Positions 1-64,000 of a DNA stretch of 64,000 nucleotides are shown here, in pieces; the first letter of the stretch is position 1, and each line of letters begins with the position of its first letter. Position numbers and translations under genes: made by a program. The notes below the pieces were generated by a model. It did not search any database. It was not told the origin of the DNA and worked only from the letters and a program-made list of their open reading frames with translations. Source of the DNA: Cymodocea nodosa (lineage: Eukaryota > Streptophyta > Magnoliopsida > Alismatales > Cymodoceaceae); contig CM072341.1 in NCBI GenBank assembly GCA_036874045.1, positions 14,954,501 to 15,018,500 of the forward strand, written 5' to 3'.

Positions 1-390
1 AAAAAAGAAGAATCATGCAGTCATCGAAATGGTCTACTGGGATGTTGAACAAAAAGCTCAAATGGACTATCAAAACGAGAAGAAGAGGACACGGCCCATT
101 GGGCTACTAAAATGTTAAAAAAATAAAATAATGCAAAAGGGGGAAAAGGAAAATACTCTTTGAAAATGAAGTTAGATATGAAGTATAAAAATATCCAAAA
201 TATTTTTCTACTTATCTAAAATATCAAGTGTTCTCACATAAAAGTTTAAACAATCTAAAATATTTGGATAGATTTAGATGCAATTTTAAACTACCCATTT
301 ATTATATGCAAACCCTAATGATAAATTTTCAATGTTATCTATTGTTTATGTGGGTTTCTTTCGCACTTTAAAAAAGTCATTTATTTCATT
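1..390. repeat. Dispersed repeat, copy 1 of 3
   Basis: The first 390 bases match 12604-13003 and 41709-42106 at roughly 95 percent by eye, including the phrases around AAAGCTCAAATGGACTATC and GGGTTTCTTTCGCAC. Homology stops near 390. No coding potential or terminal repeats are visible, so the type of repeat is unknown. This copy lies outside the left duplicated block while the other two lie inside block B, so it is an older, independent relationship. Confidence 0.8.
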
Positions 391-1221
391 GTTGATATGC
401 AGAAGTTTGTTTTTATTTACAATTATTGCAAATATGGAGAAGGAGCATATCTTTTGATAGAAGCATGAGAGTATGTTTTTATTTACATATTTATGTGTTG
501 ATTTAGATGGTTATTCAGTATTAAAACTTTGTGAAAACGAGTGAAATCAACAGATGGTTATTTTGGGTTCATGAGTAGGTTTGTTTGCAGCTTAGATTTG
601 TAGTCTGATTTTGATTAGTGTTTTTTTTTTTTGCCTAAGTTTTGTGTTGTTTCTTTTGTAGTTTTATAGTTCTTAAAGGTAGTAATTCGTAGGACTAAAG
701 AGTCAAAGGTTCTTTGCTGCCATTTTCATTAGGCTTTTTCAGCCTTTAGCATAGCATAAAATTGTATTGTAGGTGGCCTGAGTTTTGGATGTTGTCATTC
801 AAACCATTTGCAAAAAAATTGTTTTATATTTTTAGCAGGAACTACATTTCAAGATATTACAATTGACTTTTATTTCACTAAATTTGGATGTTTGAGGTGG
901 ATGTTATTAATTTTCAAAGTTGGAAGTAATAGCTATCTGCAAATTGGCTTGAATTCTGCATCGCTGCATTGTAGAAATTCTTGTTGCATTTTCCGATTAC
1001 GAAATTAGATGCTAGTAATTTTAAGATTTAGTATTCTTTCCAAGCTTTCCTATGATTATAAGATCACTGTTTTTGGATATCTAGATTGCAAGTTGTGGAC
1101 ATTACACGATTACATTCACAATACTTTTTCAAGAAAATTGGCATGATCTTGTATGCAACCATGCCTAATGAATACTAAGTTTACTTAAATATCTTTTTGT
1201 AGTTAAACTTAGATATGTAAT
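391..1221. other. AT-rich intergenic stretch, original left flank of the duplication
   Basis: No gene, RNA gene or transposon is recognisable. The longest open frame (808-1008, 66 codons) has no recognisable features and is judged to be chance. Homology with block A' begins right after this stretch, so it is the original left flank of the duplicated region. Confidence 0.5.
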
Positions 1222-3370
1222 ATATTTTGTTTTGCTTTGTTTTGGTGATTGTTCCTTGGCTTTGTTTATGCTTTGATTATTTATTGCTAAATATACTTTT
1301 TATTGATGGTAGAGGCAACAGTTCTAGAGCTGGAGGTAGCGATTCCACTGGCCAAGTCGATGATAATAGACGACGACAGGGAAGTGGGCAGCAAACTTGA
1401 TGAGCCTTTAGTGGAAGCAAGTAGAGGGTCCCACAGGGGTGAGTGGCAAAGCACAATGGAGAACTCAATAGAGCTCTCAGAAGCTTGGTAGAGGTTCTAG
1501 GGATAGTGATGAAGCTAGCATCAATTGGTAGTGAGGTCGGTTGAGCGGGGGGGGAAATCAATGGATTGGGCAATAGTGGGTGGACGACATAGAGAGGCTC
1601 AGTCGGAAATGTACTTGGCAACTTGGTGGATGAGCAGAAGATTTAATAATCCTTTAAAAACAAAACTATCTGATAGTAAAATGATATTTCAGAAACTTTT
1701 AGAATGAAATCTTTTCATGCTTAAAAGTATTTTAGATAATTTTATTTGAAATCTTTTAAATGACAACTTAAGTTATGTATTAAGATCAAGAATGTGTTAT
1801 TCTAAAAATACTAAATGAAATACTCTTTAAAGCATTTTAAATAAAACTCTCCGGTACATAAAATAAAACCTTTCGAAATAGACCATTTTTCAGATACTTT
1901 CAAAACTTAAAACATTTCAAACAAATAAATTTGAAACTCACTAATAGTTAAAATATTTTCAAATGAAACTCTTCGAAAACATAATATGAAAGTGAAACTA
2001 TCTAATTTACTTGAATTTTCAGTGACTTTCAATGAAACTCTGATAATATACCTAATAATAATTGAAATCTATTTTTGAAGGTTTACTGAATAAAAATAGT
2101 TAGAAAATCACAAATAAATTAAAATAAATTCTAACAATATTTGATTTAACATTAAACACTTAAATTTGTCATTATCAAAATTAAACCTGTAAATAATAAA
2201 CTAATAAATATTTAATCATAGGATTTTTTATTAAGGCCAGTGCATGCATCAACAACTACAATGAGCTTGATGGTAAGGTACAATAGCGGAGGGTCAAGTT
2301 GTTACTAGTTATTACTAGAGAAGACAAAGGAAAAACGAGGGGGGTCGACCTCAACCATTCCATCGAATTGATTCAGGTTGTTAGATGGTGGCAAATTTGG
2401 GTCATTTGATTGGGTTAGTCAAATGAGATCAACACCATCTAAAAAATAGGGAAATTAATTTGAGCCATTGGATGAACAAGATTTAGTCCAAATCGTTAGA
2501 TGTTAAGTTGGCGAAATGCCAACCATTAGATGGTGACGAAATTCTGGCTATCAAATCTAATCATAAATAATTAAATCTAGACCATTAGGGGGTGATTCGA
2601 TCTCATCTATCGAATGGGAGTCACATAGATAAATCTTAGCCATTCTCTCCAAGGAAGAGAGAAGTGAAGGAGATGCCAATTGTGTTGCCACGTGTCACAT
2701 CTTGGTTGGTACACAATGCTAAATGAAGGAGTTCATTCTAGATATTTTCCTAATTATTCCAATACAATCCGTTCGTTTGAAATGTCATGTGGTAAGGAAA
2801 AATTAAGCAAGGAAGACCTTGAGAATGCCTTTGAAGCATCGAATGATTTCAAAAATGACACAATGTTGGATAAGAAGGCAGTTTGAAATGAGTGTGGGTA
2901 ACAAGGCAATGCTTGGCACACAATGAGTGTTGGTCCATACGGTGGGTAGATGACATGCCATAGGCGATAAGAAGAAATGATAATATTTGTTAGTCAATAG
3001 TTAACTTTGATTGAGTTAATCACCAACTTTGACTGCACTGATTGAGGCGAAAATGCAAATGAAGGTAGAGATAACGTTGATGATGAGATCGATGGTTGAG
3101 ATTGATGTGGTGTGTAGGTCCAAACTGCGATAAAGCAAACAAACATTTGCTGATTCAATTTAGGTGAACCCCCGAATGAAGGGGACCTGTGGAGTAGAAA
3201 AAATAGGTAGATGAGAAAGCACGCTATGTGGACATGTTTGAAACAAGATCATTCTATGTTTTTCTTGAAGTTAACGAATATGAAGATTTAGTTGTCTGGT
3301 TGTGTTTAGTCGCGTCAAAATGACCCAATTAGGAGGCGCAAGCAGTACGTTGAATTTTTCGTAGTCTCTC
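1222..3370. other. Upstream region of CYP76 copy 1, no convincing gene
   Basis: Open frames on both strands at 1277-1707 and 2680-2997 recur in the A' copy only because the DNA is duplicated; none has a recognisable domain. Around 2370-2640 short phrases of the CCATTAGATGGTG type recur at irregular spacing on both strands, as often seen in decayed plant repeats. One difference from A' is a stretch of about 30 bases near 3040-3075 that is missing in the other copy. Confidence 0.5.
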
Positions 3371-3373
3371 AGA

Positions 3374-3379
3374 TATAAA
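3374..3379 (+). promoter_or_regulatory. Candidate TATA box of CYP76 copy 1
   Basis: TATAAA lies 58 bases before the chosen ATG at 3438, giving an expected 5' leader of about 30 bases. The same box is kept at 25247-25252 before copy 2, and a decayed form (GATAAGATGG) sits in the CYP76 relic near 33380. Position and conservation support it; no transcript evidence is available here. Confidence 0.55.
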
Positions 3380-3437
3380 ATGGACCATTTAGTAACAACA
3401 ACACAAGTGTCCCCAAGCAAAGACGATCAACGAAGCA

Positions 3438-4985
3438 ATGGAAACGGTCGTCTTGTTTTGGAGCTTATCCGCGTGCCTCCTCGTCTCCCTTGTCCTCACT
3501 CCCTACCTGTCATCGTTGCTGAAGCGTGGGAGACTGCCACCGGGCCCCTTCCCACTCCCTGTCGTGGGCAATCTCCTCGAAGTGCACGGCATGCCCCATC
3601 GCTGCTTCACCGAACTTGCAAAGACCCATGGACCTCTCATGACTCTCCAGCTCGGGCGTCTCACCGCCGTCGTGATCTCTTCGGCTGATGTTGCAAGAGA
3701 AGCCCTTGTGAAAAACGACCTCGCCCTCTCTGGTCGATCTATTCCAGACTGCTTCCGGGTGCATCATCATGACGAGGTATCGGTTGTGTTGCTTCCAACC
3801 ACGCAGTTGTGGAGGGACCTACGCCGTTTCTACAACACGGAGCTCTTTACTCCACACAAACTCGACGCCAGCGCTTCCTTGAGGCTTCGGAAGGTGAGGG
3901 AGCTCTTGCAGTTCATAGGCCGATGTTGCGATGCCGGTGCGGCGGTGGATATTGGACAAGCCGCGTACACGACCGTCCTCAACCTGATAACGAACGTGGT
4001 CTTCTCCACAGATTTGATCAACTTCAACTCCGATAGCTCTCTGGAGTTCAAGGACTTGGTATGGAACATTTTGGAAGTAGCAGGGAAGCTGAACGTCACA
4101 GACTTCTTCCCAGTTATTAGGTTCATGGACCTACAAGGCTGCAGACGTCGGCAGAGGAAACAGTTAAAGCAGTTGTGGGATATGTTCGATAAAATCATCG
4201 AAGAACGGCGGAGGTCGACGATGGGCGGCAGCACCACGTACACCGACGTTTTGGATGCCTTCCTCGGATCTAAATTTGATCAACAAACAATCATATCTGG
4301 AATCACTGTAACCATTCAAATTGCCCTTGATTCGCATGATACAACAAATTGTAATATATCTAAATTTTTGCAGGACATGTTTTTAGCAGGAAGTGACACT
4401 AGCACGACCACGGTTGAATGGGCAATGGCATTGTTGTTGCGAAATCCTGAGGCGATGAGAAAGAGTCGAACAGAGCTTGCCAACGCCATACCCCTGGAGA
4501 AGGAGGTAGAGGAGTCGGACATCGCACGGCTCCCATACCTGCAAGCTATTGTGAAAGAGACGCTACGGTTGCACCCTCCCGTACCACTCCTCGTGCCACA
4601 CAGGGCAGAACGGAGCACTGGGCTGTGCGGTTACACCGTGCCCACACATAGCCAGGTGCTCGTCAACGCTTGGGCAATCGGCCGTGACCCTTCGAGGTGG
4701 TCCGATCCTGAGTCCTTTCGCCCGGAGAGGTTCTTGCAGGGAGATCAGCATGTCGACTTTCGGGGTCGGGACTTCGAGCTCATACCCTTCGGTTCTGGGC
4801 GTCGGATTTGTCCCGGGTTGCCTCTGGCAAATCGAATGGTCCACCTCATGCTTGCTTCTCTTCTTCGATCTTATGACTGGAAGCTACCGGATGGAAAGAC
4901 GCCAAGCGAGCTGGACATGACGGAGAAGGTGGGTGTGACCATGAGATTGGCCACGCCGCTCATGGCCGTGCCGATCAAATATTAA
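3438..4985 (+). CDS. Cytochrome P450, CYP76 family, copy 1 (intronless, 515 aa)
   Basis: A haem-thiolate monooxygenase expected in the ER membrane, fed electrons from NADPH by cytochrome P450 reductase. Characterised CYP76 enzymes oxidise monoterpenols, diterpenes and other small molecules; this one's substrate cannot be told. An N-terminal anchor (about 4-27) is followed by the PPGPFPLP hinge (34-41), the oxygen-binding AGSDTS of helix I (317-322), ExxR (E374, R377), PERF (429-432) and the haem loop with C458. Length and all catalytic motifs are normal. ATG 3438 is chosen because it gives the anchor directly before the hinge. The frame is open without an intron. Compared with copy 2 it has leucine at 218 and 232, where copy 2 keeps proline (KPN, DPQG) as I recall the family consensus to be, so this copy may be the more altered one. 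Family call is firm, subfamily is not. Confidence 0.9.
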   Translation: METVVLFWSLSACLLVSLVLTPYLSSLLKRGRLPPGPFPLPVVGNLLEVHGMPHRCFTELAKTHGPLMTLQLGRLTAVVISSADVAREALVKNDLALSGRSIPDCFRVHHHDEVSVVLLPTTQLWRDLRRFYNTELFTPHKLDASASLRLRKVRELLQFIGRCCDAGAAVDIGQAAYTTVLNLITNVVFSTDLINFNSDSSLEFKDLVWNILEVAGKLNVTDFFPVIRFMDLQGCRRRQRKQLKQLWDMFDKIIEERRRSTMGGSTTYTDVLDAFLGSKFDQQTIISGITVTIQIALDSHDTTNCNISKFLQDMFLAGSDTSTTTVEWAMALLLRNPEAMRKSRTELANAIPLEKEVEESDIARLPYLQAIVKETLRLHPPVPLLVPHRAERSTGLCGYTVPTHSQVLVNAWAIGRDPSRWSDPESFRPERFLQGDQHVDFRGRDFELIPFGSGRRICPGLPLANRMVHLMLASLLRSYDWKLPDGKTPSELDMTEKVGVTMRLATPLMAVPIKY

Positions 4986-6026
4986 TTAACGCAAGACATC
5001 CGGGTGAATAACTTCGTGTCAGTATCCGCACAAATAATTAATTCTTCGGCACTTGGACGCAGAAGTGTCGTTGAATGTTGATGTTAATTTATCCATTTGC
5101 TTATAACATTCACATTAGACTTCTAATAAAAATGTACGGAATCTACTACAAGTCATCATGATAATAGTTAATAATAAGAACTCATCAAAGATCATGCCTA
5201 ATAAAATAGTTACTAATAAATCTAAATGTTGGGGTATTTTAGATCGAAATGCTATTTTATGGATCCACATATTTCTTAGACTAGAAATGTAGCCCAACTT
5301 TGAATCAAAAAGCGTTATAGCATATGTATTTTTGATGTATCGTTTTCTGGAAAAAATTGTACTTGTTCTTTAGAACAAAAGATGATATGCCGAATTACCA
5401 AATTGATATGATTTTATCACAAAAGGTTAAGGCATTTATGACTAGTATGTCATTTTTTGCAACGATACACAGATTTATTTTCAGTTAGAAAAGCATGACC
5501 CCATAATATATTTTGTGACATAAAATTTCATCTCATCTAATTTCAACTTTGTATCAATGTCCGCCATAAAATAAAACTTCATTACAATTTAGATAAAATT
5601 CTATTTACATTACAAATGATTGAAGTATAATTTATATGGTAAAAAAAAACTTTTTCCAGTACAATTGCATAAAGTTCAAATACAATTTATGTAAATTACA
5701 AATTGTTACAGATTTATTTCTTTTTGATGATGAAAAATTTAATTTATTTTGATGCAAACTTAATTTATTTTGTTGATGGAAAGCTTAGTCTTTATTTTTT
5801 TTAAGGTAATTATGATATATCTTGTTGGTCTTAGGGATAATAGTTCAGTGCAAAATGTCTATTAACGAAATGAGTTTGTCTAGTTGAATAATGGATCAAT
5901 GTAATTCACTCAGACTAATGAAAGGAAATGTCCGATGCATTTGCCTTGTGATGTATTCAAACAAATCACATATGTTTAATAGATTTCGGATTACCGTTCT
6001 GAAATTGAATATCTGTTTGACTCTTG
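4986..6026. other. 3' flank of CYP76 copy 1, AT-rich
   Basis: No second gene is visible. The region is more than 95 percent identical to 26859-27900. It presumably holds the CYP76 3' untranslated region, since several AATAAA-like signals occur, but none can be singled out. Confidence 0.5.
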
Positions 6027-6240
6027 TATTTTATTTGGTACTACAAAGATCAGACAAATAATAAAATGTTTGGTGTCTAGTCGAGCAATCTTAGTGTAAA
6101 ATGTCTAGTGATAATATATTTTGCTTGGTGCTATAGTGATCAAACAAATAACAAAGTGCTTGGTGTCTAGTCGAGTGATTCTGTTGCAAAATGTCTAATA
6201 ACAATGTATTTTGTCTACTGCTATAGTGATTTTGTTTATA
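6027..6240. repeat. 90-bp tandem repeat, about 2.3 units
   Basis: Units start at 6027, 6117 and 6207 with the shared phrase TATTTT...GGT(A/G)CTA and the later phrase GGTGTCTAGTCGAG. The spacing is exactly 90 bases. The matching array in A' is at about 27901-28110, and part of it is repeated at 9862-10020 because of the chimeric insert. Confidence 0.8.
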
Positions 6241-6462
6241 GTTTATTATTATTATTTTTTTTGATCGGTCTAATTGTATAATTTTTTGTTTAACCACATT
6301 TATTGTTTAGTCTAGCCATGTAATATTTCGATTTAACTGCACCTTATTATTATTATTTTTTATTCGCATTGTATTTTTGGTTTAACTATGCACAAACTTG
6401 ATTTAACTTTTAATGCTTATTTATGAGTTTTGCCAATCTTATTGCTTCATCTTTAGTTTGCC
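6087..6462. repeat. Long direct repeat flanking the chimeric insert, left copy
   Basis: About 376 bases, starting at AATCTTAGTG inside the 90-bp repeat and ending at CTTTAGTTTGCC, are repeated at 9862-10245 with about 95 percent identity. Block A' has only one copy of this stretch. Everything between the two copies (6463-9861) is absent from A'. Confidence 0.85.
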
Positions 6463-6469
6463 AACCTTA

Positions 6470-7240
6470 TCTCTCAAAGTGGTTGGGGATGAAATTACAT
6501 ACAAGGTCATACTGATATTTCAGATGAATTTTGGAATGAATTTATTAAGGTAATATTTTTGAATATGTTAATATAATTTCTATGTTCTGTATATGTTTTC
6601 TCATTTTTCTAATCTTACAGAAACACCCAAATTGTGCCCCACTCAAAGGTAAATCATGTCCTATTTATGATCAATTGCAATTGTTATTTGAAAGTAATAT
6701 GACTATAAGGAATGTCAGTAGAGACCCTGAAATAATTAGTCAGAATGAAGAAATCGTACCTATAGATGAATCAAATGAAATGACACCCCTACCAAATCAT
6801 TTTTATTACTTTACATCACCAAGTGACAGTTCAATGGATATAGATGGTACCCAACTTCAATCTCCAACGTCTTCATCAAGAAGGTCCAATGAGATGAAAA
6901 AGGAAAAATGTCCAAGACCACATGTAGAGTTAGCACAACTAATGTCATCTTCATTTAAAGAAGCTACATTTGATATTATGTCATTATGTGAAAAAGAAGA
7001 GGATCAAGTTAAAACTCGACAAGAATATTATGATAATGTCACAAACATACAGAAAGAACAACTTTACATCCAAAAACAACAAGTTAAAGTTCAAGAGTAA
7101 ATGCTACATTTGAAAGTGAAACAAGGAAGTCCTACAACAGAAGCTACAGAAGCATTATTGTAAATTGAAAGTCTTACTAACAGTGAGAAATTCAAAGCAA
7201 TGACTTTCTTAGAAAGAAAAGAATTAGCAGAATAATTTAT
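6470..7240 (+). pseudogene. Harbinger 1 accessory protein, Myb/SANT-like, decayed and 5'-truncated
   Basis: PIF/Harbinger transposons encode a Myb/SANT-like DNA-binding partner beside the transposase. Here only the part after the trihelix remains: a short exon ending near 6549 (read ISDEFWNEFIK) and an exon from about 6621 (read HPNCAPLKGKSCPIYDQ), separated by a GT...AG intron. An acidic, charged tail follows to about 7100, then further homologous codons beyond a stop. An in-frame TGA sits where the family has tryptophan, just after GWG near 6489. The start of the gene is missing: it begins abruptly after the direct repeat. The same gene is recognisable in Harbinger 3 at 34861-35860. Confidence 0.75.
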
Positions 7241-7540
7241 TAGCATCCCAATAGATATGAGGGTAGAATGGATAAAGTATCACAACTTATGAATGTACTT
7301 TTCTATTGTTAAGTAATGTTAATGGATGTGATGAACTTTATTATTGTGGTGAATAATGTGTAATGTTGAATTTTAGACAATGATGATGACTATTGATTTT
7401 CATATGTGAATGCTTTATTGCTTGTTATTTTATATAAATCTTGTTATGTGAAATAAATGTTTTTATTATTGTTAAAGATTCTTATAAATTTTTAGGAAAA
7501 GGTGAACTAATCTCGATACTTCTTGTAGGTAATAATTATC

Positions 7541-8808
7541 ATGAATGGTATGGATGGTTTGGAATTGTTAAAGAATATGCTTGAGGAAGAAGAGGAAAAA
7601 GCAAAAAGACGGCGAATGTTACTTCTTTCATTGTGGAATTTCCTTGTAGGTGTTGCATGTATGTCAAGTACATTGACTAGTACTACACATTGCATTTATA
7701 GTAGAGAAAGACGTGACTACATTAGAAGATTATTAGATCCATCACTGCCACATCAAACATATAATTGTTGGAAGATATATAGAATGAGTCAACATGTATT
7801 CCTTGACTTTTGTAATTTGTTACGAAGAGAAGGTGGCATGGGAAATACAAGCAATGTTAGTGTCGAAGAGAAGTTTGTAATCTTTCTTGTCACTGTTGGT
7901 CAAAATCAACAATATGGAGTAACAAGGGGGTGTTTCTCTTGGTCTACATGGAATGTTAGTACATACTTCAATGAAGTACTTAATGCAATTTTGAACTTAC
8001 ATAAACAACTTCTTGCAATGCCTTTAGCATCAACTCCAAGTAGAATACTGAATGATTCCAATGTGTATCCTTATTTTAAGGTAAATATGTATTTTCATAT
8101 GGAATTGATTTGTACATTATTTTTTTCTCAATTTCTTATTCATATGTTAACATAATTGCATTGGTGTTATTGATGGAACATATATTAAGGCAACTATTTA
8201 TGGACGACAAATAGTAAGATTTAGAAATAGAAAAGGAGAGTTAAGTCAAAATGTTATGGCCACATGTAATCTTGATATGGAATTCACATATATTCATAGT
8301 GGTTGGGAAGGATCAGCTTTTGATGCAAGAATCCTTCAAGATGCTGTCACAAGACATCATCCATTCAAAGTTCCATTAGGTATGAAATGACATTATTGAA
8401 TATATATTTTTTATTTATACTAATTTTTAATTATATACAGGAAAGTTTTACTTGGTTGATGCTGGTTATTCTAATCGACTTGAATTTATTTATCCATATC
8501 GAGGAGTGAGATATCATCTATCTGAATATGAAAATAATAGACTTTTAAAAAATGCAGTTGAAAACTTCAATTATAGACATTTATAATTAAGGTCGATGAT
8601 TGAGTGATCATTTGGAGTTGTTAAACATCGTTTTGCAATATTACAAGGACATATAACGTATCCTTATGATACACAAACGAAGATTGTGATGGCTTACTTC
8701 CTACTACATAATTTTATACATAGAATTGACAAAGTAGATTTATTAGAAGATCAGTTAGCTAAATTTGATCTGGAAAATGAAGAAATTGGAATTACTGAAG
8801 ATGAGCTT
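7541..8808 (+). pseudogene. Harbinger 1 transposase (HARBI1/DDE_Tnp_4 type), decayed
   Basis: The cut-and-paste transposase of a PIF/Harbinger DNA transposon. The N-terminal region (read IYRMSQHVFLDFCNLLRREG) resembles the helical domain before the nuclease. Catalytic residues are traceable: first Asp in GVIDGTYIKA (codon 8172-8174), second Asp in LVDAGYSN (8458-8460) and the Glu at 8602-8604. Two introns are inferred, about 8079-8153 (the AG acceptor looks lost) and about 8381-8440. In-frame stops occur at about 8586 (TAA for CAA) and 8605 (TGA directly after the catalytic Glu). The coding stretch ends at 8808, where an Athila-type LTR starts with its TG, so the C-terminus is lost. Not functional. 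Confidence 0.85.
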
Positions 8809-9860
8809 TGTTTAGAATGAAAAGTGTATAATATTAATGGTTAAATGATAGTTAATTGCATAATATTTAGCTTATCATATGAGAATTAAGCCATTATGTT
8901 ATAATTACATTGTTATATGCTTTAATTAAAGAATCTGCTTAATTTTGGGGAATTAATGTTAATTTAGTACATTTCTGAACTGTCGGTAAGTTGCAGGCTA
9001 TGAAATTCTTAAGTATTCAAATTTTCTGATATTTCGGACAGTTATGTTTAACATACCGAACATGTATCGAATAATTATGTTTAAATTGCCGAACAGTTAT
9101 GTTTTAAAAGAATATTTTATTATTTCCTGAAGTACATGTGTCGAAACCATAATACATGACTTAAGTGAACTTTCGGTGAGTTATCTATAACTATCCGAAA
9201 TTGCAGTTGGGCATCGGATAGTTATATGTGTAACTCTCTGAAATCTCCTTTTATTTATAAAATAGCTGTGGACACGTGTTATGTTCTGAGAAAGTGACTT
9301 AAGTTATATATCGGTGAGTTATCTCTAACTATCCGAAATGCATCTAAGCATCGAATAGTTAGACCTATAACTCTCTGAAATGTTTCTTATATTATTAAAC
9401 TATTGCTGACACGTGTCGAGATCTGGTAGATTTACTTAAGTTATATATCGGTGAGTTATCTGTAACTATCTGAAATGCACCTGAGCATCGGATAGTTAAG
9501 TTGTAAGTATCCGAAATGCATCTGGGCATCGGATAGTTAAGTTTGTAAGTATCCGAAATGCATCTGAGCATCGGATAGTTAAATTTATGCACGTGTTTTA
9601 TAGTTAAATCAACGTAGCAAGTTCGTTGAGTTATCTGTAACTCCACGGACTATTTATTTTCTAACATGGCACTGTAGCGGTTGCAAAAACATGACAGTTG
9701 GAAGGAAAAATCACGATTGCACATATCGCGTAGGGAGAAGAAAGTATCGTCGTTGATATGAATGAAGTAAATCCAACCGACCATTCAAGCATAAGTAGTT
9801 ACCACTGAAGAAATATAAAAGAAAAGAAGAAAAAGAAGTAAATGGTGTGCGGCCGATGAG
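8809..9860 (+). mobile_element. Athila-type LTR, 5' portion only
   Basis: Begins TGTTTAGAATGAAAA exactly at the end of the Harbinger 1 coding stretch and follows the first 1.05 kb of the LTRs at 19527 and 50448. It stops at 9860, where the second long direct repeat starts, so the rest of the LTR and any internal region are absent. The fragment carries the hairpin and CACGTG module several times (8990-9660). A fossil inserted into another fossil. Confidence 0.85.
8990..9660. repeat. Hairpin/G-box module array in LTR fragment
   Basis: Repeated imperfect palindromes with arms of the form TCGGATAGTTA and TAACTCTCCGAAA or CGGTGAGTTA and TAACTATCCGAAA, loops of 4-8 bases, with CACGTG at 9273, 9410 and 9590 and ACTTAAGT shortly after some of the boxes. 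The composite unit is roughly 115-180 bases. The same module occurs in the Copia LTR at 55800-56780. Confidence 0.8.
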
Positions 9861-9861
9861 A

Positions 9862-10245
9862 AATCTTAGTGTAAAATGTCTACTGATAATATATTTTGCT
9901 TGGTGCTATAGTGATCAAACAAATAACAAAGTGCTTGGTGTCTAGTCGAGCGATTCTGTTGCAAAATGTCTAACAAAAATGTATTTTGTCTACTGCTATA
10001 GTGATCAAACAAAATGTTGATAGTTTATTATTATTATTTTTTTTGATCGGTCTAATTGTATAACTTTTCGTTTAACCACATTTCTTGTTTAGTCTAGCCA
10101 TGTAATATTTCGATTTAACTGCACCTTATTATTATTATTTATTATTCTCATTGTATTTTTGGTTTAACTATGCACAAACTAGATTTAACTTTTAATGCTT
10201 TTTTTATGAGTTTTGCCAACCTTATTGCTTCATCTTTAGTTTGCC
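9862..10245. repeat. Long direct repeat flanking the chimeric insert, right copy
   Basis: Second copy of 6087-6462. It is followed by sequence co-linear with A' (28340 onward), so the right side of the insert joins the original locus here. Confidence 0.85.
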
Positions 10246-10279
10246 TAAAAGTTTTACCAACATAAATTTTAAATTTAGT

Positions 10280-10372
10280 TTTAGGAGAGAGAGAAATAGA
10301 TGAAGAGAGAGAGATAATGACAAATAGAGAGAAAGAGAGACAAAAAGAGATAGAGAGAGAAAGAGTGTTGAT
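10280..10372. repeat. GA-rich microsatellite
   Basis: Interrupted GAGA runs with AAATA and GACA interruptions. The A' counterpart (28384-28515) is clearly longer, so the tract has expanded or contracted since the duplication. The open frame on the minus strand here (LSLSLS) is an artefact of the repeat. Confidence 0.9.
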
Positions 10373-10762
10373 GATAATATTTTTATGTTTCGAATATAAA
10401 GAATAATCATGGTCAAAATAATCATATTAAAATATTAATGCTACAAATTCGAATGATTTAAAATATAAGTCACTAAGTACTATATAAAAATATAAAGTTA
10501 AAAGACATATATAATGATCAGACAAATAATAATAAGTTTATAGGTGTGTCTCTCTACGAGTCAACATGTTCCATTTTTTGTAGAGAGGTGTGTTGGTAGA
10601 GGAAGACATTGGTCTATATCTATAAATATTAGGACATATATTTTGGTGTTTTTCTTATCTCTCATTTTTTGCATTGACAATACTCTATTTCTCACAATTT
10701 AACTCTTTTTAAACATAAAAAAATAATGTCTGATGGAGTTTCTATTCTTCAAAAAATAACAC

Positions 10763-11191
10763 GCCATACCCGATGGGTAGGATGGAGCACTTGTGGGGTT
10801 TGGACGCGCACGTGTTCCGGCCGGAGAGATGGCTCGACGAAAGCGGCACGTTCCGGCCGGAGAACCCCTTCAAGTTCACTGCCTTCCAGGTAGGTGATCA
10901 GAATCATTAGATCCTTCGTGAACGTAGGTTGTTCTCTGTCCACCTTTATGGATCATTGGATCTCGATTTTGACATTAACACGCGTAGTTCTTTTGACGAA
11001 TTGCGCCGCAGTCTGGTCCGCGGGTATGCCTGGGGAAGGAGTTCGCCTACAGGCAGATGAAGATCTTCGCTGCCACGATGCTCTTCTTCTTTAGGTTTGA
11101 GCTCAATACTAGAGATCAGATGGTTCACCACAGCGTCAGTCTAGCTCTTTCGATTGACGGCGGTCTGCACCTCAAAGCCTTCTGCAGGTAG
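10763..11191 (+). pseudogene. CYP704 3' fragment (end of exon 4 and exon 5), left copy
   Basis: Matches 39870-40298 with no difference seen. It holds the last part of exon 4 (read MGRMEHLWGLDAHVFRPERW), intron 4 (10890-11011) and exon 5 with the haem loop (read SGPRVCLGKEF) up to TAG at 11189-11191. Exons 1-3 and the start of exon 4 are absent because block C is deleted in this copy. The remaining frame is undamaged, which is expected if the loss is recent or the tract was recently converted. It cannot make a P450. Confidence 0.95.
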
Positions 11192-12603
11192 GGCGGATTG
11201 CGGATGCAGCACCGTATGTATTAGTTTGGAAATATATTTGTAATATTTAGGATTGTTGAAGATTTAACTAATAATTCTGAATTTGATATTTTCTCGAAAG
11301 AAGATACTTCATTTTTATCATATCGATGACATAAAAATGTATGCAATATTCAAAATTCTAAAACTTTTATTATATACAAAGAAAAATATAAAAGAACATT
11401 ATACAATTCAAATCAAGCACGAAGTCAAATAGCCGAAAGTCTATCTTTAGAATCTACACGGCACAAAATACCAAAAAGTATATGATATTTTAAATAATTT
11501 AGGTTTGTATAAGATTATTATTTTAAAATTTTTAGATATTTGTATATATTTTATATTCAAGAGCGGTATTATGGTTTTTTATTTTTGACATATTCACATT
11601 TTTTATATTCTTCGTATATGTTAAAACCATTATTTAAAATAGTTTGCTCTTATCTAGAGTATTATATTTTTTTTTGTTACTTAGATATTTATATCTCATA
11701 TTTAAATAAACATGATAATTCAAATATTTGACATTTATATGTATTCTATATGATGTTTTTTAATATTTCGGTATTTATATGTCTTATCTAAATATAATAT
11801 TTTGAATATTTATAATTATTTTTTCCAAATATATGATATTTTGAATATTTATATATTTCATGTTCAAATATGATATCTTGAATATTTAAATATTTATATA
11901 TTTTATATCTAATATATTTACATCCTAAGTGTATTCCTTTTGTATCTTTACTTTCTTAGTAATAAATGGATATTTGAGGATTGTCCCTTCATTACAAACA
12001 TGTTTGACTTTTACCATTTCTTTTATGTATACATATACATAAGAAATAATGCGTACATTTGATTTCAGGGGCATGTGTACTTGAGTGTACATATGTACCT
12101 TTAATTAGCTCTATACATATATGTAGCGATCTCATACACGTGGTTCTCATAAACACATGTAATATAGAATTTCCCCTTTTAATATTGTTAAACTAATGCA
12201 ATTGCTGCACGCTCAATAACAATAACATATAAAAACGAGATGATGTAGTATTTTTTTATATATACAAGTTAAAGTGTCTACAAGTTGTTGGACATAAAAT
12301 ATATAAATATCTGAATATTCAAAATATCATAGACAATTTAGATATGAAATATCTAAATATTTAAAATTCTATATATTTGAAAATAAAATATATAAGTATC
12401 TAAATCATTAAAATTTCAAATATGTTTAGATATGAAATCTATAAATATCCAAATACTTTTAAATAGATGTCTAGATTATTCAAAGGTTCACGAAGAAAGA
12501 AAAAGGAAAAAACTAGAAGAAAGAAAGGGAAATAGGCCCATGGGGCCGTCGAAAAAGAAAAGAAAAATACGTCCAATAGGTCATTAAATTGATCCAACGG
12601 TTA
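11192..12603. other. AT-rich intergenic stretch after CYP704
   Basis: No gene seen. Short phrases such as ATATTTGAATATTTATA recur in both directions between 11530 and 12480, giving weak self-similarity. The stretch is duplicated almost unchanged at 40299-41708. Confidence 0.5.
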
Positions 12604-13003
12604 AAAAAAAGGAATCAATGAGTCGTCGAAATGGTATACTGGGCTGTTAAAAAGCTCAAATGGACTATCAAAACGAGAAGAAGAGGACATGGCCCATTGA
12701 GCCACTAAAATGTTCAAAAAATTAAATAATTCAACGGGCCACCAAAATGCAAAAGGGGGAAAAGGAAAATACTCTTTGAAAATGAAGTTAGATATGAAGT
12801 ATAAAAATATCCAAAATATTTTTCTATATATCTAAAACATCAAGTGTTCTCACATGAAAGTTTAAACTATCTAAAATACTTCGATTGATTTAGATGCAAG
12901 TGTAAACTACCATTTATTATATGCAAACCCTAATGATAAATTTTCAATGTTATCTATTGTTTATGTGGGTTTCTTTCGCACATTAAAAAAGTCATTTATT
13001 TTT
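12604..13003. repeat. Dispersed repeat, copy 2 of 3
   Basis: Homologous to 1-390 and 41709-42106. It includes a purine-rich part and the phrase GCAAACCCTAATGATAAATT. Nature unknown. Confidence 0.8.
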
Positions 13004-13179
13004 TATTGAGTGTTTATTCTTTTTGAACTTCTCTTAAATCACTTCTGAAAATGGTTTATTAATTACCATGAAGAACCTCATAAATAATTGTCATACATAA
13101 TCAAGATAAAGAATCTAACACAAGAACATTTATGCTTGGATTAAAAAAAACCAATACACCATTTTTGAGTACATAACAA

Positions 13180-13640
13180 GAATTTTAAATTCATGTAACA
13201 AAGCATTGAATGCTTCAAGCTCATGTAGTAGAGTATTAAATGTTCATATGGGAGAGTAAAGAATGGTTATAACTCATGTCATAGAGCATTACATTCTAAA
13301 CATTCTTATGGAGGGAGCATACTAGATTTTAAACATGTTTATTAAGAGAGTAGTTTGGATTTTGAACATACTTAAAAAGAGAGCATTATTTAGAATAAAT
13401 TCATTGAGAAAGCATTATGTTGAAAATATGTTCATTAAGGGAGTAGTATATTGGAATATGTTTATTTGGAGAACATTATAATGAAAATATGCTCATTGAG
13501 GGAATATTATATTGGAAACATGTTTGTTGAGGAAGCATTATATTGAAATGTGCTCATTAAACGAGTATTATATGGGAAAATGTCCATTGAGGGAGCATTG
13601 AGTAATTTTAGATTTTATTTTTTTGGCTCATATAAGGAAG
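13180..13640. repeat. 30-bp minisatellite
   Basis: Units of the type GAGCATTATATTGGAAATATG plus TTCATTGAG start at 13381, 13411, 13441, 13471, 13501, 13531, 13561 and 13591, exactly 30 bases apart. Earlier units (about 13283, 13315, 13348) are 32-33 bases. About 12-14 units in all. No open frame runs through it, so it is not a coding repeat. Confidence 0.85.
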
Positions 13641-13879
13641 CATTTTGGCATTCTTAAATATTTTTAGTCATGGAGGGGAGTCGTTTATATATTTTCAGAG
13701 CTCACGGAAGAGAGCCTTTTGTGTTTTAAATATATTCATGTAAAAGGGTAGTTTAGTACTTTAGATATATCTTCATATTTTTTTTCATATACCTATATAT
13801 AACATGAGATATTTTATATAGTTTAAGCTCTTAATTAACAATAATTAATATTTTTTAAACATTTGGATATATATGTACT

Positions 13880-14400
13880 TTTTTATATCCTAGTTTGTAT
13901 TTTTAAGTAGTTTAGATTCTTATGTAAGAACAAGGCTATAGTTTTTTCATATATTAGATAATTTAAACTTGTATCTAAGAGTAATTGATATTTTGTATAT
14001 TTTAGATAGTTTAAGTTCAAATCTATGAGAAATTGATATTTTTTATATTTTAGATAGTTTAAGGTTATATTTAGAGCCATTGATATTATTTAAGGCATTT
14101 CCATAATTTTTCCATGTGTAGGTGGCATTTTGGTAATTTGAATGTGCATAAAGCCATTTTGGGTAATTTAGACATGTTTAGGGAAATTTTGGTAATTTAA
14201 CATATACTTAGGGGTATTTTGATAATTTGAATATACTTAGGGGCATTTTGATAATTTGACCATGCTCAAAGGTATTTTGGTGACAGGCATATATAATGAT
14301 ACTTCGATAATTAGACATATATAAGGACATTTCCATAAGTTGACTATGATAAAGGTATTTTGGTAATTTGAGTAATTGGACATGTGCATGTATATTTTGA
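13880..14400. repeat. Two further AT-rich minisatellites
   Basis: At 13880-14090 a unit of about 60 bases containing TATTTTAGATAGTTTAAG and TTGATATT recurs three to four times. At 14120-14400 a unit of about 29-30 bases of the form GGGGCATTTTGATAATTTGA recurs at 14126, 14154, 14181, 14211 and 14240 and then decays. Together with the preceding 30-bp array this makes 1.2 kb of almost continuous short-period repeats. Confidence 0.75.
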
Positions 14401-14404
14401 TATT

Positions 14405-14407
<3 letters not shown>

Positions 14408-14438
<31 letters not shown>
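14408..14438. repeat. (AT)n microsatellite
   Basis: Uninterrupted TA dinucleotides. The B' copy (43511-43544) is a few units longer. Confidence 0.95.
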
Positions 14439-14441
<3 letters not shown>

Positions 14442-14799
14442 GTCCAAATGTATCTTGTTGTTATTCTCGTCCTATTGTATGCATGCATATATTTTACTAT
14501 CATGCATTATGCATGGGCAATAATATGTATGCTTCACAAATGTGCATGTTTTAACTTTAAATGAACATGCGCGTTTAGCAACACATATGACGTTTGACCT
14601 GTCAAATGTATGTGCCAATACTCATTTAATTTGAACGCAATGAGTAATATAAATGCTTTTAACCATCCCTCTGTGTTCTTTTCTTTTTCCTTTCGTTTCT
14701 CCATATGACGGCAAAATAATATATACAGGAGGAACAAGACTCAGGTATGTGCCCAAGGAATAATATGTACTATGATTTACTTTTAATTTTTTTTTATCT

Positions 14800-15000
14800 T
14801 CATTGATCACGATCCCTATCGACGAAAAAATCAAAATCAAAATCAAAAGAAAAAGAAAAAGGAAAAAGAAATAAAATAATAAAAAATATATATACATACA
14901 TAAGTAAAAAGTAATAATAATAAAATATAAATCAAGAAAAAGAAAAAAACAAAACAAAAATGAATGAGTGGAAAAAAGAAAAGATAAAAAATAAAAAATG
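14800..15000. repeat. A-rich low-complexity tract
   Basis: Runs of AAAATC and AAAGAAAAAG interrupted by TATATACATACATA. The B' counterpart differs in length. Long minus-strand frames here (FLFFLFLF) are artefacts. Confidence 0.85.
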
Positions 15001-15240
15001 AAGAATCCAGAACGGCAGGTGAAAATTGGGCACTTCATCGCTCACGAAGCACACCACACCGTCCACCTCCCCTTGGATCGTCGTGGCCATCTGCCCACGT
15101 CCGCCACCCATCCTCCACGTGCCTCCCACACATCCCTCATCTGTCGCTCACCCGGTCAGCTTGGATAGCCTTTCCGACGATCCCTCCGCGCCTAACGTGC
15201 TCATCGCTCGCATACGATCGTACGATGCTACATGGTGTTA
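15000..15240. other. GC-rich islet without recognisable gene
   Basis: About 230 bases of much higher GC than the surroundings, rich in CpG and CCACGT, and identical in both block B copies. A 71-codon frame starts at 15026 but shows no family resemblance. It could be a remnant of a host exon or promoter, or part of the Harbinger 2 5' region. Confidence 0.4.
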
Positions 15241-15479
15241 ATTAATAATGTATTTTAAGAGTTTAATGATGACATAATTGAAATATTTAAATTATTTTGC
15301 ATGACTTAGGCAATTGATATAACGTGCATGATAATTGTGCTAGAAACAGAAAATTTACATAAATTACACCATAGTATAAAACCACATTTTAATTGAAACA
15401 TTATAATTTCATGATGTAGATGCCATCATATCATTGGCTTTATTTTCATTATAACCTTGACCTTAATGCTTTATCACAA

Positions 15480-17211
15480 GGAAAACAATTTTGTGGGCTT
15501 CTCATATAAAAGGGGATGAGAGCACAAGCTCCTGCCCCTCTTTTTGGGATTTCTTCTCTCCACTTCGGTCATCACTTGCTAGGGCATCAAGGTCTCGAAG
15601 GCGTCTCCTCCCCCCTCTCCGATGTGGTCTCTTAGTACGTGGAGGAAGCTCATGGCATGCCTTTCTTTCTTTGCTTCTTGGTGTCCCATGCGTGGATCGA
15701 GATCACAGGTTCTCTCCTTCAAGCTTTGGTGGCATTGTGCAAGTGTTGCTGCCCTCTCCAATGTATGCAACTAAGGCTGCATTTGATAGATGAGCTAGAG
15801 CACACCTCTACGTTGGAACATGTGTCAAGAGCACACTTTAAACAAATAGTCAAGCTTTTCATCGACGTAAGAAGCACTAAAACTGCAACGATGGCCAACA
15901 AAGCATATTTTTAGACGTTGTATTTTCTCAACTCCAACAAGGCATTGCAGATCGAAAGTCTAGAATACTCTCGTCACCTCCACACTCCTAAACAACGCCT
16001 CTGCAACTTTCACCCTAAACAATGCCTCCGTCAATCTGTAATTGAGTAAGATCCTCTTTCACCTTCATTGATCTCCATGGATCTAGTTTTTTCTTTTGTC
16101 GATCTGCAACCATTATATATTTGAAGTTTCTTTTGTCGATCTACAACCATCGTATATTTGAAGCTTCTTTTGTAGATCTACGACCATCGTATATTTGAAA
16201 CTTCTTTTGTCAATTTGCGACCATTGTATATTTTAAAAGCTTCTTTTGTCGATCTGCGACCATCGTATATTTTAGCTTTCTCCTATTAGGTGGGTTCATG
16301 TAGTTTTATCGTTGTTGTTATTTTTCTATTTTTTCCTGCAATTATAGTTCATGATTAGAATCAATTTTAGTGCATTGTTTTCATATGTTTTCATATGCAT
16401 ATGTAGGGGTTAGTAGAGGATTTAATCTATAGTTGATCGTGTATGATTGTTGTTAATTTTAGTGATTTCTTCAATGTTTTCAACAACATATTTATTGGCA
16501 AATGTAAAGATTCATTTATTATCATAAAAGTATCTAAAAATGGTACAGAATCGAATTATGATTTTCAATTTATGAAATTTTCTTGAAATATCAACCAAAT
16601 ATTTATTAATAGCTGTTGGTTTTGTTGGATTTCACTTAATATTTAGGGAGTTAGGAAGATTTCAAGTTAGAGGTGTTTTAATGTTTTTATTGGAATAACC
16701 ATGTTGCCACCCTTTGATATTTGTGCTACCGCTTGTGAATGATTAAGTGATTTACTTAGAAAATATTTTTCCTTGTTAGAGGACTTTCTCCTAATATGAT
16801 CTGCGACCATCGTATATGATTGCTATTAATTTTAGTGATTTCTTTTGTCTTCTGTGCAACCTTGAGCTTTTGTTTTTTTAGCTCTTTCTCCTTTGCCTGA
16901 GAGGAGAAATATTTTAGACAATAAGAAGAAGAAATAGTAGTGGTAGTAGTAGTAAAAAGAAAAGTCTATGGACTGGATAAGAAATCTGTGCAACTTGTAA
17001 AATTTTGAGTTATGTTGTTTCCTTATTTTTATTAAATGAATATGGAAACTATATTTTTATTAATGGGAGTCATATGAATCATGCTTATTTTTATTTGAAT
17101 ATTTTCAATCACTAGTTTATTTGAATAGTTTTTAATTGAAATCATTTTGTGTTTGTTTCATGCAATTATATCTAAACTTACACTATCCTATTTTCGCATT
17201 TGTTCAGTACA
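15480..17211 (+). other. Probable 5' region of Harbinger 2
   Basis: A TATAAAAGG box near 15507 is followed by CT-rich sequence and then the 37-bp repeats (16093-16280) and AT-rich sequence up to the transposase start. No second ORF of the Myb/SANT type is found, so the partner gene of this Harbinger copy is missing or decayed. The assignment to the transposon is by position only. Confidence 0.4.
16093..16280. repeat. 37-bp tandem repeat, 5 units
   Basis: Starts of CTTTTGTCGATCTGCGACC-like units at 16093, 16130, 16167, 16204 and 16243. Spacing is 37, 37, 37 and 39 bases. A single isolated GATCTGCGACCATCGTATATG phrase recurs near 16799. The B' copy of the array is at 45219-45405. Confidence 0.9.
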
Positions 17212-18075
17212 ATGGAGAAATTTTTAGAAACTGGTGATTTGATGGATCTTGAAGTTGAGGAATTTTTAAGTTACTTTTATTATTTTATGCATGCATAATA
17301 CAATTGTTGCAAACTTATAATTCAACCAAAACGCAACGAGTGCATAACATGCCTTATTCTGGAAAAGATGTTATTGACAACATGTTAGGAGGACATTGGA
17401 GGGTTTGTTTTGACATGTGTCGTATGATCCCATCCACTTTTATCACTTTGTGTCAAATATTGAGGTGGAAAAACCTTTTGGAGAATGGGAGGTGGGTTAC
17501 TGTTGAGGAGCAAGTGAAGATTTTTTTGCAAATAGTTGGGCATTGACATAAAAATAGAGTACTACAGAACTACCAACAACATTCTAGGGAAACAATTAGT
17601 CAATATGTTTATAACGTTTTAGATGCATTACTATTATGGGCACTTGAAGTTATTCAGCCTAAGGAATCTTTTAATGAAATACCACAATTTCTTAAGGACA
17701 ACCCTAGATTTATGTTATATTTCGAAGATGCAATAGGAGCACTTGATGGTACACATGTTCATTGTGTTAGGAAAAATAAACAAATCTCATTTAGATGTGG
17801 TAGACATGGCAAGTAGACAACTCAAAATGTATTGGGCATATGTGACTTCAATATGCGATTCATTTTTGCATCAACCTGGTGGGAGGGCATTGCACATGAT
17901 TGTCGAGTACTTAAGCATGCAATGTCTGATCCATGTCACAAATTTCCTAATTCACCTAAAGGTACTATATCTTCAATTTATTAAGAGCATTGTAAGTCTA
18001 CCTTGAACATATTTTTGAACTAATATTGTTGTCAAATTTATAAGTAAGTACTACTTGGTTGACTCTAGTTATAGA
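17212..18075 (+). pseudogene. Harbinger 2 transposase, decayed and 3'-truncated (left copy)
   Basis: HARBI1-type transposase. Start MEKFLETGDLMDLEVEEF at 17212, helical domain (read CRMIPSTFITLCQILRW) at 17416-17463, first catalytic Asp in GALDGTHVHC near 17745, second Asp in YYLVDSSY near 18062. The catalytic Glu is missing because the coding stretch ends where an Athila-type LTR begins (about 18075). In-frame stops include codons near 17297, 17545 (TGA where the B' copy has GGA) and 17814 (TAG where B' has CAG). An intron precedes the second Asp. Not functional; a frameless relic duplicated with block B. Confidence 0.85.
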
Positions 18076-19255
18076 AAATTTAATCACTTACAATCTTGCC
18101 TCTTCTCCCTATAGAATTGCGAACCAAGACTTGTAAGTTGATCTCCTCTTCAATATACTAGTATTAACCTGAAACCAAGGCTAGAAACTTTATGATCTCC
18201 TGAGATATAAGTCAGTGCTTAGTGAAAATGATTTCCTTCTTGTGACGTAATCACTCCTCACAGTGGTTGTCAATCACCGTGTTTGACTTAGAATCGACCT
18301 GACATCTAGAAAGTATCCTCACAGACCTCCGACGAATGGTAATTTTGGTGGTATTGTGGATCTTTAGGGAACTTCCGACGCTTATTGTAGTTAGTGCGAT
18401 TCTCCACATATTCTTCATCTTTCTCCTCTTCTTTTATATTTCTTTCAGTAGTAATTGTTTCTGCTTAATTGATCGATTGGATTTTCTTCATTCATATCAG
18501 CGATGGTGATTTCTTCTTCATTCTATGAGTTAATTCTTGCGTGATACGTGCAATCATTGCTTTCCTTCGAATTTCCTATTTCTACAACTACTATAGTGGT
18601 ATTTTAGAAAATAAATGGTCCGTGGAGTTAGTGTAACTTAACAGACTTACTTTGTTAATTTAACAAAACCACACATGTAGTAAAGAAATAACTTAACTAG
18701 TTCAAATGTTTTGGATAGTTATAACTATAAGTATCCAAAACTTATATGCATTTCAGATAGTTAGTACCTAACCTTTCGAAAGATAATTTAAGTCAAGTTT
18801 CCAGATCGTGACACGTGTCCTCGGGAAGTTTTATGATAAGAAGATATTTCGGATACTTACAAACCTAACTATCCGATGTTCAGACAAATTTTCGATAGTT
18901 ACCAGATAACTTACCAAAAATTCACTTAAGTCATGTATTAAGGTTACAACACGTGTACTCTAAGAAATAATAAAATATTCTTTAAGCTTTTAAAACATAA
19001 CTGTCTAGTACATGAAATGTAACTCTTTGAAATAATAGAAAATTCAGATACTTAGGAATTAAAAAGTCTATAACTCACCGATAGTTTGAAAATGTACTTA
19101 ATTAATACTACTTCCCTACAATTATGTAGATTCTTTCATTAAGGCATATAATAGTGTAATTATAAAATAATGACTTAATCTCATATGATAAACTAAATAT
19201 TATGCAATTAATCATTATTTAACCGTTAATATTATGCACTTTTTCATTCTAAACA
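18076..19255 (-). mobile_element. Athila-type LTR fragment, reversed
   Basis: Read on the minus strand it starts TGTTTAGAATG at 19255 and follows the first 1.18 kb of the LTR family, ending inside the Harbinger 2 coding stretch. It is head to head with the LTR at 19527, at roughly 80-85 percent identity. CACGTG boxes and hairpins are present (18700-19080). No internal region is attached. A fossil. Confidence 0.85.
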
Positions 19256-19526
19256 ATTAGCATCAATTTGTACTTACGAATGAATTTGGGTGTCAAATAG
19301 TTATTTTTTGGTAATGGTTGGTTTTACTAGGTGGTTCAATCTTGGTTAATTTCCTTGTGTGTTTAATATAGAATGAGGAAAGTTTACTTATGTAAATTGC
19401 TAGTGATTAATACCTGATGTTTTTTGATAATGGTTGTATTTTTACTTAGGTTTGAATTTAAGATCAATTGTATTATGTACTCTCTTTTTTTGGAATGTGT
19501 GTTTCTTGAATCTATGTTATACTACT
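19256..19526. other. 271-bp spacer between head-to-head LTRs
   Basis: AT-rich, no open frame, not part of either LTR. It is the loop of the long inverted repeat and is nearly unchanged at 50177-50447. Confidence 0.7.
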
Positions 19527-21798
19527 TGTTTAGAATGAAAAAATGCATATTATTAACGGTTAAATGATGGTTAATTGCATAATATTTAGCTTATCATATG
19601 AGAATTAAGCCATTATGTTATAATTGCATTGTTATAAGCTTTAATTAAAGAATTTGCTTAATTTGAGGGAATTAATGTTAATTTAGTACATTTCTGAATT
19701 GTCGGTAAGTTGCAGGCTGTGAAATTCTTAAGTATCCAAATTTTCTGATATTTCGGACAGTTATGTTTAACATACCGAACATATTTCGAACAGTTACGTT
19801 TAACATATCGAACATGTATCAGATAGTTATGTTTTAAACTGCTGAACAATTATGTTTTTAAAGAATAGTTTATTATTTCCTGAAGTACACGTGTCAAAAC
19901 CATAATGCATGACTTAAGTGAACTTTTAGTGAGTTATCTATAACTATCCGAAATTGCAGCTGGGCATCAGATAGTTATATGTGTAACTCTCCGAAATATC
20001 CTTTTATTTATAAAATAGCTGTGGACAAGTGTTATGTTCTAGGAAAGTGACTTAAGTGGATTTTCGGTGAGTTATCTATAACAATCCGAAATGCATCTGA
20101 GCATCAGATAGTTAAACTTGTAACTCTCCGAAATGTTTCTTTTATTATTAAACTGTTGTTGACACGTGTCGAGATTTGGTAGATTTACTTAAGTTATATA
20201 TCGGTGAGTTATCTGTAACTATCTGAAATGCATTTGAGCATCGGATAGTTAAGTTTATAAGTATCCGAAATGCACCTGAGCATCGGATAGTTAAATTTAT
20301 GCTTGTGCTTTATAGTTAAATCAACGAAGCAAGTCCGTTGAGTTATCTGTAACTTCACAGACTATTTATTTTGTAATATGCCATTGTAGTGGTTGCAGAA
20401 ACAGGACTGTTGGAAGAAAAACCACAATTGCACGTATCACGCAGGAATTCACTCGTCGAAGGGAGAAGAAATCATCGTCGTTGATATGAATGAAGGAAAT
20501 CCAACCGACCATCCAAGCAAAAGCAGTTACCACTGAAGAAACATAAAAGAAAAGAAGAAAAAGAAGTAAAGTGTGTGTGATCGATGGGTATGGCCAGTGT
20601 TTATAGAGGAGGAGCACCGAACTTTCTGTAGATAGTATCGGTAATTCTTTGAAGTACCACACCAACCATCATTACCACCACCATAACCATCATAATCACC
20701 AACCATCGGAGGTCTGTGAGGATACTTTCCTAATGTCGGGTCGATTCCAAGCCAAACACAGTGCTTGAAAACCATTGTAAGGAGTGATTGCGTTGCAGGA
20801 AGGGAAGCCATTTTCACTAAGTGTCGACTCATATTTCAAGAGATCGTAAAGCTTTTAGCATTGGTTTTGGGTTGATGCCTGTATGTTGAAGAGGAGATCA
20901 TTTTGCAATTCTGGACTCGCGATTCTATAGGGAGAGGAGACAGAATTGTAAGTGGTTTAATTTTCAGTGGTATAATCGCGTCGTATGTAGTGACAGAAGT
21001 ATTTACTTTTGATTGAGATTACTTTACATTTCACCTTTCGCCCATTTCCATGTTCATATTAAAACAAAAATACCAAAAAAATAACTTATATGTGTTTGTA
21101 TTTTGTATTTGAGTATTGTATTGTTTGTGTTGTATCATGATTAATGTTATCTTTGTTAGTGTTGTAATTGTTTTATTTTTGTTTTAGTTTTACAGTTGAC
21201 TGAAATTAGTTCGTTTAAAAGACTTAAAGATTTTAATGGTTATTGTTTGAATTATCTGAATGTTAGTATTGCCTAATTATAAATCCAGTGTTTACTAACA
21301 TTAAAGAGTTTAATTGATGTTATTTACAATCTATGGAACCGCCCAATGGTTGGCCGAATTCCTCTGTAAATAACAGTATTAAAAAGAAAAGACGGGCTCA
21401 TGGAGTTAACTTAAGTCCACAAGGTTAGTCCGTTGAGTTAACCATAACTCAACGAACTTTGTCCGTTAAGTTAATTGTAACTCAATGGAGGACTTATTGA
21501 AGATATAAATTTGATTGTTAACAAATGGAACAGTTCTCAATTCTTAAGAAATTCTTTGTGGGATCGACCTGTACTTGCACACTAATACAATAGACACTGT
21601 GCACTTGTATTTAAAATACAAATTGGAATTAATATCTAACTTGTATTAAAGGTTATTTGTTTACTTCTATATAAAAAAAAAGAATAGGCATAAAGATAAA
21701 TTAACTAAGTAAAATCAGAAGTTAACAAATCCAAGTTTTTCTAGTGCGTTGCTGGAGATCCAAACTAGTTTTCTAGTGTCGTGCTGGATAATCAAACA
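19527..21798 (+). mobile_element. 5' LTR of Athila-like Gypsy element, copy 1
   Basis: Starts TGTTTAGAATG and ends AATCAAACA, 2.27 kb. A primer-binding site follows after seven bases. It contains the hairpin and CACGTG module array at 19690-20350 and a second group of short inverted repeats around 21420-21490 (arms CCGTTGAGTTA and TAACTCAACG). The partner in B' is 50448-52708. The 3' LTR is not in the window. Confidence 0.85.
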
Positions 21799-21805
21799 AG
21801 TTTTA

Positions 21806-21823
21806 TGGTGCCGCTATCGAGTA
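21806..21823 (+). other. Primer-binding site of Athila-like element, copy 1
   Basis: TGGTGCCGCTATCGAGTA resembles the TGGCGCCGTTGCCGGGGA site typical of plant Athila/Tat Gypsy elements (reported as tRNA-Asp type). The B' copy at 52716-52733 is a slightly closer match. Confidence 0.75.
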
Positions 21824-21879
21824 ATTGAATTAATATAAGCAACTGTTAGAGCTATTTCATTTTAATAGCTAGAGTATTG

Positions 21880-23117
21880 TGTGTTTTCTTTTGTGATTGA
21901 GAATATGACATATGCTTATGCTCAAAGATTTTTGAAACCTGTAGTTAGCATATGTGAATTCTACAATTCTGAAGGACATGACATTTCTGACTATTTGAAA
22001 TTGAAACGTTTGCAGATGATTAGATCTCATGAACAACAAATGAATTATCCTCAGTGTAATAGAGCCAAGTATGAGAATCCTACAGTTTACCTAATTGATG
22101 GTCAGTATAGAATGTGTAATATGTTAAGAGACACTGAAGTTTGGGATAGGTATGACAGATTGGAGCGTAGTATAGAGCAAAACCTGGATAAACTAGAATA
22201 CTTTATGTGTCAGCAACAAGAAGTCAACCAATTAAACTATAAGGAAGCATATTCAGAACCTAAAAAGGATATAATTTACGAAATTGAAAAAACCATAATG
22301 AAAATTGATCAAAAATTGAATGCAATGAGATTAGATGATTTGGAAAGAAAACTAAAAGCATTGGATGAATATACAATGAAAATACAAGTTATGCAACAGG
22401 ACAATGAAAATTATAACGTTATAGACCTACATAATTTGCAAAATATACAGCAAAAAGAAAATATTAATGCAAGAGAAATTAAAGAATGCACTTTAAAACT
22501 AAAACAATTGAAGATCATAATCATGAAAATGATATACAAAAACATCATGAGAGTAATGAAAATTTAGAAGATGTATGTGTAACATTAAGATCTGGAACTG
22601 ATATACCACCAAGAACTCAAAATGAAAATAATATGAAGGTGGATAAGAGTAAAAATCAAAATGATAATGAAAATGTAATAGCTGAAAATCTAAAAATCAC
22701 TGAAGAACAATCTGAATCTGCTAATAAAGCTAAAAATGATCAAATAAATCAACTGAAAGAAAAAGAATCTTTTAAATCACAATCTTTAGCACCCTATCCT
22801 GAAAGATTACAACAAACAATACCTGAAAAATAAGAAAACATCAGAGAAATTTTTGAAAAAGTACAAGTTAACATTCGTTTGTTAGATCTATTGCAGAAAA
22901 TGCCACCTTGTGCTAAATTTCTAAAGGATTGATGTACTAAGAAAAGAGAGCGAAAAGTTCTTAGAAATGTCTTTTTAGCTGAGCAAAGTAGTTCCCTATT
23001 TCTGCCACAAATTCTTAAAAAGTTATCTGATCCTGGAATCCCTATTATATCATGTACAATAGGAAATATCATTTTAGAAAGAACCTTAATAGACTTAGGT
23101 GCAAGTATAAATGTTAT
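21880..23117 (+). mobile_element. Internal region (gag to start of protease) of Athila-like element, cut off
   Basis: The gag-like part is coiled-coil-rich with many Asp/Glu/Lys/Asn. It contains LRSG, then a CTKKR stretch, then the start of the aspartic protease with LIDLGASIN, the usual plant Athila form. The element is broken by a few interruptions. It ends at 23117 not by decay but because the duplication junction lies here; the same stretch runs on in B' to 55128. Confidence 0.85.
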
Positions 23118-25246
23118 TTTGTTTTCCTTTGTTTTGGTGATTGTTCCTTGGCTTTGTTTATGCTTTGATTATTTATTACTAAATATACTTTTTATTGATG
23201 GTAGAGGCAACAGTTCTAGAGCTAGAGGTAGCGATTCCACTGGCCAAGTCGATGATAATAGACAACGACAGGGAAGTGGGCAGCAAACTTGATGAGCCTT
23301 TAGTGGAAGCAAGCAGAGGGTCCCACAGGGGTGAGTGGCAAAGCACAATGGAGAACTCAATAGAGCTCTCAGAAGCTTGGTAGAGGTTCTAGGGATAGTG
23401 ATGAAGCTAGCATCAATTGGTAGTGAGGTCGGTTGAGCGGGGGGGAAATCAATGGATTGGGCAATAGTGGGTGGACGACATAGAGAGGCTCAGTCGGAAA
23501 TGTACTTGGCAACCTGGTGGATGAGCAGAAGATTTAATAATCCTTTAAAAACAAAACTATCTGATAGTAAAATGATATTTCAGAAACTTTTAGAATGAAA
23601 TCTTTTCATGCTTAAAAATATTTTAGATAATTTTATTTGAAACCTTTTAAATGACAACTTAAGTTATGTATTAAGATCAAGAATGTGTTCTTCTAAAGAT
23701 ATTAAATGAAATACTCTTTAAAGCATTTAAAATAAAACTCTCCAATACATAAAATAAAACCTTTCGAAATAGACCATTTTTCAGATACTTTCAAAACTTA
23801 AAACATTTCAAACAAATAAATCTGAAACTCACTGATAGTTAAAATATTTTTGAATATTTTCAAATGAAACTCTTCGAAAACATAATATGAAAGTGAAACT
23901 ATCTAATTTAATTGAATTTTCAGTGACTTTCAATGAAACTTTGATAATATACCTAATAATAATTGAAATCTATTTTTGAAGGTTTACTGAATAAAAATAG
24001 TTAGAAAATCACAAATAAATTAAAACAAATTCTAACAATATTTGATTTAACATTAAACACTTAATTTTGTCATTATCAAAATTAAACCTGTAAATAATAA
24101 ACTAATAAATATTTAATCATAGGATTTTCTATTAAGGCCAGTGCATGCATCAACAACTACAATGAGCTTGATGGTAAGGTATAATAGCGGAGGGTCAAGT
24201 TGTTACTAGTTATTACTAGAGAAGACAAAGGAAAAATGAGGGGGGTCGACCTCAACCATTCCATCGAATTGATTCAGGTTGTTAGATGGTGGCAAATTTG
24301 GGTCATTTGATTGGGTTAGTCAAATGAGATCAACACCATCTAAAAAATAGGGAAATTAATTTGAGCCATTGGATGAACAAGATTTAGTCCAAATCGTTAG
24401 ATGTTAAGTTGGCGAAATGCCAACCATTAGATGGTGACGAAATTCTGGCTATCAAATCTAATCATAAATAATTAAATCTAGACCATTAGGGGGTGATTCG
24501 ATCTCATCTATCGAGTGGGAGTCACATAGATAATCCTTAGCCATTCTCTCCAAGGAAGAGAGAAGTGAAGGAGATGCCAATTGTGTTGCCACGTGTCACA
24601 TCTTGGTTGGTACACAATGCTAAATGAAGGAGTTCATTCTAGATATTTTCCTAATTATTCCAATACAATCCGTTCGTTTGAAATGTCATGTGGTAAGGAA
24701 AAATTAAGCAAGGAAGACCTTGAGAATGCCTTTGAAGCATTGAATGATTTCAAAAATGACACAATGTTGGATAAGAAGGAAGTTTGAAATGAGTGTGGGT
24801 AACAAGGCAATGCTTGGCACACAATGAGTGTTGGTCCATACGGTGGGTAGATGACATGCCATAGGCGATAAGAAGAAATGATAATATTTGTTAGTCAATA
24901 GTTAACTTTGATTGAGTTAATCACCAACTTTGACTGCACTGAGACAACGTTGATGATGAGATCGATGGTTGAGATTGATGTGGTGTGTAGGTCCAAACTG
25001 CGATAAAGCAAACAAACATTTGCTGATTCAATTTAGGTGAACCCCCGAATGAAGGGGACCTGTGGAGTAGAAAAAATAGGTAGATGAGAAAGCACGCTAT
25101 GTGGACATGTTTGAAACAAGATCATTCTATGTTTTTTTTGAAGTTAACGAATATGAAGATTTAGTTGCGTGGTTGTGTTTAGTCGCGTCAAAATGACCCA
25201 ATTAGGAGGCGCAAGCAGTACGTTGAATTTTTCGTAGTCTCTCAGA

Positions 25247-25252
25247 TATAAA
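25247..25252 (+). promoter_or_regulatory. Candidate TATA box of CYP76 copy 2
   Basis: TATAAA 58 bases before ATG 25311, in the same place as in copy 1. One base differs just after it (AAATGAACC versus AAATGGACC). Confidence 0.55.
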
Positions 25253-25310
25253 ATGAACCATTTAGTAACAACAACACAAGTGTCCCCAAGCAAAGACGAT
25301 CAACGAAGCA

Positions 25311-26858
25311 ATGGAAACGGTCGTCTTGTTTTGGAGCTTATCCGCGTGCCTCCTCGTCTCCCTTGTCCTCACTCCCTACCTGTCATCGTTGCTGAAGCGT
25401 GGGAGACTGCCACCGGGCCCCTTCCCACTCCCTGTCGTGGGCAATCTCCTCGAAGTGCACGGCATGCCCCATCGCTGCTTCACCGAACTTGCAAAGACCC
25501 ATGGACCTCTCATGACTCTCCAGCTCGGGCGTCTCACCGCCGTCGTGATCTCTTCGGCTGATGTTGCAAGAGAAGCCCTTGTGAAAAACGACCTCGCCCT
25601 CTCTGGTCGATCTATTCCAGACTGCTTCCGGGTGCATCATCATGACGAGGTATCGGTTGTGTTGCTTCCAACCACGCAGTTGTGGAGGGACCTACGCCGT
25701 TTCTACAACACGGAGCTCTTTACTCCACACAAACTCGACGCCAGCGCTTCCTTGAGGCTTCGGAAGGTGAGGGAGCTCTTGCAGTTCATAGGCCGATGTT
25801 GCGATGCCGGTACGTCGGTGGATATTGGACAAGCGGCGTTCACGACCGCCCTCAACCTGATAACGAACGTGGTCTTCTCCACCGATTTGACCAACTTCAA
25901 CTCCGATAGCTCTCTGGAGTTCAAGGACTTGGTATGGAACATTTTGGAAGTAGGAGGGAAGCCGAACATCACAGACTTCTTCCCAGTTATTAGGTTCATG
26001 GACCCACAAGGCTATAGACGTCGGCAGAGGAAACAGTTAAAGCAGTTGCGGGATATGTTCGATAAAATCATCGCAGAACGGCGGAGGTCGACGATGGGCG
26101 GCAGCACCACGTACACCGACGTTTTGGATGCCTTCCTCGGATCTAAATTTGATCAACAAACAATCATATCTGGAATCACTGTAACCATTCAAATTGTCCT
26201 TGATTCGCATGATACAACAAATTGTAATATATCTAAATTTTTGCAGGACATGTTTTTAGCAGGAAGTGACACTAGCACGACCACGGTTGAATGGGCAATG
26301 GCATTGTTGTTGCGAAATCCTGAGGCGATGAGAAAGAGTCGAACAGAGCTTGCCAACGCCATGCCCATGGAGAAGGAGGTAGAGGAGTCGGACATCGCAC
26401 GGCTCCCATACCTGCAAGCTATTGTGAAAGAGACGCTACGGTTGCACCCTCCCCTACCACTCCTCGTGCCACACAGGGCAGAACGGAGCACTGGGCTGTG
26501 CGGTTACACCGTGCCCACACATAGCCAGGTGCTCGTCAACGCTTGGGCAATCGGCCGTGACCCTTCGAGGTGGACCGATCCTGAGTCCTTCCGCCCGGAG
26601 AGGTTCTTGCAGGGAGATCAGCATGTCGACTTTCGGGGTCGGGACTTCGAGCTCATACCCTTCGGTTCTGGGCGTCGGATTTGTCCCGGGTTGCCTCTGG
26701 CAAATCGAATGGTCCACCTCATGCTTGCTTCTCTTCTTCGATCTTATGACTGGAAGCAACCGGATGGAAAGACGCCAAGCGAGCTGGACATGACGGAGAA
26801 GGTGGGTGGGACCATGCGTTTGGCCACGCCGCTCATGGCCGTGCCGATCAAATATTAA
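25311..26858 (+). CDS. Cytochrome P450, CYP76 family, copy 2 (intronless, 515 aa)
   Basis: Same length and architecture as copy 1: membrane anchor 4-27, PPGPFPLP 34-41, AGSDTS 317-322, ExxR E374/R377, PERF 429-432, haem Cys 458. By my count it differs from copy 1 at 19 residues. The first 165 codons are identical, 12 differences fall between residues 166 and 255, and 7 are scattered in the last half. This copy keeps prolines at 218 (KPN) and 232 (DPQG), expected in CYP76 proteins, so it is the better candidate for the ancestral activity. Substrate unknown; likely ER-bound oxidase of a terpenoid or related small molecule. Confidence 0.9.
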   Translation: METVVLFWSLSACLLVSLVLTPYLSSLLKRGRLPPGPFPLPVVGNLLEVHGMPHRCFTELAKTHGPLMTLQLGRLTAVVISSADVAREALVKNDLALSGRSIPDCFRVHHHDEVSVVLLPTTQLWRDLRRFYNTELFTPHKLDASASLRLRKVRELLQFIGRCCDAGTSVDIGQAAFTTALNLITNVVFSTDLTNFNSDSSLEFKDLVWNILEVGGKPNITDFFPVIRFMDPQGYRRRQRKQLKQLRDMFDKIIAERRRSTMGGSTTYTDVLDAFLGSKFDQQTIISGITVTIQIVLDSHDTTNCNISKFLQDMFLAGSDTSTTTVEWAMALLLRNPEAMRKSRTELANAMPMEKEVEESDIARLPYLQAIVKETLRLHPPLPLLVPHRAERSTGLCGYTVPTHSQVLVNAWAIGRDPSRWTDPESFRPERFLQGDQHVDFRGRDFELIPFGSGRRICPGLPLANRMVHLMLASLLRSYDWKQPDGKTPSELDMTEKVGGTMRLATPLMAVPIKY

Positions 26859-28383
26859 TTAACGCAAGACATCCGGGTGAATAACTTCTTGTCAGTATCC
26901 GCACAAATAATTAATTCTTCGGCACTTGGCCGCAGAAGTGTCGTTGAATGTTGATGTTAATTTATCCATTTGCTTATAACATTCACATTAGACTTCTAAT
27001 AAAAATGTACGGAATCTACTACAAGTCATCATGATAATAGTTAATAATAAGAACTCATCAAAGATCATGCCTAATAAAATAGTTACTAATAAATCTAAAT
27101 GTTGGGGTATTTTAGATCGAAATGCTATTTTATGGATCCACATATTTCTTAGACTAGAAATGTAGCCCAACTTTGAATCAAAAAGCGTTATAGCATATGT
27201 ATTTTTGATGTATCGTTTTCTGGAAAAAATTGTACTTGTTCTTTAGAACAAAAGATGATATGCCGAATTACCAAATTGATATGATTTTATCACAAAAGGT
27301 TAAGGCATTTATGACTAGTATGTCATTTTTTGCAACGATACACAGATTTATTTTCAGTTAGGAAAGCATGACCCCATAATATATTTTGTGACATAAAATT
27401 TCATCTCATTTAATTTCAACTTTGTATCAATGTCCGCCATAAAATAAAACTTCATTACAATTTAGATAAAATTCTATTTACATTACAAATGATTGAAGTA
27501 TAATTTATATGGTAAAAAAAAAACTTTTTCCAGTACAATTGCATAAAGTTCATATACAATTTATGTAAATTACAGATTGTTACAGATTTATTTATTTTTG
27601 ATGATGAAAATTTTAATTTATTTTGATGCAAACTTAATTTATTTTGTTGATGGAAAGCTTAGTCTTTAATTTTTTTAAGGTAATTATGATATATCTTGTT
27701 GGTCTTAGGGATAATAGTTCAGTGCAAAATGTCTATTAACGAAATGAGTTTGTCTAGTTGAATAATGGATCAATGGAATTCACTCAGACTAATGAAAGGA
27801 AATGTCCGATGCATTTGCCTTGTGATGTATTCAAACAAATCACATATGTTTAATAGATTTCGGATTACCGTTCTGAAATTGAATATCTGTTTGACTCTTG
27901 TATTTTATTTGGTACTACAAAGATCAGACAAATAATAAAATGTTTGGTGTCTAGTCGAGCAATCTTATTGTAAAATGTCTAGTGATAATATATTTTGCTT
28001 GGTGCTATAGTGATCAAACAAATAACAAAGTGCTTGGTTTCTAGTCGAGCGATTCTGTTGCAAAATGTCTAATAACAATGTATTTTGTCTACTGCTATAG
28101 TGATCAAACAAAATGTTGATAGTTTATTATTATTATTATTTTTTAATCGGTCTAATTGTATAATTTTTCGTTTAACCACATTTCCTTGTTTAGTCTAGCC
28201 ATGTAATATTTCAATTTAACTGCACCTTATTATTATTATTTATTATTCTCATTGTATTTTTGGTTTAACTATGCACAAACTAGATTTAACTTTTAATGCT
28301 TTTTTTATGAGTTTTGCCAACCTTATTGCTTCATCTTTAGTTTGCCTAAAAGTTTTACCAACTTAAATTTTAAATTTAGTTTT
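26859..28383. other. 3' flank of CYP76 copy 2
   Basis: AT-rich and without a gene. It contains the single-copy form of the 90-bp repeat region (27901-28110) and of the 380-base stretch that is doubled around the insert in block A. It serves as the empty-site reference for that insert. Confidence 0.6.
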
Positions 28384-28515
28384 AGGAGAGAGAGAAATAG
28401 ATGAAGAGAGAGAGAGAGGGAGAGAGAGAGAGAGAGACAAATAGACAAAGAGAGAGAGAGAGATAAGGACAAATAGAGAGAAAGAGAGACAAAAAGAGAC
28501 AGAGAGAGAAAGAGT
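28384..28515. repeat. GA-rich microsatellite, expanded copy
   Basis: GAGAGA runs interrupted by GGGA and GACAAATAGA. About 40 bases longer than the counterpart at 10280-10372. Confidence 0.9.
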
Positions 28516-29029
28516 GTTGATGATAATATTTTTATGGTTCGAATATAAAGAATAATCATGGTCAAAATAATCATATTAAAATATTAATGCTACAAATTCT
28601 AATTATTTAAAATATAAGTCACTAAGTATTATATAAAAATATAAAGTTAAAATACATATATAATGATCAGACAAATAATAATAAGTTTATAGGTGTGTCT
28701 CTCTACGAGTCGACATGTTCCATTTTTTGTAGAGAGGTGTGTTGGTAGAGGAGGACATTGGTCTACATCTATAAATATTGGGACATCTATTTTAGTGTTT
28801 TCCTTCTCCCTCATTTTTTGCATTGACAATACTCTATTTCTCACAATTTAACTCTTGTTAAACATAAAAAAATAATGTCTGATGGAGTTTCTATTCTTCA
28901 AAAAAGTTAAAGAATCTATAAAAGAAAGTTTCATAATAAAAGAAGGGACATACAGAGATTCTTCTCTTCTCTTCCTTTCATCTCTTCTTTTTTATTTGTT
29001 TTCCTTTCTATTAGTTCGAGTAAAATATA

Positions 29030-29660
29030 GAGAATATAGGTGTTATTCAAGTACTATTTTCTAATATTTTATGTATTTTTTATAATTCTTATTTTGTAAA
29101 ATAGAGTGAAGATAAGTGTCATTCAAGCACTATCTCTCAATATTTTATCTATTTTTCATAATTCTTCCTTTGTAAAATATAGGGAAGATGGAAGTCATGT
29201 GAGTACTCTCTCAATATTTTACATATTTTTCATAATTCTTTCTTTATAAAATATAGTAAAGATGGGTGTTGTTCAAGTACTATTTTCTAATATGTTACAT
29301 ATTTTCGTAATACTTCTATAAATTATATGGAAGATGAATGCCACTCAAGTGTTATTTTTCAATATTTTACATATTTTCTTCTCTTATAAAATATAAAGAA
29401 GATGGGTGTTGATTGAGTGTTATCTTCTAATCTTTTACATATATTTTATAATTCTTCTCTTATAAAATAGAGGGAAGATGGGCACCGATCAAGTGCAATC
29501 TCCTGTAATTTCTAAATAATAGGTTATAAGAAAGGTGAACATCGATAGAGTCATCCCCTTCCCTTTGTTTTCTTGAATTTCTAAAAGAATTATGAAGCAA
29601 GAAAATAATATGGGGAAGGTGGGCACAGACGGAGTTATCTTCGTTCAAATATTTTCTCAC
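29030..29660. repeat. About 75-bp minisatellite, 7-8 units
   Basis: Degenerate units of the type AAATATAGGGAAGATGGGTG, then TTCAAGTACTATTTTCTAATATTTTACATA in two parts, with key phrases near 29047, 29124, 29201, 29273, 29345, 29415 and 29489. Period 70-77 bases. The last units are more diverged. Confidence 0.8.
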
Positions 29661-29671
29661 TTCCATGACTC

Positions 29672-29693
29672 ATAAAAGTGTAGATAGAGAGAG

Positions 29694-29726
<33 letters not shown>

Positions 29727-29750
29727 TAGAGAGACAAAGAGAGAGAGCTT
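29672..29750. repeat. TA/GA compound microsatellite
   Basis: GAGAGA, then a (TA)n run, then a long interrupted (GA)n run. Confidence 0.9.
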
Positions 29751-29754
29751 AGTA

Positions 29755-29990
29755 TATTATTAGCTTAATCCAAATACATAAAATAAATATGATATTTGAA
29801 GAATTTATTTAATTATGCTATTATGTAAGTATATTTCTAACTTAATCCAAGATAAATGATAATATACTTGGTTTGAATATTTTTATTTGATTAAGCTATT
29901 ATGTAAGTATATTTTTAGCTTATTCCAATATATATATAAATAAATCTGATATTTAAGAATTTATTTGATTAAGCTATTATGTGTTTTACC
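29755..29990. repeat. About 80-bp tandem repeat, 3 units
   Basis: Units begin with TTAGCTTAATCCAA-like phrases near 29759, 29838 and 29918, and end with AAGCTATTATGTAAGTATA-like phrases. Confidence 0.75.
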
Positions 29991-30650
29991 TAGATTATGT
30001 CAAAAAAAAGTGATTGTAATTAGTGATATAGAGAGAAATGTTGAACTACATGATTAAATTATTTTTGAATTATTTATTAATGTACGAATTATTATGGAAT
30101 AAATAAATGTTTAAATGTGGATCATTGAGATCAATTACTTGTCATCAACTTCATTCAATTTTTATATGATTTAATATTAAATAAAGAGGGTCATAATTAA
30201 TGAGATGTAACTGTGATATGAAATTTATGTTAGAGCTCAATGTATATTTATGTCATTATTATTGAAATGAAATGTTGAAAAGTGTTGATATTGCTGTAAT
30301 TATTGAAGCATGGTAGAGCTTATTACATTTTATATGATTTGCTATTAAAAATGTAAAGATGAAATGTTGATTTTCTTAATAATAAATGCAGAAAGTTGTA
30401 ATATTATACACATAATTTAGAATTAATATTTAGTATCGACTCCTAGACCCTAATGATAGGATAAAAATGTGATCTTAGGTCCAAGTTGTAGAGCATTGTA
30501 TGCAATCACAACAAAATCTTTGGTTGTAATTATCGAAGATTACATGATTGTGTGATTTGATAATTATTACGTTTGTTTAACTCATGTTATGATTTAATAA
30601 ATTAATGAGCTTGCTAAATTTATCCTATTTAATAAATGTTCTGATTAATT
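29991..30650. other. AT-rich stretch, nothing recognisable
   Basis: No open frame of interest, tandem repeat or terminal repeat seen. Confidence 0.4.
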
Positions 30651-31900
30651 ATTCATTCCTTGATTTACGAGAAAACTCACATTCACTAAGTTTTCATAAT
30701 TCATCCCTAAGCTATTTTTATTTCATATTTTAATTATTCAACTCATATTGTTGATAAAAGTTTTGATTTATGCACTTATTATGGTTATCTAATAAAAATC
30801 CAAATTAATATGAAAACCAATTGAATCCAAGTAATTAACCATAATTGAGTTGAATTTATCAAGAAAATAACTATTAAAATATACACATTTTTATACCAAA
30901 TAATGAGGAGCATGAAGAGTAAATTTTTTAAGATGTAAACCAAATGAATTACACTTAAAATCATTTTTCTTTGTTGTTTACCAAAATTAGTAATAAAAGG
31001 CAATGCATACTTAATATTTTCAATAAAATCTCTTATTTCTATAATATCAATTGAAATATAAGATTAATGATATAACAAATACATCTTTGATAAAATAATT
31101 TAAAACCATTGGATGGATTTAATCTATGTTTAAACATAAGAATGTTTGTATTATTATTAAAAGTAATACTAATTACTTTATTTTTAATACAAAATAAATA
31201 AGAAATATCCATTATTGTGGAAAAAATATTTTCAATTGTACGGAGATAAGCAAGCATGCAAGTTTCTAAAACCTATTAGTCTCTTCCGTAAAATCTAATT
31301 ATAATTAATGAAATGAGCAATAATAACAATATATCCTACTTTCTCAAATATCAAATGTAAAAGTAATTTAAATATAAATAGAACTTATGACAATAATAAG
31401 TTTTTATTTAATAATGTTAAATTGATTAATAATATATTATCTAGTAATATTATTAAACATATGCTTATATTGTAGATAGTACGTTTGTAAAATATGTTTA
31501 CAATCCATTATCACTAAAGTTAATAGGTGAATTATTAATAGTAATAATTCAAGTACTAAATTCTTTAATATTTTTAGCATTATAATACCATGTAGAAGTA
31601 TCTAACCATAGTGAGTAAAATTTAGTTGAATTTGGATGGTATGATCTCTAGCATGTTTTATAGATTTAATTTTACAATTTTATGAATGTTTATTTAAATG
31701 GCTAGTATCATTAAAAAATTTGTAGAAGAATTTCACATTGCAAGTATTATAGTAAGCTCTCTCTTTTGTAATATTGTCATTCATGGTCTTCATTTTATAA
31801 TGAAATTTGACTATATCCTACCTCTTTTCTAGGATTTCTTTGCAATTGATGAAGATGTTTAAGTTCATGTTATGTTTTGCATGAGTTGAGACACTTGTAG
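30650..31900 (-). pseudogene. hAT-type transposase relic
   Basis: On the minus strand, a BED-type zinc-finger pattern is traceable near 31755-31640 (Cys after YNT, then Cys/His spacing ending SHLNKH). Farther on, near 31240-31040, FNNNTN, RLNPSNGF and YQRCICYIINLI match the hAT phrases that usually read as DNAS/N and RC(C/A)AHI(L/I)NLI. Many stops and frame shifts make it a dead relic; limits are approximate. Terminal inverted repeats and the 8-base target duplication were not identified. A GC-richer stretch at 32340-32620 containing GTCGTG-like words could be its subterminal end. Confidence 0.6.
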
Positions 31901-32950
31901 GAATTCTTGAATGTTGTGGAAAATCTTAGAGTTAATCATTGTTGTTACAAATTCAAAGAATGCTAGAAAGAGAAGTGTGAATTTGAGGGAACTTAGGAAT
32001 TTAGAGAGAATTTTAAGTTTAGAGTGAGTCGTAAGTATAAGATGAGAATATTTTAGAATGTTTGGTAAAAAAATAAGAGAAATTGTTTATAATACTTTTT
32101 GTTTTCCCCCTCTTCTTCGTTAATGGGTAAGCGGGCCTCCAACCTTGGGGCTCAAATAACATAAAATTAGTATACCATTTACAGAAATAATATGTTAATT
32201 TTAAATGGCATAATAAATTTAGTAGATTTTTTAAGTTCTATAATGTTGGATATATAGAAATGTTTTATATGATTTTTGATATATTATCTTTACAAATAGT
32301 ACAAAATACTATAAAATATATTAATTCTATAATTCGATATGTCGAAATCAATACAAACAAAATACGTAACTTTATGTCATTTTAGATAGACCATTTTTAT
32401 AAACGGTATTGAAATGTGTCGTCAACGTGATCTAATTTTACCATTCACATGTCGTGCTGATTAACAACGCGATTTGAACATATGGATCGAGCCGAAACGT
32501 TGAGCCCGGCTCAATCGTCATGTTTACATGAGAAATAAAAAGTTTAATATGGTTTGTGTTGAATTGTGGTAGCACGAAATCGTCCTAAATATTCGTGATG
32601 GGATGGATGGATTTAACATATTGACAGTAGTTTGTAATTTTCGCACTTTTAACTTTACACTTTTCTTAATATTATAATAACAATATGTTGATATTAATTT
32701 GTTTACAAGAAAATATGATTAAAAAAAAATGTACAAACAAAAAGAAGGGAGGGAAGTTGCCGGCACCGCAAACGTCTCTCTCCCACGACTGCACGTTGCC
32801 GCTCCTCTCGGCATCTCGCGTATTGGATTGCCGACTAAACAAGGCGGGGGATGCGAGTGCCACACAACACCGACAAAGACATATTTAAAGATATAAAATA
32901 CCGCACAGACAGCAACCGGCACATATATAAAGCTTAAAATATTCCTAAAT
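31901..32950. other. Intergenic, with a GC-rich islet at 32745-32870
   Basis: The islet contains CCGGCACCGCAAACGTC and GCGTATTGG-type words and is followed by a TATATAAAG near 32933. No gene follows that I can recognise. It could be a promoter remnant. Confidence 0.35.
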
Positions 32951-32957
32951 AGAAGCC

Positions 32958-33191
32958 TAAAGTATTTAAAAGACATATTTTGGTATAAGAATGTAGGAGC
33001 GTCAAAATATCGAGAAAAAAATATGAAATACCCTCATGCATATTCAAAATAATCAAATGTTCTTACACGTATATGTAGCATAAATACTTTTAAATATCTA
33101 AATTATCTAAAAGATATATTTTGGCACAAGAATATATGAGTGTCAAAATATTGAAAGAAAAATATAAAATACCATTATGCATGTGTAAAGA
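32958..33191. repeat. About 87-bp direct repeat, 2 copies
   Basis: 32958-33045 and 33104-33191 share AAAAGA(C/T)ATATTTTGG, GTCAAAATAT and AAATACC with about 80 percent identity. Confidence 0.65.
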
Positions 33192-33411
33192 TAGAACATG
33201 ATGGATGGATTTGGAGGCACATCTAACAAGTAGTCGGATAAAGATAAGATGGGCCATTTAGAAATAACAAGATAAGAGCATATGACAAAGACATGTGATT
33301 GTTGTTCTGTCGTCGCTTGAAAAGATAGAACATGATGGATGGATGAGGAGGCACATGTAATAAGTAGTCGGATAAAGATAAGATGGACGGTTTGGAAATA
33401 ATAAGATAAGA
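33188..33411. repeat. About 92-bp direct repeat, 2 copies, CYP76-promoter-like
   Basis: 33188-33279 and 33320-33411 share AAAGATAGAACATGATGGAT, GTAGTCGGATAAAGATAAGA and AAATAA(C/T)AAGATAAGAG. Both resemble the 5' flank of the CYP76 genes around the TATA box (GTAGTCTCTCAGATATAAAATGG). Confidence 0.7.
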
Positions 33412-33472
33412 GACCCCAGGCGAAGACGCTCAAAGAAGCGGTCGCCTGGTGTCGGAGCTTATCCGCGTGCAA
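33358..33472 (+). pseudogene. Relic of a third CYP76 gene: promoter, leader and first codons
   Basis: ACCCCAGGCGAAGACGCTCA, then AAGAAGC, then GGTCGCCTGGTGTCGGAGC and TTATCCGCGTGC align with the leader and first codons of the two intact CYP76 genes (CCCCAAGCAAAGACGATCA, then GGTCGTCTTGTTTTGGAGC and TTATCCGCGTGC). The short stretch containing the ATG is missing and homology stops after about ten codons. It is older than the A/A' duplication, being much more diverged, and implies a former tandem CYP76 array on this strand. Confidence 0.7.
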
Positions 33473-34854
33473 ATCTGTTGAAGCAATGTTTAATGTATGT
33501 TTAACCTATATATTGTATGTTTCAATTTATATGATAATATCTTGAACTTATATGTTGTCGAATTAATGTTATGTTGTAATATTCTTTTTTATATGTTGCA
33601 GTTTTTGTACAATCTGATTGAAATAACTAAAACATTTTGTTCATGCATTTTTAAACTTCCCTCCCAACTGTATACATTTTTAAAATCTTTTGGAACATTT
33701 GTAAATGTCGTCACAAATTCTTCCAAATTTATCCCTCCCAATACAACCATACCAACATAACAATAACAAGTTAATAACTAAACACCTAAAATTCTTAGGG
33801 GGAGGGGGGGGTGGGGGTTAGTGCAGGTGAGAAATTACAAGAAATTAGGAGAAAAAGAAAAGTAAGGTAATTTTTTTTTTTTTTCTGGTGTTAGTGGCAT
33901 GTAGGCATTCTTTAAGTTTCCAACTTTTCTCCGAAGGTGAAAAAATTTTTCTCACCTTTGAGGTGAGAAAGCTCTAGAATTATTACACTTGCTCGCTTAT
34001 GTCGTTATTTGTACTCGCCTGCCTGTGCTTTGCTCTGCCCTCTCTCGCTCTTGCTTGCACTTCGACTCCAGTTGGTTCTGGTCCGACTGTCGCCGTTGCC
34101 CTCAGCCGTCCTCACCCTACCCTCTCTCGCTCTTCTCGCCTCATTGTCGGTCACCCTCACCCTCGGCTGCCCTTGCCCTCACCTTCGCTCGCACTCTTGC
34201 CTGTGCATCGGGATTCATTTCTGCTCCCACCTACACATTGGGATTTTCATCGGGATATCCTATATGTTGAATTATGTTAATTTTTTGTCTCATTCCTTGC
34301 ATGTTTTAAGATATCTGCATGAGTTATACTTGATTTTGTTGATATTTCAGTTTTGGGTATTTTTGTTTTTGATTTTTTCTAAAAACTAGAAGTAATTACC
34401 TTTCAAATGAGTATTTACATGCCAACTTTTGAGTTCAATTGATTTAGTTACAGATTTTTAAATACAAGAACTTATGGTAGTTCACAATATAGAGATCTTC
34501 GTGTCTTATATTTGTTGTTTAATTTTAGAGTTTGTATGTTGCTCAGTAATTTATACCATGATTTTTCCTTGGAAATAGACTTCATGATCTTTCAAATGAG
34601 TACTTATAGAGCACATTTGGCATTGTATGAATTTCTATGTGAATTTCCTAAGTTTCTGAACCATAGTTAGTTCTTTTAGAAATTCGGCTTAGTCAAACAT
34701 GCTCATCGTCTCATCAAGTGCAATTGTTATTATTGTTGTGTAAAACTTGTGCTATAACGTCACTCTTACAAGTTTTTGAAATATATATGAGTTGCTAAAC
34801 ATACCTTACATTTGTGTATGTAGTCTTTTGATATTTGTATAAGTATTTTAAGTT
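33473..34854. other. Stretch before Harbinger 3, no gene
   Basis: Contains a G-run (33798-33817), a T-run near 33869, and a CT-rich, GC-richer segment at 33984-34265 with three overlapping plus-strand frames that have no recognisable product. These may be the 5' region of Harbinger 3, by analogy with the CT-rich segment before Harbinger 2. Terminal inverted repeats were not identified. Confidence 0.4.
33798..33817 (+). other. G-quadruplex-capable G-run
   Basis: Twenty bases made of 5, 8 and 5 consecutive G separated by single A and T, enough for four runs of at least three G. Isolated in AT-rich DNA. Length may be affected by assembly error. Confidence 0.6.
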
Positions 34855-34860
34855 AATGGC

Positions 34861-35860
34861 TAGTTCAAAAAGAAGTTATTGTACTTGGAGTGCAAAGGTA
34901 GATGAGTAAATTTTAAACATTTTTGTTGAAGTTGTTAACGAAGGCAACATGAGAACCCATGATGGGAAAATTTGAATGGAAGCATGGAATGAGATAATAG
35001 CCAAATACAATGAACATACAGGAGCAAAAATTACTAAAAAAAATGTGGACAATTGAATGAATACTAGGAATTTGATGTACAAGAATTACTCGAAGATTGA
35101 AAATCAAAGTGGCTGGGGTTGAGATTATGTGAATGGACACATGAACATTGGTAATGAAGTTTGGGAATACTTTATGAAGGTAATATTTACTATAATAAAC
35201 TTTGAAACTTTATTTTACACTACTTTTTAACATTCTTCTCATATTTTTGTGTAGGCACATCTAGAATGCAAAACATGTAGAGGGAAGGCTTGTCTAATTT
35301 ATGACCAACTACAGGTGCTTTTTGGATTAAGTATGACAACTGGAAGCTTTAGTAGACAAGGAATGGAGGATACAAACGCTAATGTAAATCAGTCAATTTT
35401 ACAAGAGGACACGTTACACCAGACATTACAGGATGATCATCCAACATTTACATAAGTTGAACACGAACCTTTTGATTCTAATTTAGGAAGAGGATGTTCT
35501 CCTTCAAGCATTAATACAAGTAGCAAGAGAAGGGCAAAGCAGGCAAGGCCACATGCAGAATCTCAAGAAATAATTGTAAATGCAATTAGAGACATGGTTA
35601 ATGCTTTTAAAATGTTTTGTGAAAAAGAAGACATCAACCAGGATGAAAGGCTTCAAGTTTTACTACGTTTGTGTGATGTGTAGGAAAGAAAGTTGGAATG
35701 GAATAGTAAACAAGCAACATTAGTTGTTCAAGCTTTATTTGATTTATTAGGTTTGAGAAATATGGAAATCTTTCGATCAATGAAGTTATTGCAAAATCAT
35801 AAAATGTGAGATCAGTTTCTTGCACTTCCAATGAATATGCATGTCATGTGGTTGTAGTTT
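34861..35860 (+). pseudogene. Harbinger 3 accessory protein, Myb/SANT-like, decayed
   Basis: First exon near 34861-35179 (read SSKRSYCTWSAKVDE, then WNEIIAKYNEHTGAKI, then VWEYFMK) shows the trihelix/Myb-like fold of this family with Trp spacing; a GT...AG intron ends near 35256. Exon 2 reads ECKTCRGKACLIYDQLQVLF and a charged tail (KRRAKQARPHAE near 35530). Several in-frame stops occur (for example near 34909, 34975, 35055, 35121, 35454 and 35682). The one near 35121 is at the same tryptophan position as in Harbinger 1. Confidence 0.8.
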
Positions 35861-36045
35861 AACTTGTCTACTTGAAGTTATTTGTAGTAGTATGATGAAT
35901 GTTTCTTATGTTGTGACATGCTTAACTTTTGTTATGCAGTGGTATGATGAACTTGTGTTATAATATGTTGAACATTTGTTATCCATGTATTTCAGCTTCA
36001 AAACATCTTATCCATGTATTTTCTTTTCAGGTTAAATAATTAGTA

Positions 36046-37440
36046 TAATGTCTTCATTCAACATAGCATTTGAGCAAGAAGAGGAGGATGCATAAACAAG
36101 ATGACAATTTCTTACTTTTGTTTGGAATAACATTTATGCTATTGCAAGTAATTTTGCAAATACTTCAATTGCAACAGATATAATTTTTAGCAAAGAAGGT
36201 CAAGAATACATTGCTAGGTTGTTAGATCCTTTTTTATCACATCAAGTTTATAATTGTAGGAAAATATATAGGATGAGTCAACATATATTCTTGAAATTTT
36301 GTAATTTATTGAGGATGAAAGGAGTAATAGCAGATGGAAAAAATATAATAGTAGAAGAGAAGCTTGGAATTTTCCTTATTACAGTTAGCCAAAATCAAAG
36401 GTATGGAGTAACACAAGAGTAATTTTCTCATTCTTTATAGATAGTTAATACTTATTTTAATGAAATGGTTAATGCAATATTACATTTGAGTGATACATTA
36501 TTAGTAAAACATTTAGCTGTGACTCTTGCTCGGATTGAAAGTGATGGAAATGTTTTCCCATATTTCAAGGTACATTTATATCATTATCATAGTAGGTATG
36601 TATACGATTTGAGTATTTCATTTGGTCACTTGGGTTTGGGGTTTTAATTTATATAGGATTGTATTGGAGTAATCGCTGGGACACATATCAAGGCAGCTAT
36701 TTATGGATAACAAACTACAAGGTTTAGAAATAGGAAAGGAGAATTATCTCAAAATGTTATGACTACATGTAATTTCAATATGGAAATTACTTATGTTCTT
36801 ATTGGTTGGGAGGGATCTACAGTCGATGCTTATATATTACAAGACGCAATATCTAGACCAAATGGACTACGAGTTCTACCAAGTACTAATAAAAGTTAGT
36901 ATGCATATGAAATTATCATTTCTTACATTTTGGTATATTAATAAACGTTGATATGTAGGTAAATTTTACTTAGTAGATGTTGGTTATTCAAATTGTTCAA
37001 AATTTATTTGTCCATTTCGAGGTATTAGATATCACTTGACAAAGTATGATAGCAATAGAAAACCAATGAATGCTATTGAGAATTTCAATTATAGGCATTC
37101 ACAATTGAGGATAGTGATTGAACGTACATTTGGGGTTATAAAACATAGATTCATAATTTTACGTGGTTGCATGCCATTTTCATATCCAACACAGGTAAAA
37201 ATTGTTATTGTATGTTTCTTACTTTATAATTTCATTCGTCAAGTAGATTCAACCGATTTTCTTGAAGATTTACAAGATGAATTAACATAAGTTGACATTG
37301 CTAATGAGATATTAAGTACAAATAAAGGAGGAGAAGAAATAAGGAATATTATTAGAATGTCTCAAGAAGAAAAGAAAGAAATAGCTGATACAATGTGAGA
37401 AAATATTATGAATGCTATGTGGGAAGGACAAAGAAGTTGA
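36046..37440 (+). pseudogene. Harbinger 3 transposase, decayed
   Basis: HARBI1/DDE_Tnp_4 type, most complete of the three. N-terminal helical domain (read IYRMSQHIFLKFCNLLRMKG), then the nuclease in three exons with introns at about 36570-36657 and 36894-36958. The first catalytic Asp is replaced by Ala (read GVIAGTHIKAAIYG near 36665-36710). The second Asp (LVDVGYSN near 36975) and the Glu (VIERTFGV near 37117) are kept. Stops at about 36095, 36104, 36419, 36441 and 36708 also inactivate it. Its C-terminus (read MNAMWEGQRS, then TGA near 37438) shows what Harbinger 1 has lost. Confidence 0.85.
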
Positions 37441-38402
37441 ATTATTTGAAATTTATTTGTATTTGAACATTGTCGTAACATTTTATTTCATTTGGTATGT
37501 TGTGATATTTAAGATATTTCAATAAAATATATTAAATTTTCAAAAATATTGTGAATTTTTTATAAATTAATTAACACATAGATATTGTTAATAATAATAT
37601 TTACCTTTTATTATTATATTAAAAAATCTATTAAAAAATAAAAAAAATATTTATTTATAATTTATATTACTTTAATTACCTTTACTTTCAGAACATACAC
37701 TGATACCTTCAAATTTTTAAAATTTTTTAATTTTTTTAAAATTTTTTGAATATACACCTTTAAATTTTTTAAATTTCTCAAACTTCCTCAAAATTTCTAT
37801 TTCTCTTATTTTTCAGATTTTACTAAACTTTTTTTTTTCTGTACTTTTCAACGCTAATGACACCTTCTTAAACTTTGATTCCAGACGGGCTCGGCACCCA
37901 GCCAGCTTGCGGGACCCGCCGGTTCGTAACGACGAGCGGTTCTACGGACGCAAAGGTGCATGCGTGCCTGGGCGAGCAAGTCCAGCATGTCCAACTTTCG
38001 TTTTTTTTCTTTTTCAATGAGATGGATTGGATTAGATTAGATTAAAAATACACTACCTTTGGTTCGGCACGTCCACCTTCGCGCCAGGTTCTTTTTAATT
38101 AATTAATTCATTCATTCATTTTTTTTCCAACAGGTTATTAGTATGTTAGAGGGTGATGAAGCGGCATGGAAGCTGGGCTAGATTGCTTCATGTTGATGTT
38201 CTACCTACTGATTTAAATTAATCAGGATAAGGAGTTGACAATTTAGTTTGGCCCACGTGACATCAGCTTCACAGATCGATTCCTTCTCCTTTCTTTCTTT
38301 CTAGACACTATTGATGACGTTAAATTATAACCTAACCAAAAGGAAGCGCCCTCGTCTGCCTCTCAAGAATCCAACCCAATCCGTTCCTTCCTATCCAGAA
38401 TC
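37441..38402. other. 5' flank of CYP704
   Basis: AT-rich to 37830, then a GC-rich islet at 37880-37990, then CT-rich sequence up to the start codon. No clear TATA box; TTAAATTATAACC near 38319 is the best candidate. A G-box lies at 38254. Confidence 0.45.
38254..38259 (+). promoter_or_regulatory. G-box CACGTG upstream of CYP704
   Basis: CCCACGTGAC, 149 bases before the ATG. G-boxes with flanking CC...AC are bound by bHLH and bZIP factors in plants. Functional role here is only inferred from position. Confidence 0.4.
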
Positions 38403-40298
38403 ATGGCGTCCCCTGTCTGTTGTTCTCTGTCCACTCCCACGCTTCTCTCTCTTCTCCTCTCATCTCTGTTCCTGGCTCTATGGTTGCTCCGTTCACTATG
38501 GCCCTTCACCAAGGCAAACGTGCGCTACCCACCGATCGTCGGCACCAGCTTTCACCAACTTTTCCACTGGAGCAGAATCTACGACTACCAAACCGACCTC
38601 TCTAACCGGTACAAGACTTTCAGGATCCTCACTCCGACGTGTAGCAGCTACGTCTATACCACCGACCCGGCCAACGTCGAGCACATCCTCAAGTCCAACT
38701 TCGCCAACTACGGGAAGGTCCATCTCGATTTCCACCTCTTTTCAAAATCGTCGTCCTCGATTCACACAGATTTAGTTTCCTTCAGGGGCCGATCAACTCA
38801 GAGTACCTCGAAACATTGTTGGGAGAAGGGATATTCGCGGTGGACGGCGAGAAGTGGCGCCACCAGAGGAAACTCGCTAGCCACGAGTTCTCCACAAAAG
38901 TACTCAGGGATTTCAGCAGCGTCGTCTTCCGAACCAACGCCACCAAGCTGGCTCGGGTGATTTCCGACCTTGCTGCCACGGGCACAGAATTCGACATCCA
39001 GCGTCTGCTCAGGAAATCCACCCTGGACTGTATAGTGAAAGTCGGGTTTGGGGTGGAGCTCGACGTTTTCCTAGGATCAAGCGAGGAGTTTGCCAGGGCC
39101 TTCGACGAATCCACGGCGTTATCTTTCCTGCGATACATCGACCCTTTCTGGAAGTTGAAGAGGGTCTTGAACATCGGCTCGGAAGCAGCTTTGAGGAGGA
39201 GCGTACAGGTGCTGGATGACTTCGTCTATACGATGATTCGTCGAAAATCAGAGGAAACATCGCCGGTACATACGTGATTTCTTGTCAAGATTCTCGCATC
39301 ATTCTCGTTTTTTGATATGACTGTGCTTTCAATAGTTGTTAATGGTATATAGAACGACAAAGAAGACATTTTGTCGAGGTTTCTGGCGGAGAGGAGGAAT
39401 GACCCGGAGAGGATGACGGACAAGTACCTAAGAGACATCACCCTCAACTTCATGGTGGCGGGGAGGGACTCTACCGCCGGGACTCTGTCGTGGTTCTTCT
39501 ACATGCTGTGTCGGAACCCTTTGGTGCAGGAAAAAGTACACCAAGAAATAAGAGAAGCTGTTGATAATGTCGAGCAGAGCATGCCGATGGACGAGTTCAG
39601 TTCGAAGCTCACCGAATCGGCCCTAGGAGAGATGCACTACCTCCACTCCGCACTGTCGGAGACTCTCAGGCTGTATCCCACCGTCCCACTGGTACATTAA
39701 TTATATCTTTACCTCCTCCCTGTTCTCCATTTTCATTTGTGGGTTGTGATTAAACCTTCGACCATGGATGTGGAATCGATCCGTCAACAAAGGATGCCAA
39801 GTACTGCTTCGGCGACGACACGTTACCGGATGGGCATGCCGTAAGGAAGGGCGATATTGTGGACTACCAGCCATACCCGATGGGTAGGATGGAGCACTTG
39901 TGGGGTTTGGACGCGCACGTGTTCCGGCCGGAGAGATGGCTCGACGAAAGCGGCACGTTCCGGCCGGAGAACCCCTTCAAGTTCACTGCCTTCCAGGTAG
40001 GTGATCAGAATCATTAGATCCTTCGTGAACGTAGGTTGTTCTCTGTCCACCTTTATGGATCATTGGATCTCGATTTTGACATTAACACGCGTAGTTCTTT
40101 TGACGAATTGCGCCGCAGTCTGGTCCGCGGGTATGCCTGGGGAAGGAGTTCGCCTACAGGCAGATGAAGATCTTCGCTGCCACGATGCTCTTCTTCTTTA
40201 GGTTTGAGCTCAATACTAGAGATCAGATGGTTCACCACAGCGTCAGTCTAGCTCTTTCGATTGACGGCGGTCTGCACCTCAAAGCCTTCTGCAGGTAG
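38403..40298 (+). CDS. Cytochrome P450, CYP704 family (five exons, 505 aa)
   Basis: Exons 38403-38717, 38786-39265, 39353-39691, 39793-39996 and 40119-40298; every intron is GT...AG, lies between codons, and is 68-122 bases. CYP704 belongs to the CYP86 clan; studied members hydroxylate long-chain fatty acids, for instance for pollen-wall or cutin-like polymers, at the ER. The product has an N-terminal anchor (about 9-34), FAVDGEKWRHQRKLAS in helix C (exon 2), AGRDST of helix I (301-306), ExxR (E368, R371), FRPERW in exon 4 and the haem loop FQSGPRVCLG with C452, split by intron 4. Length is normal and no damage is seen. ATG 38403 is preferred because it precedes the hydrophobic anchor. Its last exons are duplicated at 10763-11191. 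The 3' end belongs to block B and the rest to block C. Confidence 0.9.
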
Positions 40299-41708
40299 GG
40301 CGGATTGCGGATGCAGCACCGTATGTATTAGTTTGGAAATATATTTGTAATATTTAGGATTGTTGAAGATTTAACTAATAATTCTGAATTTGATATTTTC
40401 TCGAAAGAAGATACTTCATTTTTATCATATCGATGACATAAAAATGTATGCAATATTCAAAATTCTAAAACTTTTATTATATACAAAGAAAAATATAAAA
40501 GAACATTATACAATTCAAATCAAGCACGAAGTCAAATAGCCGAAAGTCTATCTTTAGAATCTACACGGCACAAAATACCAAAAAGTATATGATATTTTAA
40601 ATAATTTAGGTTTGTATAAGATTATTATTTTAAAATTTTTAGATATTTGTATATATTTTATATTCAAGAGCGGTATTATGGTTTTTTATTTTTGACATAT
40701 TCACATTTTTTATATTCTTCGTATATGTTAAAACCATTATTTAAAATAGTTTGCTCTTATCTAGAGTATTATATTTTTTTTTGTTACTTAGATATTTATA
40801 TCTCATTTAAATAAACATGATAATTCAAATATTTGACATTTATATGTATTCTATATGATGTTTTTTAATATTTCGGTATTTATATGTCTTATCTAAATAT
40901 AATATTTTGAATATTTATAATTATTTTTTCCAAATATATGATATTTTGAATATTTATATATTTCATGTTCAAATATGATATCTTGAATATTTAAATATTT
41001 ATATATTTTATATCTAATATATTTACATCCTAAGTGTATTCCTTTTGTATCTTTACTTTCTTAGTAATAAATGGATATTTGAGGATTGTCCCTTCATTAC
41101 AAACATGTTTGACTTTTACCATTTCTTTTATGTATACATATACATAAGAAATAATGCGTACATTTGATTTCAGGGGCATGTGTACTTGAGTGTACATATG
41201 TACCTTTAATTAGCTCTATACATATATGTAGCGATCTCATACACGTGGTTCTCATAAACACATGTAATATAGAATTTCCCCTTTTAATATTGTTAAACTA
41301 ATGCAATTGCTGCACGCTCAATAACAATAACATATAAAAACGAGATGATGTAGTATTTTTTTATATATACAAGTTAAAGTGTCTACAAGTTGTTGGACAT
41401 AAAATATATAAATATCTGAATATTCAAAATATCATAGACAATTTAGATATGAAATATCTAAATATTTAAAATTCTATATATTTGAAAATAAAATATATAA
41501 GTATCTAAATCATTAAAATTTCAAATATGTTTAGATATGAAATCTATAAATATCCAAATACTTTTAAATAGATGTCTAGATTATTCAAAGGTTCACGAAG
41601 AAAGAAAAAGGAAAAAACTAGAAGAAAGAAAGGGAAATAGGCCCATGGGGCCGTCGAAAAAGAAAAGAAAAATACGTCCAATAGGTCATTAAATTGATCC
41701 AACGGTTA
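40299..41708. other. AT-rich intergenic stretch after CYP704 (B' copy)
   Basis: Nearly base-for-base copy of 11192-12603. No gene seen. Confidence 0.5.
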
Positions 41709-42106
41709 AAAAAAAGGAATCAATGAGTCGTCGAAATGGTATACTGGGCTGTTAAAAAGCTCAAATGGACTATCAAAACGAGAAGAAGAGGACATGGCCC
41801 ATTGAGCCACTAAAATGTTCAAAAAATTAAATAATTCAACGGGCCACCAAAATGCAAAAGGGGGAAAAGGAAAATACTCTTTGAAAATGAAGTTAGATAT
41901 GAAGTATAAAAATATCCAAAATATTTTTCTATATATCTAAAACATCAAGTGTTCTCACATGAAAGTTTAAACTATCTAAAATACTTCGATTGATTTAGAT
42001 GCAAGTGTAAACTACCATTTATTATATGCAAACCCTAATGATAAATTTTCAATGTTATCTATTGTTTATGTGGGTTTCTTTCGCACATTAAAAAAGTCAT
42101 TTATTT
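41709..42106. repeat. Dispersed repeat, copy 3 of 3
   Basis: Same as 12604-13003, also related to 1-390. Confidence 0.8.
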
Positions 42107-42284
42107 TTTATTGAGTGTTTATTCTTTTTGAACTTCTCTTAAATCACTTCTGAAAATGGTTTATTAATTACCATGAAGAACCTCATAAATAATTGTCATA
42201 CATAATCAAGATAAAGAATCTAACACAAGAACATTTATGCTTGGATTAAAAAAAACCAATACACCATTTTTGAGTACATAACAA

Positions 42285-43500
42285 GAATTTTAAATTCATG
42301 TAACAAAGCATTGAATGCTTCAAGCTCATGTAGTAGAGTATTAAATGTTCATATGGGAGAGTAAAGAATGGTTATAACTCATGTCATAGAGCATTACATT
42401 CTAAACATTCTTATGGAGGGAGCATACTAGATTTTAAACATGTTTATTAAGAGAGTAGTTTGGATTTTGAACATACTTAAAAAGAGAGCATTATTTAGAA
42501 TAAATTCATTGAGAAAGCATTATGTTGAAAATATGTTCATTAAGGGAGTAGTATATTGGAATATGTTTATTTGGAGAACATTATAATGAAAATATGCTCA
42601 TTGAGGGAATATTATATTGGAAACATGTTTGTTGAGGAAGCATTATATTGAAATGTGCTCATTAAACGAGTATTATATGGGAAAATGTCCATTGAGGGAG
42701 CATTGAGTAATTTTAGATTTTATTTTTTTGGCTCATATAAGGAAGCATTTTGGCATTCTTAAATATTTTTAGTCATGGAGGGGAGTCGTTTATATATTTT
42801 CAGAGCTCACGGAAGAGAGCCTTTTGTGTTTTAAATATATTCATGTAAAAGGGTAGTTTAGTACTTTAGATATATCTTCATATTTTTTTTCATATACCTA
42901 TATATAACATGAGATATTTTATATAGTTTAAGCTCTTAATTAACAATAATTAATATTTTTTAAACATTTGGATATATATGTACTTTTTTATATCCTAGTT
43001 TGTATTTTTAAGTAGTTTAGATTCTTATGTAAGAACAAGGCTATAGTTTTTTCATATATTAGATAATTTAGACTTGTATCTAAGAGTAATTGATATTTTG
43101 TATATTTTAGATAGTTTAAGTTCAAATCTATGAGAAATTGATATTTTTTATATTTTAGATAGTTTAAGGTTATATTTAGAGCCATTGATATTATTTAAGG
43201 CATTTCAATAATTTTTCCATGTGTAGGTGGCATTTTGGTAATTTGAATGTGCATAAAGCCATTTTGGGTAATTTAGACATGTTTAGGGATATTTTGGTAA
43301 TTTAACATATACTTAGGGGTATTTTGATAATTTGAATATACTTAGGGGCATTTTGATAATTTGACCATGCTCAAAGGTATTTTGGTGACAGGCATATATA
43401 ATGATACTTCGATAATTAGACATATATAAGGACATTTCCATAAGTTGACTATGATAAAGGTATTTTGGTAATTTGAGTAATTGGACATGTGCATGTATAT
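42285..43500. repeat. Minisatellite cluster (B' copy)
   Basis: Contains the 30-bp array (42285-42745), the roughly 60-base array (42985-43195) and the 29-30 base array (43225-43500), with unit counts unchanged from block B. Only isolated base changes are seen, for example near 43071, 43207 and 43290. Confidence 0.8.
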
Positions 43501-43509
43501 TTTGATATT

Positions 43510-43510
<1 letters not shown>

Positions 43511-43544
<34 letters not shown>
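43511..43544. repeat. (AT)n microsatellite (B' copy)
   Basis: TA dinucleotide run, a few units longer than 14408-14438. Confidence 0.95.
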
Positions 43545-43548
<4 letters not shown>

Positions 43549-43929
43549 GTCCAAATGTATCTTGTTGTTATTCTCATCCTATTGTATGCATGCATATATT
43601 TTACTATCATGCATTATGCATGGGAAATAATATGTATGCTTCCCAAATGTGCATGTTTTAACTTTAAATGAACATGCGCGTTTAGCAACACATATGACGT
43701 TTGACCTGTCAAATGTATGTGCCAATACTCATTTAATTTGAACGCAATGAGTAATATAAATGCTTTTAACCATCCCTCTGTGTTCTTTTCTTTTTCCTTT
43801 CGTTTCTCCATATGACGGCAAAATAATATATACAGGAGGAACAAGACTCAGGTATGTGCCCAAGGAATAATATGTACTATGATTTACTTTTAATATTTTT
43901 TTTATCTTCATTGATCACGATCCCTATCG

Positions 43930-44370
43930 ACGAAAAAATCAAAATCAAAATCAAAAAAAAAAGAAAAAGAAAAGAAAAAGAAAAAGGAAAAAGAAATAAA
44001 ATAATAAAAAATATATATACATACATAAGTAAAAAGTAATAATAATAAAATATAAATCAAGAAAAAGAAAAAAACAAAACAAAAATGAATGAGTGGAAAA
44101 AAGAAAAGATAAAAAATAAAAAATGAAGAATCCAGAACGGCAGGTGAAAATTGGGCACTTCATCGCTCACGAAGCACACCACACCGTCCACCTCCCCTTG
44201 GATCGTCGTGGCCATCTGCCCACGTCCGCCACCCATCCTCCACGTGCCTCCCACACATCCCTCATCTGTCGCTCACCCGGTCAGCTTGGATAGCCTTTCC
44301 GACGATCCCTCCGCGCCTAACGTGCTCATCGCTCGCATACGATCGTACGATGCTACATGGTGTTAATTAA
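43930..44370. other. A-rich tract then GC-rich islet (B' copy)
   Basis: Counterpart of 14800-15240. The A-rich part has changed length; the GC-rich part is unchanged. No gene recognised. Confidence 0.5.
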
Positions 44371-45218
44371 TAATGTATTTTAAGAGTTTAATGATGACAT
44401 AATTGAAATATTTAAATTATTTTGCATGACTTAGGCAATTGATAGAACGTGCATGATAATTGTGCTAGAAACAGAAAATTTACATAAATTACACCATAGT
44501 ATAAAACCACATTTTAATTGAAACATTATAATTTCATGATGTAGATGCCATCATATCATTGGCTTTATTTTCATTATAACCTTGACCTTAATGCTTTATC
44601 ACAAGGAAAACAATTTTGTGGGCTTCTCATATAAAAGGGGATGAGGGCACAAGCTCCTCCCCCTCTTTTTGGGATTTCTTTTCTCCACTTCGGTCATCAC
44701 TTGCTAGGGCATCAAGGTCTCGAAGGCGTCTCCTCCCCCTTCTCCGATGTGGCCTCTTAGTACGTGGAGGAAGCTCATGGCATGCCTTTCTTTCTTTGCT
44801 TCTTGGTGTCCCATGCGTGGATCGAGCTCACAGGTTCTCTCCTTCAAGCTTTGGTGGCATTGTGCAAGTGTTGCTGCCCTCTCCAATGTGTGCAACTAAG
44901 GATGGGTTTGGTAGAGGAGCTAGAGCACACCTTTACGTTGGAACATGTGTCAAGAGCACACTTTAAACAAATAGTCTAGCTCTTCATCGATGTCAGAAGC
45001 ACTAGAACTACAACGACGACCAACAAAGCATATTTTTAGACGTTGTATTTTCCCAACTCCAACAAGGCATCAACGATTGAAAGTCTAGAATACTCTCGTC
45101 ACCTCCACACCCCTAAACAATGACTCTACAACTTTCACCCTAAACAATGCCTCCGTCGATCTGCAATAGAGTAAGCTCCTCTTTCACCTTCGTTGATCTC
45201 CATCGATCTAGTTTTTTC

Positions 45219-45405
45219 TTTTGTCGATCTGCAACCATTATATATTTGAAGTTTCTTTTGTCGATCTACGACCATCGTATATTTGAAGCTTCTTTTGTCG
45301 ATCTACGACCATCGTATATTTGAAGCTTCTTTTGTCAATTTGCGACCATTGTATATTTTAAAAGCTTCTTTTGTCGATCTGCGACTATCGTATATTTTAG
45401 CTTTC
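45219..45405. repeat. 37-bp tandem repeat, 5 units (B' copy)
   Basis: Same five units as 16093-16280, with a few base differences. Three consecutive units here read TTTGTCGATCTACGACC or close to it, so the B' array is slightly more uniform. Confidence 0.9.
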
Positions 45406-46297
45406 TCCTATTAGGTGGGTTCATGCAGTTTTATCGTTGTTGTTATTTTTTTATTTTTTCCTGCAATTATAGTTCATGATTAGAATCAATTTTAGTGCAT
45501 TGTTTTCATATGTTTTTATATGCATATGTAGGGGTTAGTAGAGGATTTAATCTATAGTTGATTATGTATGATTGCTGTTAATTGCAAATGTAAAGATTCA
45601 TTTACTATCATAAAAGTATCTAAAAATGGTATAGAATCGAATTATGATTTTCAATTTATGAAATTTTCTTGAAAGATCAACCAAATATCTATTAATAGCT
45701 GTTGGTTTTGTTGGATTTCACTTAATATTGAGGGAGTTAGGAAGATTTCAAGTTAGAGGTGTTTTAATGTTTTTATTGGAACAACCATGTTACCACCCTT
45801 TGATATTTGTGCTACCGCTTGTGAATGATTAAGTGATTTACTTAGAAAATATTTTTCCTAGTTAGAGGACTTTCTCCTAATATGATCTGCGACCATCGTA
45901 TATGATTGCTATTAATTTTAGTGATTTATTTTGTCTTCTGTGCAATCTTGAGCTTTTGTTTTTTTAGCTCTTTCTCCTTTGCCTGAGAGGAGAAATATTT
46001 TAGACAATAAGAAGAAGAAATAGTAGTGGTAGTAGTAGTAGAAAAAAAAGTCTATGGACTGGATAATAAATCTATGCAACTTGTAAAATTTTGAGTTATG
46101 TTGTTTCCTTATTTTTATTAAATGAATATGGAAACTATATTTTTATTAATGGGAGTCATATGAATCATGCTTATTTTTATTTGAATGTTTTCAATCACTA
46201 GTTTATTTGAATAGTTTTTAATTGAAATCATTTTGTGTTTGTTTCATGCAATTATATCTAAACTTACACTATCCTATTTTCGCATTTGTTCAGTACA

Positions 46298-48985
46298 ATG
46301 GAGAAATTTTTAGAAACTAGTGATTTGATGGATCTTGAAGTTGAGGAATTTTTGAGTTACTTTTATTGTTTTATGTATACATAATACAATTGTTGCAAAC
46401 TTATAATTCAACCAAAAGGCAACGAGTGCATAGCATGCCTTATTCTGGAAAAGATGTTATTGACAATATGTTAGGAGGACATTAGAGGGTTTGTTTTGAC
46501 ATGTGTCGTATGATCCCATCCACTTTTATCACTTTGTGTCAAATATTGAGGGGGAAAAACCTTTTGGAGAATGGGAGGTGGGTTACTGTTGAGGAGCAAG
46601 TGAAGATTTTTTTGCAAACAGTTGGGCATGGACATAAAAATAGAGTACTACAGAACTACCAACAACATTCTAGGGAAACAATTAGTAAATATGTTTATAA
46701 AGTTTTAGATGCATTATTATTATGGGCACTTGAAGTTATTCAGCCTAAGGAATCTTTTAATGAAATACCACAATTTCTTAAGGACAACCCTAGATTTATG
46801 TTATATTTCGAAGATGCAATAGGAGCGTGTTCGTGTTTTCCCAACACTACACTAGAAAAACTTGGATTTGTTACTTCTATTTTTACTTAATTAATTTATC
46901 TTTATGTCTATTCTTTCTTTTAGAAGTAAACAAACAACCTTTAATACAATTTAGATATTAATTCCAATTTGTACTTTAACTGCAAGTGCACAGTGTCTAT
47001 TGTATCAGTGTGCAAGTACATGTCGATTGTATCCCACAAGGAATTGTTGACGAATTTAAGAAATGTTTGATTGTGAACAATTCAAATTTATATTCAATAA
47101 GCACTCCGTTGAGTTACAGTTAACTCAACGGACTAAGTTCGTTGAGTTATGGATAACTCAACGGACTATCCTCGTGGACTTAAGTTAACTCCACGAGCTT
47201 GTCTCTTCTTTATAATATTGCTAATTACAGAGGAATTCGGCCAACCATTGGGTGATTCCATAGATTGTAAATAACATCAATTAAGCTTTTTTTAATGCTA
47301 GTTAACATTGGATTTATCATTATGCAATACTAACATTCAGATGATTCAAACAGTAACCATTAAAATCTTTAAGTTGTTTTGTACGAACCAATTTCAGTAA
47401 ACTGTAAAATTAAAACTAACATAAAACAATCATAAAATTGATACAGATAACATTAATCACGATACAATACCAACAATACAACACTCAAATACAACATACA
47501 AACAAAGATAAATTGTTTTGATGTAATGGGCGAAAGGTGAAATGTAAAGTAATTTCACTTGACAGTAAATACTTTCGACACTACTTGCAACGCGATTACA
47601 CCACTGAAAATTGAACCACTTACAATTCTGTCTCCTCTCCCTATAGAATCGCGAGTTTAGAATTACAAGATGATCTCCTCTTCAGCATGCAGGCATCAAC
47701 CCGAAGCCAAGGCTAAAAGCTTTACGATCTCCTGAAATATGAGTCGGTGCTTGGTGAAAATGTCTTCCCTTCCCGCGACGTGATCACTCCTCATAGTGGT
47801 TGTCAGACACTATGTTTGGCTCGGAATCGACCCGACATCAGGCAAGTATCCTTACAGACCTCCGATGATTGGTGATTATGGTGGTGCTACGATGGTTGGT
47901 GTGATACTTCGGAGAATCGCCGATATTATCTGCAGAAAGCTTGGTGCTCCTCCTTTGTATACACTGGTCGTCCATCGATCACACTCTTTCTTTTTTTTCT
48001 TCTTTTCTTTTATATTTCTTCAGTGGTAACTGCTTCTGCTTGAATGGTCAGTTGGATTTCCTTCCTTCAGATCAACGGTGATGATTTCTTTCTCCCTGCG
48101 TGATACGTGCAAACATGGTTTTTCCTTCCAACTGTCTATTCCTACAACCGCTACAGTGGCATATTAGAAAATATGTAGTCCGTGGAGTTATAGATAACTC
48201 AACGGACTTCCTTTGTTGAATTAACTATAAAACATGTGCAAAAATAACAACTTAAGTTTATAACGCTAACCTAACGCGTTGCCTTAGTGTATTTTCATGT
48301 AACTCAACACGTGCAGTTATACTAACTTAACGAGTTATAACGTAAGTAAATCTACCAGCTCTCAACACGTGTCAGCAACAGTTTAAACATAAAATAACAT
48401 TCCGGAGAGTTACAGGTATAACTATCCGATGCTCAGATGCATTTTCGGATACTTAAGAATTTCACAACCTACAATTTACCGACAATTCATAAATGTACTA
48501 AATTAACATTAATTCCCCAAAATTAAGCAGATTCTTCAATTAAAGCATATAACAGTGCAATTATAACATAATGGCTTAATTCTCATATGATAAGCTAAAT
48601 ATTTTGCAATTAACCATCATTTAACCGTTAATATTATGCACTTTTTCATTCTAAACAGAATGCTTGATGGTACACATGTTCATTGTGTTAGGAAAAATAA
48701 ACAAATCTCATTTAGATGTGGTAGACATGGCAAGCAGACAACTCAAAATGTATTGGGCATATGTGACTTCAATATGCGATTCATTTTTGCATCAGCTAGG
48801 TGGAAGGGCATTGCACATGATTGTCGAGTACTTAAGCATGCAATGTCTGATCCATGTCACAAATTTCCTAATTCACCTAAAGGTACTATATCTTCAATTT
48901 ATTAAGAGCATTTTAAGTCTACCTTGAACATATTTTTAAACTAATATTGTTGTCAAATTTATAGGTAAGTACTACTTGGTTGACT
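46298..48985 (+). pseudogene. Harbinger 2 transposase (B' copy), split by a solo LTR
   Basis: Same gene as 17212-18075. The first part runs 46298-46827 and the second 48663-48985; between them lies the solo LTR, which entered just before the codons of the first catalytic Asp. Stops differ between the copies: here a TAG replaces the Trp codon near 46484, while the codons at the 17545 and 17814 positions remain open. The catalytic Glu is missing as in the left copy. Confidence 0.85.
46828..48657 (-). mobile_element. Solo LTR of the Athila-like family inside Harbinger 2
   Basis: Begins TGTTCGTGTT and ends CTAAACA on the plus strand, 1,830 bases. Read on the minus strand it follows the LTR family (start TGTTTAGAATG) to its end. 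The flanking five bases are GAGCG and GAATG, against GAGCA at the unoccupied site in block B, so a target duplication is plausible but imperfect. It carries very regular hairpins at 47106-47131 and 47140-47163 and CACGTG boxes near 48307 and 48365. Absent from block B. Confidence 0.85.
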
Positions 48986-50176
48986 CTAGCTATAGAAAAT
49001 TTAATCACTTACAATCTTGCCTCTTCTCCCTATAGAATTGCAAACCAAGACTTGTAAGTTGATCTCCTCTTCAATATACTAGCATTAACTTGAAACCAAG
49101 GCTAGAAACTTTATAATCTCCTGAGATATGAGTCAGTGCTTAGTGAAAATGATTTCCTTCTTGTGACGTGATCACTCCTCACAGTGGTTGTCAATCACCG
49201 TGTTTGACTTAGAATCGACCTAACATCTAAAAAGTATCCTCATAGACCTTTGATGAATGGTAATTTTGGTGGTATTATGGATCTTTAGGGAACTTCCGAT
49301 GCTTATTGCAGTTAGTGCGATTCTCCACATATTCTTCGTCTTTCTCCTCTTCTTTTATATTTCTTTCAGTAGTAACTGTTTCTGCTTAATTGATCGATTG
49401 GATTTTCTTCATTTATATCAACGATGGTGATTTCTTCTTCATTCCATGAGTTAATTCTTGCGTGATACATGCAATCATTGCTTTCCTTCGAATTTCCTAT
49501 TTCTACAACTACTATAGTGGTATTTTAGAAAATAAATGGTCCGTGGAGTTAGTGTAACTTAACAGACTTACTTTGTTAATTTAACAAAACCACACGTGTA
49601 GTAAAGAAATAACTTAACGAGTTCAAATGTTTCAGATAGTTATAACTATAAGTATCCAAAACTTATATGCATTTCAGATAGTTAGTACCTAACCTTTCGA
49701 AAGATAACTTAAGTCAAGTTTCCAGATCGTGACACGTGTCCTCGGGAAGTTTTATGATAAGAAGATATTTCGGATACTTACAAACCTAACTATCCGATGT
49801 TCAGAAAAATTTTGGATAGTTACCAGATAACTTGCCAAAAATTCACATAAGTCATGTATTAAGGTTACAACACGTGTACTCTAAGAAATAATAAAATATT
49901 CTTTAAGCTTTTAAAACATAACTATCTAGTACATGAAATGTAACTCTCTAAAATAATAGAAAATTCAGATACTTAGGAATTAAAAAGCCTATAACTCAAC
50001 GATAGTTTGAAAATGTACTTAATTAATACTAATTCCCTAAAATTATGTAGATTCTTTCATTAAGGCATATAATAGTGTAATTATAAAATAATGACTTAAT
50101 CTCATATGATAAGCTAAATATTATGCAATTAACCATTATTTAACCGTTAATATTATGCACTTTTTTATTCTAAACA
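48986..50176 (-). mobile_element. Athila-type LTR fragment, reversed (B' copy)
   Basis: Counterpart of 18076-19255, ending CTAAACA at 50176. Head to head with the LTR starting at 50448. Confidence 0.85.
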
Positions 50177-50447
50177 ATTAGCATCAATTTGTACTTACGA
50201 ATGAATTTGGGTGTCAAATAGTTATTTTTTGGTAATGGTTGGTTTTACTAGGTGGTTCAATCTTGGTTAATTTCCTTGTGTGTTTAATATAGAATGAGGA
50301 AAGTTTACTTATGTAAATTGCTAGTGATTAATACTTGATGTTTTTTGATAATGGTTGTATTTTTACTTAGGTTTGAATTTAAGATCAATTGTATTATGTA
50401 CTCTCTTTTTTTGGAATGTGTGTTTCTTGAATCTATGTTATACTACT
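50177..50447. other. 271-bp spacer between head-to-head LTRs (B' copy)
   Basis: Counterpart of 19256-19526, same length. Confidence 0.7.
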
Positions 50448-52708
50448 TGTTTAGAATGAAAAAGTGCATATTATTAACGGTTAAATGATGGTTAATTGCA
50501 TAATATTTAGCTTATCATATGAGAATTAAGCCATTATGTTATAATTGCACTGTTATAAGCTTTAATTAAAGAATTTGCTTAATTTGAGGGAATTAATGTT
50601 AATTTAGTACATTTCTAAATTGTCGATAAGTTGCAAGCTGTGAAATTCTTAAGTATCCAAATTTTCTGATATTTTGGACAATTATGTTTAACATACCGAA
50701 CATATTTTAGACAGTTATGTTTAACATACCGAACATGTATCGTATAGTTATGTTTTAAATTACCGAAAAATTATCTTTTTAAAGAATAATTTATTATTTT
50801 CTGAAGTACACGTGTCAAAACCATAACACATGACTTAAGTGAACTTTTAGTGAGTTATTTATAACTATTCGAAATTGCAGCTAGGCATCAGATAGTTATA
50901 TGTGTAACTCTCCGAAATATCCTTTTATTTATGAAATAGCTGTGGACAAGTGTTATGTTCTAGGAAAGTGACTTAAGTGGATTTTCGGTGAGTTATCTAT
51001 AACTATCCGAAATGCATCTAAGCATCAGATAGTTAGACTTGTAACTCTCCGAAATGTTTCTTTTATTATTAAACTGTTGTTGACACGTGTCGAGATTTGG
51101 TAGATTTACTTAAGTTATATATCGGTGAGTTATTTGTAACTATCTTAAATGCATTTGAGTATTGGATAGTTAAGTTTATAAGTATCCGAAATACACCTGA
51201 GCATCGAATAGTTAAATTTATGCTTGTGTTTTATAGTTAAATCAACGAAGCAAGTCCGTTGAGTAATCTGTAACTCTACGGACTATTTATTTTCTAATAT
51301 GCCATTGTAGTAGTTGTAGAAACAGGACAGTTGGAAGAAAAACGTATCACGCAGGAATTCACTTGTCGAAGGGAGAAGAAATCATCGTCGTTGATATGAA
51401 TGAAGGAAATCCAACTGACCATTCAAGCAGAAGCAGTTACCACTGAAGAAACATAAAAGAAAAGAAGAAAAAGAAGTAAAGTGTGTGTGATCGATGGGTA
51501 TGGCTAGTGTTTACAGAGGAGGAGCATCGAACTTTCTGCAGATAGTATCGGCAATTCTCTGAAGTACCACACCAACCATCATTACCACCACCATAACCAT
51601 CATAATCACCAACTATCGGAGGTCTGTGAGGATACTTTCCTAATGTCGGGTCGATTCCAAGCCAAACGTAGTGCTTGAAAACCATTGTAAGGAGTGATCG
51701 CGTCGCAGGAAGGGAAGTCATTTTCACCTAGTGCCGACTCATATTTCAAGAGATCGTAAAGCTTCTAGCCTTAGTTTTAGGTTGATGCCTGTATGCTGAA
51801 GAGGAGATTATTTTGCAATTCTGGACTCGCGATTCTATAGGGAGAGGAGATAGAATTGTAAGTGGTTTAATTTTCAATGGTGTAATCGCGTCGTATGTAG
51901 TGACGGAAGTATTTACTATCGATTGAGACTACTTTACATTTCACTTTTCGCCCATTTCCATGTTCATATTAAAACAAAAATACCAAAAAAACAACTTATC
52001 TGTGTTTGTATTTTGTATTTGAGTGTTGTATTATTTGTGTTGTATCGTGATTAATGTTATCTTTGTTAGTGTTGTGATTGTTTTATGTTTGTTTTAGTTT
52101 TACAGTTTACTGAAATTAGTTCGTTTAAAAGACTTAAAGATTTTAATGGTTACTATTTGAATTATCTGAATGTTAGTATTGCCTAATGATAAATCCAGTG
52201 CTTACTAACATTAAAGAGCTTAATTGATGTTATTTACAATCTATGGAACCACCCAATGGTTGGCTGAATTCCTTTGTAAATAGCAGTATTAAAAAGAAAA
52301 GACGGGCTCATGGAGTTAACTTAAGTCCACAAGGTTAGTCCGTTGAATTAACCATAACTCAACGAACTTTGTCCGTTAAGTTAATTGTAACTCAACGAAG
52401 GGCTTATTAAAGATATAAATTTGATTATTAACAAACAGAACAGTTCTCAATTCTTAAGCAATTCTCTATGGGATCGACCTGTACTTGCACACTAATACAA
52501 TAGACACTGTGCACTTGTAGTTAAAATACAAATTGGAATTAATATCTAACTTGTATTAAAGGTTATTTGTTTACTTCTATATAAAAAAAAAGAATAGGCA
52601 TAAAGATAAATTAACTAAGTAAAATCAGAAGTTAACAAATCCAAGTTTTTCTAGTGCGTTGCTGGAGATCCAAACTAGTTTTCTAATGTCGTGCTGGGTA
52701 ATCAAACA
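50448..52708 (+). mobile_element. 5' LTR of Athila-like Gypsy element, B' copy
   Basis: TG...CA ends, 2.26 kb, with the hairpin/G-box array at 50630-51290 and short inverted repeats near 52320-52400. Compared with 19527-21798 it differs by a few percent. Confidence 0.85.
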
Positions 52709-52715
52709 AGTTTTA

Positions 52716-52733
52716 TGGTGCCGCTACCGGGTA
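52716..52733 (+). other. Primer-binding site of Athila-like element, B' copy
   Basis: TGGTGCCGCTACCGGGTA, seven bases after the LTR end. Close to the tRNA-Asp type site usual in Athila/Tat elements. Confidence 0.8.
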
Positions 52734-52789
52734 ATTGAATTAATATAAGCAACTGTTAGAGCTATTTCATTTTAATAGCTAGAGTGTTG

Positions 52790-55128
52790 TGTGTTTTCTT
52801 TTGTGATTGAGAATATGGCATATGCTTATGCTCAAAGACTTTTGAAATCTGTAGTTAGCATATGTGAATTCTACAATTCTAAAGGACATGACATTTCTGA
52901 CTATTTGAAATTGAGACGTTTGCAGATGGTTAGATCCCATGAACAACAAATGAATTATCCTTAGTGTAATAGAGCCGAGTATGAGAATCCTATAGTTTAC
53001 CTAACTGATGGTTAGTATAGAATGTGTAATATGTTAAGAGACACTGAAGTTTGGGATAGGTATGACAGATTGGAGCGTAGTATAGAGCAAAACCTAGATA
53101 AACTAGAATACTTTATGTGTCAACAACAAGAAGTCAACCAATTAAACTATAAGGAAGCATATTCAGAACCTAAAAAGGATATAATTACGAAATTGAAAAA
53201 ACCATAATGAAAATTGATCAAAAATTGAATGCAATGAGATTAGATGATCTGGAAAGAAAACTAAAAGCATTGGACGAATATATAATGAAAATACAAGTTA
53301 TGCAACAGGACAATGAAAATTGTAACGTTATAGACCTACATAATTTGCAAAATATACAGCAAATAGAAAATATTAATGCAAGAGAAATTAAAGAATGCAC
53401 TTTAAAACTAAAAACAATTGAAGATCATAATCATGAAAATGATATACAAAAACATCATGAGAGTAATGAAAATCTGGAAGATGTTTATGTAACATTAAGA
53501 TCTGGAACTGATATACCACCAAGAACTCAAAATGAAAATAATATGAAGTTGGATAAGAGTAAAAATCAAAATGATAATGAAAATGTAATAGCTGAAAATC
53601 TAGAAATCACTAAAGAACAATCTGAATCTGCTAATAAAGCTAAAAGTGATCAAACAAATCAACTGAAAGAAAAAGAATCTTTTAAATCACAATCTTTAGC
53701 ACCCTATCCTGAAAGATTACAACAAACAATACCTGAAAAATAAGAAAACATTAGAGAAATTTTTGAAAAAGTACAAGTTAACATTTGTTTGCTAGATCTA
53801 TTGCAGAAAATGCCACCTTATGCTAAATTTCTGAAGGATTGATGTACTAAGAAAAGAGAGCGAAAAGTTCTTAGAAAGGTATTTTTAGCTGAGCAAAGTA
53901 GTTCCCTATTTCTGCCACAAATTCTTAAAAAGTTATCTGATCCTGGAATCTCTGTTATATCATGCACAATAGGAAATACCATTCTAGAAAGAACCTTAAT
54001 AGACTTAGGTGCATGTATAAATGTTATGCCAAGTGATATATTTGCATCCTTAGGATTAGAAGGCTTAACTCCTACTAGTACAGTTATTCAATTAGCTGAT
54101 AGAAGTATAAGATATCCTAGAGGAAAAATAGAGGATGTTTTAATTAAAATCAAAAACTTTATATATCCTATTGATATTGTAATTTTGGATTCCCAACAAA
54201 TTAAGCATAAAAATAGTGATACATCTTTAATTTTGGGAATACCATTTTTAGCAACATCAAGGGATGTTATAAATTGTAAAACTGGAGTAATGAAGTTAGC
54301 ATATGGTAATGAGGATACTCAATTAAATATTTTCAAACCAGAAAGGTTTGAGGAGTTAGAAATGTCCTTACATACCATAGACTTTTTAGAGGATGAAGGA
54401 GATATGTTAGATGATGTGATTCAAGAAGAATTAAATAGGTAAATCAATTATGAAACTTTAGAGGAAAGTGAAAGCATAAATATAGAAGGAGATGAGGAAG
54501 AAATTAATTTAGAAAATGATGATATTCAATTAGGAGCTCTAGCTTCTGATGGGCAACATTTAGAATTAAAACCTTTACCTCTTGAATTTACCTATATATT
54601 TTTGGAAGAGAAACGAACCTATCCAATCATTATTGCTTCAGATTTAAAAGAAGATCAAATAGCTAAATTAATAGATGTAGTGAAAAGTTATAAAGAATCA
54701 ATAGGATGGACTATGATTGATATAAAAGGGTTAAGTTCAACTTTATGTTGTCACCACATATATTTAGAAGAGAATGCCAAACCTGTTAGAATTCCTGAGA
54801 GGAGATTAAATCCAAATCTTAAATAAGTAGTCAGAAGGAAATAGTGAAATGTTTAGATATTGATAGAATTTATCTGATTTCTAATAGCTCGTGGGTTACC
54901 CCAATTCATGTAGTTCCCAAGAAATCAGGATTAACAATTATTAGGAATGAAAGTCAAGACTTGATACCTACTAGAATTCAATCAGGCTGGAGAGTATATA
55001 TAGACTATAGAAAGTTGAATGCTGTGACTAGGAAAGATCATTTTTCCTTACATTTTATAGATCAAATGTTGGAAAGATTAGCAAGGCAAGAATATTTTTG
55101 TTTCCTAGACGAGTATTCAGGTTATAAT
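52790..55128 (+). mobile_element. Internal region (gag, protease, start of reverse transcriptase) of Athila-like element
   Basis: Gag-like part 52810-53900, aspartic protease about 53950-54330 (LIDLGA, then QLADRSIRYPRGKIEDVL and ILGIPFLA), linker, then the start of reverse transcriptase (PIHVVPKKSGLT, YIDYRKLNAVTRKDHF, CFLDEYSGYN). These phrases are characteristic of the Athila branch of Ty3/Gypsy. The element is broken in several places. It ends at 55128, where the Copia element has inserted; its remaining part would lie beyond that element, outside the window. Confidence 0.85.
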
Positions 55129-56951
55129 TGTTAGGATTAGTAGGCTCACTAGAGGAGGGGTGAATGGTGAAAGTGTGTAGTTTTTTAAAATTCTTTTGAT
55201 GTTGAATCGAATGATTCAATAGAAATGTAATGAGATAAAATTAAATGAATGCAAATCAGTAGAGACAAGAAACACACAGCAAAATTTTAGGTGGTTCACC
55301 AACTTGGCTAGTCCACCCCCAAGATTCACTTGGGCTTCACTAAGTGTTTCAACACTTACACACTTGCATTCAGGTCAAAGCAAAAACCAACTACATAGAA
55401 GTTTTCAGGTATAAACTTCAGTAAACCAACCTCTAAAGTTTTCAAGTCGAAACTCAAACCAACACTGAATGTAGCTTTTAGGTTAAAGACAAGAACCAAC
55501 AGCTTTAATCTTTCAATCAGAGTTTTGGCGCATAGAGCTTTTTCTGCAGTAGATCTTTAGAATATACTTCACTGTTTGCAGACTTGAGTGTAATTGGAAT
55601 TGGAGTGTAGCTCATTGTATGTGGTATATTCGTTATCTCTGTATTTTTCTTACTTAAACTCCTCATATTTATACCAAAGGTATAACGATCATATTTCTCT
55701 ATCAACGGATGTATTCTACTGTACTTGATTAGACACCAATCAAATATGGTAAGTTACCATTTAGAAAGTTATTTCAAGATGTCTTACTGATTTTCCTAAC
55801 CTTTCGGATAGTTAGCAGTGTAACTCTCTGAAGAATATCTGTAACTCACTGAAAGATCACTTAAACCTTTCTGCCAAGTAGGATTCCAGAATATTTACTG
55901 TGAGCTGTCATTCAATCGGATACTTATAATTGTAACTCACCGAACAGTTATATAACTGTTGAATAGTTGGCTACAATAACCCTTTGTTAACTTTCCGATT
56001 ACTTCAATTCAGCATGTGTATAAAAGGCTGACTTAAGTTTCAGATGGTTATCCCTGTAACTCACCGAAACGCTTTAGGATTTCGGATAGTTATCTTTCTA
56101 ACTCTTTGAAAACTTATTTTAGCTTCTCTTTGGAATTCTACACGTGGGAAATTCAATGGCTTAAGTTTCGGATGGTTAAACTATAACTCACCGAAACTCT
56201 TTTGAAATTTCGGATAGTTATCTTTCTAACTCTCCGAAAACTTAAATGATCTTCTTTCTAGAATCCTACATGTGGCAATTTCAATAACTTAAGTTTCGGA
56301 TAGTTAAACTGTAACTTACCGAAACTCTCTTTGAAATTTCGGATAGTTATTTAACTCTTCGATTTTCCCTTTTAAGCTTTCAACTGTCGGCTTCTCCATT
56401 TTGCACGTGCGTAATAAGATGACTTAAGTTCTGGAAAGTTATACTTGTAACCTACCGAAAAACTCGAATAGTTATCTAACTCTCCAAAAAGAAAACTCGG
56501 ATAGTTATCTAACTCTCCGACAAGTCCTTTAAGCTTCTGTTCTATATTTCTGCACATGATTTATTGAATGACTTAAGTTTTGGATAGTTAGCCTTTCTAA
56601 CTTTCCGATTTGCCTTTTTCTTTCGGATAGTTAACTTCTTAACTCTCCGATCATTCAACCAACTTAACTGTTCAATTATTTAACTCTCTGAAGGCTTTGA
56701 AATGTTATGATAATTATCCTTCTAACTGTCCGATAGTCTTGCTGCTGTTTTACTCTTCGGATACTTGGACCTGTAACTGTCTGATTTTCCTGTAGCTTTA
56801 AGGCAATATCTTTTAGAACTTCCTCCATCTGTTCGTCTGTTTGGAATTTGTTCTATCTACCTTCTGATCTAATGCTGCTCTAACTTAACTATGAAATACA
56901 ATATGTTTCCTCACATAGGTTTTGCATTATCCAAATACTAGGGTCCTAACA
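55129..56951 (-). mobile_element. 3' LTR of Sirevirus-like Copia element
   Basis: TGTTAGGATT...CCTAACA, 1.82 kb; on the minus strand it starts TGTTAGGACC directly after a polypurine tract. It is flanked at 55124-55128 by ATAAT, the presumed target duplication, whose partner is outside the window. The outer 470 bases differ from the visible part of the 5' LTR (63532-64000) at about 24 positions, roughly 5 percent, which suggests an age of about two million years at a grass-like rate of 1.3e-8 per site per year. Confidence 0.9.
55800..56780. repeat. Hairpin/G-box module array in Copia LTR
   Basis: Seven or more imperfect palindromes with arms TTTCGGATAGTTA and TAACTCTCCGAAA or TAACTCACCGAAA and loops of 4-7 bases, arranged with ACTTAAGT and CACGTG (56141, 56404) or CATGTG (about 56270) in units of about 125-130 bases. 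It matches the module of the Athila-type LTRs in order and strand, except that the inner arms of the first hairpin are swapped. Confidence 0.85.
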
Positions 56952-56975
56952 ATCTCCTCCTTTTTGATAATGACA
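56952..56975 (-). other. Polypurine tract of Copia element
   Basis: Minus strand AAAAAGGAGGAGAT directly before the LTR start TGTTAGG. Confidence 0.8.
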
Positions 56976-57345
56976 AAATCCTTTATATTAAATTACATGT
57001 ATTTCACTCCCTAGTATATTTCTATACATTCAGTCACATAGAGAACCAAATAAACAGGAATTTATCAAGACTATATTGACGTGGAGGGATTCCTCCCCCT
57101 AACTTTGTGTTGTCTTCTCCCCCTATCTGTGTGTTGAGTTTTTCTTCACCTCTTTTAATAATTCTCTTTCAGTTCTTGCTGAAAATACTGTAAGGGATGT
57201 ATACTTTACTAATTTCCAAAATCTTCTCCCCCTTTTTGTCATTATATAAAAAGTTGAGGATAGTAAAACTGATATTGAATACATCCTGCACGAGTAAGTT
57301 AGCAGAAAAATAAGCTCCCATATGGTGAGCTTGATGAAAAAATAT

Positions 57346-60300
57346 TTAAAGGTCTAGTAAAGAACATATGCCTAGATTTCTTCTAATATGATTAAAAGTT
57401 GATTCAATTAAAGGTTTGGTGAAAATATCTGCAAGTTGATTTTCTGTTGGCACAAACTTAAGTGAGATGTTCCTTTTTTTCACATGATCTCTCAGAAAAT
57501 GATGTCTAATCTTGATATGCTTGGCTCTGGAATGAAGTATTGTATTCTTAGATAGACTGATTGCACTACTGTTATCACAAAATATGATTGAGTTCTGAAT
57601 TTTCAGTTTGTAATCTACTAGAGTTTGCTGCATCCAAAAAATTTGGGCACAACACAGTCATACTACAATATACTCGACTTCAGTAGTAGATAAAGCAATA
57701 CAATTTTGTTTCCTACTAAACTAGGAGATTAAAGAATTTCCAAGTAGTTGACAAGTACCACTAGTGCTTTTTCTATCAAATCTGCTACCTGCATAATCTA
57801 CATCACTATAACCTGTTAAAATCAAATTACTGTCAGTTGAGTAGAATAATCCGAAATCTTTTGTTCCTTGTAGATATCTGAAAATCCTTTTGACTGATTT
57901 CAAGTGCGATTCCTTTGGTGATGCTTGAAATCTAGCACACAAGCATACACTAAACATAATATCTAGCCTGCTAGCTGAAAGGTATAACAGAGATCCAATC
58001 ATACCTCTATATTGTTTTTGATCCACTACAACACTTGAATCATCCATTTCTAGTTTAATACTTGAACTCATTGGAGTATTTGCAGGTTTGATGTTTTCAT
58101 AACCAAATTTCCTCAACATCTCTTTGCAGTACTTTTCTTGGTTGATAAAAATGTCATTATACACTTGATGAATCTGTAATTCCAAGAAAAACTTCAATTC
58201 TCCCATCATGCTCATTTCGAATTTATTTTTCATCAAATTCTGAAATTCATGACAGAGATCTTCTGAAGTGGCTCCAAAGACTATATCATCAACATAAATC
58301 TATACAATCAAAATATGCACATCAAAAGTTTTGATAAACAAAGTGTTGTCTACTTTGCTTATAGAAAAATTGTTTCCAGTTAAAAACTTTTTCAATTTCT
58401 CATACCAAGCTCTAGGTGCATGTTTCAAACCATAAAGAGCCTTTCTTAGTTTGAAGACATGATTCGGCTTGAATTCATCTTCAAATCCAAGAGGTTGTTT
58501 GACAAACAATTCTTCCTGAATTTCTCCATTTAAGAAGACACTTTTCACATCCATCTGAAACAATCTTATCTTCATACTACTTGCAAAAGCAAGCAACATT
58601 CTAATAGCTTCAATCCTAGCTACGGGAGCAAAAGTTTCTTCATAATCAATACCTTCCTGCTGATTGTAGCCTTGAACAACTAATCAAGCTTTATTTTTGA
58701 GAATATTACCTTCTTCATCTAATTTGTTTTTGAAAATTCATTTAGTTCCAATGATGGATTTTCCTGCATGTTTTTCTACTAGTTCCCAAACATTATTTTT
58801 CTGGAATTGATTTAATTCTTTCTACATAGCCATTGTCCAATAGGTATCCTTACATGCTTCATCTACTGATTTTGGCTCTATTTCTGACACAAATGCACAA
58901 AAATTGCAGATATCTTGTGCTTTGCTTCTAGTTTGTACCCCTTTAGATATATTTCCAATAATTTGTTCCTCGGGATAATCAAATTTAAACTTCCGACTAT
59001 TATGATTCTAATATCTATTGTTGAGATTCTGGTCTAACACTTGTGAAATGAGTTTCTGCTTGCAGTTATCATCTTCAAAGTATTCATTTTCACTATCATT
59101 TTTAATCTTCAACTTTTTGAAATTATGGATCAGATCTTCATCAAACTGAACATTTATACTTTCATCCACTCTTCCATCTTCAACAAAATATACCCTGTAA
59201 GCTTTGCTTCTAGAGGAGTAACCAAGAAGTATGGCAGGTTCAAACTTTGCATAAAACTTGTCTTTAGCATTTCCTGTATTTAAGACAAAGCATTTGCATC
59301 CAAATGTCTTAAAATAGCCAACATTTGGAGTTTTATCGAACCAAATTTCAGAGGGTGTCTTATTCAACATGGATCTAATGTGAGTTCTATTGGAAATGTG
59401 ACAAGCTGTTCCTACAGCTTCTGCCCAGAGAAATTTAGGTAGATCCGTGGCATTTAACATAGTTCTAGCCATTTCTTGTAATGTCCTATTTTTCCTTTCC
59501 ACAACTCCATTTTGAGTAGGAGTTCTAGGACAGGAGAATTCATGTAGAATTCCAAATGAATTGCAAAGGTTTTCAAATTCTCCTCCATGATCACTTCTGA
59601 TTTTCTTCACTGTTAGTTCCTTCTGATTCTGAACTCTTATGCAAAAATTCCTGAACTCATTACAAGTTTCATTTTTATGTGTCAAAAATACTACCCAAGT
59701 TAATCTAGAGATCATCAACAATAACAAAGGTATATTTTCAACCCCCAAGACTTGAAACTTGAGATGGACCAAATAAATCCAAATGTAACAGTTCCAATGG
59801 CCTTTTGGTGGTAAAAGTGTTTTTGCTCTGAAGGGTGTTGAGCTATATTTTTAGCTCAAGCTTTACTGTAAGTGCACAGTTCTTTTGGTGTACATGGCAA
59901 ATACAGGTCATTCTTCCACAAGGATTGTGTTTATGACTTAATCAACTATTACTCAACTTGTTCTTCAAGCTCTTAGGTATACTTCAGTAAATTAATGACA
60001 TGTGAATGTAGAATAATCAAAGTTAACACAAGCTCACAAATCATGCAATTTCAAGGCAATTTGTAGTGGAAAATGGTGATGTGAATCAATTTCTTTACTT
60101 ATAAATCTATCAACTCATTCAATTATAACATGCACACAAGTTCCACATGATTTCAGAAGTGATATCAATGCATCAATATTAAGGAAAGAAAAATAAAACA
60201 ACAAGGTTCAATAGACTATACTACTCTATTCTAATTTATACTAAATGCATGCAACTATGCTATTTGCTAATCTAGCTAAACTATACTATACTACTTGCAT

Positions 60301-61942
60301 TAGAAATTCTTTTTGGAGATTGATTAGGACAAAATGTGATCAATATAAGATATAACAAACTCAATTAACTACTGAAATTAAAATTAACAACTAGATATAA
60401 GTGATAGGTTCTTCATTCAAATGAATATCAACACTTATTTTCTTCTTCTTTCAATTCACACCTTCTTCTCAAATGTGCCAAGCCACCATTGGTGAGTGTC
60501 ATTCACTCGTGTGAAAGCCTCACCAACAGCCCCAACAATACACGTGAATAGAGGATGCAAATTAGAAGTTGAAAAGAAGAATTAAACATTCATATACATT
60601 CATTGAACTCTATCTAGCTAAGAAGACATATAATTGAGATGTTCACCACCATTTCTCATCAATTCTTCCTTCTATACAAGAAAATAATAAACTCTAAGAG
60701 TTGTCACTACCTTAGGAGCTTCTTATCTTCTTCTCTAGAGCTTTGAATTCAATGGAACTTGGCAGCAACTCCACCTCCAAGCTTGGACGTCTTCTCCTTA
60801 GCCCTTGGAATGGTGAATAGCATGAATGGATGGTCTCTCTTTGGAAGCACAAGCCTCACCTCCAAGCTTCTTCTTCTCCTTCTTTCTCTCGTTGGAAACA
60901 CCAAGTTGTTGGCCAAAATTCCTCTCCCCTTGTATTTATGTTGTTTTGTCTTCTCTCTCTTTGATGTGGCACCTTGGTTTTATCACCAAGCCAATAAGAT
61001 GTCATAGATCTAGGAGGGCCAATAAGGTGTTGGCATGTCCTCTTCTTTAAAGTTTAGTCTACCAACTTTTGATTCTTTACATGGTCTTTTGCATTAAGCT
61101 CCTCCCATATATATGTTACTTACAATTAATGGAAGTTGAACTCCAAGAGACGTTAGCCAACATAGGACATGCAAAAATAAATCAATGTGTTTCATGTAAA
61201 ATTATATCCAATGGGGGATGCACTTGTTAATTAAATTTCTATATTGCACTATATTTCAAGACTTATATTACCCATAATTAATATCATTTATCCATAATAG
61301 ATATATAATATCATGCAAAATTACTTATAAAATTCATTAAAAATGGGCAAAATTAAAGCTTGAACAAAGGGTAGTTCTCTTCTACTTCCCTAGCATACAC
61401 TCACTTCATACTCTATCTTTCTTAAAGGTGAGTTTAGGCAGACCCCTGACAAGATCACCTGTGGATAGCTTCCTGATATTCTTCATACTAATATGGTCAA
61501 GTCTTCTATGCCACACCCAATCATCTTCACTAGTTGCTACTAAACAGGAATTGCTTGCAGAATTTTTACATGGAAAGTTTAATATATAAATTGAGCAATT
61601 TCTAAAACTAGTAAATTTTGTTTCATTCAAGGTTGGATCAATAATGAAACAATTTTCAGCATTAAAAGAAACAGTATAACCTTTATCACATAATTGTCCT
61701 ACACTTAACAAATTTTGTTTTAATCCATTTACATGCAAGACATTCTCAATTATACCATTTTCAGTTTTAATATTTCCTATTGCAGTTATTTTACACTTTT
61801 CATTATTTCCAAACTTAACAGATCCTGACCTTAAGTTTTTAATAGAGTCAAGAAAACTTTTCTTACTTGTCATGTGCTTTGAGCATTCACTATCTACAAT
61901 CCATTTAGTTGAATGTGCTTGAAACTCCTTGTCACCTTGCAA
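57346..61942 (-). mobile_element. pol region of Sirevirus-like Copia element, split by a solo LTR
   Basis: In minus-strand order: protease region (WIVDSECSKHMTSKKSFL near 61905-61850), GAG-pre-integrase (WHRRLDHIS near 61515-61490), integrase core (LTWVVFL, DHGGEF, TPTQNGVVERKNRT, 59710-59440), reverse transcriptase (QMDVKSVFLNGEI near 58560, YVDDI near 58290) and RNase H (DNSSAISLSKN, HIKIRHHFLRDHV, 57580-57480). Domain order integrase before reverse transcriptase is Ty1/Copia. The region is broken in several places (on the order of ten). The insertion at 59836-61366 separates the GAG-pre-integrase part from the integrase core. Confidence 0.9.
59836..61366 (-). mobile_element. Solo LTR inside the Copia integrase region
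   Basis: 1,531 bases with TGTTGAGC...TTGAACA ends and perfect 5-base target duplications AAGGG at 59831-59835 and 61367-61371. Near its left end, read on the minus strand, it has the phrase AAGTGCACAG-type and a nearby CCACAAGG-like motif also present near the 3' end of the Athila-type LTRs here, so it is probably a different Gypsy family in the minus orientation. The open frame at 60759-61007 has no recognised product. Confidence 0.85.
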
Positions 61943-63480
61943 ATCATACTGAAATTAGAACTTTTGGTACCCAAATCTTCTTAGGTCCAGTAGAGTTAGT
62001 CTTTAAAACATTAAATCTATTGCCTCTTGGCAGCCACATATGACCTGATCTTTGTTTGATGGCAAACACAATGGTGCCATCTTTATAAGATAGAATCACT
62101 CCACCACAATAAGGTATTCCTATGGTGTAGCATATCCTAGGCCATATTTATTCCCATTTGATCGTTGATATCCTATTATTTTATTTAATCTTTTTGACCT
62201 TGAGTAAATTTACATAAAGTATCTTTCAAATCTGATATGGTAGTTAATAGATTTTTATTTTCATCTTTTAATTCATAGTTAACACAACTATACTTATCTA
62301 TATTTGATTTTAGATTTCTATTTTCAACTATAGTTGATTCTAATTCAGCAAATGAATTTTCTAAGCAATGATTTAATCTTTTAATTTCTTTCTTAAAATC
62401 TCTACACTTCACATATAAATTATCTACAGTAGATAGAAGATTGTTTATGTCTAAATCATCATGCTCATTTTCTGAACTAGAAGAAGTAGAGCATACCTCT
62501 TGTGCTGCAAAACAAACATTGGCTGCAGCTTCATCTTCAAAATCTGATGAACAGCTTGAAGAGCTACTGTCATCCCACGTAGCTTTGAGAGTCATCTTCT
62601 TTTTGTCCTTCAATCTCTTCTTCTTATCTCCTTGATCCTCTTGTGTCTGAAATGGACAGAAGGTCTGTATGTGCCCTTGCCTTTTACATTTGAAGCATGT
62701 AGGGACAGTTCTTTTAGAAGAGCTGGACTTATTCTTTTTCTTCATAAACTTTATGAAGTTCCTTGCCAACAACATTATCTCATCATCGTCTGAGCTTGGA
62801 GCTTCTTCTGTAGATGGAAATGTTATTTCCTTTTTCTTTTTAGCAGCTCCTTCTTGCTCTTTCCAGTCCTTCATCTGAACTTTGTGGGCTAGAAGATTGC
62901 CCAACAGTTCTTCAATTGTGTAGTTGTTGAGATCCTTGGAATCTTAAATAGATGTGGATTTCTATTTCCACTCAATAGTTAAGCTCCTCAAGATCTTCGG
63001 TACCTGTTCACTTGAAGAGAATTCCTTTCCCAAGCCTTTCAAATTGTTAATGATTTCAATAAATCTTGAAAACATTTCAGTTATGTTTTCATTATCATTC
63101 ATTTTAAACAGTTCAAGTTTTCTCAACAGGATACTGATTTTTGTATCCTTAACTTGGCTTGTACCTTCGTGAGTAACTTGAAGGATTTTCCAAGCCTCAT
63201 GAGCAAACTTACATGCAAATACTTTATTATATTGATCAGCAGTTAGTGCATAATAAATGACATTCAGCCCTCTAGCATCCAACTGGATGAGTTTCTCATC
63301 CTCCTCAGACCAGTTCTTAACATCACTAGTTGGAAGTGTAGATCCAAGAACAACAATCTTCTAGAGTTTAACATCAGAACTCGTAAGGAAACACTCCATT
63401 CTATTCTTCCAATAGTTGTAATTGGAACCATCGAATAGAAGAGGTCTGTGAATGTTTTGTTCCTCAGCAAATTGAGCCAT
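61943..63480 (-). mobile_element. gag region of Sirevirus-like Copia element
   Basis: Minus strand from ATG near 63480. UBN2-type gag phrases (LDARGLNVIYYALT near 63285-63245, VTHEGTSQVKDTKI near 63170, ELFKMNDNENITEMFSRF near 63120) are typical of the Sirevirus branch. A CCHC zinc knuckle (CFKCKRQGHIQTFC) lies at 62697-62656. Acidic and serine-rich linker after it. Broken in a few places. Confidence 0.85.
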
Positions 63481-63517
63481 AAATCCAGATGATTAAATCT
63501 TATAAAGGATTAACCTT

Positions 63518-63529
63518 GCTCTGATACCA
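63518..63529 (-). other. Primer-binding site of Copia element
   Basis: Minus strand TGGTATCAGAGC, the classical initiator tRNA-Met site of plant Copia elements, two bases from the LTR. Confidence 0.9.
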
Positions 63530-63531
63530 AT

Positions 63532-64000
63532 TGTTAGGATCGATAGACTCACCAGAGGGGGGGGTGAATGGTGAAAGTGTGTAGTTTTTTAAAATTCTTT
63601 TGATGTTGGATTGAATGATTCAACAGAAATGTAATGAGATGAAATTAAACGAATGCAAATCAGTAGAGACAAGAAACACACAGCAAATTTTTAGGTGGTT
63701 CACCAACTTGGCTAGTCCACCCCCAAGATTCACTTGGGCTTCACTAAGTGTTTCAACACTTACACACTTGCTTTCAGGTCAAAGCAAGAACCAACTACAC
63801 AAAAGTTTTCAGGTATAAACTTCAGCAAACCAACCTCTAGAGATTTCAGGTCGAAACTCAAACCAACACTGAATGTAGCTTTTAGGTTAAAGCCACGAAC
63901 CAACAGCTTTAATCTTTCAATCAGAGTTTTGGCGCATAGAGCTTTTTCTGTAGTAGATCTTTAGAATATACTTCACTATTTGCAGACTTGAGTGTAATTG
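63532..64000 (-). mobile_element. 5' LTR of Sirevirus-like Copia element (partial, runs off the window)
   Basis: On the plus strand begins TGTTAGGATCGATAG and matches 55129-55600 at about 95 percent. Only 469 bases are visible, so the outer end, its target duplication and the hairpin array of this LTR are outside the window. Confidence 0.9.

Follow-up and report, generated by a model that had tools for sequence, protein, structure and literature searches.

An array of paired short words in the LTRs of Copia and Gypsy retrotransposons of one plant genome, with probable exchange of array blocks between the superfamilies

In this analysis, the hairpin and G-box module found in a 64,000-nucleotide window (the whole stretch of DNA analysed, C13:14954501-15018500 of a 374.6-Mb plant assembly, which was the genome searched) is best explained as an array of paired short words in the LTRs of at least four retrotransposon families. 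Blocks of this array have moved between Gypsy and Copia elements, probably by recombination, and its words are predicted sites for the same host transcription factors; we give this reading a probability of roughly 0.6. The families are SIRE1 and SIRE2 (Sirevirus-type Copia), COP3 (a Copia family without Sirevirus marks), and ATH (Athila-like Gypsy). The words are CACGTG, which is the G-box, CTTAAG, and paired half-sites, all predicted to be sites of bZIP/bHLH- and MYB-like factors.

An earlier note on this window had described a unit of these words in LTRs of two unrelated lineages, and its account of the words, with their order and spacing, is confirmed. CACGTG occurs 26 times in the window, against a mean of 3.64 and a maximum of 8 in shuffled sequence, and ACTTAAGT 22 times, against a mean of 1.64 and a maximum of 4, and the 11.5 kb of LTR sequence in the window holds 16 of the former and 19 of the latter. 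Across the genome, the pattern CACGTG-N6-30-ACTTAAGT gave 25,476 matches versus 56 for the reversed control, and the second hairpin gave 3,456 versus none. The window shuffles and the genome counts against controls thus rule out chance words as the source of the module, and the similarity stands far above the chance level of short palindromic words that the note had named as a refuting outcome. A scan for near-perfect hairpins (arms of 11 bases, one mismatch) proved a poor detector here, with 14 of its 34 window matches falling in the two LTR families.

Copies for the family comparisons were chosen by the far LTR end rather than by the module, and were taken from the roughly 40 best-scored matches of each family search, so that the sample consists of close relatives of the query copies; the first look returned 6,663 ATH, 3,391 SIRE1, and 890 COP3 candidates (not confirmed copies), 40 of each being scored. 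Among copies picked in this way, the array is present in 15 of 15 SIRE1 pieces, each with at least one CACGTG/CTTAAG pair, and, with paired half-sites, in 13 of 13 informative ATH LTRs, 11 of which hold the exact CACGTG-18-ACTTAAG pair. The remaining five of the 18 ATH pieces fetched (L032, L040, L045, L046, and L047) end before the array. The presence of the module in most family members, which the note had raised, is therefore borne out for the sampled copies that reach the array. The LTRs themselves proved longer than first drawn: the Copia 3′ LTR spans about 55129-56951, and that of Gypsy copy C about 50448-52676. The window's Copia element, SIRE1, shows the following features:

About 55129..56951, minus strand: 3′ LTR of SIRE1, Sirevirus-type Ty1/copia, TGTTAGG...CCTAACA, placed by the polypurine tract/LTR junction, the C-rich LTR 3′ end, and the partner LTR.
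55797..56783, minus strand: SIRE1 array of paired half-sites, with CTTAAG at 56032, 56160, 56288, 56423, and 56572 and CACGTG at 56141 and 56404.
55666..55673, minus strand: TATA-like box TATAAATA downstream of the array, placed by sequence, an arrangement as described for Sireviruses in PMC2829016.

Several Sirevirus marks accompany this LTR, including multiple polypurine tracts (repeated GGGGGAG at 56951-57240, minus strand), a partner LTR that ends at about 63532 with CCTAACA followed by TGGTATCAGAGC (63529-63518) at the 5′ LTR/internal junction, and a C-rich end (CACCCC... near the LTR end). At least eight CGG-CCG palindromes, as in Sirevirus RM boxes, lie in the first part of the LTR before the TATA box, though their arms are mostly imperfect, and the element encodes Copia-type RVT_2, Pol_BBD, and gag_pre-integrs domains. 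The LTR pair has diverged by K = 0.082, or about 3 million years at an assumed rate of 1.3e-8 per site and year. Elsewhere, a diverged SIRE1-like LTR in which the gap from CTTAAG to CACGTG is only 9 bases was seen at L084 1375-1395 and L085 1181-1201, cut off beside ATH sequence.

The ATH family has five copies in the window, of which A, B, and C lie on the plus strand and D and E on the minus strand:

About 50448..52676, plus strand: 5′ LTR of ATH copy C, Ty3/gypsy, with a PBS-like stretch at 52716.
50809..51280, plus strand: array of copy C, with CACGTG at 50809 and 51084, CTTAAG at 50834, 50972, and 51109, paired half-sites, and a period of about 137 bp.
52716..52737, plus strand: PBS-like stretch of element C, placed by sequence.
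53843..54442, plus strand: aspartic protease ORF of element C (Pfam Asp_protease_2, E 1.6e-4, 22.7 bits, under the curated cut-off of 24.3).
9160..9647, plus strand: array of copy A (LTR 8809-9858, truncated).
19888..20345, plus strand: array of copy B (LTR starts at 19527).
48992..50184, minus strand: copy E, an old, diverged ATH LTR with its array at about 49542-49992 and a duplicate at 18071-19263.
46828..48657, minus strand: solo LTR D of the ATH family, with an empty site at 17740/17741 in the duplicated region.

Only one of the two duplicates carries solo LTR D, whose insertion therefore probably postdates the duplication. The PBS-like stretch of element C is, we take it, akin to Athila/Tat primer sites, and the family is presumably Athila-like, a name given on resemblance. 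Its Ty3/gypsy nature is seen in L030, the continuation of the ATH copy in L026, where RVT_1, RT_RNaseH, Integrase_H2C2, and rve follow the order RT-RNase H-integrase. No homologue named by lineage was found among the listed matches of the ATH reverse transcriptase (120 of 7,995), and the Athila ORF-1 domain (pfam03078) was not matched in three post-integrase ORFs of ATH, a domain reported in only 16% of Athila elements in the account given in PMC6317226. Past the array of copy C, TATAAA was first found about 1.1 kb away. ATH LTRs also contain, outside the main array (window 52330-52400 and 48177-48208), a second kind of pair of the CGTTGAGTTA type, and a similar dialect occurs in the SIRE2 array. 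Beyond the elements, the window holds duplications of 96-98% identity (1223-6462/23115-28346, 10763-17740/39870-46826, and 17742-23117/48663-54027), on which lie two cytochrome P450 genes (3396-4985 and 25269-26858); the one at 3396-4985 resembles geraniol 8-hydroxylase/CYP76, the best ordinary-length match among those listed being 55% identical (Magnolia sinica). Short tandem repeats with periods of 37 bp and about 76 bp were seen at 16053-16274, 45178-45399, and 29005-29482, and an ORF at 7529-8155 may encode a Harbinger-type transposon protein.

The other two families were reached through irregular members of the module. COP3 (L017, L025, and L020), found via hairpins with odd loops, has a polymerase fragment 29% identical to its SIRE1 counterpart, and its LTR consists of half-site pairs and CTTAAG, with exact CACGTG in none of 20 copies examined. 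CTTAAG with half-sites was found in 16 of 17 COP3 copies picked by the other LTR end, the exception (L064) having two half-sites only, and TATA boxes lie past the array in the three copies mapped that far. SIRE2 (L081, L009, L082, L016, and L027), a second Sirevirus-type LTR family, was reached via pairs with a gap of 11 in the spacing list; two GGGGGAG tracts precede the L081 LTR, a tRNA-Met-like PBS AGTGGTATTAGAGC follows the 5′ LTR of L027, and its gag is related to that of SIRE1 (42.5% identical over 214 aa). In L016 (2946-4472), COP3-like LTR sequence precedes the SIRE2 LTR, apparently a nesting of two array-bearing families.

Along transcription, the SIRE1 and ATH arrays are mirror images of each other. 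Read in the direction of transcription, all 28 ATH pairs lying within 60 bases have the start of CTTAAG 25 bases after CACGTG, and 44 of 45 SIRE1 pairs have it 19 bases ahead of CACGTG (21 ATH and 16 SIRE1 pieces, window copies and the five short ATH pieces included). The note had reported the same order and strand for both lineages; this holds in window coordinates and fails along transcription, the apparent agreement having arisen because the Copia element (minus) and Gypsy copies A, B, and C (plus) lie on opposite window strands. Its observation that the inner arms of the first hairpin are swapped between Gypsy and Copia was correct. In two-hairpin runs of ATH, a TGA-type half-site opens the first hairpin in 38 of 41 and an AGA-type half-site closes the second in 24 of 41, while in SIRE1, scored by order alone, the TGA type stands in the second hairpin in at least 44 of 74 runs and the AGA type in the first in at least 60 of 74. 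Spacings agree in part: the hairpin-to-hairpin gap is 16-17 in both families (SIRE1 has 18 as well), and from hairpin to G-box ATH has gaps of 32 (15 cases) or 34 (6) and SIRE1 gaps of 32-33 (21) or 42 (12). In the mirrored frame, the commonest gap is 19 (ATH) versus 13 (SIRE1) from G-box to CTTAAG and 8 versus 3 from CTTAAG to half-site.

The depth of this likeness was assessed with nulls that preserve the words, using 36 copy pairs (six chosen copies of each family). Antisense, the SIRE1-ATH score was 52.0, compared with 48.4 after shuffling spacers (36% of nulls reached the observed score) and 29.6 after permuting words and spacers (2.2%); in the same sense, the corresponding values were 44.0, 39.0 (27%), and 28.9 (5%). 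Spacer homology was not detectable among these pairs, and on this alignment evidence SIRE1 and ATH have words, order, and some spacings in common, with the signal located in words and order. Same-sense homology was considered as well and is not supported: in the copy pairs tried, alignments in both senses beat Markov nulls, and the word-preserving null again leaves the signal in words and order. In comparisons with COP3 (18 pairs each), the sense score was 41.8 for ATH-COP3 (38.7, 33% with spacers shuffled; 28.1, 3.3% with words and spacers permuted) and 54.6 for SIRE1-COP3 (45.5, 8.9%; 35.7, 0.8%), and no spacer homology was detectable between ATH and COP3 over whole arrays. The commonest gap from CTTAAG to half-site is nevertheless 8 in both COP3 (36 cases, next commonest 2) and ATH (36, next 5); its spacer reads TGGATTTT in 7 of 35 ATH cases and TGGATCTT or TGGATTTT in 22 of 38 COP3 cases, with TGGATYTT as the common form.

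Between SIRE2 and ATH, the likeness includes the spacers, and an exchange of LTR array blocks between these Copia and Gypsy families is supported. A block matching SIRE2 is already present in the window:

48233..48337, minus strand: 105-bp block in solo LTR D matching the SIRE2 array at 84.8%, with its right junction at a shared CACRTG word.

Five ATH LTRs carry the block in the same sense over 104-105 bp (D 84.8%, L015 95.2%, L003 85.7%, L004 83.8%, and L083 98.1%), and lower or shorter matches occur in L002/L012, L017, L021, L024, L027, L039, and L085. It was found in all 11 SIRE2 copies examined that reach it and in one of the 13 informative ATH pieces (L039). The note's proposal that lineages had exchanged LTR sequence is thus upheld for SIRE2 and ATH and has no detectable sequence-level counterpart between SIRE1 and ATH. 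In D, L003, and L015, the block sits between ACTTAAGTTATA (ACTTACGTTATA in D and L003) and the TGCACRTG of the ATH array, with the right crossover inside the shared G-box word; in L083, about 260 bp of the ATH array are replaced by two SIRE2 pieces, with the right crossover in a shared half-site. The right junction therefore lies inside a short shared word in four of the chimeric copies read; in L021, L027, and L085, the bases to the right of the block match neither parent and no word marks the junction.

In all, 685 genome copies (control, none) share one exact 26-base junction, SIRE2 on the left and ATH on the right, and the full block was read in three copies with this junction (D, L003, and L015). 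Among the first 100 of the 685 places, compared by position alone, both members share a strand in 20 of the 21 junction pairs separated by 10-17 kb (shuffled strands: mean 10.3, largest 17 of 2,000), 19 of the 20 same-strand pairs being 12.5-13.4 or 14.2-15.0 kb apart and one 16.3 kb. By position, chimeric LTRs thus stand at both ends of elements, as the two LTRs of full-length copies would, and the chimeric LTR has very likely been copied by retrotransposition; this speaks for later replication rather than for the first event. The L083 block resembles SIRE2 copies most closely (99% to L089), which makes this transfer, seen at one locus, a recent one from SIRE2 to ATH. For D, L003, L004, L015, and others, the closest blocks are either one another's or those of both groups. 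The blocks of L017 and L024 are more diverged, and the first transfer between ATH and SIRE2 is therefore older.

Many SIRE2 LTRs additionally hold an extra unit that reads as an antisense ATH unit, with a gap of 18, ATH-like spacers, and, along about 100-143 bp, an identity of 70-77%. Its score against ATH (16 ATH copies; tested after BLAST had shown the match) exceeded all 1,600 spacer-shuffled nulls, and spacers added nothing when the unit was compared with ATH antisense, SIRE1 antisense, or SIRE1 sense (50%, 45%, and 79% of nulls). An exact spacer of this unit has 1,068 genome copies (control, none), with six of six sampled copies inside SIRE2 LTRs. The unit is bordered by a 14-17-base repeat of SIRE2 sequence and is absent from copies L009 and L082; it may be a gain from ATH or have dropped out of some copies. 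The unit links ATH with a Sirevirus array, and the mirrored orientation is that seen between ATH and SIRE1.

These results have to be weighed against convergence, in which each lineage would have built its array independently, through tandem duplication of sites for the same host factors, with exchange as a side show. Undetectable spacer homology for SIRE1-ATH, for ATH-COP3 over whole arrays, and for the SIRE2 unit against SIRE1 means that convergence fits those pairs too, and it would suit a SIRE1-ATH likeness confined to words and order, a mirrored unit, and several differing gaps; Sireviruses of other plants are described in PMC2829016 as having CGG-CCG palindromes of their own. It would, however, require several coincidences to yield the same cyclic order, the hairpin gap of 16-17, and one shared hairpin-to-G-box gap, and spacer-inclusive exchange is seen between SIRE2 and ATH, so that we consider it unlikely as the general account while keeping it as the strongest rival. 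For SIRE1 and ATH, we favour an exchange far in the past, followed by turnover of the spacers. Nested insertion or misassembly could in principle also create chimeric LTRs, and nesting is common here, as in the COP3-like sequence before the SIRE2 LTR of L016; in the copies read, however, the block replaces array sequence without donor LTR ends, and the exact junction recurs at hundreds of places in pairs that fit the two LTRs of one element, which leaves this explanation very little room. A regulatory cassette captured from a host gene by several families independently, as the note had suggested, would agree with the resemblance of the words to plant regulatory sites, but all 18 inspected hairpin matches (7 SIRE1-type, 8 ATH, and 3 COP3, a small sample from one contig, some hand-picked for odd loops) lie inside LTRs, and a host origin finds no support and seems scarcely credible.

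A different kind of alternative, proposed for maize Sireviruses, is that the host notices the arrays, or that they persist, because stems in their transcript would feed small-RNA silencing. All four units folded better than the mean shuffle (z -2.0, -5.5, -5.6, and -3.4), which makes an RNA by-product such as small RNAs plausible, and small RNAs are reported to pile up on palindrome-rich maize Sirevirus LTRs (PMC5311732, PMC10760457, as far as these sources describe them). Identical CGGATAGTTA arms occur at 1,102 places genome-wide, and COP3 arms show a small excess of co-variation (1 of 300 shuffles). The hairpins of the note do have paired arms, but these are mostly imperfect, being identical in 0 of 102 ATH pairs, 1 of 220 SIRE1 pairs (16 copies), and 12 of 108 COP3 pairs; no co-variation was found in ATH or SIRE1 when right arms were dealt anew, for local or long pairing, and CACGTG and CTTAAG at fixed distances would be superfluous for a stem. 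Selected RNA stems are hence not supported in ATH or SIRE1, and silencing through stems appears an improbable reason for the arrays. As each side of a pair mostly keeps its own half-site type and the arms of these two families lack co-variation, two protein half-sites are favoured over a selected stem. Outside CpG, words vary slightly less than spacers in three families (0.073 vs 0.104, 0.124 vs 0.151, and 0.127 vs 0.149), a difference toward which the way of marking words is itself biased, and no such reduction is seen once CpG is counted.

Under the preferred reading, in which array blocks moved between Gypsy and Copia elements, CACGTG, CTTAAG, and the half-sites would bind host factors of the bZIP/bHLH and MYB-like kinds, and the array may work as an enhancer and hence tolerate inversion. 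Same-sense chimeras could arise by strand transfer during reverse transcription of co-packaged RNAs, mirrored units would need DNA-level recombination or repair, and the shared words would provide short homologies at which arrays can recombine. A bolder extension, to which we give somewhat less than even odds, is that the superfamilies use one interchangeable cis-regulatory language, in which dyad words would serve both as predicted switch sites and as recombination hinges, Copia and Gypsy elements would trade LTR cassettes in either orientation, and chimeric promoters would spread as new subfamilies.

LTR swapping in soybean, reportedly described by Du et al. in 2010, is said to involve an autonomous element and its own non-autonomous partner. 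Among known systems, the window's Copia LTR is of the same kind as the Sirevirus RM boxes of Bousios et al. (2010), described in PMC2829016 as a CGG-CCG dyad repeated many times in the first LTR part before the TATA box and called there Sirevirus-specific and absent from classic Ty1/copia elements. Unlike RM boxes as presented in that source, arrays of the same dyad words here also occur in a Ty3/gypsy and a non-Sirevirus Copia family, together with CTTAAG and, in all but COP3, CACGTG, each at a fixed distance. The palindrome of maize Copia elements and Helitrons (PMC10760457) is likewise an LTR palindrome found in two unrelated element types of one genome; in the account given there it is a motif count, whereas here Copia-Gypsy LTR junctions were read, one of them amplified. 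Recombinant Onsen LTRs (PMC5668417) and template-switch complexes (PMC1950507) are, as those sources describe them, chimeras from reverse-transcription recombination too, but they join members of one family or highly similar elements, while the present ones join different superfamilies. Among the titles and abstract openings listed in searches of the open-licence PMC literature, none described LTR arrays passing between Copia and Gypsy elements. Sirevirus arrays and chimeric LTRs are thus known kinds, and an array common to Copia and Gypsy elements with an amplified cross-superfamily chimera appears new.

Retrotransposon families are usually treated as separate lines with independently evolving promoters. 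Since the words, the junctions, and the hundreds of copies all lie in one assembled genome, the claim made here is directly testable. Array pieces that cross between groups likely let unrelated elements answer the same predicted host switch proteins. If LTR control arrays do cross superfamilies, the success of one family in escaping or exploiting its host would be heritable by another, and activation and silencing may be shared among families.
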